In this document: in pieces, positions 1-64,000 of the stretch
Layout: each line of letters begins with the position of its first letter
How positions within the stretch are numbered: the stretch's first letter is position 1
DNA from: an uncultured Haliea sp.
Lineage (GTDB): Bacteria; Pseudomonadota; Gammaproteobacteria; Pseudomonadales; Halieaceae
Direction: 5' to 3'
Assembly (NCBI GenBank): GCA_947258585.1
Contig: CAMYIZ010000055.1
Coordinates: forward strand, 1 to 64,000
Length of the DNA: 64,000 bases
Position numbers and translations under genes: made by a program
Notes under the pieces: generated by a model
What the model was told of the DNA's origin: nothing
The model's database searches: none
What the model saw: the letters and a program-made list of their open reading frames with translations, nothing else

Positions 1-297
1 CCATGCCGGATGCCAAACCCGCTCGCAGCGTGCGCGGCCAGACGGCAGCGCAAGATCACCGCAGGAACGCGCGCCGCATGCGCCCGCAGTGGAGAAAAAG
101 GGTCTTCCCGACCGGGAGCGACGCAGCGGCCGTCAGGCCGCCACGGGAACGAAGGTTCCACCGAGCGACGCAGCGGCCGCCAGCCCGCCAGGGGAACGAA
201 GGTTCCACCGAGTGTCGCGGCGGCCGCCAGGCGACCGGCGAATTCCCGGTACGAGACGGTACTAGAGCCCAGCGCCCGCAGGCAGTACACTGCCGCA
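1..297. other. Gene-free region upstream of moaA
   Basis: This left edge of the window holds the tandem hairpin repeat and no convincing gene. A frame open from position 10 runs in phase into moaA, but its amino acids come from the repeat and match no MoaA N-terminus. A TACACT (286-291) resembles a -10 box and would put the transcript start near the moaA ATG. No Shine-Dalgarno sequence is seen before that ATG. Confidence 0.6.
116..236. repeat. 47-bp imperfect tandem repeat, about 2.5 copies
   Basis: Unit 1 covers 116-162, unit 2 covers 163-209, and a degraded third copy covers 210 to about 236. Each full unit starts GAGCGACGCAGCGGCCG and ends with GGGAACGAAGGTTCCACC. The end contains a small hairpin (GGAAC, loop GAAG, GTTCC; stems 146-150/155-159 and 193-197/202-206). 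The repeat lies in the gap before moaA. It resembles a dispersed intergenic palindromic element, but only this locus is visible. Confidence 0.75.
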
Positions 298-1308
298 ATG
301 GCCCAACACATCCCCGCCACCCTGGTCGACCCCTTCCAGCGCCGGATCAGCTATCTGCGCCTGTCGGTCACCGACCGCTGCGACTTCCGCTGTGTGTACT
401 GCATGGCGGAGGACATGCAGTTCGTGCCCAAACCCCAGGTGCTGACGCTGGAGGAACTGTACCGGGTGGCCGAGGCCGCGGTCGGGCTGGGCGTGCGCAA
501 GATCCGCCTCACCGGCGGCGAGCCGCTGATTCGCAACAACATCCTGTCACTGGTACAGCGCCTGGGCCAGCTGCCCGGCCTGGACGTGCTGGCGCTGACC
601 ACCAACGGTTCGCGCCTGGCGGAACTGGCTGCGCCGCTACACACTGCCGGTGTCAGCCGGATCAATATCAGCCTCGACAGCCTGCGACCCGGGCGTTTCC
701 GCGAATTGACCCGGTTCGGCGACCTGGACCGGGTGATCGCCGGGGTGGATGCCGCGGTCGCCGCCGGTTTCGAGCGGATCAAGCTCAACGCCGTGATCCT
801 CCGGGGCCGGAATGACGATGAAGTGCTGGACCTGGTGGACTTCGCCCGCCAGCGCGGGATAGACATTGCCTTCATTGAGGAAATGCCGCTGGGGCGCATC
901 GATGAACACAGCCGGGAGCTCAGTTTCTGCAGCAGTGCCGAGCTGGAACAGCTCATTGGCAACCGCTATCCGCTGCAACCGCAGGGGGATCCTGTCGGCA
1001 GTGCCGGCCCCGCCCGCTACTTCAGCATGGCCGACAGCCGCAGCCGGGTTGGCTTTATCTCACCGCACAGCAACAACTTCTGCCACCTCTGCAACCGGGT
1101 GCGCGTTACCGTGGAGGGGCGCCTGTTACTCTGCCTGGGCAACGAACATTCGGCGGATCTGCGGCCAGTGCTGCGGGCCACCGGTTCCAGCCGGGCGGAC
1201 CTGGAGCGCGCGATCGTTGCAGCCATGGCATTGAAGCCGGAAAAACACCACTTCACTCACGGCGAGGAACCCGAGATCCTGCGCTTCATGAACATGACCG
1301 GCGGCTAG
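298..1308 (+). CDS. moaA: GTP 3',8-cyclase MoaA
   Basis: This radical SAM enzyme makes (8S)-3',8-cyclo-7,8-dihydroguanosine 5'-triphosphate from GTP, the first step of molybdopterin cofactor synthesis. The protein has 336 residues. The SAM-binding Cys motif is at C28, C32 and C35, and the SAM-binding GGEP at 73-76. The second iron-sulfur cluster is held by C262, C265 and C279, the MoaA-specific spacing. The C-terminus ends in the conserved Gly-Gly. The start at 298 is chosen because the family N-terminus begins just before the first Cys motif; upstream codons are repeat sequence. There is no clear ribosome-binding site and a -10-like box is only about 7 bases away, so a leaderless message is possible. 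No other moa gene is in the window. Confidence 0.96.
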
Positions 1309-1343
1309 GCGCCCCCGACTAGCTGACCCCACGAGGTATCCAC

Positions 1344-2282
1344 GTGCACACCCAGGACTTTCCACAGCTGGCCTCCATCGAGGTCATTGAGCAGGGCTTT
1401 GAGTCGTTCGGCTATATCTGCAGCCCGAAGATCGCAACCGCGGTGTTCCTCGCCTTCCAGCTGCGCAAGCCCATTTTGGTGGAGGGCCCACCCGGCGTGG
1501 GCAAGACCGAGCTGGCCAAGACCACCGCGGCCCTACTGGACGTACCGCTGATCCGCTTGCAGTGCTACGAGGGCCTGGACGAGGCCAAGGCGCTGTATGA
1601 GTGGAAGTATGGCAAACAGCTGCTGTACACCCAGGTGCTGAAAGAGAAGCTCGGTGATCTGCTACAGGGTGCCCAGGGCCTGGCGGAATCGGTAGAGCGC
1701 CTGCACCAGTTCGGCGACATCTTCTACTCCGAGCAATTCCTGGAGCCGCGTCCCCTGCTGAAAGCCATGCAGCAGGAACGTGGAGCGATCCTGCTCATTG
1801 ACGAGGTGGACAAGTCCGACTACGAATTCGAGTCCCTGCTGCTGGAAATCCTCTCGGACTACCAGGTGTCGATTCCGGAAATCGGCACGGTCAAGGCGAG
1901 CGTTTCGCCGATGGTGTTCCTGACCAGCAACAATACCCGCGACATCAGTGACGCCCTCAAGCGCCGATGCCTGCACCTGTACATACCCTTTCCCAGCGTC
2001 GAGCTGGAGGAGCGCATTGTCCTGAGCCGGGTGCCCGACATTGATCAGCAGCTGCGCCACCAGCTGGTCGCGTTCGTGCACTCCCTGCGGGATCTGGACC
2101 TGAAGAAAACCCCCGCCATTTCCGAGACCATCGACTGGGCGCGCAGCCTGCTGTTGCTCCACGCCCGCGAACTGGACCCGGAGATCGTCCACAGCACCCT
2201 GAACGTGTTGCTGAAGTTCGAGGACGACATCGACACCGCCAATGCCGGCCTGCAGGACCTGCTGGCCCGGCGCACCGCCTGA
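1344..2282 (+). CDS. MoxR/CoxD-type AAA+ ATPase
   Basis: This is a 312-residue AAA+ ATPase of the MoxR group. The Walker A GPPGVGKT is at 48-55, the Walker B LLIDEVD ends near 156, and the sensor-1 Asn (SNN) is near 196. MoxR proteins act as chaperone-like ATPases that work with a VWA-domain partner to insert metals or activate enzyme complexes. The partner is encoded immediately downstream. The start is a GTG preceded by ACGAGG. Its size and partner suit the CoxD branch, whose type member matures the Mo/Cu centre of CO dehydrogenase. The actual client here is unknown; the adjacent moaA makes a molybdoenzyme conceivable but does not prove it. Confidence 0.88.
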   Translation: MHTQDFPQLASIEVIEQGFESFGYICSPKIATAVFLAFQLRKPILVEGPPGVGKTELAKTTAALLDVPLIRLQCYEGLDEAKALYEWKYGKQLLYTQVLKEKLGDLLQGAQGLAESVERLHQFGDIFYSEQFLEPRPLLKAMQQERGAILLIDEVDKSDYEFESLLLEILSDYQVSIPEIGTVKASVSPMVFLTSNNTRDISDALKRRCLHLYIPFPSVELEERIVLSRVPDIDQQLRHQLVAFVHSLRDLDLKKTPAISETIDWARSLLLLHARELDPEIVHSTLNVLLKFEDDIDTANAGLQDLLARRTA

Positions 2283-2301
2283 CGCCGCAGCAGGGCCTCC
2301 C

Positions 2302-3732
2302 GTGCAAAATCATCTGGTCAGCTTCATCCGCCTGTTGCGCAGCCACGATGTGCGGGTATCGCCGGCGGAGACGCTGGACGCCATGGATGTTGCCGCGGTC
2401 CTGGGCTATGCCGGCCGGGAACGACTGCGGGACGGCCTGGCCAGCGCCCTGGCCAAAACCCCGGCGGAAGAAGCGGTATTCCAACACTGCTTCGAGCGTT
2501 TCTTCGATAGGGAACTCGCGGACTTCGCCAGCACCCGCGAGGAGCGCGAGGCGCCGCAGGATGAACAGCTCGCTACGCTGGAACCCGGCCCCGGGGAGAA
2601 ACCGGAGGCCAGCGGCCGGGCCAGCCCGGACGACAGCCTGCTGGATGCAGCGGCCACCGAGGACGCCGGGCTGCAGGCCCTGCTCGACAGCGATCTGCTG
2701 CGGCAGTTGCGCGACAACGACCGCAACGCCCTGAACCTGGCCATGGGCGAAGCCGCGGCGGGAGTGGGGCTGAGCCAGATCCAGATGTTCACCCAGAAAG
2801 GCCAGTACCTGCGGCGCATGCTGGACGCCATGGGCGAGGAACAGGTCCGGCGGGTCATCGCCGATCTGGAGCGGCGCCAGAGCCCGGCGCTGGAGCCGCT
2901 GAAACGCTATCGGGATATTCTGCGGGAGCAGGTTCGCGACTATGTCGCCCGCCAGTACCTGCTGCAGGCCGAGGGCGACAATGCCCGCTTCATGGACGAT
3001 ATCCTGAGCACGACGCGGCTGAGCAACCTCGAGCACCGTTACCTGCAGCGGGTGCAGGAACTGGTCCGCCGCATGGCGCGCAAGCTGGCGGAGCGCCACG
3101 CCCGCAAGCGCCGCATGTTTCGGCGCGGCCGGCTGGACATGGGCAAGACCCTGCGCCGCGGCATCGCCAACGACGGCGTCATGTTCAACACTTACTGGCG
3201 CCGGGTGCGCAAGGACAAACCGCAGCTGCTGGCGATCTGCGATGTCAGCGGCTCTGTTGCGGCCTACGCCAAGTTCCTGCTGCTGTTCCTCTATAGCCTG
3301 CAGGACGTCTTGCCGCGTGTGCGCAGCTTTGCCTTTTCCAGCCACCTGGGTGAGGCCAGCGAGCTGTTCATCCAACACCCCGTCGAGAAGGCCATCGAGC
3401 TGGTGAACTGGCGCTACGGCGGCGCCACCGACTACGGCAGCAGTCTGCAGGATTTCGCCAGGCTGGCCCTGGACGATATCAACAGCAATACCACCGTGAT
3501 CATTCTCGGCGATGCCCGCAACAACAATGGCGATCCAAGGCTGGACATCCTCCGCAGCATTTACCAGCGCAGCCGGCGGGTGATCTGGCTCAATCCGGAA
3601 TCGCGCCGGGCCTGGGGTACGGGGGACTCGGAGATGCTGCGCTACCAGAGCGCCTGTCATTTCGCCGCCGAGTGCAATAATCTTGTCCAACTGGAGCGTG
3701 TCGTGGACCAGTTGCTGAAACTGAACAGGTAG
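2302..3732 (+). CDS. CoxE-like VWA domain protein
   Basis: This 476-residue protein has a charged, helical N-terminal two thirds and a C-terminal von Willebrand A domain. The metal-ion-dependent adhesion site DVSGS is at 314-318. A Thr of the GGATDYGSS segment and the later LGDARNN segment are consistent with the remaining MIDAS positions. The family (CoxE, DUF58/VWA_CoxE) partners MoxR ATPases. The start is taken as GTG at 2302, which lies 19 bases after the ATPase stop. An in-frame start at 2242 would overlap that gene by 41 bases and add a low-complexity head. The two genes are surely one transcript. Confidence 0.87.
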   Translation: MQNHLVSFIRLLRSHDVRVSPAETLDAMDVAAVLGYAGRERLRDGLASALAKTPAEEAVFQHCFERFFDRELADFASTREEREAPQDEQLATLEPGPGEKPEASGRASPDDSLLDAAATEDAGLQALLDSDLLRQLRDNDRNALNLAMGEAAAGVGLSQIQMFTQKGQYLRRMLDAMGEEQVRRVIADLERRQSPALEPLKRYRDILREQVRDYVARQYLLQAEGDNARFMDDILSTTRLSNLEHRYLQRVQELVRRMARKLAERHARKRRMFRRGRLDMGKTLRRGIANDGVMFNTYWRRVRKDKPQLLAICDVSGSVAAYAKFLLLFLYSLQDVLPRVRSFAFSSHLGEASELFIQHPVEKAIELVNWRYGGATDYGSSLQDFARLALDDINSNTTVIILGDARNNNGDPRLDILRSIYQRSRRVIWLNPESRRAWGTGDSEMLRYQSACHFAAECNNLVQLERVVDQLLKLNR

Positions 3733-3738
3733 GCAAGC

Positions 3739-3945
3739 ATGGGCTATCAATGTCGGGACTGTAGCTATCGTGGCAGCAAAATCACCAGCGCAGGCCGCTG
3801 CCCTGCCTGTGGTTCCTACGCGATTAGCCGGGGCGCAGACGGGGCAAGCAACGAGGAGCCCAAACCGCGTACCCTGCAGCTGACTTTACTGCTGGCGCTG
3901 TGGGCCACGTTCGCCGGGCTGATACTCTTCCGGCTCCTGTCCTGA
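3739..3945 (+). CDS. Small zinc-ribbon membrane protein
   Basis: This 68-residue protein starts 6 bases after the VWA gene. Its N-terminus has two CxxC knuckles (C5/C8 and C21/C24) that would bind one zinc ion. A short polar linker follows, then one transmembrane helix at about 46-66. It is probably co-transcribed with the MoxR/VWA pair and could be a membrane-bound accessory of that system. I do not recognise a named family. The conserved Cys spacing and the tight spacing argue for a real gene. Confidence 0.72.
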   Translation: MGYQCRDCSYRGSKITSAGRCPACGSYAISRGADGASNEEPKPRTLQLTLLLALWATFAGLILFRLLS

Positions 3946-3949
3946 CGCG

Positions 3950-5092
3950 TCAGAAGGGCCGCGGCTTCTCCTCCTTGTCCTCCAGCGTCTCCAGGCTGAG
4001 GTTGAGTGAGCCATCAGGGGCGCGGATATCACCCTCTTTGGCAAACTTTATTTTCAGCCGCACATTGTTCGGCGAGTCCGCGTTGCGCAACGCCTCTTCC
4101 TCGCTGATCAACCCGTCCCGATAGAGCTCGAACAGCGCCCCGTCGAAGGTTTTCATCCCCACATTTTCCGACTTGGCCATCACTTCCTTGATGCCGTCTA
4201 TGTCGCCCTTGAGCACCAGGTCCGCCACCATCGGTGTACCCAGCAGGATTTCGATCGCAGCGCAGCGCTTGCCGTCCACGGTGGGGATGAGACGCTGGGA
4301 GATGAATGCCTGGAGATTCAGGGAGAGATCCATCAACAGCTGTGGCCGACGCTCCTCCGGGAAGAAGTTGATGATGCGGTCCAGGGCCTGGTTGGCATTG
4401 TTGGCGTGCAGGGTGGATATACACAGGTGCCCGGTCTCGGCAAAGGCGAGGGCATGCTCCATGGTCTCCCGGTCGCGGATCTCCCCGATCAGGATCACGT
4501 CCGGGGCCTGGCGCAGAGTGTTCTTCAGGGCGTTGTGCCAGTTCCGGGTATCGACCCCGACCTCGCGCTGGTTGACGATCGATTTCTTGTGGTTGTGCAC
4601 GTACTCCACAGGGTCCTCAATGGTGACGATGTGGCCGGCGCTATTGCTGTTGCGGTAGTCGATCAGCGCCGCCAGCGAGGTGGACTTGCCGGAGCCGGTG
4701 GCGCCCACAAACAGCACCAGGCCACGCTTGCGCATCATGACCTCGGTCAGGATCTCAGGCAGGCGCAGGTCCTTGTAATTGGGGATTTCGGCAACAATAT
4801 TGCGCGCCACAATGCTGACTTCGTTGCGCTGCATGAAAATGTTCACCCGGAACCGGCCTGACCCGGCGATGGAGGTCGCCAGATTCATTTCCAGTTCCTG
4901 CTCAAACTCGGCCTGCTGGGTCGAGTCCATCAGCTCGTAGGCTATCTCTTTGATCTCGCCGGGCTTGAGTCGCTCGCTGGCGATGGGGCGCAGCTGGCCC
5001 TGGAACTTGGCGCAGGGAGGTGCGCCGGTGCTGAGGTACAGATCCGAGCCGTTTTCTCTGGCAAGCGTGGTCAGCCATTCGGTTATGCGCAC
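3950..5092 (-). CDS. pilU: Type IV pilus retraction ATPase PilU
   Basis: PilU is a cytoplasmic hexameric ATPase that supports PilT in retracting type IV pili. The protein has 380 residues. Walker A GATGSGKST is at 130-138, the Asp/Walker B region (VILIGEIRDRETM) is near 199-212, and the His box GHLCISTLHANNA follows. The wording of the C-terminal half and the overall length fit PilU better than PilT, which is about 344 residues. The start is GTG at 5092, with AAGGGGG five bases upstream; a longer in-frame reading lacks family resemblance. Its C-terminus ends with an acidic and basic tail. pilT is not in the window. Confidence 0.92.
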   Translation of the reverse strand: MRITEWLTTLARENGSDLYLSTGAPPCAKFQGQLRPIASERLKPGEIKEIAYELMDSTQQAEFEQELEMNLATSIAGSGRFRVNIFMQRNEVSIVARNIVAEIPNYKDLRLPEILTEVMMRKRGLVLFVGATGSGKSTSLAALIDYRNSNSAGHIVTIEDPVEYVHNHKKSIVNQREVGVDTRNWHNALKNTLRQAPDVILIGEIRDRETMEHALAFAETGHLCISTLHANNANQALDRIINFFPEERRPQLLMDLSLNLQAFISQRLIPTVDGKRCAAIEILLGTPMVADLVLKGDIDGIKEVMAKSENVGMKTFDGALFELYRDGLISEEEALRNADSPNNVRLKIKFAKEGDIRAPDGSLNLSLETLEDKEEKPRPF

Positions 5093-5169
5093 TCTATCCC
5101 CCTTGGGCAATGAATCGGCAAAACCACACTTTACCATTCCTCTGGCGGCAAGACAGTATGCACAAGCGC

Positions 5170-8100
5170 CTATTCGGCGGGCGCTTCCCCCAGCTCTCTG
5201 TCCAGCTGCTGGCTGGTCGCCCGGGGTGAGCCGGTGCCCCGCGCCAGCAGCGCGTAGGCCATGGGAATCAGGAACAGCGTGATCAGGGTCGCCACGGTCA
5301 CCCCGCACATGATGACAACCCCGATCACCGTCCGCACCTCGTGCCCCGGCCCCCCGGATACCACCAGCGGCACGGCGCCGACCACCGTGGTGAAGGCGGT
5401 CATGATGATGGGCCGCAACCGTCGTGCCGCGCCCCGCTGCACCGCCTCCATGAATTCGTAGCCGGCGTCGCGCATCTGGTTAATGAACTCGACGATCAGG
5501 ATGCCGTTCTTGGTCGCCAGCCCCACCAGCATGATCATCCCCACCTGGCTGTAGATATTCAGGGTCTGATCGAACAGCCACAGCCCGCCCAGCCCCCCGG
5601 CCAGCGCAAGCGGCACGGTGAGCAGGATTATCGCGGGGTGCACGAAGGATTCAAACTGGGCCGCCATCACCAGGTACACCACCAGCAGGGCCAGCAGGAA
5701 GGTGAAGATGACCGCGTTGCTGCTGGTCTGGTACTCCAGGGACTCGCCCTTATAGTCGAAATTGGCGTTGGTCGGCAGTTCGGTGCGCACCAGATCCTCC
5801 AGGTCGGCCAGGGCATCGCCCAGGGCATAACCCGGTGCCAGGCCCGAGGTAATGGTCAGGGCCCGCGCCCGGTTGTAGCGGTTCAGACTGCCCGCATCGG
5901 CCTGCTCGCGCACGGTCACCAGGCTGCCCAGGGGCACCAGTTCGCCGCTGCCGGCGGAGCGCACATAGATACTGCTGAGGTCGCCGAGGGTCCGCTGGCT
6001 CTCGCGCTCACCTTCCACGATGACATCGTACTCGCGCCCGGCGCGGATAAAGGTCGTCACCCGGCGCGAGCCCAGCAGGGTCTCCAGGGTACGGCTGATA
6101 TCAACCAGATCCACGCCGAGGTCGCCGGCCCGGTTGCGGTCGATGCTGACCCGCAGCTGGGGCTTGGTTGGCCGCAGGTCGGTGTCTGCCCCCACCAGCC
6201 CGGGATTCTCCGCTATGCGTTCCAGCAACAGGTCCTGCCACTGCGCCAGCTCCTCGAAACTGTCGCCGGTTACCACGAACTGCACCGGGTCGCCGCTGCC
6301 GCGGCCGAGGCCACCGCCACCGCGGATAAAGGTGCGCGCGCCGGCGATGTCGTCGAGACGGCGCCGGGCATCGGCCTGGATTTCCGCGGTGGACCTGCGG
6401 CCGCTGTCCCAGTCCGCCAACACCATCAGGGCAAAACCGGCATTGAACGCCTCGCCGCCGCCAAAGGACGGTGCCCGGATCAGCAAGCGGCGGATATCCC
6501 CGGCCTCCACCAGTGGCAGCAGCCGTCGCTCCACTTCCTCTATCTGGGTAACAGTGTATTCAAAGGATGAGCCCTCCGGCGTGCTCACACCGAGAAACAG
6601 GATGCCGCGATCCTGTTCCGGGGCGTACTCCCGGGGCACTGCCTGGAAGGCCCACAGGGTCACCGCCGTGCTGACCAGCAACACCAGCAGGGTCAGCCAG
6701 CGATGGGGCAGTACAGCGGCGAGGCCCCGCTGGTAAACCCGCTCCAGCCGCTCGCTCAGCGCCTCCACGGTATCCGCCATGCGATTGGAGATATGCTCCC
6801 GGTCCAGCAGCTTGCTGCACAGGGCCGGGGCCAGGGTCAGCGCGATGAAGCTGGAAAAGATCACCGCCATGGCCATGGTAATGGCGAATTCACCGAACAG
6901 GCGGCCGATGTCACCCTCCAGGAAGGTGATGGGCACGAATACGGACACCAGCACCAGGGTGGTCGCCACCACCGCAAAGCCGACCTGGCGGGTGCCCCGG
7001 AACGCCGCCACCAGCGGCGACTCACCCTCCAGCAGGCGCCGGTGCACGTTTTCCAGCACCACGATGCTGTCATCCACCACCAGGCCGATGGCCAGCACCA
7101 GTGCCAGCAGGGTCAACAGGTTGATGCTGTAGTCCATCACCCACAGGGCCGCGAACGCGGCAACCAGTGAGATGGGTACGGTGATCGCGGGCACCAGCAG
7201 GCTGCGGGGATCCCCGAGAAAGAGAAAGATCACCAGCACCACCAGCAGCGCGGCGATGACCAGGGTAGTGTAGACCTCGTGGATCGCGGCGCGGACAAAA
7301 ATGGCGTTGTCGAAGCTGGCGATGAGCTCCATACCCTGTGGGAGCTGGCGATTGATGCGTTCGATCTCCACCCACACCAGGTCGCTGACCGACAGCGCGT
7401 TGGCCGTGCTCTGCTTGACCACCCCCAGGCCCACCATCGGCTCGCCATTGCCCCGGAACAGGCTGCGGTATTCCGCGCTGGCCAGCTCCACCCGGGCGAC
7501 ATCGCCAAGGCGAACGAGGTAACCGTCGTCGCTGCGGCGCAGCACCAGCTGGCGGAAATCAGCGGCGGTTTCATAGCCGCGATCGACCCGAACGACAAAG
7601 TCCCGCTCCAGCGATTTCAGGGTGCCCGCCGGCAGCTCCACGTTCTGGGCGCGGATCGCGGCTTCCACATCTGCCACCGTGAGGTTCCGCGCCGCCAGGG
7701 CGTTGCGGTCCAGCCAGATGCGCATGGCGTAGACCTGCTCGCCGGTGATGCGGACCCTGGCCACCCCCTCCAGCACCGAGAACCTGTCCTCCAGGTAGCG
7801 GCGGGCGTAGTCGGTCAGTTCCAGCGCGTCCATCCCCGGCGCCACCAGGTGCGCCCAGAAGATCACCTCCTCGTCACTGGCGCTCTTGCTCACCTCCGGC
7901 GGCTCGGCCTCGTCGGGCAGTTCACCGAGGATTCTCGCAACCCGGTCGCGGACGTCGTTGGCGGCGTTGTCGATGTCGCGGTCAAGCTCGAACTCCAGGG
8001 TGATATTGGAGCGCCCGTCCAGGCTGCTGGAGGCCATGGTCTTGATGCCCTCAAGCCCCGCCAGCCGGTCCTCGATGATCTCGGTGATGCGATTCTCCAC

Positions 8101-8274
8101 CACGGCGGCAGAGGCGCCGGGATAGAGGGTGGTGACGTTGAGAATGGGCGGGTCGATATCCGGGTACTCGCGCAGGGGGAGCCGGTCAAAGGACAGAATG
8201 CCGAAAGCACACAGCAGCGCGGCGGCGACAATGGCCAGAACCGGGCGCCGGACCGAAATATCAGACAGCAACAC
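5170..8274 (-). CDS. RND multidrug efflux transporter, AcrB/HAE1 family
   Basis: This 1034-residue inner-membrane proton antiporter has the standard layout: an N-terminal helix after ISVRRPV, a large periplasmic loop, a bundle of helices, and then the same repeated. The proton-relay Asp pair is in VLAIGLVVDDSIVVLEN. The second periplasmic domain and a C-terminal bundle containing LVGLATKNGILIVEF are intact. It probably forms a tripartite pump with the adaptor encoded two bases upstream and an outer-membrane channel encoded elsewhere. The start is GTG. Substrate cannot be told from sequence. No regulator gene adjoins it. Confidence 0.94.
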   Translation of the reverse strand: MLLSDISVRRPVLAIVAAALLCAFGILSFDRLPLREYPDIDPPILNVTTLYPGASAAVVENRITEIIEDRLAGLEGIKTMASSSLDGRSNITLEFELDRDIDNAANDVRDRVARILGELPDEAEPPEVSKSASDEEVIFWAHLVAPGMDALELTDYARRYLEDRFSVLEGVARVRITGEQVYAMRIWLDRNALAARNLTVADVEAAIRAQNVELPAGTLKSLERDFVVRVDRGYETAADFRQLVLRRSDDGYLVRLGDVARVELASAEYRSLFRGNGEPMVGLGVVKQSTANALSVSDLVWVEIERINRQLPQGMELIASFDNAIFVRAAIHEVYTTLVIAALLVVLVIFLFLGDPRSLLVPAITVPISLVAAFAALWVMDYSINLLTLLALVLAIGLVVDDSIVVLENVHRRLLEGESPLVAAFRGTRQVGFAVVATTLVLVSVFVPITFLEGDIGRLFGEFAITMAMAVIFSSFIALTLAPALCSKLLDREHISNRMADTVEALSERLERVYQRGLAAVLPHRWLTLLVLLVSTAVTLWAFQAVPREYAPEQDRGILFLGVSTPEGSSFEYTVTQIEEVERRLLPLVEAGDIRRLLIRAPSFGGGEAFNAGFALMVLADWDSGRRSTAEIQADARRRLDDIAGARTFIRGGGGLGRGSGDPVQFVVTGDSFEELAQWQDLLLERIAENPGLVGADTDLRPTKPQLRVSIDRNRAGDLGVDLVDISRTLETLLGSRRVTTFIRAGREYDVIVEGERESQRTLGDLSSIYVRSAGSGELVPLGSLVTVREQADAGSLNRYNRARALTITSGLAPGYALGDALADLEDLVRTELPTNANFDYKGESLEYQTSSNAVIFTFLLALLVVYLVMAAQFESFVHPAIILLTVPLALAGGLGGLWLFDQTLNIYSQVGMIMLVGLATKNGILIVEFINQMRDAGYEFMEAVQRGAARRLRPIIMTAFTTVVGAVPLVVSGGPGHEVRTVIGVVIMCGVTVATLITLFLIPMAYALLARGTGSPRATSQQLDRELGEAPAE

Positions 8275-8276
8275 CG

Positions 8277-9320
8277 CTAGTTCCCCACCAGCCGCACCTC
8301 GGCACTTTCTCCGGACAGGCGGCCCACACCGTCGCGCACCACCCGGTCGCCCGCCGCCAGTCCGTCGATCACCTCGACCCAGCCGGGACGGCGCCCGCCG
8401 ATCATCACTTCGCGGCGCACTGCCTTACCGGCCCCGGGATCCAGGCGCCAGACGAAGTGCTGGGTCGAGCGCGACTCCAGGCTCTCCTCCGGCACCAGCA
8501 GCGCCTGCCGCTCCGGCCCGCTGATGACCACCTCCAGCAACATTCCCGGACGCAGGCGCTGGCCCGGGTTCAGCACTTCCGCCCGGGCGGTGATGGATCT
8601 GGCAACGGGATCGACCCGAGTGTCCAGGGCTGTGACGGTACCGGTGTAGGATCCCTCGAACGCGGGGGTACGTGCCGTCACCGTCTGGCCCACCCGCAGG
8701 AAGCCCAGCCTGCGTTCCGGAACGGTAAAATCCAGGCGCAGGCGGGACAGGTCATCGAGGGTGGTCAGACGCTGGCCCGCGGTGACCAGGGCGCCCTCAC
8801 TGACCAGGCGCAGCCCCAGGGTGCCGGCAAAGGGAGCCACGATCGTGCGATCGGCAATCCTGGAGTCCACCTCCTCGATGCGGTGGCGGGTCACGGACAC
8901 CAGGGTGCGGGCCCGATCCAACTCGTTCTGGGCCACCTGGTTCTGGCGGGCGAGGTTCTCCAGCCGCCGCAGCTCGCGCTCGGCGTCCGCCAGAGTTGCC
9001 TGCAGCTCGCGCCGGCTGGCCTGCTCTGCGGCCTGGCGCAGCACGGCCAAAACAGCGCCTTGCTCGACCCGCTGGCCGTCGTCAAATTGCAGCGACTCGA
9101 CAATCTGCGACACGCTGGCAGTGATATCCACCGACTCCCAGGCGCGCAGGGTGCCCAGGGCCTGAAGCTCGTCGCGAAATGGCTCCGCAGCCACGGTATA
9201 CGCGGTCACCGGAACCGGCGGACGGGCGCGCGGCGCCGGCGTCTCTCCGGGACCCGCCAGCTGCCAGGCCAGCAGCCCTCCCAGGCCGAGAATGACCAAC
9301 AGTATCATCGCTTTCTTCAT
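8277..9320 (-). CDS. RND efflux periplasmic adaptor (membrane fusion protein)
   Basis: This 347-residue adaptor links the RND transporter to an outer-membrane channel. Residues 1-22 form an uncleaved or signal-anchor helix (LLVILGLGGLLAWQLAG). A barrel-sandwich half motif near 70-95, an alpha-helical hairpin rich in E/R/A, the second lipoyl half (IVAPFAGTLG) and a beta-barrel follow in order. The start at 9320 has GGAG six bases upstream. It ends two bases before the transporter start, so both are translated from one message. The preceding 120 bases are AT-rich for this genome and should carry the promoter. Confidence 0.92.
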   Translation of the reverse strand: MKKAMILLVILGLGGLLAWQLAGPGETPAPRARPPVPVTAYTVAAEPFRDELQALGTLRAWESVDITASVSQIVESLQFDDGQRVEQGAVLAVLRQAAEQASRRELQATLADAERELRRLENLARQNQVAQNELDRARTLVSVTRHRIEEVDSRIADRTIVAPFAGTLGLRLVSEGALVTAGQRLTTLDDLSRLRLDFTVPERRLGFLRVGQTVTARTPAFEGSYTGTVTALDTRVDPVARSITARAEVLNPGQRLRPGMLLEVVISGPERQALLVPEESLESRSTQHFVWRLDPGAGKAVRREVMIGGRRPGWVEVIDGLAAGDRVVRDGVGRLSGESAEVRLVGN

Positions 9321-9514
9321 GCAGCACTCCGCTCGACGCCGGCAGCCGGCCACCAGCGGGACCGGAGGCCCCGCAAGCGGCGGCGGGACCATTATAGGAA
9401 GCCCACTCGACGACGACAGGAGTATTACAATTTTTTACTTAAACTAACGAACAGTAGCAAGCTGCACCGAGCTCACCTAGACTAGGGAACGCACACCCTG
9501 ACAGGAGCCTGCCT

Positions 9515-10597
9515 GTGGACAACACCCGCCCCACCCCAGTGAAGGAAGACATCGAAGGTACGCGGCGTAAACTGGAGCAGTGGTTCCAGGAGCGCCGTGG
9601 CCACCCGGTTACCGTATCCGGCCTGCGAATCCCGGAGGGCTCCGGCATGTCCAACGTGACGCTGCTGTTCACTCTGCACTGGGAGGAAGACGGGGCCGCC
9701 TGCGAGGAGGCCTGCGTCGGCCGGCTGCAGCCGGAAATAGCGCGGCCGGTTTTTCCCAGCTACGACCTCGCCCCGCAATACCGGGTGATGGAACGCCTGC
9801 AGGCGCACAGCGACATCCCGGTACCGCCGCTGCGGGGACTGGAAACGGACACCGGTCTGCTCGGGGTACAGTTCTACATCATGGAGCACATTGAGGGCCG
9901 CATTCCCACGGATATGCCGCCCTACAACATGGACGGCTGGCTGCTGCAGGAAACGACGGAACCACAGCGCGCCGCCCTGTGGCGGGCCGCGGTAGATACC
10001 ATGGCCCGCTTTCACCAGCTGGACTACCGGGCCCTCGGCTTTGCCGACCTGGAAGTAGCCGGGCAAACACCCCTGCAGCAACAGCTGCGATACTGGCAGG
10101 ACTATCTGGACTGGGGGCTTGAGGGCCAGGGTCACCCCCTGGGCCAGGCCGCGCTGGACTGGTTGGTCGCCAACCAGCCTGCGGCGGAACCGGTGGTGCT
10201 GTGCTGGGGCGATGCGCGTATCGGCAACATGATTTTCACCGAGTCCCTCGACAGCGTCGCGGCTGTGCTGGACTGGGAGATGGCCGCGCTGGGCAACCCG
10301 CTGCAGGACCTGGCCTGGTTCAACTATATCGATTCCACCTTCGCCGAAGGCCTGGGTATGCCGCGCCTGCCGGGGCTGCCCTCCTACGAGGAGACCGTGG
10401 CCCGGTGGCAGCGGGCAACCGGCTACGATGTCGCCGCCTACGACTATTACCTGCTGTTCGCCGCCATGCGCTACGGCCTGATCATGTCGCGCATCATGCT
10501 CGCCACCGGCCAGGACGCGGAGGTGCAGGGCAATTTTGCCTGCCAGCTACTGCGCAAGCATCTGCTGCGCATGGGGATCATCCGGGCAGACAGCTGA
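9515..10597 (+). CDS. Phosphotransferase family protein (ACAD10/11-type kinase)
   Basis: This 360-residue protein has an aminoglycoside phosphotransferase (APH) fold. The catalytic loop reads CWGDARIGN with Asp233 and Asn238, where Trp replaces the usual His before GD. The metal-binding LDWE is at about 252-255, followed by GNPLQDLAW. This version is typical of the ACAD10/ACAD11-like branch, which phosphorylates hydroxyacyl-CoA or related lipids in fatty-acid catabolism, rather than antibiotics. The start is GTG with ACAGGAG upstream. The gene stands alone between divergent efflux genes and a convergent outer-membrane protein gene. Confidence 0.85.
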   Translation: MDNTRPTPVKEDIEGTRRKLEQWFQERRGHPVTVSGLRIPEGSGMSNVTLLFTLHWEEDGAACEEACVGRLQPEIARPVFPSYDLAPQYRVMERLQAHSDIPVPPLRGLETDTGLLGVQFYIMEHIEGRIPTDMPPYNMDGWLLQETTEPQRAALWRAAVDTMARFHQLDYRALGFADLEVAGQTPLQQQLRYWQDYLDWGLEGQGHPLGQAALDWLVANQPAAEPVVLCWGDARIGNMIFTESLDSVAAVLDWEMAALGNPLQDLAWFNYIDSTFAEGLGMPRLPGLPSYEETVARWQRATGYDVAAYDYYLLFAAMRYGLIMSRIMLATGQDAEVQGNFACQLLRKHLLRMGIIRADS

Positions 10598-10610
10598 CCG
10601 CGCCCACCTT

Positions 10611-10694
10611 GGCGGCCCCACCTGCGCGGCCCCACCTGCGCGGCCCGACCTGCGCGGCCCGACCTGGGCGGCCCCACCTGCGCGGCCCGACCTA
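10611..10694. repeat. 14-bp tandem repeat, six copies
   Basis: Six head-to-tail copies of (C/G)GCGGCCC(C/G)ACCTG occupy 10611-10624, 10625-10638, 10639-10652, 10653-10666, 10667-10680 and 10681-10694. A worn copy precedes them. Variation is limited to the first base, the C/G in the middle and the last base. The array fills the gap between two convergent genes. Its last unit, ending CCTA, supplies the TAG stop of the minus-strand gene. Confidence 0.9.
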
Positions 10695-12410
10695 AAATCG
10701 GTCCTTGACGGTAAACAGGATCTGGCCGCCGCTGATGTCATCGTCCTTGACGAAGGGAAAGGCGAAGTCGATGTGGACCACGCTGCCCTTCTCCGCGCGG
10801 CTCGAGTTGAGGCGGATACCGAAACCGGCGTTGGCGAGAACACCGCCATTGCTGCCGTTGCCGCGGTCCTCAAACCAGGCGCGCCCCACATCAATGAAGG
10901 CCACAAGACCAACCTGGACCAGTCTGAAGGGGTGCCAGTCCGAGTAATAGCGCTGCTCCAGGTTGAACACCAGGGAGCGGTCGCCCACCTGATAGTTGAG
11001 TTCATAGCCACGCAGGCCGTTGTCGCCACCCAGGGTCAGCTGGCGCTCGCCGGTAAGCCCGTCGGTGTAATCGGCTCGCAGCCGGCTGAAGACCATCCAC
11101 TGCCGCGACTGCTTGTGGTGGTAGCGCGTCTCCGTTGTCCACCAGAGATTCTCGAATGCGCTGTCGTCGATGCCCCAGAAACCACCGAGGCTGCTATCCA
11201 GCTGCCACAGGCGGCGCTCATCGACCAGCAGGGTATTGCCGTAGTTGGCCCGCAACACCAGCTGGTCCCGGGTCGCACCCAGGGCCTCCGACGACCAGCC
11301 CAGGGCCCAGGAAAACCGCTCGCCGACATACACGTCCTCGGTGCGCCCCAGATAATTGAAGTTGTGCAATTCGACAAACTGGTCACGGGTGGACTCGTAG
11401 GCCAGGTAGGGATAGCTGTACTCGCGCTCCTCCGGCAGCCGCGGCGGAGGAATGGGCGAATCGCTGACATCAAAGCTGTGGGTTTCCACCGTGTAGCCAA
11501 ACAGCCAGCGCCCCACGCGCTCATCCTCGCGCACCTCCGCGGCAATCCCGCCAAAGACGTTGGCGAATTCGACTTTGTGGTCGAATTCGGCGACTTCATC
11601 ACCCCGGAACCAGAGCGCCTCTTCCAGCTTCATCCGGTTCAGGTCGATGCCGGCTGACCAGCTTTCGTACACTGAGAAGAACGGGCGCGCGAGGCGCACG
11701 CCCTGCTCGTAGCCATCATCGTTGTCCGCCAGGGAAAGTCGCATGCGCCAGCGTGAACCCGCCAGCGATGGGTCGAAGTAGCGGATGGTGTTGCCTGAGC
11801 GCTCCTCGTCGCTGTCGTGCTGGATGACGATCTGCTTGCCGGTGCCGAGGAAGTTGGCGTCCCGGAACCCGAACGCGGACTTGGTCTCGCCGCCGCTCCG
11901 GCTGACCGAGAGCATCGGGGTGAAGGTCCAGATATCGCGGGTGATAACCTCGAGGTCAACCACATTGCCGCAAACCCGCCAAGGGCGCACGCTGGCATCA
12001 TAAATGAAGCCGAGATTGCGCAGGATGCGCTCCGACTCATCCACCCGGGCCTGGTTGTACTCCTCTCCCGCGCCAACCAGCAGGTGGTCGTTGATCACCC
12101 ACTCGCGGGTCACACTGTGGAAGTCGTTGGCCCAGCGATACAGCGCATTGTTTTCCCGGGGGTCCTCCATGTCGAAGACCGCAAAGCGCTGCTGGCGGAT
12201 GTGGCCGATGCGGGCACCGGGCGGGACGGCGCGGGCAAATTCGTCGTGGGCGGGCGATTCCTCGAAGCGGAAACTGGCGGATTCCGCCTGGGGGATGACC
12301 TCGCGGCAGGCGCCGGGCTCCTCCGTCGCGGTCGCGAACGGCACTGCCAGCACCAGTGGCAGCAGGCAAATCCCGAGGGTTGCGGGAGGGGCAGAAAAGA
12401 CACATCGCAT
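10692..12410 (-). CDS. BamA/TamA (Omp85) family outer-membrane protein
   Basis: This protein of about 572 residues starts with a cleavable signal peptide (LGICLLPLVLAVPFATA). Soluble N-terminal segments resemble POTRA-like modules, and the C-terminal half is a beta-barrel of alternating aromatic strands that ends in Phe, as outer-membrane barrels do. The family includes surface antigen D15-like and TamA-like proteins involved in outer-membrane insertion or transport. It is shorter than true BamA (about 800 residues) and is not in a bam locus. Start 12410 is preferred because AGGAG lies ten bases before it; ATG 12419 is too close to that site. The stop codon lies in the 14-bp tandem array. Confidence 0.82.
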   Translation of the reverse strand: MRCVFSAPPATLGICLLPLVLAVPFATATEEPGACREVIPQAESASFRFEESPAHDEFARAVPPGARIGHIRQQRFAVFDMEDPRENNALYRWANDFHSVTREWVINDHLLVGAGEEYNQARVDESERILRNLGFIYDASVRPWRVCGNVVDLEVITRDIWTFTPMLSVSRSGGETKSAFGFRDANFLGTGKQIVIQHDSDEERSGNTIRYFDPSLAGSRWRMRLSLADNDDGYEQGVRLARPFFSVYESWSAGIDLNRMKLEEALWFRGDEVAEFDHKVEFANVFGGIAAEVREDERVGRWLFGYTVETHSFDVSDSPIPPPRLPEEREYSYPYLAYESTRDQFVELHNFNYLGRTEDVYVGERFSWALGWSSEALGATRDQLVLRANYGNTLLVDERRLWQLDSSLGGFWGIDDSAFENLWWTTETRYHHKQSRQWMVFSRLRADYTDGLTGERQLTLGGDNGLRGYELNYQVGDRSLVFNLEQRYYSDWHPFRLVQVGLVAFIDVGRAWFEDRGNGSNGGVLANAGFGIRLNSSRAEKGSVVHIDFAFPFVKDDDISGGQILFTVKDRF

Positions 12411-12559
12411 AGCAGCCATGCTCCTACGATAGCCCGTCTACCGCAACCACCACAATGGCCGGACGTCTGTACTCGTTTACAATAGGCGGCTAAACTTGGG
12501 CCCGCCCTTGCGGCGGGAGACGCTCCCGGCGTACCCGCAACCCCAACAAGGAGTTCCGT

Positions 12560-14149
12560 TTGACCCCTCATTTGCAGAAGCAGTTGCAGACGCTGGCAGG
12601 ACCTGGTTACCGAGAGCTTCTGCAGCGCATTCAGCGCGGCCTGGAAAAGGAAAGCCTGCGTATCACCCCCGAGGGTCGTCTGGCGCAATCACCGCACCCG
12701 GCAGGCCTGGGCTCGGCACTGACCCACCCGTCCATCACCACCGATTACTCCGAGGCCCTGCTGGAGTTCATCACCCCGGTCGACACCAGTATTGAGCACT
12801 GCCTGGACACCCTGGCCGACGTCCACAGCTTCACCTACAGCCAGATCGGCGACGAGCTGCTGTGGGCTTCCAGCATGCCCTGCATCGTCAACGGTGACGA
12901 CAGCATCCCGGTGGCAGAGTACGGCAGTGCCAATGTCGCGCGGATGAAAAAGGTTTACCGCTACGGACTCGGTCACCGCTACGGTCGCCTGATGCAGACC
13001 ATCGCCGGCATCCATTACAACTTCTCGCTGCCGGCGGAGTACTGGCAGCGGGCCTGGGATGACGCCGGGCGGCCGGAGTCGCTGCAGGACTATGTCACTG
13101 CCCGCTACCTCGGCCTGATCCGCAACTTCCACCGCTACTCCTGGCTGCTGATCTACCTGTTCGGCGCCTCGCCCGCGGTATGCGCCAGCTTCCTCCGGGG
13201 CCGCGACAACCACGGCCTGGAACCCTTCGACGACAAGAGCCGAACCCTACACCGCCCCTATGGTACTGCACTGAGGATGGGCGGCCTGGGCTACAACAGC
13301 GAAGCCCAGAAGGGCCTCAAGGTCTGCTACAACTCCCTGGGCAACTATGTCCAGGCCCTGCGCGACGCCATCATGCACCCGCACCCGCCCTACCAGGCGT
13401 TCCCCGCCGGCCAGGACGGCGACTACCAGCAGCTGAACGACAGCCTGCTGCAGATCGAAAACGAGTTCTACAGCACCATCCGGCCCAAGCGGGTCACCCG
13501 GTCGGGCGAGGCGCCGCTGGCCGCCCTGTGCCGGGCCGGCATCGAATATGTGGAAATCCGCTGTATCGATGTCAGCCCCTTTGCACCGCTGGGAATAGAC
13601 GCCGGACAGATCCGCTTCCTCGACACTTTTCTCATGTACTGCCTGTTGCAAGACAGCCCGGCCTGTGACGACGCGGAACAGGCGATGCAGGCTGCCAACC
13701 TGGAAGCGGTGGTCAACCGCGGCCGCGAGCCGGGCCTGCAGCTGCAAACCCCGGCAGGCAATGCTTCGCTGACCGAACTGGCGAATGGCCTGCTGGCCAA
13801 CATGACCGGTATTGCCGACCTGCTGGACGCCGCCCACGACTGTGACCTGTACCGCGAATCCCTGGCAGGGCAGCAGGCGCGAGTGAGCGACCCCGAGCTG
13901 ACTCCCTCGGCCCGGGTGCTGCGGGAGATGCGCGAGCGGGACCTGCCTTTCTTCCGCCTGGCCATGGGCTACAGCGAACAGTGGAGCCGCCATTTCCGCC
14001 AGCGCGCCCTGCCTGCCGAGAGCGCCCGGCGCTTCGAGGAGGAGACAATTCAGTCCCTGGCCGCACAGCGGGCCATCGAAGCCGCGGACGAGCTGAGCTT
14101 CGAGGAGTACCTGGCGCGTTTTTTCGGCCAGTACCGGACCCTGTTCTGA
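12560..14149 (+). CDS. gshA: Glutamate-cysteine ligase GshA
   Basis: GshA joins glutamate and cysteine with ATP to give gamma-glutamylcysteine, the first step of glutathione synthesis. The 529-residue protein matches the gammaproteobacterial GshA type in length and in conserved stretches such as GLEKESLR near the N-terminus, and YVEIRCIDVSPF in the middle. The start is an uncommon TTG at 12560, supported by AAGGAG six to seven bases upstream and by the family N-terminus. A TTTACAAT just upstream (12476-12483) may be the -10 element. Confidence 0.95.
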   Translation: MTPHLQKQLQTLAGPGYRELLQRIQRGLEKESLRITPEGRLAQSPHPAGLGSALTHPSITTDYSEALLEFITPVDTSIEHCLDTLADVHSFTYSQIGDELLWASSMPCIVNGDDSIPVAEYGSANVARMKKVYRYGLGHRYGRLMQTIAGIHYNFSLPAEYWQRAWDDAGRPESLQDYVTARYLGLIRNFHRYSWLLIYLFGASPAVCASFLRGRDNHGLEPFDDKSRTLHRPYGTALRMGGLGYNSEAQKGLKVCYNSLGNYVQALRDAIMHPHPPYQAFPAGQDGDYQQLNDSLLQIENEFYSTIRPKRVTRSGEAPLAALCRAGIEYVEIRCIDVSPFAPLGIDAGQIRFLDTFLMYCLLQDSPACDDAEQAMQAANLEAVVNRGREPGLQLQTPAGNASLTELANGLLANMTGIADLLDAAHDCDLYRESLAGQQARVSDPELTPSARVLREMRERDLPFFRLAMGYSEQWSRHFRQRALPAESARRFEEETIQSLAAQRAIEAADELSFEEYLARFFGQYRTLF

Positions 14150-14235
14150 GAACTGTCCTTGCGAGGTGGGGTCAAACCGCCTAACGTACTGCCATCACCG
14201 CCAGCACCGTTTCAGCCACGAGGAACCTCCCCGCC

Positions 14236-14730
14236 ATGTTGCAAGCCCTTTCCCCCCGCCTGGTGTTTTTCGGACTCGCGCTGCTGGCCCTGTGCGCCAT
14301 GCTGTTCGCCTGGTTCCTCGAGTACCAGGTCGGCCTCAACCCCTGCCCGCTATGCATGACCCAGCGCGTGTTCGTGATCGCCGGCGGCATCGTCGCGCTG
14401 CTCGCCTGTCTGCACAACCCCAGCGGCTGGGGGCGCAGGGTCTACGGCCTGCTGTGCGCCGCGATCGCCGCCGGTGGGGGCGCTGTCGCCGGCCGCCACG
14501 TCTGGCTACAGCACCTGCCCCCGGACCAGGTTCCCGCCTGCGGGCCCAGCCTGGAGTACATGCTGGAAACCCTGCCCTTCAAGGACACCCTGAGCATGGT
14601 CCTGATGGGCGACGGCAACTGCGCCGAGACCCACTGGACCCTGCTCGGTTTCAGCATCCCGGAGCAGACCTTGATGCTGTTTGTCGCAATCCTGGCCCTC
14701 AACCTCTGGCAAACCCTGCGCAAAACCTGA
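14236..14730 (+). CDS. dsbB: Disulfide bond formation protein DsbB
   Basis: DsbB is a four-helix inner-membrane protein that reoxidises periplasmic DsbA and passes electrons to quinone. The protein has 164 residues. The first redox pair is C37-P-L-C40, directly after the first helix. The second pair is C102 and C129 in the larger periplasmic loop, with the usual spacing. A GAGGAACC stretch precedes the ATG. It lies 86 bases after gshA and may share its transcript, a grouping that makes sense for thiol chemistry. Confidence 0.95.
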   Translation: MLQALSPRLVFFGLALLALCAMLFAWFLEYQVGLNPCPLCMTQRVFVIAGGIVALLACLHNPSGWGRRVYGLLCAAIAAGGGAVAGRHVWLQHLPPDQVPACGPSLEYMLETLPFKDTLSMVLMGDGNCAETHWTLLGFSIPEQTLMLFVAILALNLWQTLRKT

Positions 14731-14748
14731 TCGACACCGCCGTTGCGC

Positions 14749-14778
14749 TTGCGATGGCGGCGGCCCTGTGCCTATAGT
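14749..14778 (+). promoter_or_regulatory. Putative sigma-70 promoter for rsd
   Basis: TTGCGA (14749-14754) and TATAGT (14773-14778) are separated by 18 bases, about 36 bases before the rsd start. The assignment is from pattern only. Confidence 0.45.
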
Positions 14779-14813
14779 GGCCGCTCGGGAACAGGCCCGG
14801 GAGTCCGCACACA

Positions 14814-15299
14814 ATGCCGCAACGCAGTACCAATCCAGCCGAACAATTCCTCGCCGTGGAGGGCCTGCTGACCAGCTGGCTCAAGGAGCGCCGGGCGGTT
14901 CTTTCACGCTACACCGCACTGGTCGTGGCCAGCGATGACACCCCCGATTCCACTCACCTTGTCCGGCGCCAGCGCGAACTCTGCGAACTGTTGATGGACT
15001 ATATTTCCGCCGGGCACTTCGAGGTTTTTGCCGAGCTGCTGAACGAGGCCGAGATTTTCGGCGACAACAGTGCCTCCCTGATGGCCGGACTGATGCCGGC
15101 CATCGCTGACACAACAGAGGTCATCCTGGCCTACGAGGAAAAATACAGCAGCGGGGAGGCCTATCCGGATACCCTGCGACGGGATCTTTCGGCTCTGGGG
15201 GAAATACTGGAATCGAGGTTCGTACTGGAGGACCGGCTCATCGCCGGCCTCCACAACAGCCACCGGCGCCAGTTGCAGGCGCCGGGTCAAACCGGCTGA
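14814..15299 (+). CDS. rsd: Rsd/AlgQ anti-sigma-70 regulator
   Basis: This 161-residue helical protein belongs to the Rsd/AlgQ family. These proteins bind region 4 of sigma-70 and redirect RNA polymerase in stationary phase; AlgQ also influences alginate in Pseudomonas. Family marks seen are LLTSWLKERRAVLSRY near the start, LCELLMDYISAGHFEVF in the middle, then EAEIFGD and the C-terminal RFVLEDRLI. The downstream lipoprotein gene is convergent, and the two stop codons abut in the sequence TGATCA. Confidence 0.9.
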   Translation: MPQRSTNPAEQFLAVEGLLTSWLKERRAVLSRYTALVVASDDTPDSTHLVRRQRELCELLMDYISAGHFEVFAELLNEAEIFGDNSASLMAGLMPAIADTTEVILAYEEKYSSGEAYPDTLRRDLSALGEILESRFVLEDRLIAGLHNSHRRQLQAPGQTG

Positions 15300-16061
15300 T
15301 CAGCCCTCGCTGGCAGACTCTGCTTCCGCAGCCGCCTCTTCCTGGTCGGTGACCGCAATCAGCTCGACTTCAAACACCAGCGCAGCGTTGGGACCGATCA
15401 GATTGCCGGCACCGCCGGGGCCATAGGCCAGGTCGGCGGGGATATACAGGTTCCACTTGGCACCGGGTGACATCAGCTGCAGGGCCTCCGTCCAGCCGGC
15501 GATGACCTGGCCGACGCCGAAAGTGACTGTCTCGCCACGCTTGTAGGATGAATCGAACTCGGTGCCATCGACCAGCGTGCCACGGTAATGGACTTCCACA
15601 GTGTCTTCCGGACCGGGGCTGGCGCCCTCACCGGCTTCCACAATTTCATACTGCAGGCCGGACTCGGTGACCACCACACCCTCGCGGGCCGCGTTCTCGG
15701 CCAGGAAGGCTTCAGCCGCTGCCTGGTTGGCTTCAGCCGCCGCTGCCGCCTGCGCCTGCTGCTCTTCCATGGCGCGCTGCTGGTAGGCCATCATTTCTTC
15801 CTGGATTTCCTCCTCGGTCATACGCGGCTCGGTGCCTTCCAGGGCATCCTGCAAACCGGCGGTGAAAGCGGGGACGTCCATCGGCACGCCGTCGGCTGCC
15901 ATGCGCTTGCCAAGACCGAAGGCGATGCCGTAGCTGAGGCGCTGGGTGGAATCTTCCAGAACAACCTCGCTCGCCCCGTCTGCGTCGGGAGCGGATTGCT
16001 GGTTACAGGCTTGCAGGGCCACGGTGGCGACCAGGGCAAGCGGCAGTGCGAATTTCTTCAT
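15300..16061 (-). CDS. FKBP-type peptidyl-prolyl isomerase lipoprotein (FkpA/Mip-like)
   Basis: This protein of about 253 residues begins MKKFALPLALVATVALQAC, a lipoprotein signal with lipobox LQAC, so it should be anchored to a membrane in the envelope. An N-terminal dimerisation segment (STQRLSYGIAFGLGKRM) and a long Ala/Gln/Glu-rich helix (about 95-125) link to a C-terminal FKBP domain. That domain carries VEVHYRGTLVDGTEFDSSY and the active-site Asp, Phe and Tyr region. It would catalyse prolyl isomerisation and chaperone outer-membrane or periplasmic proteins. Alternative ATGs lie 12 and 30 bases upstream; 16061 gives the cleanest signal peptide. Confidence 0.92.
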   Translation of the reverse strand: MKKFALPLALVATVALQACNQQSAPDADGASEVVLEDSTQRLSYGIAFGLGKRMAADGVPMDVPAFTAGLQDALEGTEPRMTEEEIQEEMMAYQQRAMEEQQAQAAAAAEANQAAAEAFLAENAAREGVVVTESGLQYEIVEAGEGASPGPEDTVEVHYRGTLVDGTEFDSSYKRGETVTFGVGQVIAGWTEALQLMSPGAKWNLYIPADLAYGPGGAGNLIGPNAALVFEVELIAVTDQEEAAAEAESASEG

Positions 16062-16170
16062 AATCAGATCCATTGGTGTATGAGTGAACATGCAGGTTTA
16101 CCGGCAGGTGGCAGATCATACTACCCGCGGCCATCACTGCGCCACCCCCGCCCCTGCCCGGCCGGGGCCG

Positions 16171-16638
16171 CTATCCCAGCAGCGCCAGCAGGCGGCGCAC
16201 CAGCTCCGGCGCTTCACTGCCATCCTGCTCCGGGGGACATCCCAGCAGGCAGGCCAGCGCCCGCGTCAGACTGCCTGCCCGCGCCGGCCGCGGCGCCTGC
16301 CGCCGATGCCAGGCCAGCATCTGTGCCTGCTGTGCCTGTTCCGCCGCCAGCTCCAGCGCCCGAACCTGCTCGCGCAAGGCAGCGGCGTCGGGCAGGGCTT
16401 TCCAGTCACGTCGCAGCGCCCGCAGGGGCGCCACGACTCGCCGCCGCCACGCAGCCACGTGCACCGCCAGCGCCCGCCACTGACCCGGCGCCAGCTCCAG
16501 GCCCTGCTGTGCCAGCCAGGCGGCGTACAGCAGCAGGTTGACGTCCGCGGCATAGTGATCCTGGGCTTCGATACAAGCCTCGGCCACCCCGGGACGCGCG
16601 TAAAGCTGCAGGGAATACTCCCACAACGGATTGTCCAT
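16171..16638 (-). CDS. TIGR02444 family protein
   Basis: This 155-residue helical protein opens with NPLWEYSLQLYARPGVAEACIE, with DVNLLLYAAWLA shortly after, the marks of the TIGR02444/DUF2390 family. Function is unknown. In Pseudomonas-type genomes this gene sits next to the YheS ABC-F ATPase, as here, where the two diverge from a 51-base gap. The ATG at 16638 has GGAGG four bases upstream; the TTG three bases earlier would be too close. Confidence 0.85.
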   Translation of the reverse strand: MDNPLWEYSLQLYARPGVAEACIEAQDHYAADVNLLLYAAWLAQQGLELAPGQWRALAVHVAAWRRRVVAPLRALRRDWKALPDAAALREQVRALELAAEQAQQAQMLAWHRRQAPRPARAGSLTRALACLLGCPPEQDGSEAPELVRRLLALLG

Positions 16639-16689
16639 CAAGCCTCCGGCTGGTTACCGATCAAGGCTGCGAGTAGAATGCGCGGCCTG

Positions 16690-18597
16690 ATGATCATATT
16701 ACGCGATATCGAACTGCGCCGGGGCAGCAAGCTGCTGCTGGAGGGCGCCAGTGTAACCCTGCAACCGGGCCAGAAACTGGCCCTGATCGGGGCCAATGGC
16801 AGCGGCAAATCCAGCCTGTTTGCCATGCTGCTGGGACAACTGCAGGCCGATGCCGGGGACATTGAGGGCATGAACAACCTGCGCCTGGCGCACATGGCGC
16901 AGGAAGTGGCCGCCACCAACGAGACTGCGGGGCGCTATGTGTTGCAGGGCGATGCGCGGCTGGCGCAGCTGACCGCAGATCTTGCAGTGGCGGAACAGGA
17001 AGGCAACTTCCAGCGCGCCGCCACCCTGCATACGGCAATGGAAGATTCCGACGGCTACAGCGCCGAGCGCCGGGTGCAACGCCTGCTGCAGGGCCTGGGC
17101 TTCGCGGAGGATGCCGCCAACCGTCCAGTCAGCGATTTTTCCGGCGGCTGGCGCATCCGGCTGAACCTGGCGCGGGCGCTGATGACGCCCTCGGACATGC
17201 TGCTACTGGACGAGCCCACCAACCACCTGGACCTGGACGCCACCCTGTGGCTGGAGCAGTGGCTGCAAGGCTATCCCGGCACCCTGCTGATGATTTCCCA
17301 CGACCGGGACTTTATCGACTCCACCTGCGAGCGCATCCTCAGTATTGAAGGCGGCCAGCTACAGTCGTGGAAGGGCAACTATTCCGACTACGAGCGTCTG
17401 CGAGCGGAGATGCTGGCCAACCAGCAGGCCAGCTTCGAGAAGCAGCAGTTGCGGATAGCGCATATTGAGGATTTCGTGCGCCGCTTCCGCTACAAGGCCA
17501 CCAAGGCCCGCCAGGCGCAGAGCCGGCTCAAGGAGCTGGAGCGCATGCAGCAGCTGGCGCCGGCCCACATCGACTCTCCGTTCAACTTCGTCTTTCCCCC
17601 GGCGGGGAAGAGCAGTGACCCGCTGCTGCGCCTCGACGAAGCCGCCCTCGGCTACGCGGGCAGGCCAATCCTGCGCAAGGTGAGCCTGGTGCTGCGGCCC
17701 GGATCACGCATCGGCCTGCTGGGCAAGAACGGTGCCGGCAAGTCCACCCTGCTGAAAAGCCTGATCGGCAGGCTGCCGCTGCTCGAGGGCTCCCGCACGC
17801 CCGGTGAGCATTGCCGCATCGGCTATTTTGACCAGCAGCAGCTGGAGGCACTGGACATGCAGGCCAGCGCCGCCCTGCATGTCCAGCGGCTGAGCCCGGA
17901 CGCCCGGGAGCAGGAAATCCTCAACTTCCTCGGCGGCTTCAACTTTCGCGGCGATTTTGCCACCAAGCCGATCGCACCTTTCTCCGGCGGCGAGAAGGCG
18001 CGCCTGGCGCTGGCGCTGGTGGTCTGGCAGCGCCCCAACCTGCTGGTGCTGGACGAGCCCACCAACCACCTGGACCTGGACATGCGCAATGCCATGGAGA
18101 TGGCCCTGCAGGGCTACGAGGGCGCGCTGATCCTGGTCAGTCACGACCGCCACCTGCTGCGCAATACCGCGGACGAGCTGCTGCTGGTGCACGACGGCCT
18201 GATTGAGGAGTATGAAGACGACCTCAAGGCCTATGAGAAGTGGATCCTCGCCAGCTACCGCAACAGCGACAAGCCCGCAGCGGGAACTGCCCCGGCAGCG
18301 GAAACCAGCCGCAAGGAAAAACGCCAGCAGGCCGCCGCCCAGCGGGCCAGGCTGCGGCCGCTGCAGCGGGACATTGCCAGTACCGAGCAGGCCATGGCAG
18401 CGGCGGAGCAAACGCTGGCCAGCCTGCAGGATCAGCTGGCTGATCCGGAACTCTACACCGACACCGGCAAGGCACAGCTGGGACAACTGCTGAAAAGAGA
18501 GGGCGAGTTGAAAGTGCAGGCAGAACAGCTGGAAGAGCGCTGGCTGGACCTGCAACAGGCGCTGGAAGAACTCAACGCCGAACTGGCAGCGGAGTGA
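16690..18597 (+). CDS. yheS: ABC-F family ATPase YheS
   Basis: This soluble ATPase of 635 residues has two ABC domains and no membrane segments, which is the ABC-F plan; these proteins act at the ribosomal E site. Domain 1 has Walker A GANGSGKS near 34-41 and signature FSGGW. Domain 2 has GKNGAGKST and FSGGEKARLALALVV. The second domain is followed by a basic, Ala/Gln-rich coiled coil. Length and N-terminal alignment fit YheS of E. coli (637 residues). The start could be 16678, four codons earlier; 16690 matches the family. Its 3' end overlaps the convergent GIY-YIG gene by 26 bases. Confidence 0.93.
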   Translation: MIILRDIELRRGSKLLLEGASVTLQPGQKLALIGANGSGKSSLFAMLLGQLQADAGDIEGMNNLRLAHMAQEVAATNETAGRYVLQGDARLAQLTADLAVAEQEGNFQRAATLHTAMEDSDGYSAERRVQRLLQGLGFAEDAANRPVSDFSGGWRIRLNLARALMTPSDMLLLDEPTNHLDLDATLWLEQWLQGYPGTLLMISHDRDFIDSTCERILSIEGGQLQSWKGNYSDYERLRAEMLANQQASFEKQQLRIAHIEDFVRRFRYKATKARQAQSRLKELERMQQLAPAHIDSPFNFVFPPAGKSSDPLLRLDEAALGYAGRPILRKVSLVLRPGSRIGLLGKNGAGKSTLLKSLIGRLPLLEGSRTPGEHCRIGYFDQQQLEALDMQASAALHVQRLSPDAREQEILNFLGGFNFRGDFATKPIAPFSGGEKARLALALVVWQRPNLLVLDEPTNHLDLDMRNAMEMALQGYEGALILVSHDRHLLRNTADELLLVHDGLIEEYEDDLKAYEKWILASYRNSDKPAAGTAPAAETSRKEKRQQAAAQRARLRPLQRDIASTEQAMAAAEQTLASLQDQLADPELYTDTGKAQLGQLLKREGELKVQAEQLEERWLDLQQALEELNAELAAE

Positions 18598-18940
18598 GCC
18601 CTGTTGCCTCCGGCAATTGCAACTTGGCAGAGCGAGGCAGGCGCTTGATGGCTGCCTCCCGGCGCTGGGCCGCGGAGCGGTCCTCCGCCACCTCCCACCA
18701 CAACAGCTGCACCGGCCGTCGGCCGCGGGTATAGCGCGGCCCGCCCGCCCGCTCGCCGTTGTGCTGCGCCAGCCGCCGGCGCAGGTCCACCGTCACACCC
18801 GTATACAGGCTGCCATCAGCGCACTGCAGCAGATAGACCGTCCACTGCGCCTCCCTTGTCAGCGGCTCTGTCAGGGACGCACCCTCGCCAGGCGGAATAA
18901 GGTCATAACGAAAAACTCCTGGACGTCGGTTGTACCCCAA
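18572..18940 (-). CDS. GIY-YIG endonuclease-like protein (YhbQ/UPF0213)
   Basis: The protein is about 100-122 residues long. It carries [18 protein letters not shown], the GIY-YIG core in its YhbQ form, and then RRRLAQHN and a central Glu in REAAIKRL. The family includes DNA-nicking enzymes of poorly known role. The start is uncertain: the only in-frame conventional start before the domain is TTG at 18940, giving about 30 extra residues. An ATG with an AGGAG site lies close by but in another frame. The 5' part overlaps the trxA promoter and the 3' end overlaps yheS. Confidence 0.78.
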
Positions 18941-18957
18941 TCAGCCAATGGTATCAT
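18930..18957 (+). promoter_or_regulatory. Putative trxA promoter
   Basis: TTGTAC (18930-18935) and TATCAT (18952-18957) are spaced by 16 bases, about 70 bases before the trxA ATG. The element lies inside the 5' end of the opposing GIY-YIG frame. Confidence 0.5.
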
Positions 18958-19026
18958 TGCGCCTTCAACGCAAGGGGTCGATCCACGGCGTCCAGCCGGA
19001 GACAGCCCCGCCAACTGGAGCTAACA

Positions 19027-19353
19027 ATGAACCAAAACATCGTACATGTGAGCGATGCAAGTTTTGACGCCGATGTCCTCAATGCCGATATTCCGGTACT
19101 GGTCGATTTCTGGGCAGAGTGGTGCGGCCCCTGCAAGATGATCGCGCCCGTGCTGGACGAAATTGCCACGGAGTACGCTGGCAAGCTGAAAGTCTGCAAG
19201 GTGGATGTGGACGCGAACCCCGACATCCCGCCGAAGTTCGGTATCCGCGGCATACCCACCCTGATCCTGTTCAAGGGCGGCAGCGCCGAGGCGACCAAGG
19301 TCGGCGCCCTGTCCAAGAGTCAGCTGGTGGACTTCATCAAGGAAGTCATCTGA
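19027..19353 (+). CDS. trxA: Thioredoxin TrxA
   Basis: This 108-residue thioredoxin is the general cytoplasmic disulfide reductant. The active site WCGPC places the redox cysteines at 33 and 36, the buried Asp (LVDFWAEW) is near 27, and the cis-Pro segment is RGIPT. GGAG lies eight bases before the ATG (GGAGCTAACAATG). It stands alone, with rho downstream as in E. coli. Confidence 0.97.
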
Positions 19354-19364
19354 GCGTCCTTCCA

Positions 19365-19387
19365 CCCGGGCGCCGATAGCGCCCGGG
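19365..19387 (+). terminator. Stem-loop after trxA
   Basis: A perfect 9-bp stem CCCGGGCGC / GCGCCCGGG (19365-19373 and 19379-19387) closes a CGATA loop 11 bases after the trxA stop. It has no following T-run, so it may be an RNA 3'-end stabiliser or weak terminator rather than a full intrinsic terminator. Confidence 0.5.
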
Positions 19388-19449
19388 CGCGGCCACGGAG
19401 GGCCGTCCAGACGCCAGCCGCGAGAATTTCCAGCTGCGCCAAAAAGCGG

Positions 19450-19478
19450 TAGACGCCCCCCGCCCGCCGTGTTACATT
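19450..19478 (+). promoter_or_regulatory. Putative rho promoter and leader
   Basis: TAGACG (19450-19455) and TACATT (19473-19478) are 17 bases apart. This predicts a leader of roughly 140 bases before rho. Within the leader a small hairpin (GCACG / CGTGC, 19489-19502) is seen. No leader peptide with a convincing start and ribosome-binding site could be identified. Confidence 0.45.
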
Positions 19479-19625
19479 CCGAAACGTTGCACGGCCCCGT
19501 GCCGCAATAAAAACTCTGCCACCCAAAGATTTAACGCTGCATTCACGTCGCCCTGATCGGCATTCCCGGTCACTACGTCCGTCTGCATTGCACTTCTTCC
19601 TCGAACAACAACTCAGCACTCTTCT

Positions 19626-20894
<1,269 letters not shown>

Positions 20895-20944
20895 AAACTG
20901 CCCCGACCCTGCGGATACCGGCGCTGCCGGTGCCCGCGGCACGT

Positions 20945-20950
20945 TATACT
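20945..20950 (+). promoter_or_regulatory. Possible -10 element before ubiD
   Basis: TATACT sits 35 bases before the ubiD start; no good -35 is seen. A hairpin without T-run (ACCGGC, loop GCT, GCCGGT) lies between rho and this box. Confidence 0.3.
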
Positions 20951-20985
20951 GTCACCTTGCCCGCTCCCCGAAGCAAGGACAAGCC

Positions 20986-22473
20986 GTGAAGTACAAAGAC
21001 CTCCGCGAATTCATTGCCGCACTGGAACAGCGCGGTGAGCTGGTGCGCATCCGCCAGGAAATCGATCCCCATCTGGAAATGACCGAGATTGCCGACCGCA
21101 CCCTGCGCGCCGGCGGCCCTGCCCTGCTGTTCGAAAACCCGAAGGGCAGCCGGATTCCGGTGCTGGCCAACCTGTTCGGCACCCAGACCCGGGTGGCGCT
21201 GGGCATGGGCGCGGCGGACGTCACCGCGCTGCGGGAGATCGGGGAGGTCCTTGCCTACCTGCGCCAGCCCGACCCGCCCAAGGGCCTGCGGGACGCCTGG
21301 GACAAGGCGCCGCTGCTGAAGCAGGTGATGAACATGGGGCCAAAGCTGGTGCGCAATGCGCCCTGCCAGTACCACGCCCACAGCGGGGACGAGGTCGATC
21401 TGTACCAGCTGCCCATCCAGACCTGCTGGCCCGGCGACGCGGGGCCACTCGTTACCTGGCCTCTGGTCATAACCCGCGGTCCCAACAAGAACCGGCAAAA
21501 CCTTGGCATCTACCGCATGCAGCTGATCGGCCGCAACAAGCTGATCCTGCGCTGGCTATCGCACCGGGGCGGCGCCCTGGACTACCGCGACTGGCAGCTG
21601 CAAAACCCCGGCAAACGCTACCCGGTGGCGGTCGCCCTGGGCGCGGATCCGGCCACCACCCTGGGAGCGGTGACCCCGGTACCGGACAGCCTGTCGGAAT
21701 ACGCTTTCGCCGGCCTGCTGCGGGGCAGCAAGACCGAACTCACCGAATGCTACACCCAGGGCTGCCGGGACCACGGCCTGCAGGTTCCGGCGACGGCGGA
21801 ATTCATTCTCGAAGGCTATCTGGAACCCGGGGAAATGGCGGACGAGGGCCCGTTCGGCGACCACACGGGCTACTACAATGAGGTCGAGCGCTTCCCGGTC
21901 TTCACCGTAGAGGCCATCACCCACCGGGAGGACCCAATCTACCACAGCACCTATACCGGCAGGCCTCCGGATGAGCCCGCCGTCCTTGGCCTGGCGCTGA
22001 ACGAGGTGTTCGTACCCATCCTGCAGAAACAGTTCCCGGAAATCGTGGATTTCTACCTGCCGCCGGAGGGCTGCTCCTATCGCCTGGCCATCGTCACCAT
22101 GCGCAAGGAGTACCCGGGCCACGCCAAGCGGGTGATGCTCGGGGTCTGGTCCTTCCTGCGCCAGTTCATGTACACCAAATTCGTTATTGTGACCGATGAG
22201 GACGTCAATGCACGGGACTGGCAGGACGTGATCTGGGCCATGACTACCCGCATGGATCCGCAGCGGGACAGCGTGTTTATTGAGAATACGCCGATTGACT
22301 ACCTGGACTTCGCCTCGCCGGTTGCCGGCCTGGGATCCAAGGTCGGCTTCGATGCCACCAACAAATGGCCCGGGGAAACCAGCCGCGAGTGGGGCACGCC
22401 GATCACCATGAGCGATCAGGTGAAGACGCGGATCGACGCCCTGTGGGACGAGCTGGGGATTACAGGCGGCTAG
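20986..22473 (+). CDS. ubiD: 4-hydroxy-3-polyprenylbenzoate decarboxylase UbiD
   Basis: UbiD is a prenylated-FMN-dependent decarboxylase in ubiquinone synthesis. The protein has 495 residues, against about 497 for E. coli UbiD. Family marks seen are the opening [21 protein letters not shown], the central [16 protein letters not shown] segment that carries active-site acidic residues, and the C-terminal NKWPGET. The start is GTG with AAGGAC upstream. The flavin prenyltransferase UbiX is not in the window, but UbiK is encoded near 39 kb. Confidence 0.95.
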
Positions 22474-22486
22474 TGCAGCGCGGCAC

Positions 22487-23731
22487 CTAGCCGTGCTCCG
22501 CGCTGCGCTCTGGCAACGGCAGCTGGGGCAGGCTCTTCTCCCGCAGCAGCAGCCCCTCGCGGAAGGCGGCGGCGCTGGCCTTTTCCTCACCCAGGGCCGC
22601 CAGCAGACGGCCCAGCTCGGCGCACACTTCCGGACTGCGGCGCTGCTTGTAGCTGGCCTCGAAGTAGTTGCGGGCCTTGCCCCAAAGTTGGTGCCGACAG
22701 GCCAGCCGCCCCAGACTCAGCAATAACTGCGGATCCCGCGGATAGGCCGCCAGCCAGGTTTCCGCCTGCGCCAGCTGGCGACCGGGGTCGTCGAGCTCGA
22801 CATAGCCGTAGAGCCGGGCCAGCTCACTGTTCCAGTCCTGCTTGAGCGCCCGCTGGATGGCCTTGTCGGCGGCGGCGTGGTCCCCCTCCCGGATCAGCAG
22901 ACCCACATAGAGCTGCAGCATGGCACTGTCCTGGCGCAGGCTGCGGGGCATGGACTGCCAGCGCTGGTGCAGGTGGGATGAATCGTCGCTGCCAGCGGCG
23001 TCCTCCGCAACACTGGCCTGGAGCAGCTGGGTGTAGACCTGCCGCTCCAGCTGCAGCAGCTCCGCCTCCGCCAGCACATGGTACTTGCGCAGTTCCGGCA
23101 ACAGCTTGAGCAGGGACTCCCAGTCCTCGAGCCCGAGATAGGCCGAGCTCAACAGCTTGAGAACGTGGGGATGTTTGCCCGCATTGCGCCGGGCCCGCTC
23201 CAGCGTGGCCACCGCCTGTTCATGCTGGTTGCCGCGCAGTTTCAGTTCCGCCTGGGTCAATTCCACCGCGATACCGGCCTCGGAGTCGGACTTTTCGGCG
23301 GCGCCGAGATACTCACGCATCCGATCGTGCTCACCCAGCTGGAAGCTGGCGCGGGCGGCAATCAGGTAGTTCAGCAGCGGCACCTCGCTATGCTCCGCAC
23401 CGCGCAGCAGCTGGCGACGTGCCGGCTCCCAGTTGCCTTCGATGAAGTTGATCAGGCCGCGGTGGGTAAGCCGTGAGGCCTGCCGGGTCTTGCGCTGTCC
23501 CAGCCAGCCGGAGAGGGATTTCTGCCCCCTGAACAACTTGCGCAGCAGGGCAAATCCGGCGTACAGGGCAAGCGTGGACAGCACCAGCAACACGATACCC
23601 ACCCAGAGGCTGGTCTCCACCGTGTAGTTGCCGTAAGCGATCAACACGTAGCCCGGGTGATTCTCGATCAGGGCGACCACAGCCACACCGAGCAGCAGAG
23701 CGAGCAGCGCCAGCAAAAGCAGTTTGCGCAT
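22487..23731 (-). CDS. hemY: HemY tetratricopeptide membrane protein
   Basis: This 414-residue protein has two N-terminal transmembrane helices (about 3-22 and 42-64) and then a long helical region of TPR-like repeats facing the periplasm or cytoplasm. It matches HemY of gammaproteobacteria, which is encoded at the end of the hemCDXY operon and is linked to heme synthesis. It is unrelated to the protoporphyrinogen oxidase also called HemY in Bacillus. It starts 3 bases after the hemX stop codon. Confidence 0.9.
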   Translation of the reverse strand: MRKLLLLALLALLLGVAVVALIENHPGYVLIAYGNYTVETSLWVGIVLLVLSTLALYAGFALLRKLFRGQKSLSGWLGQRKTRQASRLTHRGLINFIEGNWEPARRQLLRGAEHSEVPLLNYLIAARASFQLGEHDRMREYLGAAEKSDSEAGIAVELTQAELKLRGNQHEQAVATLERARRNAGKHPHVLKLLSSAYLGLEDWESLLKLLPELRKYHVLAEAELLQLERQVYTQLLQASVAEDAAGSDDSSHLHQRWQSMPRSLRQDSAMLQLYVGLLIREGDHAAADKAIQRALKQDWNSELARLYGYVELDDPGRQLAQAETWLAAYPRDPQLLLSLGRLACRHQLWGKARNYFEASYKQRRSPEVCAELGRLLAALGEEKASAAAFREGLLLREKSLPQLPLPERSAEHG

Positions 23732-23734
23732 GGC

Positions 23735-24937
23735 CTACTCGCCCTCGCCCCGTTGCAGACGCTGTTCCGTTACCGCGTCCAGCTCCCGCAAGGACTGGGA
23801 GATATCGGGCAGCTCGACCGCAATCTCCTCCGCCGCGAGGTCATCCAGCTCCCGGGCCGCCGCGACGGTGGCCGACTCGTCGGCGAGATAGTACTCGGAC
23901 AGCCAGCGCCGGGCCCGCTGCAGGCTGGCGTGGTACAGCGGCTGGTTGCCGGAGAGCAGGGCCACCTGGGCCTGCTGCAACAACATCACCAGATTCTGCC
24001 GCAGGAGCGCTTCCCACTGGGGGTCCACCAGCGCTTCCAGGGGCACGTCCCGACGGCGGACCGTCACATACCGGGACAGGGTCTGCAGGGCCTCCTCGTA
24101 GCCCTGCCGCAAACGCTGTTGCCAGTCCGCCGCCTCGCCGGCGGGCGGGCCGGCCTCACGCTCGGGCAACTCGAAAATCACCAGCCCCGCCACCTGGTCC
24201 ACAAGGGCCGCCAGACGCAGGTAGAGGCCCTCGGTGTCGACCTCCGGCAGCGCGCGCAGGGCGGCGATGTCCCCGGCCACGGCCCGCCGCACCGGGTGCA
24301 GGGAGACGTCCTCCAGCTGGCGCAGAATAGTGTCGGCACTCTGCAGCAGGCCGCGGGCAGAGACCGCGTCCCCCGCCATGATCAGGCGCTGGTTGGCCAG
24401 CCGCAGCAGATACTCGACCTCAGCCAACAGCCAGCTGTCCTGATCGCCGCCGCTGAGTTTCGCCAGCTCGCCGCGCTGCTCGCCAAGCTGGGACTCCAGC
24501 GCCTGCAGGCGTACGGTCTGCTCCCGCAGGTCCTGGCGCTGCTGCTGCACGGCTTGCCGCTGCTCCTGCACCAAAGGTTGCAGGCTGCCGAACTGCCGTT
24601 CCAGCGCCACCAATTCGGCGCGCAATCCACTCACGTCAGCCCCGTTGGCCACCGGCGCAGAGACCTGGCCGGGCCGGTCATTCGATTCCAGCGCAGCCAG
24701 CCGCTGTAACAGATCGGCCTCGCGCTCCTGGGCCTGCCACAGCAGCCAGGCGGCTCCTCCGCCGAGTCCCAAGACCAGCAACAGGGCCAGCCAGGCAATC
24801 CCGGCGCCACCACCAGACCTGCCGGCAGCAGCCCCGGCATCCGCGTCCAGTGCCGGGGCAGGTTCGCTCGCAGGCAGAGGGGTGGATTCCGTCTCCTCCC
24901 GCTGTTCCGTCAACGCCGGTTCTTTTTCTTCGCTCAC
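23735..24937 (-). CDS. hemX: HemX (inactive uroporphyrinogen methyltransferase-like membrane protein)
   Basis: This 400-residue protein has an acidic, Pro/Ala-rich N-terminal tail, one transmembrane helix (GIAWLALLLVLGLGGGAAWLL, about 45-66) and a Gln/Glu/Leu-rich coiled coil. A helical C-terminal domain follows. This is the layout of HemX, often annotated as uroporphyrin-III C-methyltransferase although it has no methyltransferase motifs. The start is GTG directly after the hemD stop, so the pair is translationally coupled. Confidence 0.9.
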   Translation of the reverse strand: MSEEKEPALTEQREETESTPLPASEPAPALDADAGAAAGRSGGGAGIAWLALLLVLGLGGGAAWLLWQAQEREADLLQRLAALESNDRPGQVSAPVANGADVSGLRAELVALERQFGSLQPLVQEQRQAVQQQRQDLREQTVRLQALESQLGEQRGELAKLSGGDQDSWLLAEVEYLLRLANQRLIMAGDAVSARGLLQSADTILRQLEDVSLHPVRRAVAGDIAALRALPEVDTEGLYLRLAALVDQVAGLVIFELPEREAGPPAGEAADWQQRLRQGYEEALQTLSRYVTVRRRDVPLEALVDPQWEALLRQNLVMLLQQAQVALLSGNQPLYHASLQRARRWLSEYYLADESATVAAARELDDLAAEEIAVELPDISQSLRELDAVTEQRLQRGEGE

Positions 24938-25711
24938 TCACTCATCTCCGCTGCTGGCGACCCATTCTTCCAGGGCGCGAAGCATGGCCTGGTCAGAGGC
25001 ATTGCCGGCCACCAGGCAATGTCTGAAGCCCGCGGCTGCCGCCGTTTCCGCGACTCGCGCGGAGGGCAGCAACAACCATACATCCTGTAACTTAGAGGTT
25101 TCTGCCGGGCTAAGCAACGCCAACATATTGGCCAGCCCCTCGCCACTGCTGAGCATGATCAGCCCGATGTTCCAGCGCGAGACCGCCGCCGCGAACTCTC
25201 CGGGTGCCAGCGAAGGCGGCACGCGCCGGTAACACGCAAGGGTTTCCACCCGCGCACCGCGCGCCGTCAGTTCCCGCGCCAGCGCCTCGCGGCCGCCCTC
25301 ACCCTTGACCAGCAGCACACGCTCACCGCTGCAATTGCGCAGACCGGGCAGGGCCAGCAGGCCCTCACTGGTCATGTCGGCACCGGGGGTCTGCGCCTGT
25401 ATGCCGAACGCCGCCAGGGCCCGCGCGGTACCGTCGCCCACCGCGTACCAATCGAGCCCCACAGGCAGTTGCGGCCAGAAGTTCTCGATCACCTCCATGC
25501 CGAAGCGCACCGCATTGCCACTGATGAAGATGATGTGCTGGAATTCGTCGAGCGCCAGTACCCGGGCACGCTCGGCAGCCGGCAGTTGCGGCAGAGGCTC
25601 CAGGACCAGCAGCGGCAGCTGGTGCACGGAGAGGCCGCGCCTGGCGACGCCCTCGCGGAGGACGTCGCCCTGACCTGCCGGACGGGTAACCAGCACCCCC
25701 CTAGCGGCCAT
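24938..25711 (-). CDS. hemD: Uroporphyrinogen-III synthase HemD
   Basis: HemD closes and inverts ring D of hydroxymethylbilane to give uroporphyrinogen III. The protein has 257 residues with two similar alpha/beta domains. It starts [12 protein letters not shown] and carries [28 protein letters not shown] and [13 protein letters not shown], the loosely conserved marks of this family. The start at 25711 overlaps the hemC end by 11 bases; longer readings run antisense-like through hemC and lack family resemblance. Confidence 0.92.
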
Positions 25712-26633
25712 AGACCTCCGCCAGAATGGCGCCGGCGCCCTGCTGCAGGAGGTCCTCGGCGACCGCGACCCCGAGGGCATCGGCCTCCGCCACTGGCGCC
25801 CGCCCCTCCGCGCGCAGCAACAGGCTGCCATCGGGTTTGCCGACCAGGCCGCGCAACCACAGTTCGCTGCCCCCGGCTTCCAGCTCGGCATAGCAGGCAA
25901 TCGGCACCTGGCAGCCGCCTTCCAGACGCCGGTTGAGCGCCCGTTCCGCAGTCACCCGCAGTGCCGTCGGCTCATGGTGCAGGGCCCCGAGCAGCTCCTG
26001 CAGCTCACTGTCGCCAGTGCGCAGCTCGATGCCTACCGCGCCCTGCCCACCGGCGGGCAGGGAATCCGCCACCGCCATCCGCTGGCGGATGCGGTCGGCC
26101 ATCTCCAGGCGCAGCAGCCCCGCCGTCGCGAGCACTATCGCGTCGTACTCGCCGTCATCCAGTTTGCGCAGGCGGGTATTGACGTTGCCGCGCAGGAAAC
26201 GAATTTCCAGGTCCGGGCGCGCCGCCCTGAGCTGGCACTCCCGGCGCAGGCTGGACGTACCCACCACGCTGCCTGCGGGCAGGGCGGCTACACTGTCGAA
26301 CCGGTTGCTGACAAAGGCGTCCCGGGGGTCCTCGCGGGCGCAGATTACGCCGAGACACAGTCCGTCGGGGAAGGACATGGGTACATCCTTCATCGAGTGC
26401 ACCGCGATATCCGCACTGCCGTCCAGCAGCGCCGTTTCCAGCTCCTTGACGAACAGCCCCTTGCCGCCCACCTTGGCCAGCGGCACGTCCAGGAGCTGGT
26501 CGCCGCGGGACGTCATTCCCAGCAGCGCTACCTGCAGGCCGGGGTGCGCCTGTTGCAGGGCGTCGCGGACAAACTCCGCCTGCCAGAGAGCCAGCGGGCT
26601 CTCTCGGGTGGCGATGGTGACGGTACGGGGCAT
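25701..26633 (-). CDS. hemC: Porphobilinogen deaminase HemC
   Basis: HemC polymerises four porphobilinogen units to hydroxymethylbilane. The 310-residue protein carries the cofactor-binding Cys241 in [10 protein letters not shown], the substrate-binding HSMKDVP (79-85), and GTSSLRR at 125-131. GAGGAA lies before the ATG and a TATGAT (26663-26668, minus strand) could be the promoter -10. It heads the hemC-hemD-hemX-hemY operon. Confidence 0.97.
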
Positions 26634-26698
26634 GCGTATCGGTTCCTCATTTTTGACCGGGAATCATAACAGCCCGGCCCCGGTGCGGCGACCTCGCA

Positions 26699-27427
26699 CT
26701 AGCCCCGCTGCAGCCGCGCCTTGACCTCGGCCAGGTGCCGGCGGCTGACCTGGGCCCGGGTGGGCACAGCATCCAGTTCCACCCACCAGCTGCCATCGGC
26801 GTCCCGGCGCAGGCGCCGGATATGGGCAAGTGCCACCAGAGCGTTGCGGTGAACGCGAAGGAAATCAGTCGCCAGTTCCAGCTCCAGGTCCTTCAGCGAC
26901 TCCTGCAGCAACAGCTCCCGGCCGGGAGCAATGGCAGTCACATATTTCTGCCCGGCGAGGAAACAGCGCACCTCGGCGATCGGCAGCGTCTCGACCCCCC
27001 GGTGACCCTGGCTGCTGACCTGGGTACGCCCTGGCGCTGCGCCGCCGTGGAGGGCCGCCAGCTGCACCCGGTTCACCCGCCCCGCGCTGGCCAGCGCGCG
27101 CGCCAGCTCTGCCTCCCGGACCGGTTTCAACAGATAGGCGACAGCCTGGTGCTGCAGGGCCTCCAGGGCGTACTCGTCGTAGGCAGTGCAGAAGACTACC
27201 GCCGGAGGCTGCGGCAAGCGGTCGAGCTCCGCTGCGACCGCCAGGCCGTCGATGCCCGGCATGCGAATATCCAGCAGCAGCAGGGAGGGCTCCTCCCGCG
27301 CCAGCACCGCCAGCGCTTCGTCCCCCGAAGCGGCCTCCAGTAGCACCGCGTCCGGACGCAGTTTCTCCAGCAAACGTCGCAGGCGCTGACGGGCCAGCGG
27401 CTCGTCGTCGACCAGCAGGATCTTCAT
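26699..27427 (-). CDS. algR: AlgR-like LytTR response regulator
   Basis: This 242-residue regulator has a receiver domain (acidic pair DDE at 7-9, phosphorylation Asp53 in LLDIRMPG, Lys in LLKPVRE) and a C-terminal LytTR DNA-binding domain (about 140-240). This layout and the partner kinase match AlgR of Pseudomonas, which controls alginate, twitching motility and other surface functions. The ATG overlaps the kinase stop as ATGA. It lies directly upstream of hemC in the same direction, as in Pseudomonas aeruginosa. The symbol is by family and context; the target genes in this organism are not known. Confidence 0.88.
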   Translation of the reverse strand: MKILLVDDEPLARQRLRRLLEKLRPDAVLLEAASGDEALAVLAREEPSLLLLDIRMPGIDGLAVAAELDRLPQPPAVVFCTAYDEYALEALQHQAVAYLLKPVREAELARALASAGRVNRVQLAALHGGAAPGRTQVSSQGHRGVETLPIAEVRCFLAGQKYVTAIAPGRELLLQESLKDLELELATDFLRVHRNALVALAHIRRLRRDADGSWWVELDAVPTRAQVSRRHLAEVKARLQRG

Positions 27428-28485
27428 GCCGGCGCTTCCAGTGGATAGCGCAACTCTACCCGGAATCGGCCCGGGGCGGGCATGCGCCGCAGGCTGGCCC
27501 CATCGCCAAACAGGGCCTGTAGCCGCTGTTCGATATTGTTCAACGCCATGTTTTCTCCCCGGCTGATACCCGGGCGCTCCGGCACGGGATTCTCTACCGA
27601 CGCCACCAGTTCGCGCCCCTGCCTTGCCAAGTGCACGCTGACTGTCCCACCTCCCGGCAACAGCGACACCCCGTGGTAGACCGCGTTCTCCACCAGCGGC
27701 TGCAGCACCAGGCCGGGCATTGGCAGCCCGGCGAGGCCCTCCTCGATGCGCCAGTCCAGCCGCAGGCGCTCCCCCAGCCGCAGCTGCTCGATCCCGAGGT
27801 AGAGCTGACACAGCCGCAGCTCATCGGCCACCGTGGCATCCAGCCCGGATTGTCGCAGGCTGGCCCGGAACAACTCAGCCAGGTCCTCCACCGCCTCCTC
27901 GGCGCGTCCGGGGTGGGAGGCGATGAGACTGGCAATGCTGTTCAGGGTATTGAACAGGAAATGCGGGCGGATGCGGGTCTGCATGGCATCCAGCCGCGCC
28001 TGTAGTTCGGAACGTTCACGCAGGGCCAGCTGCTGCTGCAGATAGAAATAGCGCAAGGCGATGCCCGTCACCAGCCCCGCCACCAGCAGGTTGCGCAGCA
28101 ACCACCAGAGCGGATCCCCTGCACCCAGCCACTGGGGGTAGAAGCTCAGGACCAGCTGGCTGGACAGCGCCGTGACCAGCAGCACCAGCAGAATGCTGCA
28201 GGCGGCGGCAACAAACAGGCTGCGCCGGGCAAACCAGCTGCGCAGGGCGCACAGCAGGGCCGCGCTGAACAATACCAGCCACTGCACCAGCAGCGAGCCC
28301 GCGGCAAACACCGTCCAGTCGAAGGCCGGCAGCCGGCTGACCGCCAGGCTGTGGATCAACACCACCAGCTCCGTCAGCAGTACCAGAAAAAACACCGAGC
28401 GCGGCGCGCAGAGATCGGGAATGAAGAATTCGCCGGACGCTCGCGCGCCCGCGACCGCTGCCTGCTGTCCATTCGCATCCTGCAT
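27424..28485 (-). CDS. algZ: AlgZ/FimS-type sensor histidine kinase
   Basis: This 353-residue inner-membrane kinase of the LytS/AlgZ class has four or more transmembrane helices in residues about 30-160. The His-kinase domain (His_kinase PF06580) has the phospho-acceptor motif RPHFLFNTLNSIASL and a divergent ATPase part beginning LVLQPLVENAVYHGV. Start 28485 gives a length close to AlgZ (358 residues); an open frame continues far upstream across argH but only as antisense reading. It would phosphorylate the AlgR-like partner. argH diverges from a 114-base gap. Confidence 0.9.
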   Translation of the reverse strand: MQDANGQQAAVAGARASGEFFIPDLCAPRSVFFLVLLTELVVLIHSLAVSRLPAFDWTVFAAGSLLVQWLVLFSAALLCALRSWFARRSLFVAAACSILLVLLVTALSSQLVLSFYPQWLGAGDPLWWLLRNLLVAGLVTGIALRYFYLQQQLALRERSELQARLDAMQTRIRPHFLFNTLNSIASLIASHPGRAEEAVEDLAELFRASLRQSGLDATVADELRLCQLYLGIEQLRLGERLRLDWRIEEGLAGLPMPGLVLQPLVENAVYHGVSLLPGGGTVSVHLARQGRELVASVENPVPERPGISRGENMALNNIEQRLQALFGDGASLRRMPAPGRFRVELRYPLEAPA

Positions 28486-28599
28486 CAGCACGATCCCCGC
28501 CTCTCCCGATGATATACTTGCACCCTTGCGCTGCGGTAACAAGCGCAAACCCGACCGCAATCGCCTCCAACCGGGCCCCAGGACAACAGACAGGACAGC

Positions 28600-30000
28600 A
28601 TGAGCAAAGACACGGATACCAGTAAATTGTGGGGCGGGCGCTTCACCGAAGCCACCGACCAGTTCGTCCAGCGTTTCACCGCCTCCGTGCAGTTCGACCA
28701 GCGCATGGCGGACGAGGACATGCGCGGCTCCCTGGCCCACGCCGACATGCTCTGTGCCGTGGGAGTTCTCAGCGAGGAGGAGCGCGAACAGATTCACCGG
28801 GGCCTGGGCCAGATCCGCGAAGAGATCGCCAGCGGCCAGTTCCAGTGGTCGGTGGAGCTGGAAGACGTGCACATGAACATCGAATCGCGGCTGACCCAGC
28901 TGATCGGCAATACCGGCAAGAAACTGCACACCGGGCGCTCGCGCAACGACCAGGTGGCGACCGATATCCGTCTGCACCTGCGCAGCGCCATCGACCTCAT
29001 TGGCGCTGAACTCACTCGCCTGCAGCGCGGCACCATTGCCCTGGCCGCATCCCACTGCGACACCATCATGCCCGGCTTCACGCACCTGCAGACCGCGCAG
29101 CCGGTGGTGTTCGGTCACCACTTGCTGGCCTGGAACGAAATGCTGGAACGGGACTACGGCCGCCTGATGGACTGCCGGGCAAGACTGAACCAGTCACCCC
29201 TGGGGGCCGCGGCGCTGGCCGGCACCACCTACCCCATCGACCGGGAAATGACCGCGAGGGCACTGGACTTCGACCGGCCCACAGAAAACTCCCTGGACTC
29301 CGTGTCCGATCGCGACTTCGCGATTGAATTCTGCGCCTTCGCCGCGCTGCTGATGACCCACCTGTCGCGGATCTCGGAAGAGCTGGTACTGTGGACTTCG
29401 GCCCAGTTCAACTTCATCGAGCTGCCCGACCGCTTCTGCACCGGCTCCTCCATCATGCCGCAGAAAAAGAATCCCGACGTACCGGAGCTGGTGCGCGGCA
29501 AGGTGGGCCGGGTCAACGGCCACCTGGTGTCGCTGCTGACCCTGATGAAAAGCCAGCCGCTGGCGTACAACAAGGACAATCAGGAAGACAAGGAGCCCCT
29601 GTTCGACACCATCGACACCGTGCTCGGCAGCCTGCGGGCCTTTGCCGACATGGTGCCCGCCATCCGCCCGAAAGCGGAGCCGATGCGGGAGGCGGCACGA
29701 CGCGGCTTCTCCACCGCCACCGACCTGGCCGATTACCTGGTGCGCAAGGGCCTGCCTTTCCGCGACGCCCACGAAGTGGTGGGCAAGGCCGTGGCCCACG
29801 GTGTCGCCACCGGCACCGACCTCGCCGACATGAGCCTGGCTACCCTGCAGGAGTTCAGCAGCGATATCGGCGCCGATATCTTCGAGGTCCTGACGCTGGA
29901 AGGCTCGGTGGCTGCCCGCAACCACCTGGGCGGTACCGCACCGCGGCAGGTCAGCGCCGCGGCTGAGCGTGCGCTGGCCCGCTTGAGCACCCGCCCCTAG
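28600..30000 (+). CDS. argH: Argininosuccinate lyase ArgH
   Basis: ArgH splits argininosuccinate into arginine and fumarate, the last step of arginine synthesis. The 466-residue protein begins LWGGRFTE and has the fumarase-superfamily signature [12 protein letters not shown], as well as [13 protein letters not shown] and [15 protein letters not shown] at 28513-28518 may be its -10 element. The divergence from algZ is as in Pseudomonas. The stop codon shares CTAG with the convergent downstream gene. Confidence 0.97.
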
Positions 30001-30980
30001 CGCGGCCGATAGCGCAGACTGGCCTGGAAAGTGACGTCCGGTGCGGTCTCCACCCGAATGTCCTCGACCAGAGCCAGGTCCAGGGCCCAATCCCGACTGA
30101 ACCGCCAGCGGGCACCCGCGGTCAGCAGCAAAGCAGTCTCGCCCAGCGCGGTGAGGTCGCTGTCCAGGGGGGCGCTGTGGCTGTCGAGCTGCAGCAGCAG
30201 GGACAGGGTATCCAGCCAGGCCCAGTCCACGCCCACACCGGCAAACCACAGGTCCCGCTGCTGGGCGGCACCCGGCAGGTCGAAGCGACCCGCACGCAGG
30301 TATCCGGCCTGACCCTGCCAACTCAGACGGCTGCCGGGCGCAGCGTGGCCGGCACGCAGCACCAGAAAGCCGTCTTCCGCCCCGCTGCCGAGAAAATCAC
30401 GCTCCCTGCCGGTGGCAAACTTGTAGCCGACGCCGGCGCTCAACTGCCAGCTGTCATCCCGGTACAGGGTGCGGTGTAGCGCCAGGGTGACATCGCCGAT
30501 GCCGCCGGAGGAATCCCGCAGCTGAAAGCCGTCCGCAGCTGCAGCGTAACGATAGTCCAACCGGTCCCGGGGTACCTGCCTGCGGCCGCCATCCGGCATA
30601 CCCCAGAGGTCATGCCAGCCGTCGATCAGGCTGTCCAGGGAGCCGCCGTCATGGGTCAGCAGCGGCAGCTCCAGTTGCAGTTCCCAGTCTTCGGCAAAGC
30701 CGTAGCGGAAGTCGAACGCCAGGCGCCAGCTTTCGCCGTCCAGCACCACCGCCTCTCGGTCGCTGCTGTCCACGGCGAAGTGGCTGGCGATGGCCATGTG
30801 AGTGGCAAACTGCCCCTTGCCGGAACCGACCAGTTGCGCCGCCCGCGGCGAGGGCAGCCCGACCAGGCCCGCAACCGGGCTCAGATTTTTCACATACAAC
30901 GGCTCCGCCACCGAGACAGCCGGCGGCAGGGCCAGCACACTCCCGGCGAGCCCAATCACCAGATTCCGGTATTTGCGCAT
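29997..30980 (-). CDS. DUF3187-like outer-membrane barrel protein
   Basis: This 327-residue protein has a signal peptide ([21 protein letters not shown]) and then many amphipathic beta strands, ending [10 protein letters not shown]. The segment [14 protein letters not shown] matches the DUF3187 outer-membrane family by memory. Function is unknown. It converges on argH with stop codons sharing CTAG, and it diverges from the lptM-lysA operon. Confidence 0.72.
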
Positions 30981-31051
30981 GCGCCCTTCCCCAACAGTTT
31001 CCTGCCGCGATAGTACAACGCCGAGGTGACAGATTCTGCCGGGGATTCAGG

Positions 31052-31057
31052 TATACT
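31052..31057 (+). promoter_or_regulatory. Putative -10 element of the lptM-lysA operon
   Basis: A consensus-like TATACT lies 30 bases before the lptM start. A GTGACA upstream is 20 bases away, too far for a good -35. Confidence 0.35.
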
Positions 31058-31086
31058 GCGCCTTTTCCATGCCGGATTCAGCTTTC

Positions 31087-31266
31087 ATGCGCAACCTGTT
31101 GCCCACCACCGCTATCGTCCTGGCGCTCACAGCCCTGTCAGGCTGCGGCCAGACCGGGCCCCTGCAGTTGCCACCCCGGGAGGCGGCATCGCCAGCGGCG
31201 GAGCCACCGCCACCAGCGGGCGACACAGAGACTGCCCCGGCGGCAGCACCGGCCAGTAACGGATAA
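31087..31266 (+). CDS. lptM: LptM (YifL) lipoprotein
   Basis: This 59-residue lipoprotein has signal MRNLLPTTAIVLALTALSGC with the lipid-modified Cys at 20, followed by the hallmark GQTGPLQLPP and a Pro/Ala/Glu tail. LptM assists disulfide maturation and assembly of the LPS translocon LptD-LptE in E. coli. It is the first gene of an lptM-lysA-dapF order seen in many gammaproteobacteria. An ATG 18 bases upstream is possible but would leave a longer charged lead. Confidence 0.9.
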   Translation: MRNLLPTTAIVLALTALSGCGQTGPLQLPPREAASPAAEPPPPAGDTETAPAAAPASNG

Positions 31267-31274
31267 CCCCGATC

Positions 31275-32525
31275 ATGAGCAGCTTTCACTATCGCGACGG
31301 CGTGCTGTACGCCGAGCAGGCCAGTGTCGACGACATCGCCGCGCAGTTCGGCACCCCCTGCTACATTTACTCCCGGGCCGCACTGGAGGCGGCCTTCCGC
31401 GCCTACCAGGACGCACTGGCGGACTGGCCCCACCTCATCTGCTACGCGGTCAAGGCCAACTCCAATATCGCGGTGCTGGATGTGCTGGCGCGTCTGGGGG
31501 CGGGCTTCGACATTGTCTCGATCGGCGAACTGGAGCGGGTGGTGGCCGCGGGTGGGGACCCGGGTAAAACCGTCTTCTCCGGCGTCGCCAAAACCCCGGC
31601 GGAAATGGCCCGGGCCCTTGAACTGGGCATCCACTGCTTCAACGTGGAGTCCGCGGCGGAGCTGGAGGTCCTCAACCGCGTCGCCGGCAGCATGGACCGG
31701 CTGGCCCCGGTGTCGATCCGCGTGAACCCGGATGTCGATGCCCGCACCCACCCGTACATCTCCACCGGCCTGCGGGAAAACAAGTTCGGCCTGGGCGTGG
31801 CGGAGGCCCTGCCCCTGTACCGGCGCGCCGCCGCCCTGCCCCACCTCGACGTGCAGGGGCTCGATTGCCACATCGGTTCCCAGCTCACCGAGCTGAGCCC
31901 CTTCATCGACGCCCTGCGCCGCCTGCTGGTGCTGGTGGACGAACTCGCTGCAGAGGGCATTGCCATCCGTCACCTGGACCTGGGCGGCGGGCTCGGGGTG
32001 CGTTACCGCGACGAGCAGCCGCCGGCCATCGGCGACTATATCGCCGCCATCCGCGCCGAGCTGGGCGAGCGGCAGCTGCCGCTGGTATTCGAGCCGGGCC
32101 GCTCCATCTGCGCCAATGCCGGTCTGCTGCTGACCCGGGTGGAATACCTGAAGCAGACGCCGGAGCACCACTTCGCCCTGGTGGACGCGGGCATGAACGA
32201 CATGATCCGCCCCGCCCTGTACCAGGCCTGGCTGGACATCCAGCCCAGCCACCCCGCCACGGAGGGGGTTGCGGCGCTGTGGGACATCGTCGGACCGGTG
32301 TGCGAGACCGGCGACTTCCTCGGCAAACAGCGGCAACTGACCCTGGCCCAGGGCTCGCTGCTGGCGGTCTTTGGCGCTGGGGCCTACGGCTTCAGCATGA
32401 GCTCCAACTACAACAGTCGACCCCGCGCCGCCGAAGTGATGGTGGACGGAGCCGCCGTGCACGAGGTCAGGGCACGGGAAACCGTGGCCGAATTGCTGCG
32501 GCTGGAAAGCCGCCTTCCGGCCTGA
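31275..32525 (+). CDS. lysA: Diaminopimelate decarboxylase LysA
   Basis: LysA is a PLP enzyme that makes lysine from meso-diaminopimelate. The 416-residue protein carries the PLP-binding Lys60 in CYAVKANSN, the phosphate-binding region DLGGGLGVRY, and FEPGRSICANAG. It also carries the catalytic Cys in GPVCETGDFL near the C-terminus. It begins 8 bases after lptM and is followed by dapF, which makes its substrate. Confidence 0.97.
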   Translation: MSSFHYRDGVLYAEQASVDDIAAQFGTPCYIYSRAALEAAFRAYQDALADWPHLICYAVKANSNIAVLDVLARLGAGFDIVSIGELERVVAAGGDPGKTVFSGVAKTPAEMARALELGIHCFNVESAAELEVLNRVAGSMDRLAPVSIRVNPDVDARTHPYISTGLRENKFGLGVAEALPLYRRAAALPHLDVQGLDCHIGSQLTELSPFIDALRRLLVLVDELAAEGIAIRHLDLGGGLGVRYRDEQPPAIGDYIAAIRAELGERQLPLVFEPGRSICANAGLLLTRVEYLKQTPEHHFALVDAGMNDMIRPALYQAWLDIQPSHPATEGVAALWDIVGPVCETGDFLGKQRQLTLAQGSLLAVFGAGAYGFSMSSNYNSRPRAAEVMVDGAAVHEVRARETVAELLRLESRLPA

Positions 32526-32540
32526 GCAGGTGCCGCTGAC

Positions 32541-33371
32541 ATGTTGCTGAAGTTCACCAAGATGCACGGCGCGGGCAATGACTTTGTGGTCATAGACCTG
32601 ATCAGCCAGCGCTACCGACCGCGGGAACAGGACATCCGCATGCTTGCGGACCGTCACTTTGGCATCGGCTGTGACCAGGTCCTGCTGGTGGAGGCACCGG
32701 ACAGCCCGGATGTTGATTTTCGCTACCGGATTTTCAATGCCGACGGCAGCGAAGTGGAGAACTGCGGCAACGGCGCCCGCTGCTTCGCCCGCTTTGTCCG
32801 CGACAAACAGCTGACCGGCAAACGGGTTATCAGGGTCCAGACCGCCGGGGGCGTGCTGGAGCTGCGAGTGCGGGACAAGCACCGGGTGGAGGTGGACATG
32901 GGCATACCGGTGTTTGCCCCGGCCGACATCCCCTTCGCCGCCACGGCGATGGCAGACCACTATACCCTCGCCGTCGATGGCCAGCAGCTCGAGATCGGCG
33001 CCCTGTCCATGGGCAACCCCCACGCGGTGTTGCGGGTGGAGGATGTGGACACCGCGCCCGTCGCCACCCTCGGGCCCGTCCTCGAGCGCCACCCGGACTT
33101 TCCGCAGCGGGTCAACGCCGGCTTCATGCAGGTAATTTCCGACCGCGAGATCCGCCTGCGCGTGTATGAACGGGGCGCCGGCGAAACCCTGGCCTGCGGC
33201 ACCGGAGCCTGCGCCGCAGCGGTGTACGGCATGCTGCGCGGCTGGCTGCGGGATACCGTGACAGTGCAGCTGCCCGGCGGTAAGCTTGAGATCAGCTGGG
33301 CCGGAGCGGGCCACGCGGTCATCATGACCGGACCCACCGCGGTTGTGTTCGAAGGCAGTATCAAGATCTGA
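32541..33371 (+). CDS. dapF: Diaminopimelate epimerase DapF
   Basis: DapF converts LL- to meso-diaminopimelate for lysine and peptidoglycan. The 276-residue protein has the two catalytic cysteines, C75 (ENCGNGARC) and C219 ([12 protein letters not shown]), and opens with the usual [12 protein letters not shown]. It follows lysA at 15 bases, a direct pathway pairing. Confidence 0.97.
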
Positions 33372-33410
33372 CGCCGCGGTGCGGCAGCAACAACGGAGAG
33401 AAGACAGACC

Positions 33411-34118
33411 ATGCCAGCCAAGAAGGAACCGGCAGTCACCGTGGCCAGCCCCGAACTCAGCGATGAATCCGTGCGCGAGTACCTGAAACAGCACAGCGAT
33501 TTCCTCCAGCGTCATCCCGACATGCTCGATTTCCTGCACGTGTCGCATGCATCGGGCAGCGCGGTGTCGCTGGTGGAAAAGCAGGTCACCGTGTTGCGGG
33601 AGCGCAACATAGAGATGCGCCAGCGCCTCAACGCCCTCACCGCGAATGCGCGCCACAATGACAAGCTCTATGAGCAGACCCGGCGCCTGGTGCTGGCGCT
33701 GCTGGACGGAGAGTCGCTGCCGGCGCTGTGCGGCGCCTTTACCCGGGCCATGCACGACGACTTCGAGGTCGAACACGCCAGCATCATCCTGTTCGGAGAC
33801 CGACACAAAGCCCCCGAGGGCGTGCGGGTCGAAAGCGGCGAGCGCGCGCGCATTGAAATCGGGGCCCTGCTCCGCGGCCGCAAGGCCCTGTGTGGCCCCC
33901 TGCGCGAGGAGGAGCTGAACTACCTGTTTCCCGAGGCCGGTGCGGTCGGCTCAGCCGCCGTCATGCCCCTGCTCAGCGGCGAGGAGGTTGGCGTCATCGC
34001 CGTCGGCAGTTCCGATGCCCACCGCTACAGCAGCAGCATGGGAACCCTGTTTTTACAGCATATAGCCGAGGTCCTGGTGCGCCTGCTACCACGCCTCGGA
34101 GTCGGCCCGGGCAGCTGA
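33411..34118 (+). CDS. DUF484 family protein (YigA-like)
   Basis: This 235-residue protein has an N-terminal helical segment (VREYLKQHSDFLQRHPDMLDFL) and a GAF-like alpha/beta domain. This is the DUF484 family found between dapF and xerC in E. coli (YigA) and Pseudomonas. Its function is unknown. Its stop overlaps the xerC start by one base (TGATG), which couples translation. Confidence 0.9.
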   Translation: MPAKKEPAVTVASPELSDESVREYLKQHSDFLQRHPDMLDFLHVSHASGSAVSLVEKQVTVLRERNIEMRQRLNALTANARHNDKLYEQTRRLVLALLDGESLPALCGAFTRAMHDDFEVEHASIILFGDRHKAPEGVRVESGERARIEIGALLRGRKALCGPLREEELNYLFPEAGAVGSAAVMPLLSGEEVGVIAVGSSDAHRYSSSMGTLFLQHIAEVLVRLLPRLGVGPGS

Positions 34119-35032
34119 TGCCCGCCGCCGTCACGCCACTGGCGGACGCCAGCGTCGCCTTTGTCAATTACCTGCGCGACGTTCGGCAACTTTCCCCGCA
34201 CACGATCAGCAACTATCAGCGGGACCTCCAGTCCCTGGTGGAATACTGCGCCGCGCGCCAGCGCGAGGACGCCGGCGCCGTTCACGAAGCCGATATCCGC
34301 GGCTGGGTGAGCCAGCTGCACCGGCACGGACTGGCTGGCAGCAGCATCCAGCGCGCGCTGTCCGCGGCGCGCTCGTTCTTCCGTTACCTGGGGCGGGAAG
34401 GGGGGCACAGCCGGAACCCCGCCGCGGCGGTACAGGCGCCGCGCCAGCCCCGGCGCCTGCCCAAGACCCTGGACGCAGACCAGGTCAACAAGTACCTGCA
34501 GTTTGCCGGCGACGACCCCATGGCCCTGCGCGACAGCGCAATCGCCGAACTGTTCTATTCCTCCGGCTTGCGCCTGGCGGAACTGGTGGCCATCAACCTG
34601 GACGACATCGATCCCCAGGCACATCTGGTGACCGTGACCGGCAAGGGTCGCAAGACCCGCACCATCCCGGTCGGCTCCGTGGCCCTGGAGGCCATCCGTC
34701 GCTGGCTGGCGGTGCGCCCAGCCAGTAGCGACCCGGCCCTGTTCACCAGCAATCGCGGCCAGCGTATCAGCGTGCGCAACGTGCAGGCCCGGCTGAAGCT
34801 GCAGGGCCGCCGCGCGGGCATGTACCAGGACGTGCACCCGCACATGCTGCGCCACTCCTTCGCCAGCCACATGCTGGAGTCCAGCGGCGACCTGCGCGCG
34901 GTGCAGGAGCTGCTGGGGCACGCCAATATTGCCACCACCCAGATCTATACCCACCTGGACTTCCAGCACCTCGCCAAGGTCTACGATGCGGCTCACCCGC
35001 GGGCCCGGCGGCGCAAGACCAAGCCGGATTGA
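34118..35032 (+). CDS. xerC: Tyrosine recombinase XerC
   Basis: XerC acts with XerD at dif to resolve chromosome dimers. The 304-residue protein has an N-terminal SAM-like core-binding domain and a C-terminal catalytic domain. The catalytic set is visible: Arg in [10 protein letters not shown], Lys in [32 protein letters not shown] with nucleophile Tyr277. The genomic place after dapF and DUF484 is that of the housekeeping recombinase, not a mobile integrase. Confidence 0.95.
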
Positions 35033-35036
35033 GACC

Positions 35037-35750
35037 GTGAAGATCGCCGTCATCACCTTCGACCTCGACAACACGCTCTGGGACGTCGAACCCGCCCTGC
35101 TGCGGGCCGAGCAGGCCCAGCGCGACTGGCTCCTGCAGCACCGGCCGGGCTCTATCGAGCACCACGATCACGACAGCTTGTGGGAATTCAAGAAGCGGGT
35201 CTGGAAGCGGCACCCGGAACTCGTCCACCACGTCAGCCAGATGCGCATTCGCATGCTCTACGAACTGCAGTGGGCGGCGGGCTACTGCGATGCCGACTGC
35301 GAGCGCGGCGCCACTGCCGCTTTCGCCGCCTTCCTCGAGGAACGGCACAAGGTGGAGCTGTACGAGGAAGCGCTGGAGGTGCTCAGGGAACTGGCGGGAC
35401 AGTACCGGCTGGGAGCCCTGACCAATGGCAATGCCGATATCTACAAGACCGATGCGGGGGAGTACTTTGACTTCGCCTTCCTGGCCGAAGAGATCGGCGC
35501 CAGCAAGCCTGCGCCAGACATGTTCCAGGCGGCGCTGGCGCAGACCGGGGTAGAGCCCCGCCAGATCGTGCATGTCGGGGACAATCCCGAGCACGATATC
35601 CTCGGCGCCAGCCGCGTCGGCATGCGTACGGTATGGGTCAACCTGCGGGGCGCAGCCTGGGATCAGCAGGACCTGCTGCCCGACGCCGAGGTCAGGACGC
35701 TACGCAGCCTGCCGGAAGCCATCCGCAACATCGACCTCCCCGGCAGCTGA
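35037..35750 (+). CDS. HAD-superfamily hydrolase (YigB-like)
   Basis: This 237-residue haloacid-dehalogenase type phosphatase has motif I DLDNTLWD with Asp9 and Asp11, motif II LTNGN, a motif III Lys in [10 protein letters not shown], and motif [15 protein letters not shown]. YigB of E. coli, which follows xerC in the same order, dephosphorylates FMN. Start GTG at 35037 lies four bases after the xerC stop. The operon ends here, facing the P-II gene. Confidence 0.9.
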
Positions 35751-35754
35751 CCCC

Positions 35755-35770
35755 GGCGCCGCCTGGCGCC
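35755..35770. terminator. Small inverted repeat between convergent genes
   Basis: GGCGCC-GCCT-GGCGCC forms a 6-bp stem five bases after the HAD stop, between it and the convergent P-II gene. There is no T-run, so a terminator role is only a guess. Confidence 0.3.
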
Positions 35771-35779
35771 CGCGCAGTC

Positions 35780-36136
<357 letters not shown>

Positions 36137-36189
36137 TCAACGAAGCAGCCATTATGGAAGGCGGGCGCAGAATCGCAAGGGGTGGGCAC

Positions 36190-36213
36190 AAAAAAGGGGG
36201 CCCGAAGGCCCCC
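36190..36213 (-). terminator. Intrinsic terminator after amtB
   Basis: On the minus strand a perfect 7-bp GC stem GGGGGCC / GGCCCCC with a stable TTCG loop is followed at once by six T. It lies about 40 bases after the amtB stop and before the second P-II gene. This is the clearest Rho-independent terminator in the window. Confidence 0.92.
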
Positions 36214-36251
36214 AAAGCACGCATTGCATCAATGCGCCCGCAAGACTGGAA

Positions 36252-37523
36252 CTATTTCTGGGAGACAAACTCCGGGTAGGCTTCCATCCCGCACTCGGAC
36301 AGATCCACCCCTTCGTACTCTTCTTCCTCGCTGACCCGGATACCCATGACGGCCTTGAGAATCGCCCAGGTGATGAGGCTGGCGCCAAAGACCCAGACAA
36401 AGATCACCAGGGTACCGACCAACTGGCCCATGAAGGTGGCGTCGGGGTCGGACAGCAGCACCGCGAAGATGCCCCAGATACCGACCACACCGTGGACAGA
36501 GATGGCACCGACCGGATCGTCGATCTTGATCTTGTCCATGGCCACGATGCTGCCCACGACGATGACGCCGCCGATGGCACCGATGATCATCGCCAGCAGG
36601 GGCGAGGGATCAGCAGGCTCGGCCGTGATGGCGACCAGGCCGGCGAGTGCACCGTTCAGGGCCATGGTCAGGTCTGCCTTGCCGAACACGAGGCGTGACA
36701 GCAGCAGGGCCGCGATCAGGCCGCCGGCAGCGGCGGCGTTGGTGTTCAGGAACACGTTGGCCACCTCGTTGGCAACCGCGATACCGCCCAGTTTCAGGGT
36801 GGAGCCGCCGTTGAAGCCGAACCAGCCCATCCACAGGATGAAGGTGCCCAGGGTCGCCAGCGGCATATTGGCACCGGGGATGGCCCGTACAGAGCCGTCG
36901 GCGGCATACTTGCCTTTGCGCGCGCCGAGCAGCAGGACGCCTGCCAGGGCCGCCGCCGCACCAGCAAGGTGCACGATACCGGAGCCGGCGTAGTCGCTGT
37001 AGCTCAGCTCACCGATGAACGGAACTGCCTTGCCACCCCAGGTCCAGCCGCCCTCGATCGGGTAGATGAAACCGGTCATGACGACGGCGAAGGCGAGGAA
37101 CGCCCACAACTTCATCCGCTCGGCCACGGCACCGGACACGATGGACATGGCGGTGGCGACAAACACCACCTGGAAGAAGAAGTCGGAAGCACCCGAGTAC
37201 ACCGAGTCGCCGCCAAAGCCGGCTTCGGCGGAGTCCGCCAGCACTGCGGCCACGGCCACGTCATCCATTTGCGCGACTGTGGTCACGCCGGACAGGAAGA
37301 AACCCCCGTCGTACATGAAGTGGTAGCCGCAGATCAGGTACATGGTGCACGCCACTGCGTACAGGGCCACGTTCTTGGTCAGGATTTCAGTGGTATTCTT
37401 GGCGCGAACGAGGCCTGCCTCCAGCATTGCGAAGCCTGCCGCCATCCACATTACCAGCGCGCCGCACACCAGGAAGTAAAAGGTGTCCATCGCATACTGT
37501 AATTCAAAGATCTGGTTTTCCAT
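36252..37523 (-). CDS. amtB: Ammonium transporter AmtB
   Basis: AmtB is a trimeric inner-membrane ammonium channel. The protein has 423 residues and eleven hydrophobic helices. The twin-His pore residues are in GIVHLAGAAAALAG and ISVHGVVGIWG, and ARNTTEILTKN-like AKNTTEILTKN near the N-terminus is present. The C-terminus (SEEEEYEGVDLSECG) is the GlnK-contact tail. ATG 37523 is preferred over GTG 37532. It follows glnK in the porin-glnK-amtB operon. Confidence 0.96.
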   Translation of the reverse strand: MENQIFELQYAMDTFYFLVCGALVMWMAAGFAMLEAGLVRAKNTTEILTKNVALYAVACTMYLICGYHFMYDGGFFLSGVTTVAQMDDVAVAAVLADSAEAGFGGDSVYSGASDFFFQVVFVATAMSIVSGAVAERMKLWAFLAFAVVMTGFIYPIEGGWTWGGKAVPFIGELSYSDYAGSGIVHLAGAAAALAGVLLLGARKGKYAADGSVRAIPGANMPLATLGTFILWMGWFGFNGGSTLKLGGIAVANEVANVFLNTNAAAAGGLIAALLLSRLVFGKADLTMALNGALAGLVAITAEPADPSPLLAMIIGAIGGVIVVGSIVAMDKIKIDDPVGAISVHGVVGIWGIFAVLLSDPDATFMGQLVGTLVIFVWVFGASLITWAILKAVMGIRVSEEEEYEGVDLSECGMEAYPEFVSQK

Positions 37524-37555
37524 GGGATTCACTCTCGTCTGTTAGTCGCGTGGGT

Positions 37556-37909
<354 letters not shown>

Positions 37910-37956
37910 TCAACAGGGCGCCCCGCAGGGCGCCAATGGGGTTCAGTCCCGGCGGC

Positions 37957-38634
37957 TCAGAAGCTCTTCGAGATGGAGAACACAACGCGATCATCGGCGG
38001 CATCGCTCTCGTCGAGATCGGTACCGATCAAGGCGAGTGCAAAGTCCAGCTCGTAGGCGCTGTAGCCGAAGGTGACGCCGTAATCCATGTAGGTGTCTTC
38101 ACCTTCTTCCCAGAAATCATCCTGGTCGGTGTCGGTGAAGCCGATGTTGAAGCCGACGCTGAACTGCTCGGTCAGGCTCATGGAGTAGCCGGCAGAGTAG
38201 TAGATGTAGGTGGGGCCACCGTCGCCGAACTCGTCGGAATAGTTGACACCGAAGCTGAAGTCCGCGTAGCTGAAGCCCAGCGCGAATTCCAGATAGTCGA
38301 ACTCAGGCTCGTTCTCGTAGTCGTAGTAGATGAAACCGAAGTCGTAGCCGAAGCCACCGGCGGTTTCACCGGCAAAGCCGCCGTAGTAGTCCATCTCGGT
38401 GGACGCATCGCCACCAAAGTTGATATTGGAGCCCCAGATCCCGGCGTACAACCCGGTTTCACCGGACCAGTCGAAGCCGCCCTGGATGGCACCGCGCTCG
38501 CCGGTTTGAGAGATACCGCGGAAGGTGTAATCCGTTGCCAGGGTGACGTTGGCGCTGATTTCCGCCTGGGCGGAAGCAGCACCCAACAGCAGGGCAGCGG
38601 TGATGGTAGCGGGAAGCAGTTTCTTGTGCAGCAT
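37957..38634 (-). CDS. TorF-family putative porin
   Basis: This 225-residue outer-membrane protein has signal peptide LLPATITAALLLGAASAQA. The mature chain is acidic and rich in Tyr, Gly and Asp and forms alternating beta strands, ending in Phe (VVFSISKSF). The segment VTLATDYTFRGISQT is the mark of the TIGR02001/TorF family. Being first in an operon with glnK and amtB, under an apparent NtrC/sigma-54 promoter, it may pass small nitrogen compounds across the outer membrane. That role is an inference. GAGGAG precedes the ATG at 38634. Confidence 0.88.
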   Translation of the reverse strand: MLHKKLLPATITAALLLGAASAQAEISANVTLATDYTFRGISQTGERGAIQGGFDWSGETGLYAGIWGSNINFGGDASTEMDYYGGFAGETAGGFGYDFGFIYYDYENEPEFDYLEFALGFSYADFSFGVNYSDEFGDGGPTYIYYSAGYSMSLTEQFSVGFNIGFTDTDQDDFWEEGEDTYMDYGVTFGYSAYELDFALALIGTDLDESDAADDRVVFSISKSF

Positions 38635-38725
38635 GTTGTGATTCTCCTCGGGTTGGCGTTCGGAAGTCGCAGGTCTTGGCCTGGTAACCTCCGTGACACG
38701 TTTGTCACATTCGCAACAGTGCTTT

Positions 38726-38742
38726 TGCAGACCCTGTGCCAA
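38726..38742 (-). promoter_or_regulatory. Sigma-54 promoter of the porin-glnK-amtB operon
   Basis: On the minus strand the sequence TTGGCACAGGGTCTGCA matches the sigma-54 consensus TGGCACGRNNNTTGCW. It has the invariant GG and GC exactly 12 bases apart. A start near 38715 would leave a leader of about 80 bases. Confidence 0.85.
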
Positions 38743-38830
38743 TAGAGGATAAAAACATATAAAACATAGTGTTAGGGAATAAATCAGGCCCTGGGCGATC
38801 GCCCCCGGCCCATGCGAGAGCATCTCTTGC

Positions 38831-38845
38831 GCACCGCTTTAGTGC
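38831..38845. promoter_or_regulatory. NtrC-binding site 1
   Basis: GCACCGCTTTAGTGC differs at one position from the NtrC consensus GCACCNNNNTGGTGC. Its centre is about 120 bases upstream of the predicted start, the enhancer distance known from glnA. Confidence 0.8.
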
Positions 38846-38848
38846 ATT

Positions 38849-38863
38849 GTGCGATTTTGGTGC
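38849..38863. promoter_or_regulatory. NtrC-binding site 2 (one strong half)
   Basis: GTGCGATTTTGGTGC has a perfect right half (TGGTGC) and a weak left half. It lies 18 bases centre-to-centre beyond site 1, suited to cooperative binding of two NtrC dimers. Confidence 0.6.
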
Positions 38864-38867
38864 ACGG

Positions 38868-38886
38868 CGATGATCACGCGATGATC
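38868..38886. repeat. Paired direct repeat CGATGATC
   Basis: CGATGATC occurs at 38868-38875 and 38879-38886, an 11-base period or one helix turn. It adjoins NtrC site 2 and could be a separate regulator site for either flanking gene. Confidence 0.5.
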
Positions 38887-38950
38887 TGTCCGCAGCCAGG
38901 CAATTGCACTACACTTTCGCCGCTGTCATTGCGTAAAGGAAAAGCCTGCC

Positions 38951-39214
38951 ATGGCCCTGAAACCCCCGCCGCTGGGCGACATCCTGCAACAATTGAATGC
39001 CCTGGCCGCCAGTTCCGGACTCCGGACCGATGTGGACAAGGGCGTGCGCGCGCTGGCGCAGTCGGCACTGGGCAAACTGGACATGGTGAGCCGCGAGGAA
39101 TTCGACGCCCAGGCGGCCATCCTCGCCCGCACCCGGGCCCAGGTGGCGCAGCTGGAAACGGAACTCGAAGCACTTAACAAGGAATTTGAAGCCCTGCAGG
39201 CAAAGAACCAGTAA
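38951..39214 (+). CDS. ubiK: Ubiquinone accessory factor UbiK
   Basis: This 87-residue protein is of the BMFP/YqiC family, now UbiK, an accessory of the ubiquinone-synthesis complex. It has an N-terminal amphipathic part and a C-terminal trimeric coiled coil (ARTRAQVAQLETELEALNKE). The motif LDMVSREEFDAQ before the coil is characteristic. AAAGGA precedes the start. comM follows 30 bases later. Confidence 0.92.
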   Translation: MALKPPPLGDILQQLNALAASSGLRTDVDKGVRALAQSALGKLDMVSREEFDAQAAILARTRAQVAQLETELEALNKEFEALQAKNQ

Positions 39215-39244
39215 CCGCCCCGGGGGCACGCTCAAGGATGAGCC

Positions 39245-40747
39245 ATGGAACTGTCTGTTATCTACAGCCGCGCGGCGGTGGGAATCGCCTCACCCCCGGT
39301 GCAGGTGGAAACCCATCTCGGCAATGGCCTGCCCTCGTTCAGCATTGTCGGTCTACCGGAAACTGCAGTGCGCGAAAGTCGCGATCGCGTGCGCTGTGCC
39401 CTGCAGAACTCACATTTCGAGTTCCCGGATCGGCGCATCACCGTGAACCTCGCACCGGCGGACCTGCCCAAGGAGGGCGGCCGCTTTGATCTCCCCATTG
39501 CCCTCGGCATCCTGGCCGCGTCCGGCCAGCTCCCGAGCACCGACCTTGCCCGCCACGAGTTCGTGGGCGAACTCGCGCTCGGCGGCACCATCCGCCCGAT
39601 CCCCGGCATCGTTCCCGCGGCCCAGGCCTGCACCAGTGCCGGGCGCACACTGGTCACGCCAGCTGACAACGCCGCCCTGGCCGCTGTCGTGCCCGACAGC
39701 CGGATCATTGGCGCAGAGGACCTGCTGACCCTGTGTGCGCACCTGAACGGCCGCCAGCCCCTGGCGCCTACGGTAGCCAACGCCACAACACACACCCTGC
39801 CGCGCTATCCCGACCTGGCGGGGGTTGCCGGCCAGGACCTGGCGCGGCGCGCGCTGGAAATTGCCGCTACCGGCGGCCACAACCTCCTTCTCTGCGGCCC
39901 ACCCGGGACTGGCAAAACCCTGCTCGCCAGTCGCCTGCCCGGTATCCTGCCGCCACCGGACCCGGATGAGGCCCTGACCTGCGCCGCCCTGCACAGTTTC
40001 TACGACAGCACCAGTCTGGAGCATCTGTGGCGTCGCCCCTTCCGCAACCCACACCACAGCGCCAGCGCTGCGGCCCTGGTCGGCGGCGGCGCCCGGCCGC
40101 GACCCGGCGAAGCCAGCCTCGCCCACGGCGGGGTACTGTTCCTGGACGAGCTGCCCGAATTCAGCCGCCAGGTACTGGAAATGCTGCGGGAGCCCATGGA
40201 GGCCGCCGCCATTACCCTGTCTCGGGCCAATCACAAGTTCACTTACCCGGCCCGTTTCCAGCTGGTTGCCGCCATGAACCCCTGTCCCTGCGGGTTTAAC
40301 GGCGACCCGCAGCAACCCTGTCGCTGCACCCCGGACCAGATCCAGCGCTACCGCCAGCGCCTGTCGGGCCCACTGCTGGACCGGATTGACCTGCACGCGG
40401 ACGTGCCGCGGATTGACGCCGCGACGCTGCTGCGCGAGCAAACAGCGGGGGAAAATTCAGAGACTGTGAGGGAGCGGGTCATTGCGGCGCGGGCACGTCA
40501 GCAGCAGCGGCAGGGCTGCACCAATGCCAGCCTGCCGGACGAGCGGTTTCGCGAGGTGTGTAATCTGCAACCGGCGGCGAGGCGCCAGCTTGAGCGGGCG
40601 GCCGACACGCTGCGTCTCTCCGGTCGCGGCCTGCAACGCAGCCTGCGCGTCGCCAGAACCCTGGCGGACATGGCCGGAGCCACCGACATCAACGACAGCC
40701 ACATCGCCGAGGCCCTGGCCTTCCGGCAACCGGGCCCCACGGCCTGA
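39245..40747 (+). CDS. comM: ComM/YifB family AAA+ helicase
   Basis: This 500-residue Mg-chelatase-like AAA+ protein opens with a lon-type fold domain (GLPSFSIVGLPETAVRESRDRV). It has Walker A GPPGTGKT, Walker B GGVLFLDELPEF, and a Cys-containing segment MNPCPCGFNG. ComM drives branch migration in natural transformation. Together with PilU this is consistent with, but does not prove, competence. Confidence 0.95.
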   Translation: MELSVIYSRAAVGIASPPVQVETHLGNGLPSFSIVGLPETAVRESRDRVRCALQNSHFEFPDRRITVNLAPADLPKEGGRFDLPIALGILAASGQLPSTDLARHEFVGELALGGTIRPIPGIVPAAQACTSAGRTLVTPADNAALAAVVPDSRIIGAEDLLTLCAHLNGRQPLAPTVANATTHTLPRYPDLAGVAGQDLARRALEIAATGGHNLLLCGPPGTGKTLLASRLPGILPPPDPDEALTCAALHSFYDSTSLEHLWRRPFRNPHHSASAAALVGGGARPRPGEASLAHGGVLFLDELPEFSRQVLEMLREPMEAAAITLSRANHKFTYPARFQLVAAMNPCPCGFNGDPQQPCRCTPDQIQRYRQRLSGPLLDRIDLHADVPRIDAATLLREQTAGENSETVRERVIAARARQQQRQGCTNASLPDERFREVCNLQPAARRQLERAADTLRLSGRGLQRSLRVARTLADMAGATDINDSHIAEALAFRQPGPTA

Positions 40748-40757
40748 ACCTCGGCGC

Positions 40758-42440
40758 TCAGTGCGCCGGTGCCACCCCCATGAACTTGCTCTGCACGATG
40801 CGAAACCGGTTGCTGACGAAGGCGAGGTCGGCAAGGCAGGCATTGCCCGCGGGGTTCAGGCCGGTGACGTGGAAATCCGAGTAGGCGGCGGCAAAGTTGA
40901 TCGGCATGCCAGTCAGGTTACAGGCCACCGACGCACCGGCGGCATGGTAGGCGTCCACCGCCCTGCCCAGGAATTCCGGATCCGTGGAGTAGACATGAGA
41001 GGTGATGGCCCCGCAATCGCGAGCATTGCCCGTGGCGTCCTCCAGGCAGGCCTCAGCGCTGTCGTTGGCGATGATAAAGGAGACCGGACCAAAGACTTCC
41101 TGCCGGTACCAGTCCCGATCCGCCGCGGTCGCCGCTATCACCAGCGGTGTGGCCGTGCGGGCGGCGGGGAAGTCCGGGTTGGCGTAGGCTGCGGAGTCGC
41201 GCAGGATCCTGTCGCCGGCCAGCTCGCGATAGCGGTCCACGTTGGCCTGCACCGAGGGGTCGAACAGGGTGCCACACAGGGTCGCCGCACCGCGCGCATC
41301 CGCCAGCCAGTGATCCACCGCGGTACAGATCGCCTGCGCCACCTCCGCGTGGGGGACTGTCTTGCCGGCAACCCGGATTCCCACCGCCGGAATATGGATA
41401 TTCTGCACGCTGGTGCACATCTGCGCCGAGGCCTGGCACAGGGAGTGAGCGATGGCCCGGGCCGTGGCGGTGAGGTCATCGGTGGACTCTACCACCACCG
41501 AGTTGCAGCCCGCGGTCTCGGTATAGACGAGCTTGCCGGGGCAGTTCTGTTCCAGCCAGCTGCCAAAGCGCGGACTGCCGGTAAAATCAATGATGGCCGT
41601 GTCCGGGTGCTGGACCAGCGGCAGGGTAGCCGGCTCCGCGCGGGTGTCCGCCGCCAGGGTTACCAGATTGGGGTCGAAACCGGCCTCCACCAGCACCTCG
41701 CGGCACACCTTCGCCACCATGGCCACCGGCAGGGTCGCCGCCGGGTGCGGCTTGAGCACCACCGGATTACCGGTGGCCAATGACGCGCAGAGGGCCGGAT
41801 AGGTATTCCATAGCGGAAAGGTGGCGCAGCAGATCACCACTCCGATACCGCGCGGCACCAGTCGATAGCGCTTGTCCAGGCTGGCCACGCCATCGCGGCC
41901 GAACTGCCGCTCCCAGCGCGCGGTGGCGGGGACGTCCTGCATGGCCTTGTGGGCATAGGCCAGCGCCTCCAGGCCGCGATCCAGGGCATTGGCGCCACTG
42001 CCGGCGAAGGCCATGACATAGGATTGGCCGGAGGTGTGCATGGTGGCGTGGGCATTTTCGAATAACTGCTCGCCGCAGCGCTGGAGGATTTCCAGGCACA
42101 CACCCACCCGCTCTTCCGGACTGGCAGCGGCCCAGGCGGGGCGTCCGGCATTGATAGCGGGGAACAGGGCGCCGGGGTCCAGCCGCGGGTAGCGCACGCC
42201 CAGGGGCCTGCCGGTGTAGGGCGAGACTTCCTCGCCAACGCGGCCGATCTCGCCGGGCTGCTGCAGCGGAAAGTCCTGACCCAGCAGGGCCTCGAAGCGC
42301 GCCTGCCCGGCGGCGGGCTTTTCCTCACCGTGAATCTTGCTGCTGGGGTTCTCCGGCCAGCCACTCCAGGCGTAGCGCCGGGCGCAGGCATCCAGGGCCT
42401 TCGTCAACAGGTCCTGGTGTTTGTTGAACAGGGCGGTCAT
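40758..42440 (-). CDS. paaN: PaaN-type aldehyde dehydrogenase
   Basis: This 560-residue NAD(P)-dependent aldehyde dehydrogenase resembles PaaN, a ring-opening or aldehyde-oxidising protein linked to phenylacetate degradation. The general base Glu308 is in YTETAGCN and the nucleophile Cys342 in SAQMCTSVQ. The N-terminal 130 residues are family-specific. It lacks the hydratase domain of PaaZ. No other paa genes are seen, so its substrate here may differ. The ATG overlaps the stop of the upstream regulator as ATGA, which suggests that the regulator controls it. Confidence 0.85.
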   Translation of the reverse strand: MTALFNKHQDLLTKALDACARRYAWSGWPENPSSKIHGEEKPAAGQARFEALLGQDFPLQQPGEIGRVGEEVSPYTGRPLGVRYPRLDPGALFPAINAGRPAWAAASPEERVGVCLEILQRCGEQLFENAHATMHTSGQSYVMAFAGSGANALDRGLEALAYAHKAMQDVPATARWERQFGRDGVASLDKRYRLVPRGIGVVICCATFPLWNTYPALCASLATGNPVVLKPHPAATLPVAMVAKVCREVLVEAGFDPNLVTLAADTRAEPATLPLVQHPDTAIIDFTGSPRFGSWLEQNCPGKLVYTETAGCNSVVVESTDDLTATARAIAHSLCQASAQMCTSVQNIHIPAVGIRVAGKTVPHAEVAQAICTAVDHWLADARGAATLCGTLFDPSVQANVDRYRELAGDRILRDSAAYANPDFPAARTATPLVIAATAADRDWYRQEVFGPVSFIIANDSAEACLEDATGNARDCGAITSHVYSTDPEFLGRAVDAYHAAGASVACNLTGMPINFAAAYSDFHVTGLNPAGNACLADLAFVSNRFRIVQSKFMGVAPAH

Positions 42441-43372
42441 ACCGGGTCTCCAATGGTGAAGTCGACGTGGTGGGCGCGCAGCTCTTCGCCGCAGTGGTCA
42501 CAGACCACTTCGCCGTGCAGGTTCTCGCCGCAGACGGTGTGGGTCAGGCACATAGGACGCCCGGCTCCGGTGGGGTCGCACCATTTGTCGCCCCACTGCA
42601 GCAGGGTGAGGAAGTAGGGAAACAGGTCCCAGCCCTTCTCGGTTAACTCGTAGGCGTAGCGCACCGGACGCTGCTGATAGGGCCTGGTGGCGAACACCCC
42701 CTGTCGCACCAGGTAGCGCATCCGGTTCGAGAGGATATTGGTGGCCACAGGCAGTTCCCGGTGGAATTCATCGAAGCGCTGCAGGCCGTGGAAGGCCAGG
42801 GCAATCACGTTGGCAGTCCAGCGGTCGCCCACCAGGTTGATCAGGTTGCGATAGACGCTGTGCTCCCCGGGTACCTCGTGGGCGGACAGGGAGGATCGCC
42901 GGCGCACCTTCTTGTCGCGGACGTCCCGGGTTGCACCGGGGCCGGGATGATAGCTGACATCCCTGCCGTCCACATCGCGACGGCAGCTGCCACAGCGCAG
43001 GCGCGGCTGCAGGGACTGGCCGCAGCTGCGGTGCAGCAGATGCACCTTCCCCGCGGGCGGCGGCGGGTGATGCTTCTCTTCCCAGACAACCGCCATCAAC
43101 GCGTGTTGATAGAGGTCTATCGACTTGCGGGTCAGGTGATAGACAGGATGGCGCGGATCCCCGTCCGAGGAGCGCTTGCGCAGGCAATCCATGGACTGCA
43201 GCCATTTCAACCGATTGGACAGCACCCCGCGGGATACGCCGGTGGCCTCGAGCATCCCGCCGAAGGTATTGATACCCCAGAACACCTCCTGGATGATCAA
43301 TATGCACCATTTGTCACCAATCTGGTCCAGGGCACGGTTGATGGAGCTGGCCCGGGTTATCAGCTGGCTCAT
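42437..43372 (-). CDS. Double HxlR-domain transcriptional regulator
   Basis: This 311-residue protein holds two HxlR winged-helix domains in tandem. Each has the core DKW or DRW then a wing-helix segment (GVLSNRLKWLQ; NILSNRMRYLV). Each is followed by a short Cys-rich module with His-x3-CG, then C-x2-C (HRSCGQ...CGSC and HTVCGE...CDHC), which could bind zinc. Single HxlR proteins have about 110 residues and act as dimers, so this is a fused pseudo-dimer. It is coupled to paaN by a 4-base overlap and probably senses an aldehyde or CoA intermediate. The effector is unknown. Confidence 0.85.
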   Translation of the reverse strand: MSQLITRASSINRALDQIGDKWCILIIQEVFWGINTFGGMLEATGVSRGVLSNRLKWLQSMDCLRKRSSDGDPRHPVYHLTRKSIDLYQHALMAVVWEEKHHPPPPAGKVHLLHRSCGQSLQPRLRCGSCRRDVDGRDVSYHPGPGATRDVRDKKVRRRSSLSAHEVPGEHSVYRNLINLVGDRWTANVIALAFHGLQRFDEFHRELPVATNILSNRMRYLVRQGVFATRPYQQRPVRYAYELTEKGWDLFPYFLTLLQWGDKWCDPTGAGRPMCLTHTVCGENLHGEVVCDHCGEELRAHHVDFTIGDPV

Positions 43373-43421
43373 ATCGGGTACCCCACCATCATCCCGCGCT
43401 TGCAGAACAGGACTCGAACAG

Positions 43422-44312
43422 TCAGCTGCACCGGAAACCCAGCGCCAGGGAGGGATTCTTGTCGCGACTCTGGCCCAGACTGATGTTGCCGCTGCCGCGC
43501 AGCAGCAGCTCATCGCGGTGCAGGAACACCGGTTCATCGTCGCCCAGGCAGACGAAGGTACCGTTGGTGGAGGCGTCGGACAGCACAAAGAATCCCCGCC
43601 GGTACTCGATGGACGCATGGTGGCGGGACACCCATTCGGCCTCTACCACCAGATCCGCAGAGGTATCCCGGCCCAGCATCAGTGGCTGGCTGGTCTCATC
43701 CATGGTCACGGCAAGCCCATTGAGCACAAGCTCCAGGCTGGTATCGTGATGCACCTCGGCCAGCGATTCCAGCCCCTGGAAGGTCGTGATGTTGGTGGTG
43801 TCCTCCTGCCAGATCACATCGACCAGATCCAGCAAGGCGTGCTTGCCAGGGACATGGGTCTTGCCCAGATTGCGTGTGCGCAGCCCACTGGAGGCGGACA
43901 GATTGCGGACGGAATCGGCCGTGGTGACAATCTGCTCGCGCTTGGCCAGGCTGGCCATGCGTGCGGCCGTGTTGACCGCGGCGCCAAAAACGTCGCCACC
44001 GTCGTGCAGTACATCGCCGTGATGCAGGCCGATCCGCAGCGCCAGGCGCTCGCGCCTGCAGCTCTCCTCGTCGCTCACCCGACGCTGCATTTGCACCGCG
44101 GCTTCGATGCCGCTTTCAATGGTGGGGAACGTCGCCATGATTTCGTCACCGATGGTCTTGACCACCTCCCCACCGTGGCTGGCAACAACGTCGGCACAAA
44201 GGTTAAGCAGGCCCAGGATCGTCTCACGCGCCGACTCATCGCCCCGCTGCTCAAACAGGCGCGTGCTGCCGCTGACATCGGCAAAGACAATGGTGAGAGC
44301 TTCACTAGTCAT
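43422..44312 (-). CDS. Class III nucleotide cyclase with FHA domain
   Basis: This soluble protein of 296 residues has an N-terminal class III adenylate/guanylate cyclase domain. It includes VFADVSGST with metal Asp12 and KTIGDEIMATF with Asp56. The C-terminal forkhead-associated domain (about 205-290) has the phosphothreonine-binding pattern GRD, SRHHA and NGT. The final residues are short and basic. It would make cAMP and dock on a phosphorylated partner. No kinase or cNMP receptor gene adjoins. It stands between the regulator and the TonB receptor in the same direction. Confidence 0.85.
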   Translation of the reverse strand: MTSEALTIVFADVSGSTRLFEQRGDESARETILGLLNLCADVVASHGGEVVKTIGDEIMATFPTIESGIEAAVQMQRRVSDEESCRRERLALRIGLHHGDVLHDGGDVFGAAVNTAARMASLAKREQIVTTADSVRNLSASSGLRTRNLGKTHVPGKHALLDLVDVIWQEDTTNITTFQGLESLAEVHHDTSLELVLNGLAVTMDETSQPLMLGRDTSADLVVEAEWVSRHHASIEYRRGFFVLSDASTNGTFVCLGDDEPVFLHRDELLLRGSGNISLGQSRDKNPSLALGFRCS

Positions 44313-44378
44313 AATCCCGGATGATAGGGGAAAGCGAGCCCTGCCTCCACTGCTGCAGAGCGGCAAGGCAACATTGCC

Positions 44379-44415
44379 GGGACAAGCTCCCGCGCCACGG
44401 CGGGCTGCTTGTCCC
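44379..44415 (-). terminator. Stem-loop after the TonB receptor gene
   Basis: A 9-bp perfect inverted repeat GGGACAAGC / GCTTGTCCC (44379-44387, 44407-44415) contains an inner CCCG/CGGG stem. A second small hairpin GGCAA/TTGCC follows on the minus strand. There is no T-run, so it may stabilise the 3' end or be a Rho-assisted stop. Confidence 0.45.
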
Positions 44416-44423
44416 GCGCGCCA

Positions 44424-46745
44424 TCAGAAACTCTTGGTCAGGGTGACGCCGGCCGTGCGCGGGGGCATGTAGTACTCCGACGTAACACCGGTGGGGTCCA
44501 CGATGCGGTTGGTTACCTGCAGCTCATCGTTGAGGTTCTTGCCCCAGAGGTCAATGGCCAGGGAGCCGTCAGCACTGGTCCAGCTGACACTGGCGTCGAT
44601 CAGCTCAACACTGCTCTGGCGTTCTACCGGCCGATTCTGGGGCCCGGTGTAGTACTCGTCCTTCCAGCTGTAGCTGAGGCCGAAATCCAGGGCACTGCCA
44701 TTGCCCAGGTTCACACGGTAATTGGCGCTACTGGTGAGCGACCCATCCGGGGCAAAGGGAAGGTCGCGATCGGCGAGGTCCAGACCGTTGGAGTTGATGA
44801 ACTCCTTGAAGGTGGCGTCGCTGTAGTTGTAGCTCGCGCTCAGGGTGAAATTCTCAAAGGGCACGACGTCGATGGAGGCCTCGTACCCTTTGGACTCTGC
44901 CTGGGCGTTCAGCAGTACCAGCAGGAAGCGGCTGTTGAGCTCAAATACCTGCAGATCTTCATAGTCCATGTCGTAGTAGGACAGGTTCAACTGCAGGCGG
45001 CGGTCCCACCAGGAGGACTTCATGCCCACTTCAATATTCTCGACAATTTCCGGATCCACCGGCTCACTGGCCACGCTGGCCAGGTTGGTCTGGGACTGGA
45101 AGGCACCGCTCTTGAAACCCTCGGCGTAGGTGGCGTAGAACATCAGGTCGTCAGTTGGCCGCCAGGCCAGGGACAGCTTGTGGGTGACCTCCGACCAGGA
45201 GTCCTCGGCAAACACCGGCGCCGCGAAGGAAGGCAGTATCAGCGGTACGCCGGAGGGGGTGGTGCCCAGCAGGTCGATGGAGTTCTGGGTGATCTCCTTT
45301 TCGTCCTCGGCCCAGCGCACACCGTAGGTCAGGGTAAGCTGCTCGGTGAGATCCCAGTCCGCCTGACCGTAGACGGCGTAGCTGGTGGTGGTGTTGTCCT
45401 GGGTGAACAGCACGTCGCCGACCCCGGCGAGCCCCAGGCCCTGCAGTGGCGTGCTGTACTGGGTGTAGAACTCCTCGGCCCGCTCCACATCCTCCTCCAT
45501 GAAGAACACCCCCGCCAGCCAGTTCAAACGCTCGCTGTTGCCGGCGAGACGGAACTCCTGGGAAATCTGCGAAGCCTCTTCCTCCGCACCGTTGACCACA
45601 TTGCCGGGGGCAGTGAAGAAGCCGGGGGGCAGCGGTACCCCTGGGGGTGAAGGCGCGCTGAGGTTATTGAGTGGAATACCGGTCAGATCGTCCACCCAGT
45701 TATAGTCGCTGGAGCGCCAGGCGGTAATGGAGGTCAGGCTCGCCCAGTCGAGGTCAACTTCAAAGCGGGCCATCACCCCTTCGACCACGCGCTTTTGCGA
45801 GGTGTCGAACTGGGAGCTACAGTTGCGCTCATCGGCCATGTAGCGCTCGGACATGCCGATGCGCCAGAACGGGGCCAGACCGGCGATTGCCGAATCCACA
45901 TTCTGGATGTGGCGACACGGGCCGTTGGTCTCGTCGCGAGCATAGTCGGCCGTCAGCAACAGGTCCACGCGTTCGCTGATATCGAACATCAGCTGGCCCC
46001 GGGCGCTGACTGCGCGGGCGTCGTCCAGTTTTTCACCCGCGTTGCCGGCGCCAAAGCTGCCGCCAATGATCGGGCTGTTGGAGAAGTTGCCGGAGGTGGT
46101 GATTTCGCCGGGGGTGATCACGTTGCGACCGTAGCCCTCCCGGTCGCGGAATGAGTAGACTAGCTTGCCGGCGACCTTGTCGCTGAGGCCGCCGCTCGCC
46201 AGCCCCTGGAAATGACGCAGGTCGTCACTGCCAGCCGAGACCCGCACCCGAAGCTCGGTTTCCTGGGAGGGGCGCGAGGTGACAATGTTGATCGCGCCGC
46301 CGTTGGTGTTCTTGCCATACAGGGTACCCTGGGGACCGCGCAGGATTTCCACCCGCTCCAGATCAAACAGGTCGAAACCCACACCGCCGGTGCGTCCGAT
46401 GTAGACCTCATCCAGGAACACCCCCACTGCCGGATCGCTGCCAGCGGAGTCCGAGCTGTTGCCGATACCGCGGATGTAGATGCGCGGCTCGCCGATGCTG
46501 AACTGGTTGTAAGTCAGCCCTGGGGTGCGGAAGGCGATATCGTTAAGGCCGCTGATCTTGCCGACCTCGATATCATCGCCGGCGAGCGCGGCAACCGACA
46601 GAGGTACATCCTGGATACTCTGGGCACGCCTTTCGGCGGTCACCACGACCTCTTCCAGCTGCTGCTGGGCAGAGGCCACCGTGGGCAGAGCCAGGGGGAG
46701 TACGGCGAGGGCGTGGATGGCGATGCGCAGTGCGTTGGTAGTCAT
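44424..46745 (-). CDS. TonB-dependent outer-membrane receptor
   Basis: This 773-residue protein has signal peptide ALRIAIHALAVLPLALPTVASA, a TonB-box-like EEVVVTAERR, a plug domain (LNDIAFRTPGLTYNQF; RVEILRGPQGTLYGKN) and a C-terminal 22-strand barrel ending RTAGVTLTKSF. The plug wording is that of the large receptor group for non-siderophore substrates in sphingomonads and marine gammaproteobacteria. It lies next to, and in line with, the dioxygenase gene, so import of that enzyme's substrate is a reasonable inference. ATG 46745 is chosen over one 24 bases upstream. Confidence 0.92.
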   Translation of the reverse strand: MTTNALRIAIHALAVLPLALPTVASAQQQLEEVVVTAERRAQSIQDVPLSVAALAGDDIEVGKISGLNDIAFRTPGLTYNQFSIGEPRIYIRGIGNSSDSAGSDPAVGVFLDEVYIGRTGGVGFDLFDLERVEILRGPQGTLYGKNTNGGAINIVTSRPSQETELRVRVSAGSDDLRHFQGLASGGLSDKVAGKLVYSFRDREGYGRNVITPGEITTSGNFSNSPIIGGSFGAGNAGEKLDDARAVSARGQLMFDISERVDLLLTADYARDETNGPCRHIQNVDSAIAGLAPFWRIGMSERYMADERNCSSQFDTSQKRVVEGVMARFEVDLDWASLTSITAWRSSDYNWVDDLTGIPLNNLSAPSPPGVPLPPGFFTAPGNVVNGAEEEASQISQEFRLAGNSERLNWLAGVFFMEEDVERAEEFYTQYSTPLQGLGLAGVGDVLFTQDNTTTSYAVYGQADWDLTEQLTLTYGVRWAEDEKEITQNSIDLLGTTPSGVPLILPSFAAPVFAEDSWSEVTHKLSLAWRPTDDLMFYATYAEGFKSGAFQSQTNLASVASEPVDPEIVENIEVGMKSSWWDRRLQLNLSYYDMDYEDLQVFELNSRFLLVLLNAQAESKGYEASIDVVPFENFTLSASYNYSDATFKEFINSNGLDLADRDLPFAPDGSLTSSANYRVNLGNGSALDFGLSYSWKDEYYTGPQNRPVERQSSVELIDASVSWTSADGSLAIDLWGKNLNDELQVTNRIVDPTGVTSEYYMPPRTAGVTLTKSF

Positions 46746-46768
46746 AGAAGCCTCGTGGAGAGTTATCA

Positions 46769-46796
46769 ATTATAGTGGCTTGCATTAACGAACCAA
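46769..46796 (-). promoter_or_regulatory. Putative promoter of the TonB receptor gene
   Basis: On the minus strand TTGGTT (46791-46796) and a consensus TATAAT (46769-46774) are 16 bases apart, about 24 bases before the start codon. Confidence 0.6.
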
Positions 46797-46815
46797 GTTT
46801 ATCGCAACATTGGCG

Positions 46816-46852
46816 AAAAACAAGGTCAGGGCGCGCGGAATCCACGCGGCCC
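46816..46852 (-). terminator. Possible terminator after the dioxygenase gene
   Basis: On the minus strand a stem of GGGC/GCCC plus GCGTGG/CCGCGC with one bulged C and an ATT loop (46829-46852) is followed eight bases later by five T. It would separate the dioxygenase and receptor transcripts. Confidence 0.4.
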
Positions 46853-46859
46853 GATTCAA

Positions 46860-48380
46860 TCAGGCGCGATACAGATCCTCCCCTCGCGCCCAGGTAGCGT
46901 GGAAACCATAGGGCACCCGGTGCGGCATCCGCACCCGCGCTACCGGCCCCCGCTCAATGTCCCTGGCATCAAACACCAGGCAGTGTGACTGCCAGCTGTT
47001 GCTGTCTGTGGCCAGGGTGATGACATAGCCGTCGTCTTCGCCGGAGGCCGCAGTCGCGCCCCGGCGCGGCGCGAACACAGCCTCGCTGCCGAACACCCCC
47101 TTGCCGTAGTCCCACTGCCAGCGCTGACCGGTTTCGTTGTCATACTTGACCAGCCCTGTGAACCGCAGGGTGTAGCCGCCCTCATGGTGCAGCGGAATGC
47201 GCTGGTGGTAGGCGTAGCGACTCTTGCGTCCGTGGTAAAGCGGGTTGGTCTTGTTGAACTCGGTGTTGAGATCGTCGATCGGCCCCTCCCGCACCTCACC
47301 CGTGCGCAGGTTGAAGCGCCACCGATAGTTGTTCGCCTCCAGCCGCATATAGGCCAGCATTGAAGCCAGCTCGCCCTCGCCGGGCTGGGCATCGGGCATC
47401 GGGTTGGTGGAACGGCAGCCATCCATGATCACCCAGTCGCCCTCTTCCCAGCAGTTGCTGGTATGGAGGATGTAGCAGGGTTCGCACTCGAACCAGCGCA
47501 CGTCGCTGCCGGCACCGTGGCGCGGGATCAGGCCGAAACGGGTGGGGATGTCGGTGTGAAACGTCAGTACCCGGTAACCGTGGCGGCGCAGGACATTCAT
47601 GTCATGGAAGAACGGCAGGTCGTGCAGGATCGTGTAGTGGGTGGTAAAGCCAATATCGTGGGGCAGCCGCGGGCCCGGCAGGTCGATCTCCACCTCGTGC
47701 AGGAGTTTGCCGCTGGGGTCCGCCACGCCATAGGTCATGTAGGGCGGCTCATCGCCGTAGTCAAAAAACAGCAGCTCACCCGTGGCCAGGTCGACCTTGG
47801 AGTGCGCCGACATGCGCCGCTGCTGGCGCCCCTGCAGGTCGTAAAAGCCCTGGGTCGCAAGATTGTGCGCATCCAGGCGGTAGGGATGACCGGCGTTGTA
47901 CCAAAGGCTCATCAGGTCGCCGTTGTAGATAAAGATGTCGGTGTTGGAGGTGTCCTTGATACCGAAGGGCGACACGCTGTAGTCGAACGGACCCATCACC
48001 CCGGGTGAGACCGATCGACCGTCGGCTCGCTCTCCCTGCAGGGCCACGGTGTTCACATAGCGGTTGCGATAGGCCGCCTGGCCGTCGCGGAAGTACACCC
48101 CGTGCACCATGCCGTCACCATCAAAGGGGTGGTAGCGGTTCTTGGGCTTGAATACCGGATTGGGGCCATTGCGGAAATAGGCGCCTTCAAGGTCCGACGG
48201 CAGTTCCCCCTCCACGGCGAGGCCCGCGACATCCAGCTCGTTCGTAGTCGGGGCGTAGACCCCGTGCAAGTAGGGATTGTCCAGGGTGTAGATCCACGGC
48301 TGGGTGTCGGAAAACTCGGCGACCCCGCCGATACACTGGTCGACCGAAGGGTATTCACTGACTTTGCTGAGGCTCTGCAT
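46860..48380 (-). CDS. Carotenoid-cleavage / lignostilbene-type dioxygenase
   Basis: This 506-residue non-heme iron dioxygenase splits a conjugated C=C bond. The four iron-binding histidines are all present at H193 (SAHSKVD), H241 (LPHDIGF), H306 (ILHTSN) and H494 (YGFHATW), with spacing very close to the cyanobacterial apocarotenoid oxygenase. The N-terminal GAYFRNGPNPVF and FDGDGMVH are family marks. Substrates could be a carotenoid, apocarotenoid, stilbene or related isoprenoid. GGGGAG stands before the ATG at 48380. Confidence 0.93.
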   Translation of the reverse strand: MQSLSKVSEYPSVDQCIGGVAEFSDTQPWIYTLDNPYLHGVYAPTTNELDVAGLAVEGELPSDLEGAYFRNGPNPVFKPKNRYHPFDGDGMVHGVYFRDGQAAYRNRYVNTVALQGERADGRSVSPGVMGPFDYSVSPFGIKDTSNTDIFIYNGDLMSLWYNAGHPYRLDAHNLATQGFYDLQGRQQRRMSAHSKVDLATGELLFFDYGDEPPYMTYGVADPSGKLLHEVEIDLPGPRLPHDIGFTTHYTILHDLPFFHDMNVLRRHGYRVLTFHTDIPTRFGLIPRHGAGSDVRWFECEPCYILHTSNCWEEGDWVIMDGCRSTNPMPDAQPGEGELASMLAYMRLEANNYRWRFNLRTGEVREGPIDDLNTEFNKTNPLYHGRKSRYAYHQRIPLHHEGGYTLRFTGLVKYDNETGQRWQWDYGKGVFGSEAVFAPRRGATAASGEDDGYVITLATDSNSWQSHCLVFDARDIERGPVARVRMPHRVPYGFHATWARGEDLYRA

Positions 48381-48411
48381 GCTGATCTCCCCGTAACCGG
48401 ATCTTGGGCCG

Positions 48412-48439
48412 ATTATAGATAGCAAGTTTTTTTATGCAA
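48412..48439 (-). promoter_or_regulatory. Promoter of the dioxygenase gene
   Basis: On the minus strand TTGCAT (48434-48439) and consensus TATAAT (48412-48417) are 16 bases apart, with a predicted start about 25 bases before the ATG. A direct repeat GCAAGTT (48422-48428 and 48436-48442) overlaps the -35. Confidence 0.65.
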
Positions 48440-48497
48440 GTTAAAATGTCACGGCAACGAAACAACTCACGGACAGAGCTTGCGGGCACTACCGCGC

Positions 48498-48525
48498 TTG
48501 GCTAGACTTCAAGTCTATTTATAAA
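48498..48525 (+). promoter_or_regulatory. Promoter of the SDR-to-thiolase run
   Basis: TTGGCT (48498-48503) and TATAAA (48520-48525) are 16 bases apart. The spacer is filled by a palindrome that is listed next. The predicted start is only about ten bases before the GTG. Confidence 0.6.
48503..48517. promoter_or_regulatory. Perfect 15-bp palindrome, likely operator
   Basis: TAGACTTCAAGTCTA is a perfect inverted repeat of 7 bases around a central C. It sits between the -35 and -10 of the SDR promoter, where a bound dimeric regulator would block RNA polymerase. The regulator is not identified. Confidence 0.75.
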
Positions 48526-48541
48526 AGTAACGGGTGACAGA

Positions 48542-49450
48542 GTGGCAGGTAAAGGACGGAGAGAGGCAGGGAGCCTCGGCGGCGACCTGGCGGGCAAGGT
48601 CGCCATTGTCACCGGTGCCGGCAAGGGCCTGGGCCGGGCCTATGCCCTTGAACTGGCATCCCGCGGCGCCCGCCTGGTCATCAACAATCGCTGTCACCCC
48701 GGCGACAGCGTCCGCAGTGCAGACGCCGTGGCAGGAGAAGTCGTGGCGGCCGGTGGCCAAGCCATCGCCGACTACAGCGGCGCGGAGAACCCAGGCTGTG
48801 GTGAGCAACTGCTGTCCCTGGCACTGGCACAGTTTGGCCGCCTGGATATCGTGATCGCCAACGCCGGCGTCTCGGAAGCCACTTCCTTCCACAAGCAGTC
48901 CCTCGACGAGTTCCGTCGAATCGTGGAGATCAACCTGATGGGGACCGCGCATCTTCTGCACCCCACTTTTGCCCACCTGTACCACCAGCGCAGCGGCGCC
49001 ATCGTGGTCAGCAGTTCAGCGGCGGGCCTGTATGGCGAGCACGGACTGCCGGCCTACTCCGCGTCCAAGGCGGCCGTCATCGGACTGTGCCAGGCGCTTG
49101 CACTGGAGGGTGCATCCCACCATGTGCGGGTAAATGCTATAGCGCCCTTTGCCAACACCGCCATGACCCGGGAGAGCCTGCCCTCTGCGCTGTGTGAGAC
49201 CCTGAGCCCGGCGGCGGTGGCGCACGTGGTGGCCTGGTTGGTCGGCGAAGGTTGCGACCTCAACGGCGAGACCCTGGTGGCGGGCGGGGGTAATATGGCC
49301 CGGGCGCGTGCTCTGCTGAGCGAGCCGGTTACCACCGGCAGCATGCCAGCTGAACTGGCCGCAGCCTGGTCCAGACTGCGGCCACCGGACCGGGACTCCG
49401 CATCGGCGGTGGCGATGTTCATGGACTTTGCCGGGAGCCTGCAATCGTGA
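48542..49450 (+). CDS. Short-chain dehydrogenase/reductase
   Basis: This 302-residue SDR has nucleotide-binding TGAGKGLG at 24-31, NAG in IVIANAGVS, and the catalytic Ser, Tyr172 and Lys176 in SSSAAGLYGEHGLPAYSASK. It resembles the dehydrogenase domain of multifunctional beta-oxidation enzymes (17-beta-HSD4 type), which oxidise 3-hydroxyacyl-CoA or alcohols. The start is GTG. The stop overlaps the next gene, so it heads a co-translated run. Confidence 0.88.
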   Translation: MAGKGRREAGSLGGDLAGKVAIVTGAGKGLGRAYALELASRGARLVINNRCHPGDSVRSADAVAGEVVAAGGQAIADYSGAENPGCGEQLLSLALAQFGRLDIVIANAGVSEATSFHKQSLDEFRRIVEINLMGTAHLLHPTFAHLYHQRSGAIVVSSSAAGLYGEHGLPAYSASKAAVIGLCQALALEGASHHVRVNAIAPFANTAMTRESLPSALCETLSPAAVAHVVAWLVGEGCDLNGETLVAGGGNMARARALLSEPVTTGSMPAELAAAWSRLRPPDRDSASAVAMFMDFAGSLQS

Positions 49451-50250
49451 TGGACCTGTTGATACTGTTCACAACAACTTTTACTGTCGCCCTCGCTGCC
49501 GCTATTTTGCTGTGGCTGGCTAGCATCCCCCTGCGGGACGCTAGCATCATCGATATGTTTTTCGCCCTCATCATAGTCGCCATCACTGCCAACTGCCTGC
49601 TGCTGGCGCCCACCATCGGCGGTCTGCAGTGGCTGTTGGCGGCGATGGTCGGATTGTGGGCGCTGCGAATCACCGCCTATCTGATAGCCCGCAACTGGGG
49701 CCACGGAGAGGACCCGCGCTACAGCAAATTACGCGGTTGGGTAAACAACGAGCGGGCCTTTATCTGGCTCAGCTTGCGCAAGGTATTCCTGCTGCAGGCG
49801 CTGGTACTGTGGCTGGCCTCGCTGCCAATACAGGTGGGCATGCAGCTGGGCGCCGGCTCCCCCGGCTGGCTGGCAATCGCCGGCACCGCCATCTGGCTGC
49901 TGGGACTGGTGACGGAAACCTTCGCCGACCGGCAACTGCAGCAATTCAAGGCAGACCCCGTCAACAAAGGCCAGGTCCTGTGCACGGGGCTGTGGCGCTA
50001 CTCCCGCCACCCCAACTATTTCGGCGAACTGTGCGTCTGGTGGGGGATCTGGCTGGTGGCCTGCGAGGTGCCGTTCGGCTTCCTGACCATTATCGGCCCG
50101 CTGGCCTACAGCTACCTGATCGTCAACGTCACCGGCCAGCGCACCCTGGACAAGAAGCTGGCGCGGGAGAAGCCCGGCTATGCCGAGTATATGGCCCGCA
50201 CCAGCGGGCTGGTGCCGCTGCCGCCGCGGCGCCAGCAGGGTATCCCCTGA
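49450..50250 (+). CDS. DUF1295 / steroid 5-alpha-reductase-like membrane protein
   Basis: This protein of 266 residues has about six transmembrane helices. The C-terminal half carries GLWRYSRHPNYFGEL and GYAEYMARTSGLVP, the DUF1295 pattern related to steroid 5-alpha-reductase and isoprenylcysteine methyltransferases. Members reduce double bonds next to carbonyls in steroids or other isoprenoids. The start may be ATG 49450 or the GTG three bases before, which overlaps the SDR stop. Confidence 0.85.
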   Translation: MDLLILFTTTFTVALAAAILLWLASIPLRDASIIDMFFALIIVAITANCLLLAPTIGGLQWLLAAMVGLWALRITAYLIARNWGHGEDPRYSKLRGWVNNERAFIWLSLRKVFLLQALVLWLASLPIQVGMQLGAGSPGWLAIAGTAIWLLGLVTETFADRQLQQFKADPVNKGQVLCTGLWRYSRHPNYFGELCVWWGIWLVACEVPFGFLTIIGPLAYSYLIVNVTGQRTLDKKLAREKPGYAEYMARTSGLVPLPPRRQQGIP

Positions 50251-50326
50251 CTCCTCCGCTCTTGCCTGCGGTGGTTATCGCCCGTACCATAGTGGTCTTT
50301 TAATAAAAGTCACCCCCGGAGACCCC

Positions 50327-51241
50327 ATGCCACGTGCCCTGTCCCAGCTGAGAATCCCCGTCTTCCAGGCCCCCATGTTCCTGCAATCGGGACCAGAGAT
50401 GGTCATCGCCAGCTGCAGGGCCGGGATTGTCGGCACCTTCCCCTCGGTCAACGCCCGCACTGTCGAGGAACTGGAAAGCTGGCTGCAACGGATTACCGCC
50501 GCGACCGGCGGCGAGCAGGACGGCCCCTGGGCTATCAACCTGATGATGCACCGCTCCAATACCCGCCGCTTCGAGGACCTGGCGCTGGCGGTGAAATATC
50601 GCGCGCCGCTGGTGATCTCTGCGCTGGGCAGCCCGAAGGAAGCCATCGACGAAGTGCACGCCTATGGTGGCAAGGTGTTTGCCGATGTTATCGACACCCG
50701 CTTTGCCGCCAAGGCGGTGGAGGCCGGGGTGGACGGCCTGGTGCTGGTCGCCGCCGGCGCCGGTGGCCACACCGGGCAGCAGGCAGGCTTTGCCTTTGTC
50801 GAGGAAGTGCGCCAGTTCTGGGACGGCGACATCGTGCTGGGCGGTGGTATTTCCAGCGGCCGCGGCGTGCGGGCGGCACAGGTGCTCGGCGCCAATTATG
50901 CCTACATGGGCACCCGCTTTATCGCCACCGAGGAGAGCATGGCGGTGCCGGAGTACAAGCAGATGGTGGTGGATGCCACCGGCGCAGACATCATTTGCTC
51001 GGACGCGCTCACCGGAGTCAAGGCCAACTGGCTCCGGGCCAGCCTGGTTGCAGCGGGCTACGACCCGGCTAATATGCCCTCAGGCGCCAAAATCGATATC
51101 GCGGCATCCACCAGCGATGCCAAGCGCTGGCGGGACGTCTGGTCAGCGGGTCAGGGCGTGGGCGCCATCAAGGACATCCTGCCGATTGCCGCGCTGGTCG
51201 ATCGGCTGGAAACGGAGTACCGAGCCGCCTGCGAGGGATAG
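50327..51241 (+). CDS. Nitronate monooxygenase / FabK-like flavoprotein
   Basis: This 304-residue FMN protein has a TIM-barrel of the NMO/2-nitropropane dioxygenase family. It opens with IPVFQAPMFLQSG and has AAGAGGHTGQQ with the phosphate-binding Gly region, GGGISSGRG, and YMGTRFIATEES. In catabolic clusters such proteins often act as enoyl or other reductases rather than on nitro compounds. The ATG has CCCGGAG seven bases upstream. A 76-base gap separates it from the preceding gene. Confidence 0.85.
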   Translation: MPRALSQLRIPVFQAPMFLQSGPEMVIASCRAGIVGTFPSVNARTVEELESWLQRITAATGGEQDGPWAINLMMHRSNTRRFEDLALAVKYRAPLVISALGSPKEAIDEVHAYGGKVFADVIDTRFAAKAVEAGVDGLVLVAAGAGGHTGQQAGFAFVEEVRQFWDGDIVLGGGISSGRGVRAAQVLGANYAYMGTRFIATEESMAVPEYKQMVVDATGADIICSDALTGVKANWLRASLVAAGYDPANMPSGAKIDIAASTSDAKRWRDVWSAGQGVGAIKDILPIAALVDRLETEYRAACEG

Positions 51242-51244
51242 ATC

Positions 51245-52924
51245 ATGCACACCAGTTCCAGCGCCCGGATCCGGGCCCTCACCGACGCCGGCTACTGGGG
51301 CCGGGAAACACTGCACAGTATTCTTGCAACACAAGTGGCGGACAGGGGCGACAGCACCGCGCTGGTGGACCAGCCGAACAAGGCCGAGCTCACCGACCTG
51401 CCGGTCCACCGACTCAGCTTCGCCGACCTCGATGTGCTCAGCGATGGCCTGGCGGCCCGGCTTCTGGGGCTGGGCCTGCAGCACGGCGACAGGTTGCTGG
51501 TGCAGCTGCCCAACATCACCGAGCTGGTGCTCTGCTACTACGCCGCCAGCAAGCTGGGGGTGGTCATTTCCCCCATTCCCATCCAGTATGGCGGCCACGA
51601 GATCGCGCGCTTCGCCGACACTCTGAAGCCGTCGGCCATGCTGACGCTGGGGCGCTTCCGGGATATCGAGCTGGCAGCACAGGCCCGCCAGGCCCTGACG
51701 GATGTGCCGGTGTGGACCCTGGGCGCTGACCTGCAGTGCGAACCCGTCACCGACCCGGTGCTGCTGTCGAATTATCATGAACACCGGAACCAGCACCCGG
51801 ACGATGCCAACGCCATTCTCACCATCGTCTGGACCTCCGGCACCACCGGCACCCCCAAGGGCGTGCCCCGCTCCCACAACATGTGGCGGGCGATGGCGCG
51901 CAATACCATGGCAGCGGGGGACTACCAGCCCGGCGAGACCCTGCTGGTGCCGTTCCCGCTGGTGAACATGGCCGCGCTGGGAGGGTTCCTGTTTCCCTCG
52001 GTGATCAACGGCTGCAAGCTGGTGCTGCACCAACCGATGGACCCGGCGATGTTCCTGCGCCAGATCCAGGAGGAGCAGGTTCATTTCACCATCGCGCCGC
52101 CGGCCCTGCTGAACCGGCTGGCGCAGCAGCCCGCCCTGTGGGCGCAGTGCGACTTCAGCAGCATCCGCGCCTTCGGCTCGGGCTCGGTGCCCCTGTCGCC
52201 CGCGATGATCGCGGTGATTGAAGGCGAATACGGCAAACCCATTATCAACTTCTACGGCTCCAACGAAGGTATCAGCCTGTTTTCCACCCCGGACGTGGCG
52301 CCGACACCCGAGTATCGCGCCACGATGTTTCCCCGCTTCGGGGTGCCGGGTATGCCCTGGCGGAGCCACTCCCACGAGTCCATCACCACCCGCGTTATCG
52401 ACCCCGACACCGGTGCGGAGATCACCGCCCCCGGGGTCGCGGGGGAACTCTGCATCGGTGGCCCCGCCGTGTTCGATGGCTACCTGGACCACGACGGCGC
52501 CGGTGTTTTCACCGCCGATGGCCTGTTTCGCACCGGCGACCTGGTAGAGATCTGCGGCGAACCGCCCAATTACTACCGGATCGTCGGCCGCTGCAAGGAC
52601 ATCATCAACCGCGGCGGCATGAAGATCTCCCCCGCGGAGCTGGACATCCTGCTCGAAGGCTTCCCGGGGCTGGCGGAGGCCGCCGTGTGCGCCTACCCGG
52701 ATCCGGATCTGGAGGAGAAAATCTGCGCCTGCGTAGTGCCGGTGGAGGGCGAAGCGGCACCGGCACTCGAGACCCTGTGCAGCTGGCTGCAGGACAAGGG
52801 CATCGCCAAATTCAAACTGCCAGAGAGGCTGGAAGTATTCAGCGCCCTGCCACGCAACCCGGTAGGCAAGGTGGTGCGCGGAGAACTCCAGCAACAGGTC
52901 AAGCAACGAGGACAGACACCATGA
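51245..52924 (+). CDS. Acyl-CoA synthetase (AMP-forming)
   Basis: This 559-residue ANL-family enzyme activates a carboxylic acid to its CoA thioester. The AMP-binding loop TSGTTGTPKG is at 197-206. Later motifs are YGSNEG, GLFRTGDLVE, and NRGGMKISPAELD with a C-terminal catalytic Lys in LPRNPVGKVVR. Sequence style is between cyclohexanecarboxylate/2,3-dihydroxybenzoate-type and fatty-acid ligases. It starts 3 bases after the flavoprotein gene and overlaps the thiolase start (ATGA). Confidence 0.92.
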   Translation: MHTSSSARIRALTDAGYWGRETLHSILATQVADRGDSTALVDQPNKAELTDLPVHRLSFADLDVLSDGLAARLLGLGLQHGDRLLVQLPNITELVLCYYAASKLGVVISPIPIQYGGHEIARFADTLKPSAMLTLGRFRDIELAAQARQALTDVPVWTLGADLQCEPVTDPVLLSNYHEHRNQHPDDANAILTIVWTSGTTGTPKGVPRSHNMWRAMARNTMAAGDYQPGETLLVPFPLVNMAALGGFLFPSVINGCKLVLHQPMDPAMFLRQIQEEQVHFTIAPPALLNRLAQQPALWAQCDFSSIRAFGSGSVPLSPAMIAVIEGEYGKPIINFYGSNEGISLFSTPDVAPTPEYRATMFPRFGVPGMPWRSHSHESITTRVIDPDTGAEITAPGVAGELCIGGPAVFDGYLDHDGAGVFTADGLFRTGDLVEICGEPPNYYRIVGRCKDIINRGGMKISPAELDILLEGFPGLAEAAVCAYPDPDLEEKICACVVPVEGEAAPALETLCSWLQDKGIAKFKLPERLEVFSALPRNPVGKVVRGELQQQVKQRGQTP

Positions 52925-54153
52925 GCCACGTCTACATACTGGGCGGCGCCCAGACCGACTTCAGCCGCAACTGGGCCCGCGAGGGCCTGGAAATCTACGA
53001 CATGTTCACCGAGGTCCTGGCCGATGCAGTCGCCGATGCCGGCATAGAACCGGGCCAGATCGAGGTAGGCCACGTCGGCAATTTCGTCGCCGAGCTATTC
53101 GCCCGCCAGGGCCAGCTCAACGGCTTTTTCGGCCAGGCCTACCCGGAGCTGGCGTCGATACCGACCTCGCGCCACGAAGCGGCCTGCGCCTCCGGTTCCA
53201 TCGCCATGCTCAGCGCCATGCGCGACATCGAGGCCGGCCACTACGACGTCGCCTGCGTACTGGGCCTGGAATACATGCGCAACGTCAACGGCAAGACCGG
53301 CGCCGAGTACCTTGGCACCGCCGCCTGGCAGGGCCACGAGGCCACCGACTGCGAGTTTCCCTGGCCGCACATGTTCGACCGCATTACCCGCGAGTACCAG
53401 CAGCGCCACGGCATCGACAGCGAGCATCTGGCGCGTATCGCCGAGATTAATTTCGGCAATGCCAAATCCAACCCCAATGCCCAGACCCGGGACTGGCAGT
53501 TCCCACCCGGCTGTTTCAGCCAGGATGATGAACTCAATCCGGTGATCGAGGGGCGGATGCGGAAGATGGATTGCGGCCAGATCACCGACGGCGGTGCCTG
53601 CGTGATCCTCGCCAGTGAAAAGGCCGCGCGCGAGCACGCAGCCCGGCAAGGCATCGCGCTGGCAGATATTCCGCGGATCAAGGGCTGGGGCCACCGCTCC
53701 GCGCCCATCCTGCTGGAGCGCAAGCTGCAGCTGAGTGCAGGCCAGCCGCTGCTGTTTCCGCATATCCGGGCGATGATGGAAGACGCCCTGCGCCGGGGCG
53801 GTTTCCAGCAGATCACGGATCTGGACGGCCTTGAGACCCACGACTGCTTTTCAGTCACTGAATACATGGCCATCGACCACAGCGGCCTCACCGCACCGGG
53901 TGAAAGCTGGAAGGCGGTAACCGAGGGTCGTATCACCCGGGACGGCGACTTTCCCATCAACCCCAGCGGCGGCCTGATCGGCCTCGGCCATCCGGTAGGT
54001 GCCACCGGGGTGCGCATGGCGCTGGACTGTGCCCGCCAGGTGACGGGCCGCGCCGGCAGCTATCAGCTGCCCAGGGCCGAGAACATGGCCACCTTCAATC
54101 TCGGCGGCAGCGCCACCACCTGTGTCAGCCTGATTGTCGGGGTCGGGGCATGA
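52921..54153 (+). CDS. SCP2-type thiolase
   Basis: This 410-residue thiolase-fold protein has nucleophile Cys89 in HEAACASGSIAML, His in ETHDCFSVTEY, and GLIGLGHPVGATG. The end NLGGSATTCVSL is as in sterol-carrier-protein-2 type thiolases, which accept branched or ring-bearing acyl-CoAs. It overlaps the ligase before it and the next thiolase by four bases each, so all three are co-translated. Confidence 0.9.
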   Translation: MSHVYILGGAQTDFSRNWAREGLEIYDMFTEVLADAVADAGIEPGQIEVGHVGNFVAELFARQGQLNGFFGQAYPELASIPTSRHEAACASGSIAMLSAMRDIEAGHYDVACVLGLEYMRNVNGKTGAEYLGTAAWQGHEATDCEFPWPHMFDRITREYQQRHGIDSEHLARIAEINFGNAKSNPNAQTRDWQFPPGCFSQDDELNPVIEGRMRKMDCGQITDGGACVILASEKAAREHAARQGIALADIPRIKGWGHRSAPILLERKLQLSAGQPLLFPHIRAMMEDALRRGGFQQITDLDGLETHDCFSVTEYMAIDHSGLTAPGESWKAVTEGRITRDGDFPINPSGGLIGLGHPVGATGVRMALDCARQVTGRAGSYQLPRAENMATFNLGGSATTCVSLIVGVGA

Positions 54154-55352
54154 AAACCACATTGATCTACGATGCCCTGCGCAGCCCGCGCGGACGCGCG
54201 AAGGAAGGTGCCAGCCTCAACTCCCTGACCCCGCAGGCGCTGCTGAAGCAGCTCTACGCGGCGCTGGTCGAGCGCACCGGGCTTGCGCCTGCGGAGGTGG
54301 ACGACGTTATCCTCGGCTGCGTCACCCAGCAGGGTGAGCAGGCCGGCAATATCGCCAAGAGCTCGACCCTGTACGCGGGCTGGCCGGGCTCGGTGCCGGG
54401 CCTGACGGTCAATCGCTATTGTTCCTCCGGCATCGACGCCATGGCGCTGGCGGCGCTGAAGGTTGGCGCCGGGCAGGCCTCTGTCACCGTCGCAGGTGGT
54501 GTAGAAATGATGTCGCGGGTGCCGATGCTCTCGGACCAGGCCCGGGTTTTCACCGACCCGCAGTTCGCCGCCCAGTGCCGGATGCTGATGATGGGCAACG
54601 GCGCCGACCTGATCGCCACGCTGCACGGTGTCAGCCGGGAGGAGGCCGACGCGGTGGCCCTGAGCAGCCAGCAGCGCGCGGCCCACGCCCGGGAACAGGG
54701 CTGGTTCAGCTCCATCGTGCCGATAACCCTCGAAGACGGCACCCGTGTCAGCGCCGACGAGTGCATCCGCCCGGATACCACGGCTGCGCAGCTGGCAGAG
54801 ATGCCCGCAGTGTTCGCCAAGGCCGGCGCCGCCGGCATCGATGCCTTCCAGCTCGCGGCTTACCCGGCGTTACAGCAGGTCAATCACATCCACACGCCGG
54901 GCAACTCCCCGGCCATGGCCGATGCCGCCGCCCTGGTGCTGATTGGCGATGAGACCTGGGGCGAGCGCAACGGAGTGCGACCCCGGGCCCGCATCGTAGC
55001 CAGCGCCACAGTCAATGCCGACCCGCTGCAGGTGTTGAGCGGCTGCATCGAGGCAACGCGCAAACTCATGGCCGACCAGAACCTCAGCGCCGCGGACATC
55101 GACCTGTTCGAAATCCACGAGGCCTTCGCCGCCATCAGCGTGGTAGCCATGCGCGAGCTGGATATCCCCGATGACAAGCTGAACGTGAACGGTGGGGTGA
55201 TCGCACTGGGACACCCCATGGGCGCCACCGGCGCGATCATGGCCGGCACCCTGCTGGACGAGCTGGAGCGGCGCGACCTGCAGTGGGGCATTGTCTCCGC
55301 CGCAGGCGCCGCCGGCACCGGCAGTGCGCTGCTGCTGGAACGGCTGCCCTAG
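54150..55352 (+). CDS. Acetyl-CoA C-acyltransferase (thiolase II family)
   Basis: This 400-residue thiolase has nucleophile Cys91 in NRYCSSGIDAM, HEAFA in place of the usual NEAFA, and the active-site His in ALGHPMGATG. The C-terminal position where thiolases carry the second catalytic Cys (C-x-G-G-G) reads SAAGAAGTG, with Ala384 aligned to Cys. The enzyme may therefore work differently or need its partner thiolase. The stop shares CTAG with the convergent lipid kinase gene. Confidence 0.9.
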   Translation: MKTTLIYDALRSPRGRAKEGASLNSLTPQALLKQLYAALVERTGLAPAEVDDVILGCVTQQGEQAGNIAKSSTLYAGWPGSVPGLTVNRYCSSGIDAMALAALKVGAGQASVTVAGGVEMMSRVPMLSDQARVFTDPQFAAQCRMLMMGNGADLIATLHGVSREEADAVALSSQQRAAHAREQGWFSSIVPITLEDGTRVSADECIRPDTTAAQLAEMPAVFAKAGAAGIDAFQLAAYPALQQVNHIHTPGNSPAMADAAALVLIGDETWGERNGVRPRARIVASATVNADPLQVLSGCIEATRKLMADQNLSAADIDLFEIHEAFAAISVVAMRELDIPDDKLNVNGGVIALGHPMGATGAIMAGTLLDELERRDLQWGIVSAAGAAGTGSALLLERLP

Positions 55353-56374
55353 CGACCAGGGACGGTGGTACCGCCGCCCCGAACCTTGAGCCGCAGCACG
55401 CCCGGGTGCAGGTTCCACAGGGCCGGCAGGCGGCCAGGCTGCTCCCCATCCAGGTCAACCAGGCCCGGCACGCCAGCATTAAGGCGCACCGACACCTCAC
55501 GGGCCTGATGACAATTTATCCGCGCATTGCCCAGGTGGGTGCCGCGGTAGATTCCCGGCAACAGTCCCGGCAGCGCCCACCGGGGCAGATCCCCCAGGGC
55601 CACTACGTTGAACAGGCCATCATCGAGGCAGGCCCCGGGCGCGATCCGCATGCCGCCGCCAAAATACTCACCATTGGCTACGACAAGCGCCAGCATGTGG
55701 CCGCGAATCTCGATGTCGTCGAGACGCACCGCCAGCTCCAGGTTCTTCCATCCGGCCAGGGCGCGCAGCGAAGCGAGGATGAAGCTCAGCCGTCCGCCAG
55801 CGCCCTTCCAGCCGCGGTTGGCGAAGTGAACCACCCGGCCACTGAAACCGGCACTGGAAACGTTGAGGAAAAAACGGGAGCCAGGCTCGCCCCGATGGTC
55901 CAGGTAGCCGACCTGGCCGAGATCGACAGTTCGGGTCTCACGCCCGGTTAACAGCTCGATATTTTCTCGCAAGCCGCGCGCCAAACCCGTGCTGCGACAG
56001 AAATCGCTGCCGGTACCCAGGGGCAGGACACCCAGCACCGCAGCGCCGCTCGACAGTGGCGGGGCGGGATCTCGCCGGACGATCCAGCCCTGGTCGTCAA
56101 GGGCGTAACAGGCGCGGGGATCGGGCTGTGAAAACAGGCCATTGACCACTTCATTCCGGGTGCCGTCGCCGCCCAGGGAAACGACCATCTCCCAACCCGC
56201 GTTCACGGCCTCGCGCGCCAGCAGGGTCGCGTGCCCGGGACCTTCGGTAAAAGCGTACCCCAGTCGTGGAAGGCTGCCGCGCAGCAGTCGCTCGATCAGC
56301 GGCCACCGCCTGCCGACGCTGCCTGCACCCGCGGTCGGATTGGCGACGACAAAGGTCTTGTAGTGTGCCGCCAT
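55349..56374 (-). CDS. Diacylglycerol/sphingosine kinase-family protein
   Basis: This 341-residue lipid kinase-like protein has the phosphate-binding loop SLGGDGTRNEVVNG (GGDGT 68-72), PLGTGSDFCRS, and a C-terminal beta-sandwich with DDGLFNV. YegS/DgkB-like enzymes phosphorylate lipids at the membrane. It opposes the thiolase operon and follows the PhoX gene. Confidence 0.88.
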   Translation of the reverse strand: MAAHYKTFVVANPTAGAGSVGRRWPLIERLLRGSLPRLGYAFTEGPGHATLLAREAVNAGWEMVVSLGGDGTRNEVVNGLFSQPDPRACYALDDQGWIVRRDPAPPLSSGAAVLGVLPLGTGSDFCRSTGLARGLRENIELLTGRETRTVDLGQVGYLDHRGEPGSRFFLNVSSAGFSGRVVHFANRGWKGAGGRLSFILASLRALAGWKNLELAVRLDDIEIRGHMLALVVANGEYFGGGMRIAPGACLDDGLFNVVALGDLPRWALPGLLPGIYRGTHLGNARINCHQAREVSVRLNAGVPGLVDLDGEQPGRLPALWNLHPGVLRLKVRGGGTTVPGR

Positions 56375-56395
56375 CCCGGGGTGCCATAGTGTTGA

Positions 56396-58426
56396 TCAGG
56401 CCCCTATCTTGCCACCATCCTCCCGGGTGATCACTACCGTTGCCGAGCGCGGCACGGAGCTTCCACTCCCGGGCCAGTGGCTGTCCCACCGGCCGGCGGC
56501 GAAGTCCTCCGCCGCGGTGCTGGCGCCAGGGTGCTGCACGTTGACAAACAGGGTGGTCTGGTCGGGCGTGGTGACGACGCCAGTGATTTCAGCGCCCGGG
56601 GGGCCGGTAAAAAACCGCCGCAGCTCACCGGTGTCCGGGTCGGCGGCCAGCATGGCGTTGTTGCCCATGGGCCGGTAAGGGCCCCGGTTCTGCACCTCGT
56701 CCGAGATATCGGTCTGGATCCACAGGCGGCGGTCGGCGTCGAACCAAAGCCCATCAGGGTTGGCGAGGAGATTGGCGGCATCCAGGGGCTTGCCCTGGAG
56801 GTCGCGCCCGGAGTCGGCGTCACCTGCCAGCAGGAACAGTTCCCAGGCAAAGGTCGATGCCGCGTGATCGTTGCCGGCCTCGCGCCAGCGCACGATCTGG
56901 CCCATGGTATTCTCCGCCCGCGGATTGGCACCTGCCGCCTGCCCGACGCTGCGCCGGGTGTTCTTGGTCAGGGTGAAGTACAGCTGCCCGGTGGCGGGAT
57001 CGACCGCGCCCCACTCCGGGCGGTCCATCGGCGTGGCGCCAGCGACATCGGCGGCGCCGCGGGTATTGAGCAGGACGTCCGCCAGGCTGGCAAAACCGTT
57101 CTCCGGGCCGAGCCCATTCGCACCGGGGGCCAGCTCCAGCCACTCCCCGCTGCCGTCACTGTCGAAGCGCGCGGCATAGAGCGTGCCCTCGTCCAGCAGG
57201 GAACCGCTGGCAGTTGCCGCATGGTAGGGCCTGGCGGACACGAACTTGTAGATGTATTCGAACATTGCATCATCGCCGGAATAGAGCACCACCGGCTCGC
57301 CCTCCCGCACCGGCGCGAACACCACACCCTCGTGGGCGAAACGGCCCAGGTGGGTGCGCTTAACCGGCGTACTGGCGGGATCGAAGGGATCGATTTCCAC
57401 CACCCAGCCAAAGGCATGGGGCTCATTGCGGAAGTCCCGTAGCGGGCTGTCGGCGCGCGGCGTGGCGTCAAAACGCGCGTACTGCGCCGCCTCCTCGCCC
57501 GCATTGGCCGCCGCCAGGTGCCAGCGCCAGGCATTGAGCGGCCCGACCCCGTAACGGGACAGGGAGGCCGGCATCTCGCCCTGTTCGCGCACGAAGTAAT
57601 AGCGCCAGTTCTCCTCGCAGGTCAGGTAGGTGCCCCAGGGCGTGACCCCGTGGGCACAGTTGTTGAGGGTGCCGCGCCCGCGTGTTCCATCCGGGCTGTA
57701 GGCGGTCTGCAGGCGCGGGTCGCCGCGCAGCGGGCCGCTGAACAGCATCGGCGTCAGCGCTGTGATGCGCCGGTTCAGCGGATCCCGCAGCGGCCGCCAC
57801 TGGCCGTCGTCCCCGCGGCGGATGCGTACGATGCTCACCCCGTGAGCGTGCATTTCCTTCAGTACCTGGTCCGGGTCACGGCTGCCGTCCTCTCGCAGTG
57901 GCACATCGTAGCTGCCCAGCGCCAGCCCCGCAGCCACGCGGTGCATCAGGCGCGGCTCGGCGTATTCGTGGTTGAGCACCAGCAGGCCCTCGCGTGAGCT
58001 GCCCGCGAGGGGGAAAAAGTGCATCCCGTCGTGGTGGGCGCCCATCTGCATGGCCTGTTCGGCCCCGCTGTTGCCCGGCGAGAACGCCGGATAGCTACCG
58101 GTTATCGGTTCACCCCAGGGCAACAGCACCTGGACCCGATACCCGGGGGGGACCACCGCGGTGTCCGCGCGACTCACGGGCACCGCCTTAAAGCCCAGCA
58201 ACCCCGAGGTCTTGCCCGGGCCCTGCTCGCCTGCGCGCACCGGGCCCTGCAGCCCCGCAAACAGGCTCCCGATTGCCAGGCCCAGACCGCCGCGCAGAAT
58301 GGCCCTGCGCGGATAGCGAGCGCCCACCACCGCCTGGAAGTCGGGCTGCGCTACCGGCGTGCGAGCCGGTTCTTCGTTGGCGACAAACGCGGGATCGGCG
58401 GGACCCGGGATGGCCTTGTCGGTCAT
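56396..58426 (-). CDS. PhoX-family (DUF839) protein, Tat-exported
   Basis: This 676-residue protein has a twin-arginine signal (RYPRRAILRGGLGLAIGSLF). The beta-propeller includes GTLNNCAHGVTPWGTYLTCEENW, a PhoX mark that provides calcium/iron ligands, and the later PEWGAVDPATGQLYFTLTKN. PhoX enzymes are calcium- and iron-dependent alkaline phosphatases of the periplasm. Phosphate-starvation control is known in the family, but no clear PhoB box is seen. Start ATG 58426 avoids a non-conserved head. Confidence 0.88.
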   Translation of the reverse strand: MTDKAIPGPADPAFVANEEPARTPVAQPDFQAVVGARYPRRAILRGGLGLAIGSLFAGLQGPVRAGEQGPGKTSGLLGFKAVPVSRADTAVVPPGYRVQVLLPWGEPITGSYPAFSPGNSGAEQAMQMGAHHDGMHFFPLAGSSREGLLVLNHEYAEPRLMHRVAAGLALGSYDVPLREDGSRDPDQVLKEMHAHGVSIVRIRRGDDGQWRPLRDPLNRRITALTPMLFSGPLRGDPRLQTAYSPDGTRGRGTLNNCAHGVTPWGTYLTCEENWRYYFVREQGEMPASLSRYGVGPLNAWRWHLAAANAGEEAAQYARFDATPRADSPLRDFRNEPHAFGWVVEIDPFDPASTPVKRTHLGRFAHEGVVFAPVREGEPVVLYSGDDAMFEYIYKFVSARPYHAATASGSLLDEGTLYAARFDSDGSGEWLELAPGANGLGPENGFASLADVLLNTRGAADVAGATPMDRPEWGAVDPATGQLYFTLTKNTRRSVGQAAGANPRAENTMGQIVRWREAGNDHAASTFAWELFLLAGDADSGRDLQGKPLDAANLLANPDGLWFDADRRLWIQTDISDEVQNRGPYRPMGNNAMLAADPDTGELRRFFTGPPGAEITGVVTTPDQTTLFVNVQHPGASTAAEDFAAGRWDSHWPGSGSSVPRSATVVITREDGGKIGA

Positions 58427-58561
58427 GGACACTCCTTTCGCGGCGATGGTGGGCCTGGGCAGCATAGCCGCCCATTATGACGGAAGTCCTGTTGCCGCGG
58501 GACGCGCGGGCCTGCAAACTGCTAGACTCCCCGGCCACGCACAATCGGCAGCAAGCACCCC

Positions 58562-60559
58562 GTGACCCAACTCAACCCCCGCCAGCGCGAAGCAGTGCGC
58601 TACATCGACGGCCCCCTGCTGGTTCTCGCCGGCGCCGGCAGCGGCAAGACCAGCGTCATCACCCGCAAGATCGCCTACCTGGTGGAGCAGTGTGGCATCC
58701 AGTCCCGCCGCATCGCCGCGGTCACGTTTACCAACAAGGCGGCGCGGGAGATGAAGGAGCGGGTCGGCAAACTGCTGGGCGCCCAGGCCGCCGAGGGTCT
58801 CACCGTCAGTACCTTCCACCAGCTGGGGCTGAAGATCATCCGCGAGGAGCGCAAGGCGCTGGAGATGAAGGCGGGATTCTCCATCTTCGACGGCGAGGAC
58901 ACCCGCAACCTGATCCGCGACCTGCTGATCCAGGAACACGGCGCGGAAGGTGACCAGGCCCAGCTGATCCAGCAGCGCATTTCCAACTGGAAAAACGACC
59001 GGGTATTGCCGGAGGAAGCGCTGGCCCACGCCAAGAGCCCCGCCGACATGCTGTTCGCCCAGGCCTACCAGCGCTATCGCAAGGCCCTGCGGGCCTACAA
59101 TGCTCTGGACTTTGACGACCTGATCCTGCTCCCCACCATCCTCTTCCAGCACCAGCCGGATATCCTGGCGAAGTGGCAGGAGCGCCTGCACTACCTGCTG
59201 GTGGACGAGTACCAGGACACCAACGCCAGCCAGTACCTGCTGGTGCGCCAGCTGATCGGCCTGCGCGGCGGCCTCACCGTGGTCGGTGACGACGACCAGT
59301 CCATCTACGCCTGGCGCGGCGCACGGCCGGAGAACCTGGCCCTGCTGCAGGAGGACTTCCCCGGCCTCAAGGTGGTCAAGCTGGAGCAGAATTACCGCTC
59401 CACCGCGCGCATTCTCAAGGCCGCCAATACCCTGATCGCCAACAACGCGCACGTGTTCGAGAAGCGGCTGTGGAGCGAACTGGGTGCCGGCGACCCGCTG
59501 CGGGTACTGCGCTGCGCCGACGAACAGCAGGAGGTGGAGCAGGTGGTGGCGGAAATCCTCGACCACAAGCTGCGCAAGCGCACCCGCTTTGGCGACTACG
59601 CCATTCTGTACCGGGGCAACCACCAGTCGCGGCTGCTGGAACTGGCCCTGCAGCAACAGCAGCTGCCCTACCATCTGAGCGGCGGCACCTCGTTCTTCGC
59701 CCGCAACGAGGTCAAGGACATCATGGCCTACCTGCGCCTGCTGGTGAACGAGAACGACGACAACGCCTTCCTCCGCATCGCCAACGTGCCGCGACGCAAA
59801 CTGGGCCCCTCCACCCTGGAGGCACTGGGTACCCATGCCACCGCCCGCCACTGCAGCCTGAGCCAGGCCCTGCAGCATATCGATGCCGGCGCCCTGCCCG
59901 AGGCCGGTCTCAAGCGCCTGCGGGAGTTTTATCACTGGCTGTCCGGCCTGCGCCGCCAGGCCGAGGGCGGCAACGGCATCGGCGCCATCCGCCAGCTGAT
60001 CCGCGACATCGACTACGCCGACTGGCTGCTGCAGCTGAGCTCCAGCGAGGACGTGGCCGAGCGCCGCATGGGCAATGTCACCTTCCTGGTCGACAGCCTG
60101 GAGCGGGTGATGCGGGACGAGGAGATCGGCCTGGACGAGGCGGTCAGTCGCCTGCTGCTGCGCGACCTGCTGGAGCAGCAGGAAGAGGAAAAAGCCGGGC
60201 CCGACAGCGTCCAGCTGATGACCCTGCACGCCTCCAAGGGCCTGGAATTCCCCCACGTGTTCATCATCGGCATGGAGGAGAACCTGTTGCCGCACCGGGC
60301 CAGCATCGAGGAAGACAACATCGCCGAGGAGCGGCGCCTGGCCTACGTCGGCATTACCCGCGCGCGGGAAACCCTGACCATGACCATGGCCCTGAAACGG
60401 CGCCAGTACGGCGAGATCATCAGCTGCGAACCCAGCCGCTTCCTCACTGAACTGCCCCCGGACGACCTGCAGTGGCAGGGCGGCGACGCCGATACCGCCG
60501 AGGCCAACGAACAGCGCGCCACGGAGACCCTGAGCAGCCTGAAATCGCTGTTTGCCTGA
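58562..60559 (+). CDS. rep: ATP-dependent DNA helicase Rep
   Basis: Rep is a UvrD-like 3'-5' helicase that helps forks pass proteins and restarts replication. The 665-residue protein opens LNPRQREAV and has Walker A AGAGSGKT (23-30), Walker B LVDEYQDTN, motif III DDQSIYAWRGA, and motif VI YVGITRARETL. Length is near E. coli Rep (673). The start is GTG; no strong ribosome site is seen. Confidence 0.95.
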   Translation: MTQLNPRQREAVRYIDGPLLVLAGAGSGKTSVITRKIAYLVEQCGIQSRRIAAVTFTNKAAREMKERVGKLLGAQAAEGLTVSTFHQLGLKIIREERKALEMKAGFSIFDGEDTRNLIRDLLIQEHGAEGDQAQLIQQRISNWKNDRVLPEEALAHAKSPADMLFAQAYQRYRKALRAYNALDFDDLILLPTILFQHQPDILAKWQERLHYLLVDEYQDTNASQYLLVRQLIGLRGGLTVVGDDDQSIYAWRGARPENLALLQEDFPGLKVVKLEQNYRSTARILKAANTLIANNAHVFEKRLWSELGAGDPLRVLRCADEQQEVEQVVAEILDHKLRKRTRFGDYAILYRGNHQSRLLELALQQQQLPYHLSGGTSFFARNEVKDIMAYLRLLVNENDDNAFLRIANVPRRKLGPSTLEALGTHATARHCSLSQALQHIDAGALPEAGLKRLREFYHWLSGLRRQAEGGNGIGAIRQLIRDIDYADWLLQLSSSEDVAERRMGNVTFLVDSLERVMRDEEIGLDEAVSRLLLRDLLEQQEEEKAGPDSVQLMTLHASKGLEFPHVFIIGMEENLLPHRASIEEDNIAEERRLAYVGITRARETLTMTMALKRRQYGEIISCEPSRFLTELPPDDLQWQGGDADTAEANEQRATETLSSLKSLFA

Positions 60560-60562
60560 AAC

Positions 60563-63500
60563 TCAGGTGGCCTGATCGGGCGGCGCCAGCCCCAATCGCT
60601 GTTTGATGCGCTCACGCCAGGTCTGGATGATGGCGTAGAAGCCGGGGATGAAGAAGGTGCCCACCAGCAGCGCCGCCAGCATGCCGCCGAATACCGTGAT
60701 GCCCAGCGAGCGCTGGCCGAAGGCGCCGGCGCCGGAGGCGAACACCAGCGGCAGGATGCCCAGAATGAAGGACACCGCGGTCATGCACACCGCGCGGAAA
60801 CGCAGCCGGCCGGCGTCGGCGGCCGCGTCCAGGATACCCTGCCCTCCCTGCTCCCGCAGTTGCCGGGCAAACTCCACGATCAGGATGGCGTTCTTCGCCG
60901 CCATGGCAATCAGCAGCACCAGGCCGATCTGGGCGTAGAGATTGAGGGCCTGCCCGGTCAGCAGCAGCGCCAGGATGGCGCCACCGATCGCCATCGGCAC
61001 CACCAGGATAATCGCCACCGGAATCGACCAGCTTTCATACTGCGCCACCAGGAACAGGTACACAAAGACCAGAGCCAACCCGAAGCCGAGGACAGCGGTA
61101 TTGCCCGCCTGCCGCTCCTGGTAGGCAGAGCCGGTCCAGTCGATCCGGTAGCCCCCCGGCAGGCGGTTCGCCGCGGTCTCAAGCGCCGCCATGGCGTCGC
61201 CGCTGCTGTAGCCCGGGGCGGCATTGCCGCGCACTGTCGCCGCGCGGTAGAGGTTGTGGCGCTGGACCACGTCGGGGCCCAGCATCAGGCGGCTGCTGAC
61301 CAGGGTACTGAGCGGCACCATCTCCCCGCTCGAGGCCTTGACGTAGAAGTGCTCCAGCCCTTCGAGATCGGCGCGGAAGGGGGCGTCGGCCTGCATGGTG
61401 ACCTGGTAGGTCTGGCCGAACTTGTTGAAATCGTTGATGTACATTGACCCCAGCTGGGCCTGCAGGGTCATGAAGATCTCGTCCAGTGGCACGCCGAGAT
61501 TCTTCGCCTTGACCCGGTCCACGTCGATGAAATACTGCGGCACATTGGCCCGGAAGCTGCTGAACACGCCGCTCAGGGCCGCCTGCTCGTTGCTGTCGAC
61601 GATAAAGTTGTTGAGCACTGCGGCCAGCTCCGCCGGGCTGCGGGCCAGGGTATCCTGCAGCATCAGCTCCAGCCCGCCCACGGCGCCCATGCCCGGCACC
61701 GCCGGCGGCGCGATGGCATACACCTGGGCCTCGGGCACCTGCGCGAAGGCCCGCACATTGATCCGCTGGGCGACGCTGAATACCAGCTGCTCCTCCTGCT
61801 CGCGTTCATCCCAGTGCTTCAGCACCACGAACAGGGTGCCGGCGTTGCTGGCCATGGCCCCGGTCAGGATGGAGAAGCCGCTGACCTCGGTCACGCTCTG
61901 CACCGCCGGATCCTCGAGGATGATATCGGCCACCTTGCGCACCGCGTCCCGGGTGCGCAGCAGGGAGGCGGCGTCAGGCAGCTGGACATTGACCAGCAGC
62001 GCGCCCTTGTCCTCGTCGGGTACCAGCGCCGTGGGAATGCTGAGCACCCCCAGCCCGAGGGCGCCCATCCACAGCAGGAATATCAGCCCGACCACCGCGA
62101 GCTTGCGCAGCACCCAGCCAACGCCGCGGCTGTAGCCGGTGGTGACGCGGGCGAAAAAGGCCAGGAAGGCGCGGTACCAGGCGGCGTCGCGCTGCCCGCC
62201 CCGGCGCAACAGCAGCGCGCAGAGAGCGGGGCTCAGGGTGAGCGCGTTGAGGGAGGAGAACACCACCGCGATGCAGATGGTGACGCCGAACTGACGGTAC
62301 ATTTCGCCGGTAATACCCGGCAGCGTCGCCACCGGGACGAACACCGCCAGCAGCACCAGGGTGGTGGCAATAATGGCCCCGCTCACCTCGCGCATGGTGA
62401 TCAGGGCCGCCTCCCGCGGCGCCAGCCCCGGATCGGCGCGCAGGTGGCGGTCGCAATTCTCGATCACCAGGATCGCATCGTCCACCACGATGCCGATCGC
62501 CAGGATCAGCGCAAACAGGGTCATGGTGTTGATCGACATGTCCAGCAGGAACAGCACCGCCAGGGACGACACCAGCGATACCGGGATGGTGACCGCCGGT
62601 ATCAGGGTGGCGCGCAGGCTGCCGAGGAAAATGTAGGTAATCAGGATCACCAGCGCCACCGCCATGGCCAGCGACAACAGCACCTGGGACACCGCCGTGG
62701 AGACGTAGCGGGTGGTGTCGTAGTTGATCTGGTAGGACATGCCCTGCGGGAAGCCCGCCGACACCTCCTCCAGCAGGGCATTCACCGCGGCGCCCACCTG
62801 CAGCGCGTTGGCATCCGAGGCCTGGTACAGGGCCACGTTCACCGCCGGACGACCGTTGATCTCACCGAAGAAGGCGTAGCCGGACTGGCCCAGCTCGATC
62901 CGCGCCACATCCCTGAGGTAGATCGCCGAGCCATCGGGTCGCGCCCGCAGCACGATGTTCTCGAATTCCTCGACCTCCTGCAGCCGCCCCTTGACCCGCA
63001 GGGTGAATTCCGTCTCCATGCGCCGGTCAAAGGGTGCACCGCCGATCTTGCCGGCGGCCACCTGGACATTCTGTTCGCGCAGCGCGGCGTAGATATCGGT
63101 GACCGACAGCCCGCGGTTGGCCATCTTGTCCGGGTCCAGCCACAAACGCATGGCGTAATCCGCTTCGCCAATCACGGTGGCACCGGATATCCCGGGAACC
63201 CGGCTCAGCGACGCCAGCACATTGATCTTGACGTAGTTGGAGAGGAACTTGTAATCCAGCGAATCGTCAGGCGAGGTAAAGCTGACGATCTTCAGCATGT
63301 CCGGCGCGCGCTCGACGATGGTCAGGCCCCGGGCAGTGACTTCCGCCGGCAGGGAGGGCTCCGCCAGCTTGACCCGGTTCTGCACCCGCACCAGCGCCAT
63401 ATCCGCATCGGTGCCGATCTCGAAGGTCACTGTCAGGGAGTAGCTGCCGTCGTTGGCGCTCTTGGAGGACATGTAGATCATGTCCTCCACCCCGTTCACC

Positions 63501-63706
63501 GCATCCTCGATCGGCGTGCCGACCGCCGCTTCCACCACCTCTGCCGCGGCGCCCGGGTAGGAGCCCGACACCACGATATTGGGCGGCGCGATTGGCGGGT
63601 ATTCGTTCACCGGCAGCAGGGCCATGGCGAGGGCGCCCAGCAGCGTCAGGACAATGGCAATGACCAGGGCGAACTTGGGGCGCGCGACAAAGAAGGCACT
63701 GAACAC
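60563..63706 (-). CDS. RND efflux transporter, AcrB/MexB-type
   Basis: This 1047-residue transporter is of the HAE1 class. The N-terminus ([20 protein letters not shown]), porter domains, the proton-relay pair in [16 protein letters not shown], and a full second half with [15 protein letters not shown] are intact. It is closer to AcrB/MexB than the RND protein near 5 kb. The start is GTG, four bases after the adaptor stop. It would export drugs or toxic organic compounds in a tripartite pump. Confidence 0.95.
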
Positions 63707-63710
63707 GCCG

Positions 63711-64000
63711 CTACGCTCCGCCGCCGGACACCGTCGCGGTGACCTCCACCGGCATGCCCGGCCGCACCTGCTGCAGTCCGCGCACGATGACCCGGTCGCC
63801 GTCGTCCACGCCCTCCTTCACCAGCACCAGGTCATCAAAGCGCTCACCCAGTTCCACATTGTGGCGAGCCACGGTGCTGTCGGCGCCCACCACCAGCACG
63901 AAGGTGCCCTGCTGGTCCGCCTGTACGGCCGCCAGGGGCAGGAACAGCCCTTCCAGCAGCTGGGTATCCTGCAAGGTCACCCGCACGTACTGGCCCGGCA
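63711..64000 (-). CDS. RND periplasmic adaptor, C-terminal part (runs off window)
   Basis: The frame is open to the window end and gives the last 96 residues of a membrane fusion protein. It includes [27 protein letters not shown], and [21 protein letters not shown], the C-terminal membrane-proximal domain of AcrA/MexA-like adaptors. The 5' end lies beyond 64000. It is paired with the RND transporter four bases downstream. Confidence 0.9.

Follow-up and report, generated by a model that had tools for sequence, protein, structure and literature searches.

At the level of sequence, the window (the whole 64,000-nucleotide stretch of Haliea sp. DNA analysed) contains a gene island, positions 40758-55352, whose gene set recurs beside related dioxygenases and whose two divergent arms share an upstream element. 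It encodes a dioxygenase that has lost a second-sphere glutamate and a thiolase-fold protein that has lost a family cysteine. We give an even chance to the reading that the island is one regulon for degrading a molecule that is taken up and contains a cleavable C=C bond, most probably an apocarotenoid/xanthophyll fragment or another isoprenoid; the substrate taken alone, an apocarotenoid or isoprenoid, would fall somewhat short of that.

Organization, recurrence and shared element of the island

The island is larger than the 44424-55352 described in the sequence-only reading, in which a TonB receptor and a dioxygenase diverge from six plus-strand genes. All eight genes were recovered by Pfam/NCBIfam profiles, with TonB barrel and plug, RPE65, adh_short, DUF1295, NMO, AMP-binding and Thiolase_N/C above the Pfam cut-offs. 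The minus-strand arm comprises the carotenoid-oxygenase-family dioxygenase (46860..48380), the TonB-dependent outer-membrane receptor (44424..46745), an adenylate/guanylate cyclase with an FHA domain (43422..44312; PF00211, PF00498), a tandem-HxlR transcriptional regulator (42437..43372, probable start; two Pfam HxlR stretches) and a PaaN-type aldehyde dehydrogenase (40758..42440). Start codons at ATG 48380 for the dioxygenase, as suggested by ortholog N-termini, and at ATG 46745 for the receptor are preferred. The plus-strand arm consists of a short-chain dehydrogenase/reductase (SDR; 48542..49450, adh_short 142 bits), a DUF1295 protein (49447..50250, PF06966 211 bits), an NMO/FabK-like FMN flavoprotein (50327..51241, PF03060 82 bits), an AMP-forming acyl-CoA ligase (51245..52924, PF00501 213 bits), an SCP2-type thiolase (52921..54153) and a thiolase-fold protein (54150..55352). 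The dioxygenase and SDR genes diverge across 161 bp, and the plus-strand spacings of -4, +76, +3, -4 and -4 bp agree with the earlier description of genes that overlap or nearly abut except for one 76-base gap. The PaaN-type dehydrogenase and the HxlR regulator are additional members, more conserved than SDR and DUF1295; the cyclase/FHA gene is probably lineage-specific rather than core, since 3/98 loci (L032, L050 and L093) have it close to the dioxygenase gene.

Recurrence was counted for six core genes (SCP2-type thiolase, thiolase, ligase, NMO, HxlR and PaaN) around the 41 orthologs of the dioxygenase whose flanks are complete to 10 kb. At least four of the six lie beside the dioxygenase in 29/41 orthologs, a grouping that exceeds chance, and none in 5/41; the counts are not independent because the Halieaceae/SAR92 genomes are related. 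The SDR-to-thiolase run envisaged in the sequence-only reading survives in its ligase/thiolase part (SCP2-type 34/41, thiolase 32/41 including one ordinary thiolase at L060, ligase 30/41) and not in SDR (7/41) or DUF1295 (9/41). HxlR is found at 28, NMO at 24, PaaN at 15 and the TonB receptor at 11 of these loci. SAR92 and Halieaceae genomes have retained the set, among them a SAR92 genome of 2.3 Mb. Beyond the order, two or more of NMO, ligase, SCP2-type thiolase, thiolase and HxlR accompany 9 of 13 clade dioxygenases, compared to 0/18 control dioxygenases, all of which keep the second-sphere Glu. Among the phylum-survey loci from other groups, DUF1295 is found in 5/13, core genes are absent in 3/13 and a fourth has HxlR alone. 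On plasmids of C. necator NH9, C. basilensis and S. granuli, the dioxygenase is encoded together with the ligase, NMO, a thiolase-like protein and HxlR; no match to the SCP2-type thiolase or PaaN was found in these plasmid clusters. These Cupriavidus and Sphingopyxis plasmids hold part of the set.

A 17-bp operator-like element lies on the minus strand before the dioxygenase (element B, 48425..48441) and before SDR (element A, 48512..48528), and a third, weaker copy with two mismatches (50294..50310, minus strand) sits in the 76-bp gap before NMO. The window thus has three matches at no more than two mismatches, compared to 0.04 expected, of which only the third is independent because the pattern was derived from the first two (48425 and 48512). 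In relatives, the element also precedes the aldehyde dehydrogenase gene. Across 80 loci, 78 of 96 matches lie in the 250 bp preceding cluster genes, regions that make up 5.8% of the DNA, and 13 of the 96 precede NMO. The element is found before the dioxygenase in 24/28 loci with HxlR, compared to 4/13 without it. Genome-wide, the pattern ACTTNNATAAANANACT at no more than one mismatch occurs at two places, one of them element B, and the reversed control also at two; at two mismatches there is no enrichment (40 sites, compared to 37 for the reversed control), and as a finder of missing pathway genes the element therefore failed. A TATAAT hexamer (48412..48417, minus strand) and a TTGCAT (48434-48439; 3/6 positions matching TTGACA), 16 bp apart, form a promoter-like pair for the dioxygenase, and the pair overlaps element B. 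The promoter scan reported no site at this pair, and in the divergent gap neither the scan nor an inverted-repeat search yielded anything usable. Altogether, an operator-like element common to both arms speaks for co-regulation, and the tandem-HxlR protein probably controls both arms via this element.

A dioxygenase clade without one second-sphere glutamate

The dioxygenase belongs to the carotenoid oxygenase (RPE65) superfamily (421 bits, cut-off 27). As noted from sequence earlier, it has the four iron-binding histidines of a carotenoid-cleavage-type enzyme, namely H197, H245, H310 and H498, which are invariant in alignments A2 and A3. It falls into a well-supported clade (100/99, 30 rows), for which we coined the label 'WY'. 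Three second-sphere acidic residues are described for the superfamily in passages of PMC8191317, PMC12051055 and PMC5133782. One of the three glutamates is lost here, where the local residues are W164-Y165-N166, and the equivalents of LSD4 Glu353 and Glu418 are retained as E378 and E437. The position of Glu135 (LSD4 numbering) is occupied by Tyr, Trp or Phe in 30/30 clade rows and by Glu in 14/14 other rows, and the following column holds Asn, Gln, Leu, Arg or Ile in clade rows. Alignments differ in where they place the gap next to the lost Glu; in both columns, all clade rows are free of acidic residues. The clade thus keeps the four histidines, yet lacks a glutamate that published work calls conserved and needed. 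A match on a Nostoc plasmid is a Glu-bearing enzyme; a Polaromonas plasmid match is clade-like in missing the Glu and has merely weak or partial ligase matches of the set nearby.

Structural similarity search with the AF2 model (pLDDT 91.5) using Foldseek returned CCD1 first and then LSD structures, carotenoid and stilbene cleavers ranking near each other; CCD1 chains are also the top phmmer matches. The fold and the four iron ligands are common to the carotenoid cleavage dioxygenases CCD1, NCED/VP14 and ACO (PF03055), from which the window clade differs in the lost Glu, with 25-34% identity in the fold search. The top NCBIfam score, for the 8'-apo-carotenoid 13,14-cleaving dioxygenase (NF052295), is 288 bits, far short of the cut-off of 675. 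The lignostilbene dioxygenases LsdA, LSD4 and NOV1 share the fold and are bacterial and catabolic, whereas the window dioxygenase scores well below the cut-offs of their equivalogs (244/800 and 203/650 bits) and lacks, besides the Glu135 equivalent, the pair Tyr101 and Lys134, which is described in part of PMC8191317 as binding the substrate 4-hydroxyl. Lys134 aligns with Trp164 (Tyr165 in the alternative gap placement), and the Tyr101 region is not conserved. Because this pair is missing, stilbene-type cleavage is weakened and is retained as a rival.

Two thiolase-fold proteins and accompanying enzymes

The SCP2-type protein scores 609 bits with NCBIfam PRK06289 (cut-off 375). HDCF and GHP are present in all of its 57 homologs and the nucleophilic Cys in 56, with one gap. 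HDCF, Cys and GHP are shared with known SCP2-type thiolases, a type of enzyme that suits branched substrates, as anticipated in the sequence-only reading; no DUF35 or SCP2 domain is found among the annotated island proteins.

The last gene would not encode simply a second thiolase. Its product falls below its best equivalog cut-off (PRK08242, 449 compared to 514 bits), and keeps the nucleophilic Cys91 (CxS) and the GHP His355, both invariant in alignment A4; among 59 rows of its family the Cys is found in 58 with one gap and the His in 57 with two gaps. The CxG acid/base Cys and the NEAF Asn are replaced by SAAGAAG and HEAF, respectively, whereas both are kept in 11/11 same-genome paralogs read. 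Among the best 30 thiolase matches in 398 genomes, nine are cysteine-less, all in genomes with the dioxygenase clade. This protein breaks a family rule, with the missing Cys accompanying the dioxygenase clade in several Proteobacteria families. The thiolase-fold aldolases Sal/Ltp2 have likewise lost a thiolase Cys and perform other C-C cleavage; as described in part of PMC12329534, they belong to the SCP2 branch, have YDCY/YDHF motifs and a DUF35 partner, and Sal has Gly in place of the nucleophilic Cys. By comparison, the protein from the window resembles FadA, retains Cys91 and carries HEAF, and no DUF35 is found among the annotated window proteins. A rather doubtful proposal is that it may be a new lyase, e.g. 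a retro-aldolase acting on β-methyl-branched tertiary 3-hydroxyacyl-CoA thioesters after isoprenoid-chain cleavage.

The aldehyde dehydrogenase scores 623 bits with TIGR02288, above the equivalog cut-off of 579. Its assignment to a phenylacetate operon was not supported, as the PaaA/PaaC matches are on contig 47, with just one PaaN match in their vicinity (26% over 178 residues), and the window is contig 55. The DUF1295 protein, a putative reductase, has weak steroid-5-alpha-reductase-like similarity (Steroid_dh, PF02544, 30.6 bits), and the nearest solved relatives of the NMO/FabK-like protein, a putative enoyl/dienoyl-CoA reductase, are FabK-type enoyl reductases. The NMO gene alone was rejected as a cluster marker because the plasmid stretches around NMO matches L135 and L137 have other contexts. 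NMO-like, SDR, ligase and thiolase genes occur together in HIP/steroid catabolism, to which a CCD-family dioxygenase, HxlR and PaaN are added here.

Proposed pathway and alternative substrates

We propose that the substrate would enter through the TonB receptor and be cleaved by the four-His dioxygenase of the distinct clade in an O2-dependent manner. The PaaN-type dehydrogenase would then oxidize the aldehyde to an acid, which the ligase would activate with CoA. The FMN protein, with DUF1295 where present, might reduce double bonds, the SDR might oxidize the hydroxyacyl group, and the SCP2-type thiolase could remove 2-methyl-branched units, leaving the cysteine-less protein to act on a CoA thioester in another C-C or acyl-transfer reaction; the tandem-HxlR protein and the 17-bp element would control both arms. 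The genes present would cover import, oxidative cleavage, oxidation of the aldehyde, activation with CoA and cleavage of C-C bonds. This content supports the single functional unit suggested earlier, with the reactions and their order as proposed. A literature search of titles and abstract openings found no description of this cluster and, in accord with the sequence-only reading, no pathway with this exact set; the word 'thiolase' does not occur in the available portions of two lignin-dimer papers (PMC12997858 and PMC12607616).

No phytoene/squalene synthase match was found in the host genome (assembly 96% complete), and therefore any substrate of the carotenoid type would need to be acquired externally; for the same reason (no SQS_PSY match), retinal synthesis for rhodopsin and self-made carotenoids were rejected. 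An imported isoprenoid is favoured by this absence, the HDCF motif, the LEH/SnoaL-type proteins in three clusters and the retention of the set in SAR92/Halieaceae. Against the regulon reading as a whole, no acyl-CoA dehydrogenase or enoyl-CoA hydratase is among the ten commonest families (found at at least 12/81 loci), the plasmids have no SCP2-type or PaaN match, some orthologs have no core genes, and across the genome the element is not enriched over its reversed control. One hydratase is present in the L175 cluster.

Carotenoid fragments, named as the substrate in the earlier reading, are not settled, since sister clusters have esterases, porins and lactonase-like hydrolases that also suit an aromatic ester. 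The tannase-family esterases, PcaD-like hydrolases, MFS carriers and porins suggest an ester or lactone of small size that may be aromatic, and the main rival, possible though a good deal less probable, is the same regulon serving an aromatic ester or alkene such as a hydroxycinnamoyl ester, stilbenoid or phenylpropene. In this route, the acid or phenol would be released by an esterase, the alkene of the side chain cut by the dioxygenase, and the rest of the side chain degraded through the aldehyde and CoA steps. Tannase/feruloyl-esterase family proteins in three clusters (L124, L036 and L177), the L036 esterase having MHETase and feruloyl esterases as nearest solved relatives, fit this route, as do the PaaN-type dehydrogenase and, in the plasmid clusters, PcaD-like hydrolases (below the PcaD cut-off), MFS carriers, porins, TTT binding proteins and a Rieske oxygenase. 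However, the dioxygenase lacks the LSD substrate pair and is far under the LSD equivalog cut-offs, and a benzaldehyde product would presumably not need two thiolase-fold enzymes.

A steroid or cyclic terpenoid side-chain pathway, in which the dioxygenase would attack an alkene of the side chain or ring, is unlikely: the SCP2-type thiolase, the Steroid_dh similarity of DUF1295, the SnoaL/LEH proteins and a CoA-transferase III in the L181 cluster are consistent with it, whereas the annotated neighbours, a chosen part of all neighbours, include no steroid-ring genes, and DUF1295 is absent from 32/41 full-flank loci. Still less probable is a biosynthetic or signalling route in which the cysteine-less protein, with Cys91 and the GHP His and no CxG Cys, condenses the cleavage product. 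The FabK-like reductase and the lack of β-oxidation dehydrogenases and hydratases among the ten families would suit it, but the ligase, aldehyde dehydrogenase, full-motif SCP2-type thiolase and TonB receptor/porin resemble uptake and breakdown, and those families include neither a carrier protein nor an exporter. An ordinary neighbourhood without joint function, to which SDR, DUF1295 and the receptor beside just 7, 9 and 11 of 41 orthologs might point, is hardly credible given the recurrence outside the order and, in altered order, on plasmids, the 0/18 controls and the shared upstream element.

Phytoplankton and plants produce large quantities of carotenoids and carotenoid fragments. Should the substrate be one of these fragments, the island would offer a route in marine bacteria that can be tested. 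For acyclic terpenes, a carboxylase route is known for passing the β-methyl block. If the lyase proposal holds, that block would be passed without such a route and, together with the Glu-less dioxygenase clade, this would represent an undescribed route to xanthophyll/apocarotenoid carbon in SAR92, Halieaceae and soil Proteobacteria. Whatever the substrate, the island offers two enzymes at odds with the rules of their families, the Glu-less dioxygenase clade and the cysteine-less thiolase-fold protein.

The dioxygenase clade and its island

The host genome of the window is 4.19 Mb in size and 96% complete. All eight genes of the sequence-only reading, a TonB receptor and a four-His dioxygenase diverging from six plus-strand genes (SDR, DUF1295, NMO, ligase, SCP2-type thiolase and a second thiolase-fold protein), were found in place and coupled as described. 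This observation was right but understated, as the island (40758-55352) extends further on the minus strand with an adenylate cyclase/FHA protein, a tandem-HxlR regulator and a PaaN-type aldehyde dehydrogenase. It is flanked by a Mg-chelatase-family protein (39245-40747) at one end and by a lipid kinase, PhoX and a UvrD-type helicase at the opposite end. The FHA-containing adenylate/guanylate cyclase (43422-44312), between HxlR and the receptor, is present in 3 of the 98 loci compared. A tyrosine recombinase of the phage-integrase family (33890-35032) sits upstream of the island, and an open frame of 919 codons (31047-33806) has no Pfam match at 0.001.

Sequence analysis revealed that the dioxygenase belongs to a clade whose 30 rows (including an identical pair) are split from the rest of the tree by a branch with support of 100/99. 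The clade keeps the four iron-binding histidines and two of the three second-sphere acids. The third, at the position of LSD4 Glu135, which we take to be ACO Glu150, is replaced by Tyr (27 rows), Trp (2) or Phe (1), compared to Glu in all 14 non-clade rows (11 bacterial rows and three solved enzymes). The following column holds Asn, Gln, Leu, Arg or Ile, and compared with the solved enzymes the clade loop has one extra residue. At the two candidate Glu positions, the more distant plasmid dioxygenases carry Ser with Gln or Ser with Arg. Passages of three papers report that all three acids are conserved and required (PMC8191317, PMC12051055, PMC5133782), and ACO Glu150 mutants are present in the PDB, judging by entry titles. 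In addition, the LSD-specific Lys134 corresponds to Trp164 in the window dioxygenase, and Tyr101 is not kept. The AF2 model (pLDDT 91.5) best matches CCD1, followed by LSDs, so the fold cannot tell carotenoid from stilbene. No prior description of the clade was found in the open-licence literature searched.

Conservation of the neighbours and of an upstream element

Searching with eight aligned orthologs gave 167 confirmed hits, the best 80 of which, all in named genomes, were taken as loci. Among them, the dioxygenase has its closest named relative in Haliea sp. E1-2-M8, and near relatives are mostly Halieaceae. With the window added this made 81 loci, many of them on short contigs, in which we counted the dioxygenase 81 times, SCP2-type thiolase 57, second thiolase 51, ligase 45, NMO 37, HxlR 37, PaaN 21, receptor 15, SDR 12 and DUF1295 12; no further family reached 12 loci. 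The 41 loci with full flanks gave SCP2-type 34, thiolase 32, ligase 30, HxlR 28, NMO 24, PaaN 15, receptor 11, DUF1295 9 and SDR 7, where one of the 32 thiolases (locus L060) is an ordinary NEAF/CxG enzyme. At least four of the six core genes (SCP2-type, thiolase, ligase, NMO, HxlR and PaaN) accompany the dioxygenase in 29 of the 41, and none in five. In Pseudomaricurvus alkylphenolicus (L124, 5270-8519), the core set is joined by one more SCP2-like thiolase and one more ligase, as well as a 4HBT thioesterase.

Across 398 genomes of the phylum, the clade profile found 16 places in 14 genomes at E <= 1e-178, the next score being 1e-106. Apart from genomes G000 and G015, 14 places remained; thirteen stretches of ~20 kb around them were surveyed at 30% identity and 60% coverage, which revealed HxlR in 8, NMO, SCP2-type and thiolase in 7 each, ligase in 6, DUF1295 in 5, SDR and PaaN in 2 each and the receptor in 1; three stretches hold no set gene and one HxlR only. 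The same survey had 26 dioxygenase places with lower scores, and 18 of these served as controls, four of them from genomes also carrying a clade member and one truncated by the end of its contig. The controls all keep the glutamate and hold NMO once, SDR twice and no other set gene. At least two of five core genes (the six less PaaN) occur in 9 of 13 clade stretches versus 0 of 18 controls (Fisher 3.5e-5, relatedness ignored).

On plasmids of Cupriavidus necator NH9, C. basilensis and Sphingopyxis granuli RW412, the dioxygenase, ligase, NMO, a thiolase-like protein and HxlR are grouped in changed order, together with a porin or TonB receptor, carriers, hydrolases, an SDR and an aldehyde dehydrogenase of a different type; a search of these clusters for SCP2-type and PaaN gave no match. 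Plasmid pRK1-2 of C. basilensis (L131, 14001-21582) carries two clade-type dioxygenases near each other, the second accompanied by a separate set of porin, carriers and hydrolases, and locus L175 (5991-13574) has two in one cluster with ligase and NMO in between. On a Nostoc plasmid (L134, 9173-11455), a dioxygenase annotated over 2.3 kb exceeds a single domain and keeps the glutamate.

Aligning the divergent gap of the window with that of eight relatives revealed a 17-bp element in two copies. A search pattern built on the pair in the window matched three places in the window at up to two mismatches (0.04 expected): before the dioxygenase (48425), before SDR (48512) and in the 76-bp gap before NMO (50294), of which only the last is independent of the pattern's making. 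The same element thus stands on both divergent arms, which partly answers whether the two are expressed together. Genome-wide, up to one mismatch gave only the dioxygenase and SDR copies, and the reversed pattern likewise two sites; allowing two mismatches and relaxing the last base slightly gave 40 sites compared to 37 for the reversed control, so the element is no guide to additional genes. Of 96 matches in the 80 loci, 78 lie within 250 bp upstream of cluster genes (80,803 of 1,383,758 bases), assigned to dioxygenase (40), NMO (13), PaaN (8), SDR (7), DUF1295 (3), receptor, thiolase and ligase (2 each) and HxlR (1). The element is near the dioxygenase in 24 of 28 loci with HxlR versus 4 of 13 without, in related, non-independent genomes. 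Presence of the element goes with HxlR, which is a candidate regulator.

Two thiolase-fold proteins

In the 57 homologs of the SCP2-type thiolase (52921-54153), the HDCF and GHP motifs are invariant and the nucleophilic cysteine is present in 56, with one gap. Passages of PMC7682436 state that in SCP2-thiolases HDCF might provide the cysteine that CxG provides in others, and that the CxG cysteine is retained in nearly all other thiolases. The second protein (54150-55352) resembles FadA and Rv0859, but lacks both the CxG cysteine and the NEAF asparagine. Two of its 59 family rows stop short of the site, and the cysteine is absent from 52 of the other 57. Of the five exceptions, three are thiolases of the ordinary kind from the vicinity of the locus (L060, L068 and a second one in L095), and two (L119 and L043) are cluster copies with the cysteine in an altered motif. 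The nucleophilic cysteine and GHP histidine are invariant in a chosen 16-row alignment excluding L119 and L043.

The window genome has 13 other thiolase places, 11 of which were read and keep both motifs, the remaining two being partial pieces on contig 48. Using a profile of cluster copies against the 398 genomes, we read the best 30 hits: the cysteine is absent in nine, all in genomes with the dioxygenase clade, and kept in 21, all in other genomes. Five of the 14 clade genomes are not represented among these 30 hits. Where no core gene, or an ordinary thiolase only, lies beside the dioxygenase (five genomes), three have a cysteine-less copy elsewhere, and the other two have none among three places read in each. 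The second protein should therefore be named a thiolase only after a test. The thiolase-fold aldolases Sal and Ltp2 illustrate, in passages of PMC12329534, that such folds can be reused. No prior description of the cysteine-less group was found in the open-licence literature searched. Relatives in L043 and L252, with NESF and a cysteine in an altered CGGAG, are perhaps intermediates from the ordinary to the cysteine-less form.

Substrate of the island

We tentatively favor an isoprenoid substrate, consistent with the SCP2-type thiolase and DUF1295 in the island, LEH/SnoaL proteins in three loci (L172, L174 and L179; 20 chosen neighbour proteins annotated) and retention of the set in SAR92 genomes; a search of the host genome for carotenoid synthesis gave no match. 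An aromatic substrate, in particular an ester, is a less likely alternative. It is suggested by tannase-family enzymes in three clusters (the one tested is closest, among solved proteins, to MHETase and feruloyl esterases), PcaD-like hydrolases scoring below cut-off, porins in plasmid clusters and one Rieske protein. Xanthophylls bear ester, epoxide and lactone end groups, and an esterase, epoxide hydrolase and lactonase would suit them too. The sequence-only reading is right in outline, as an island for uptake and degradation, with isoprenoid or carotenoid fragments as its candidate substrate.
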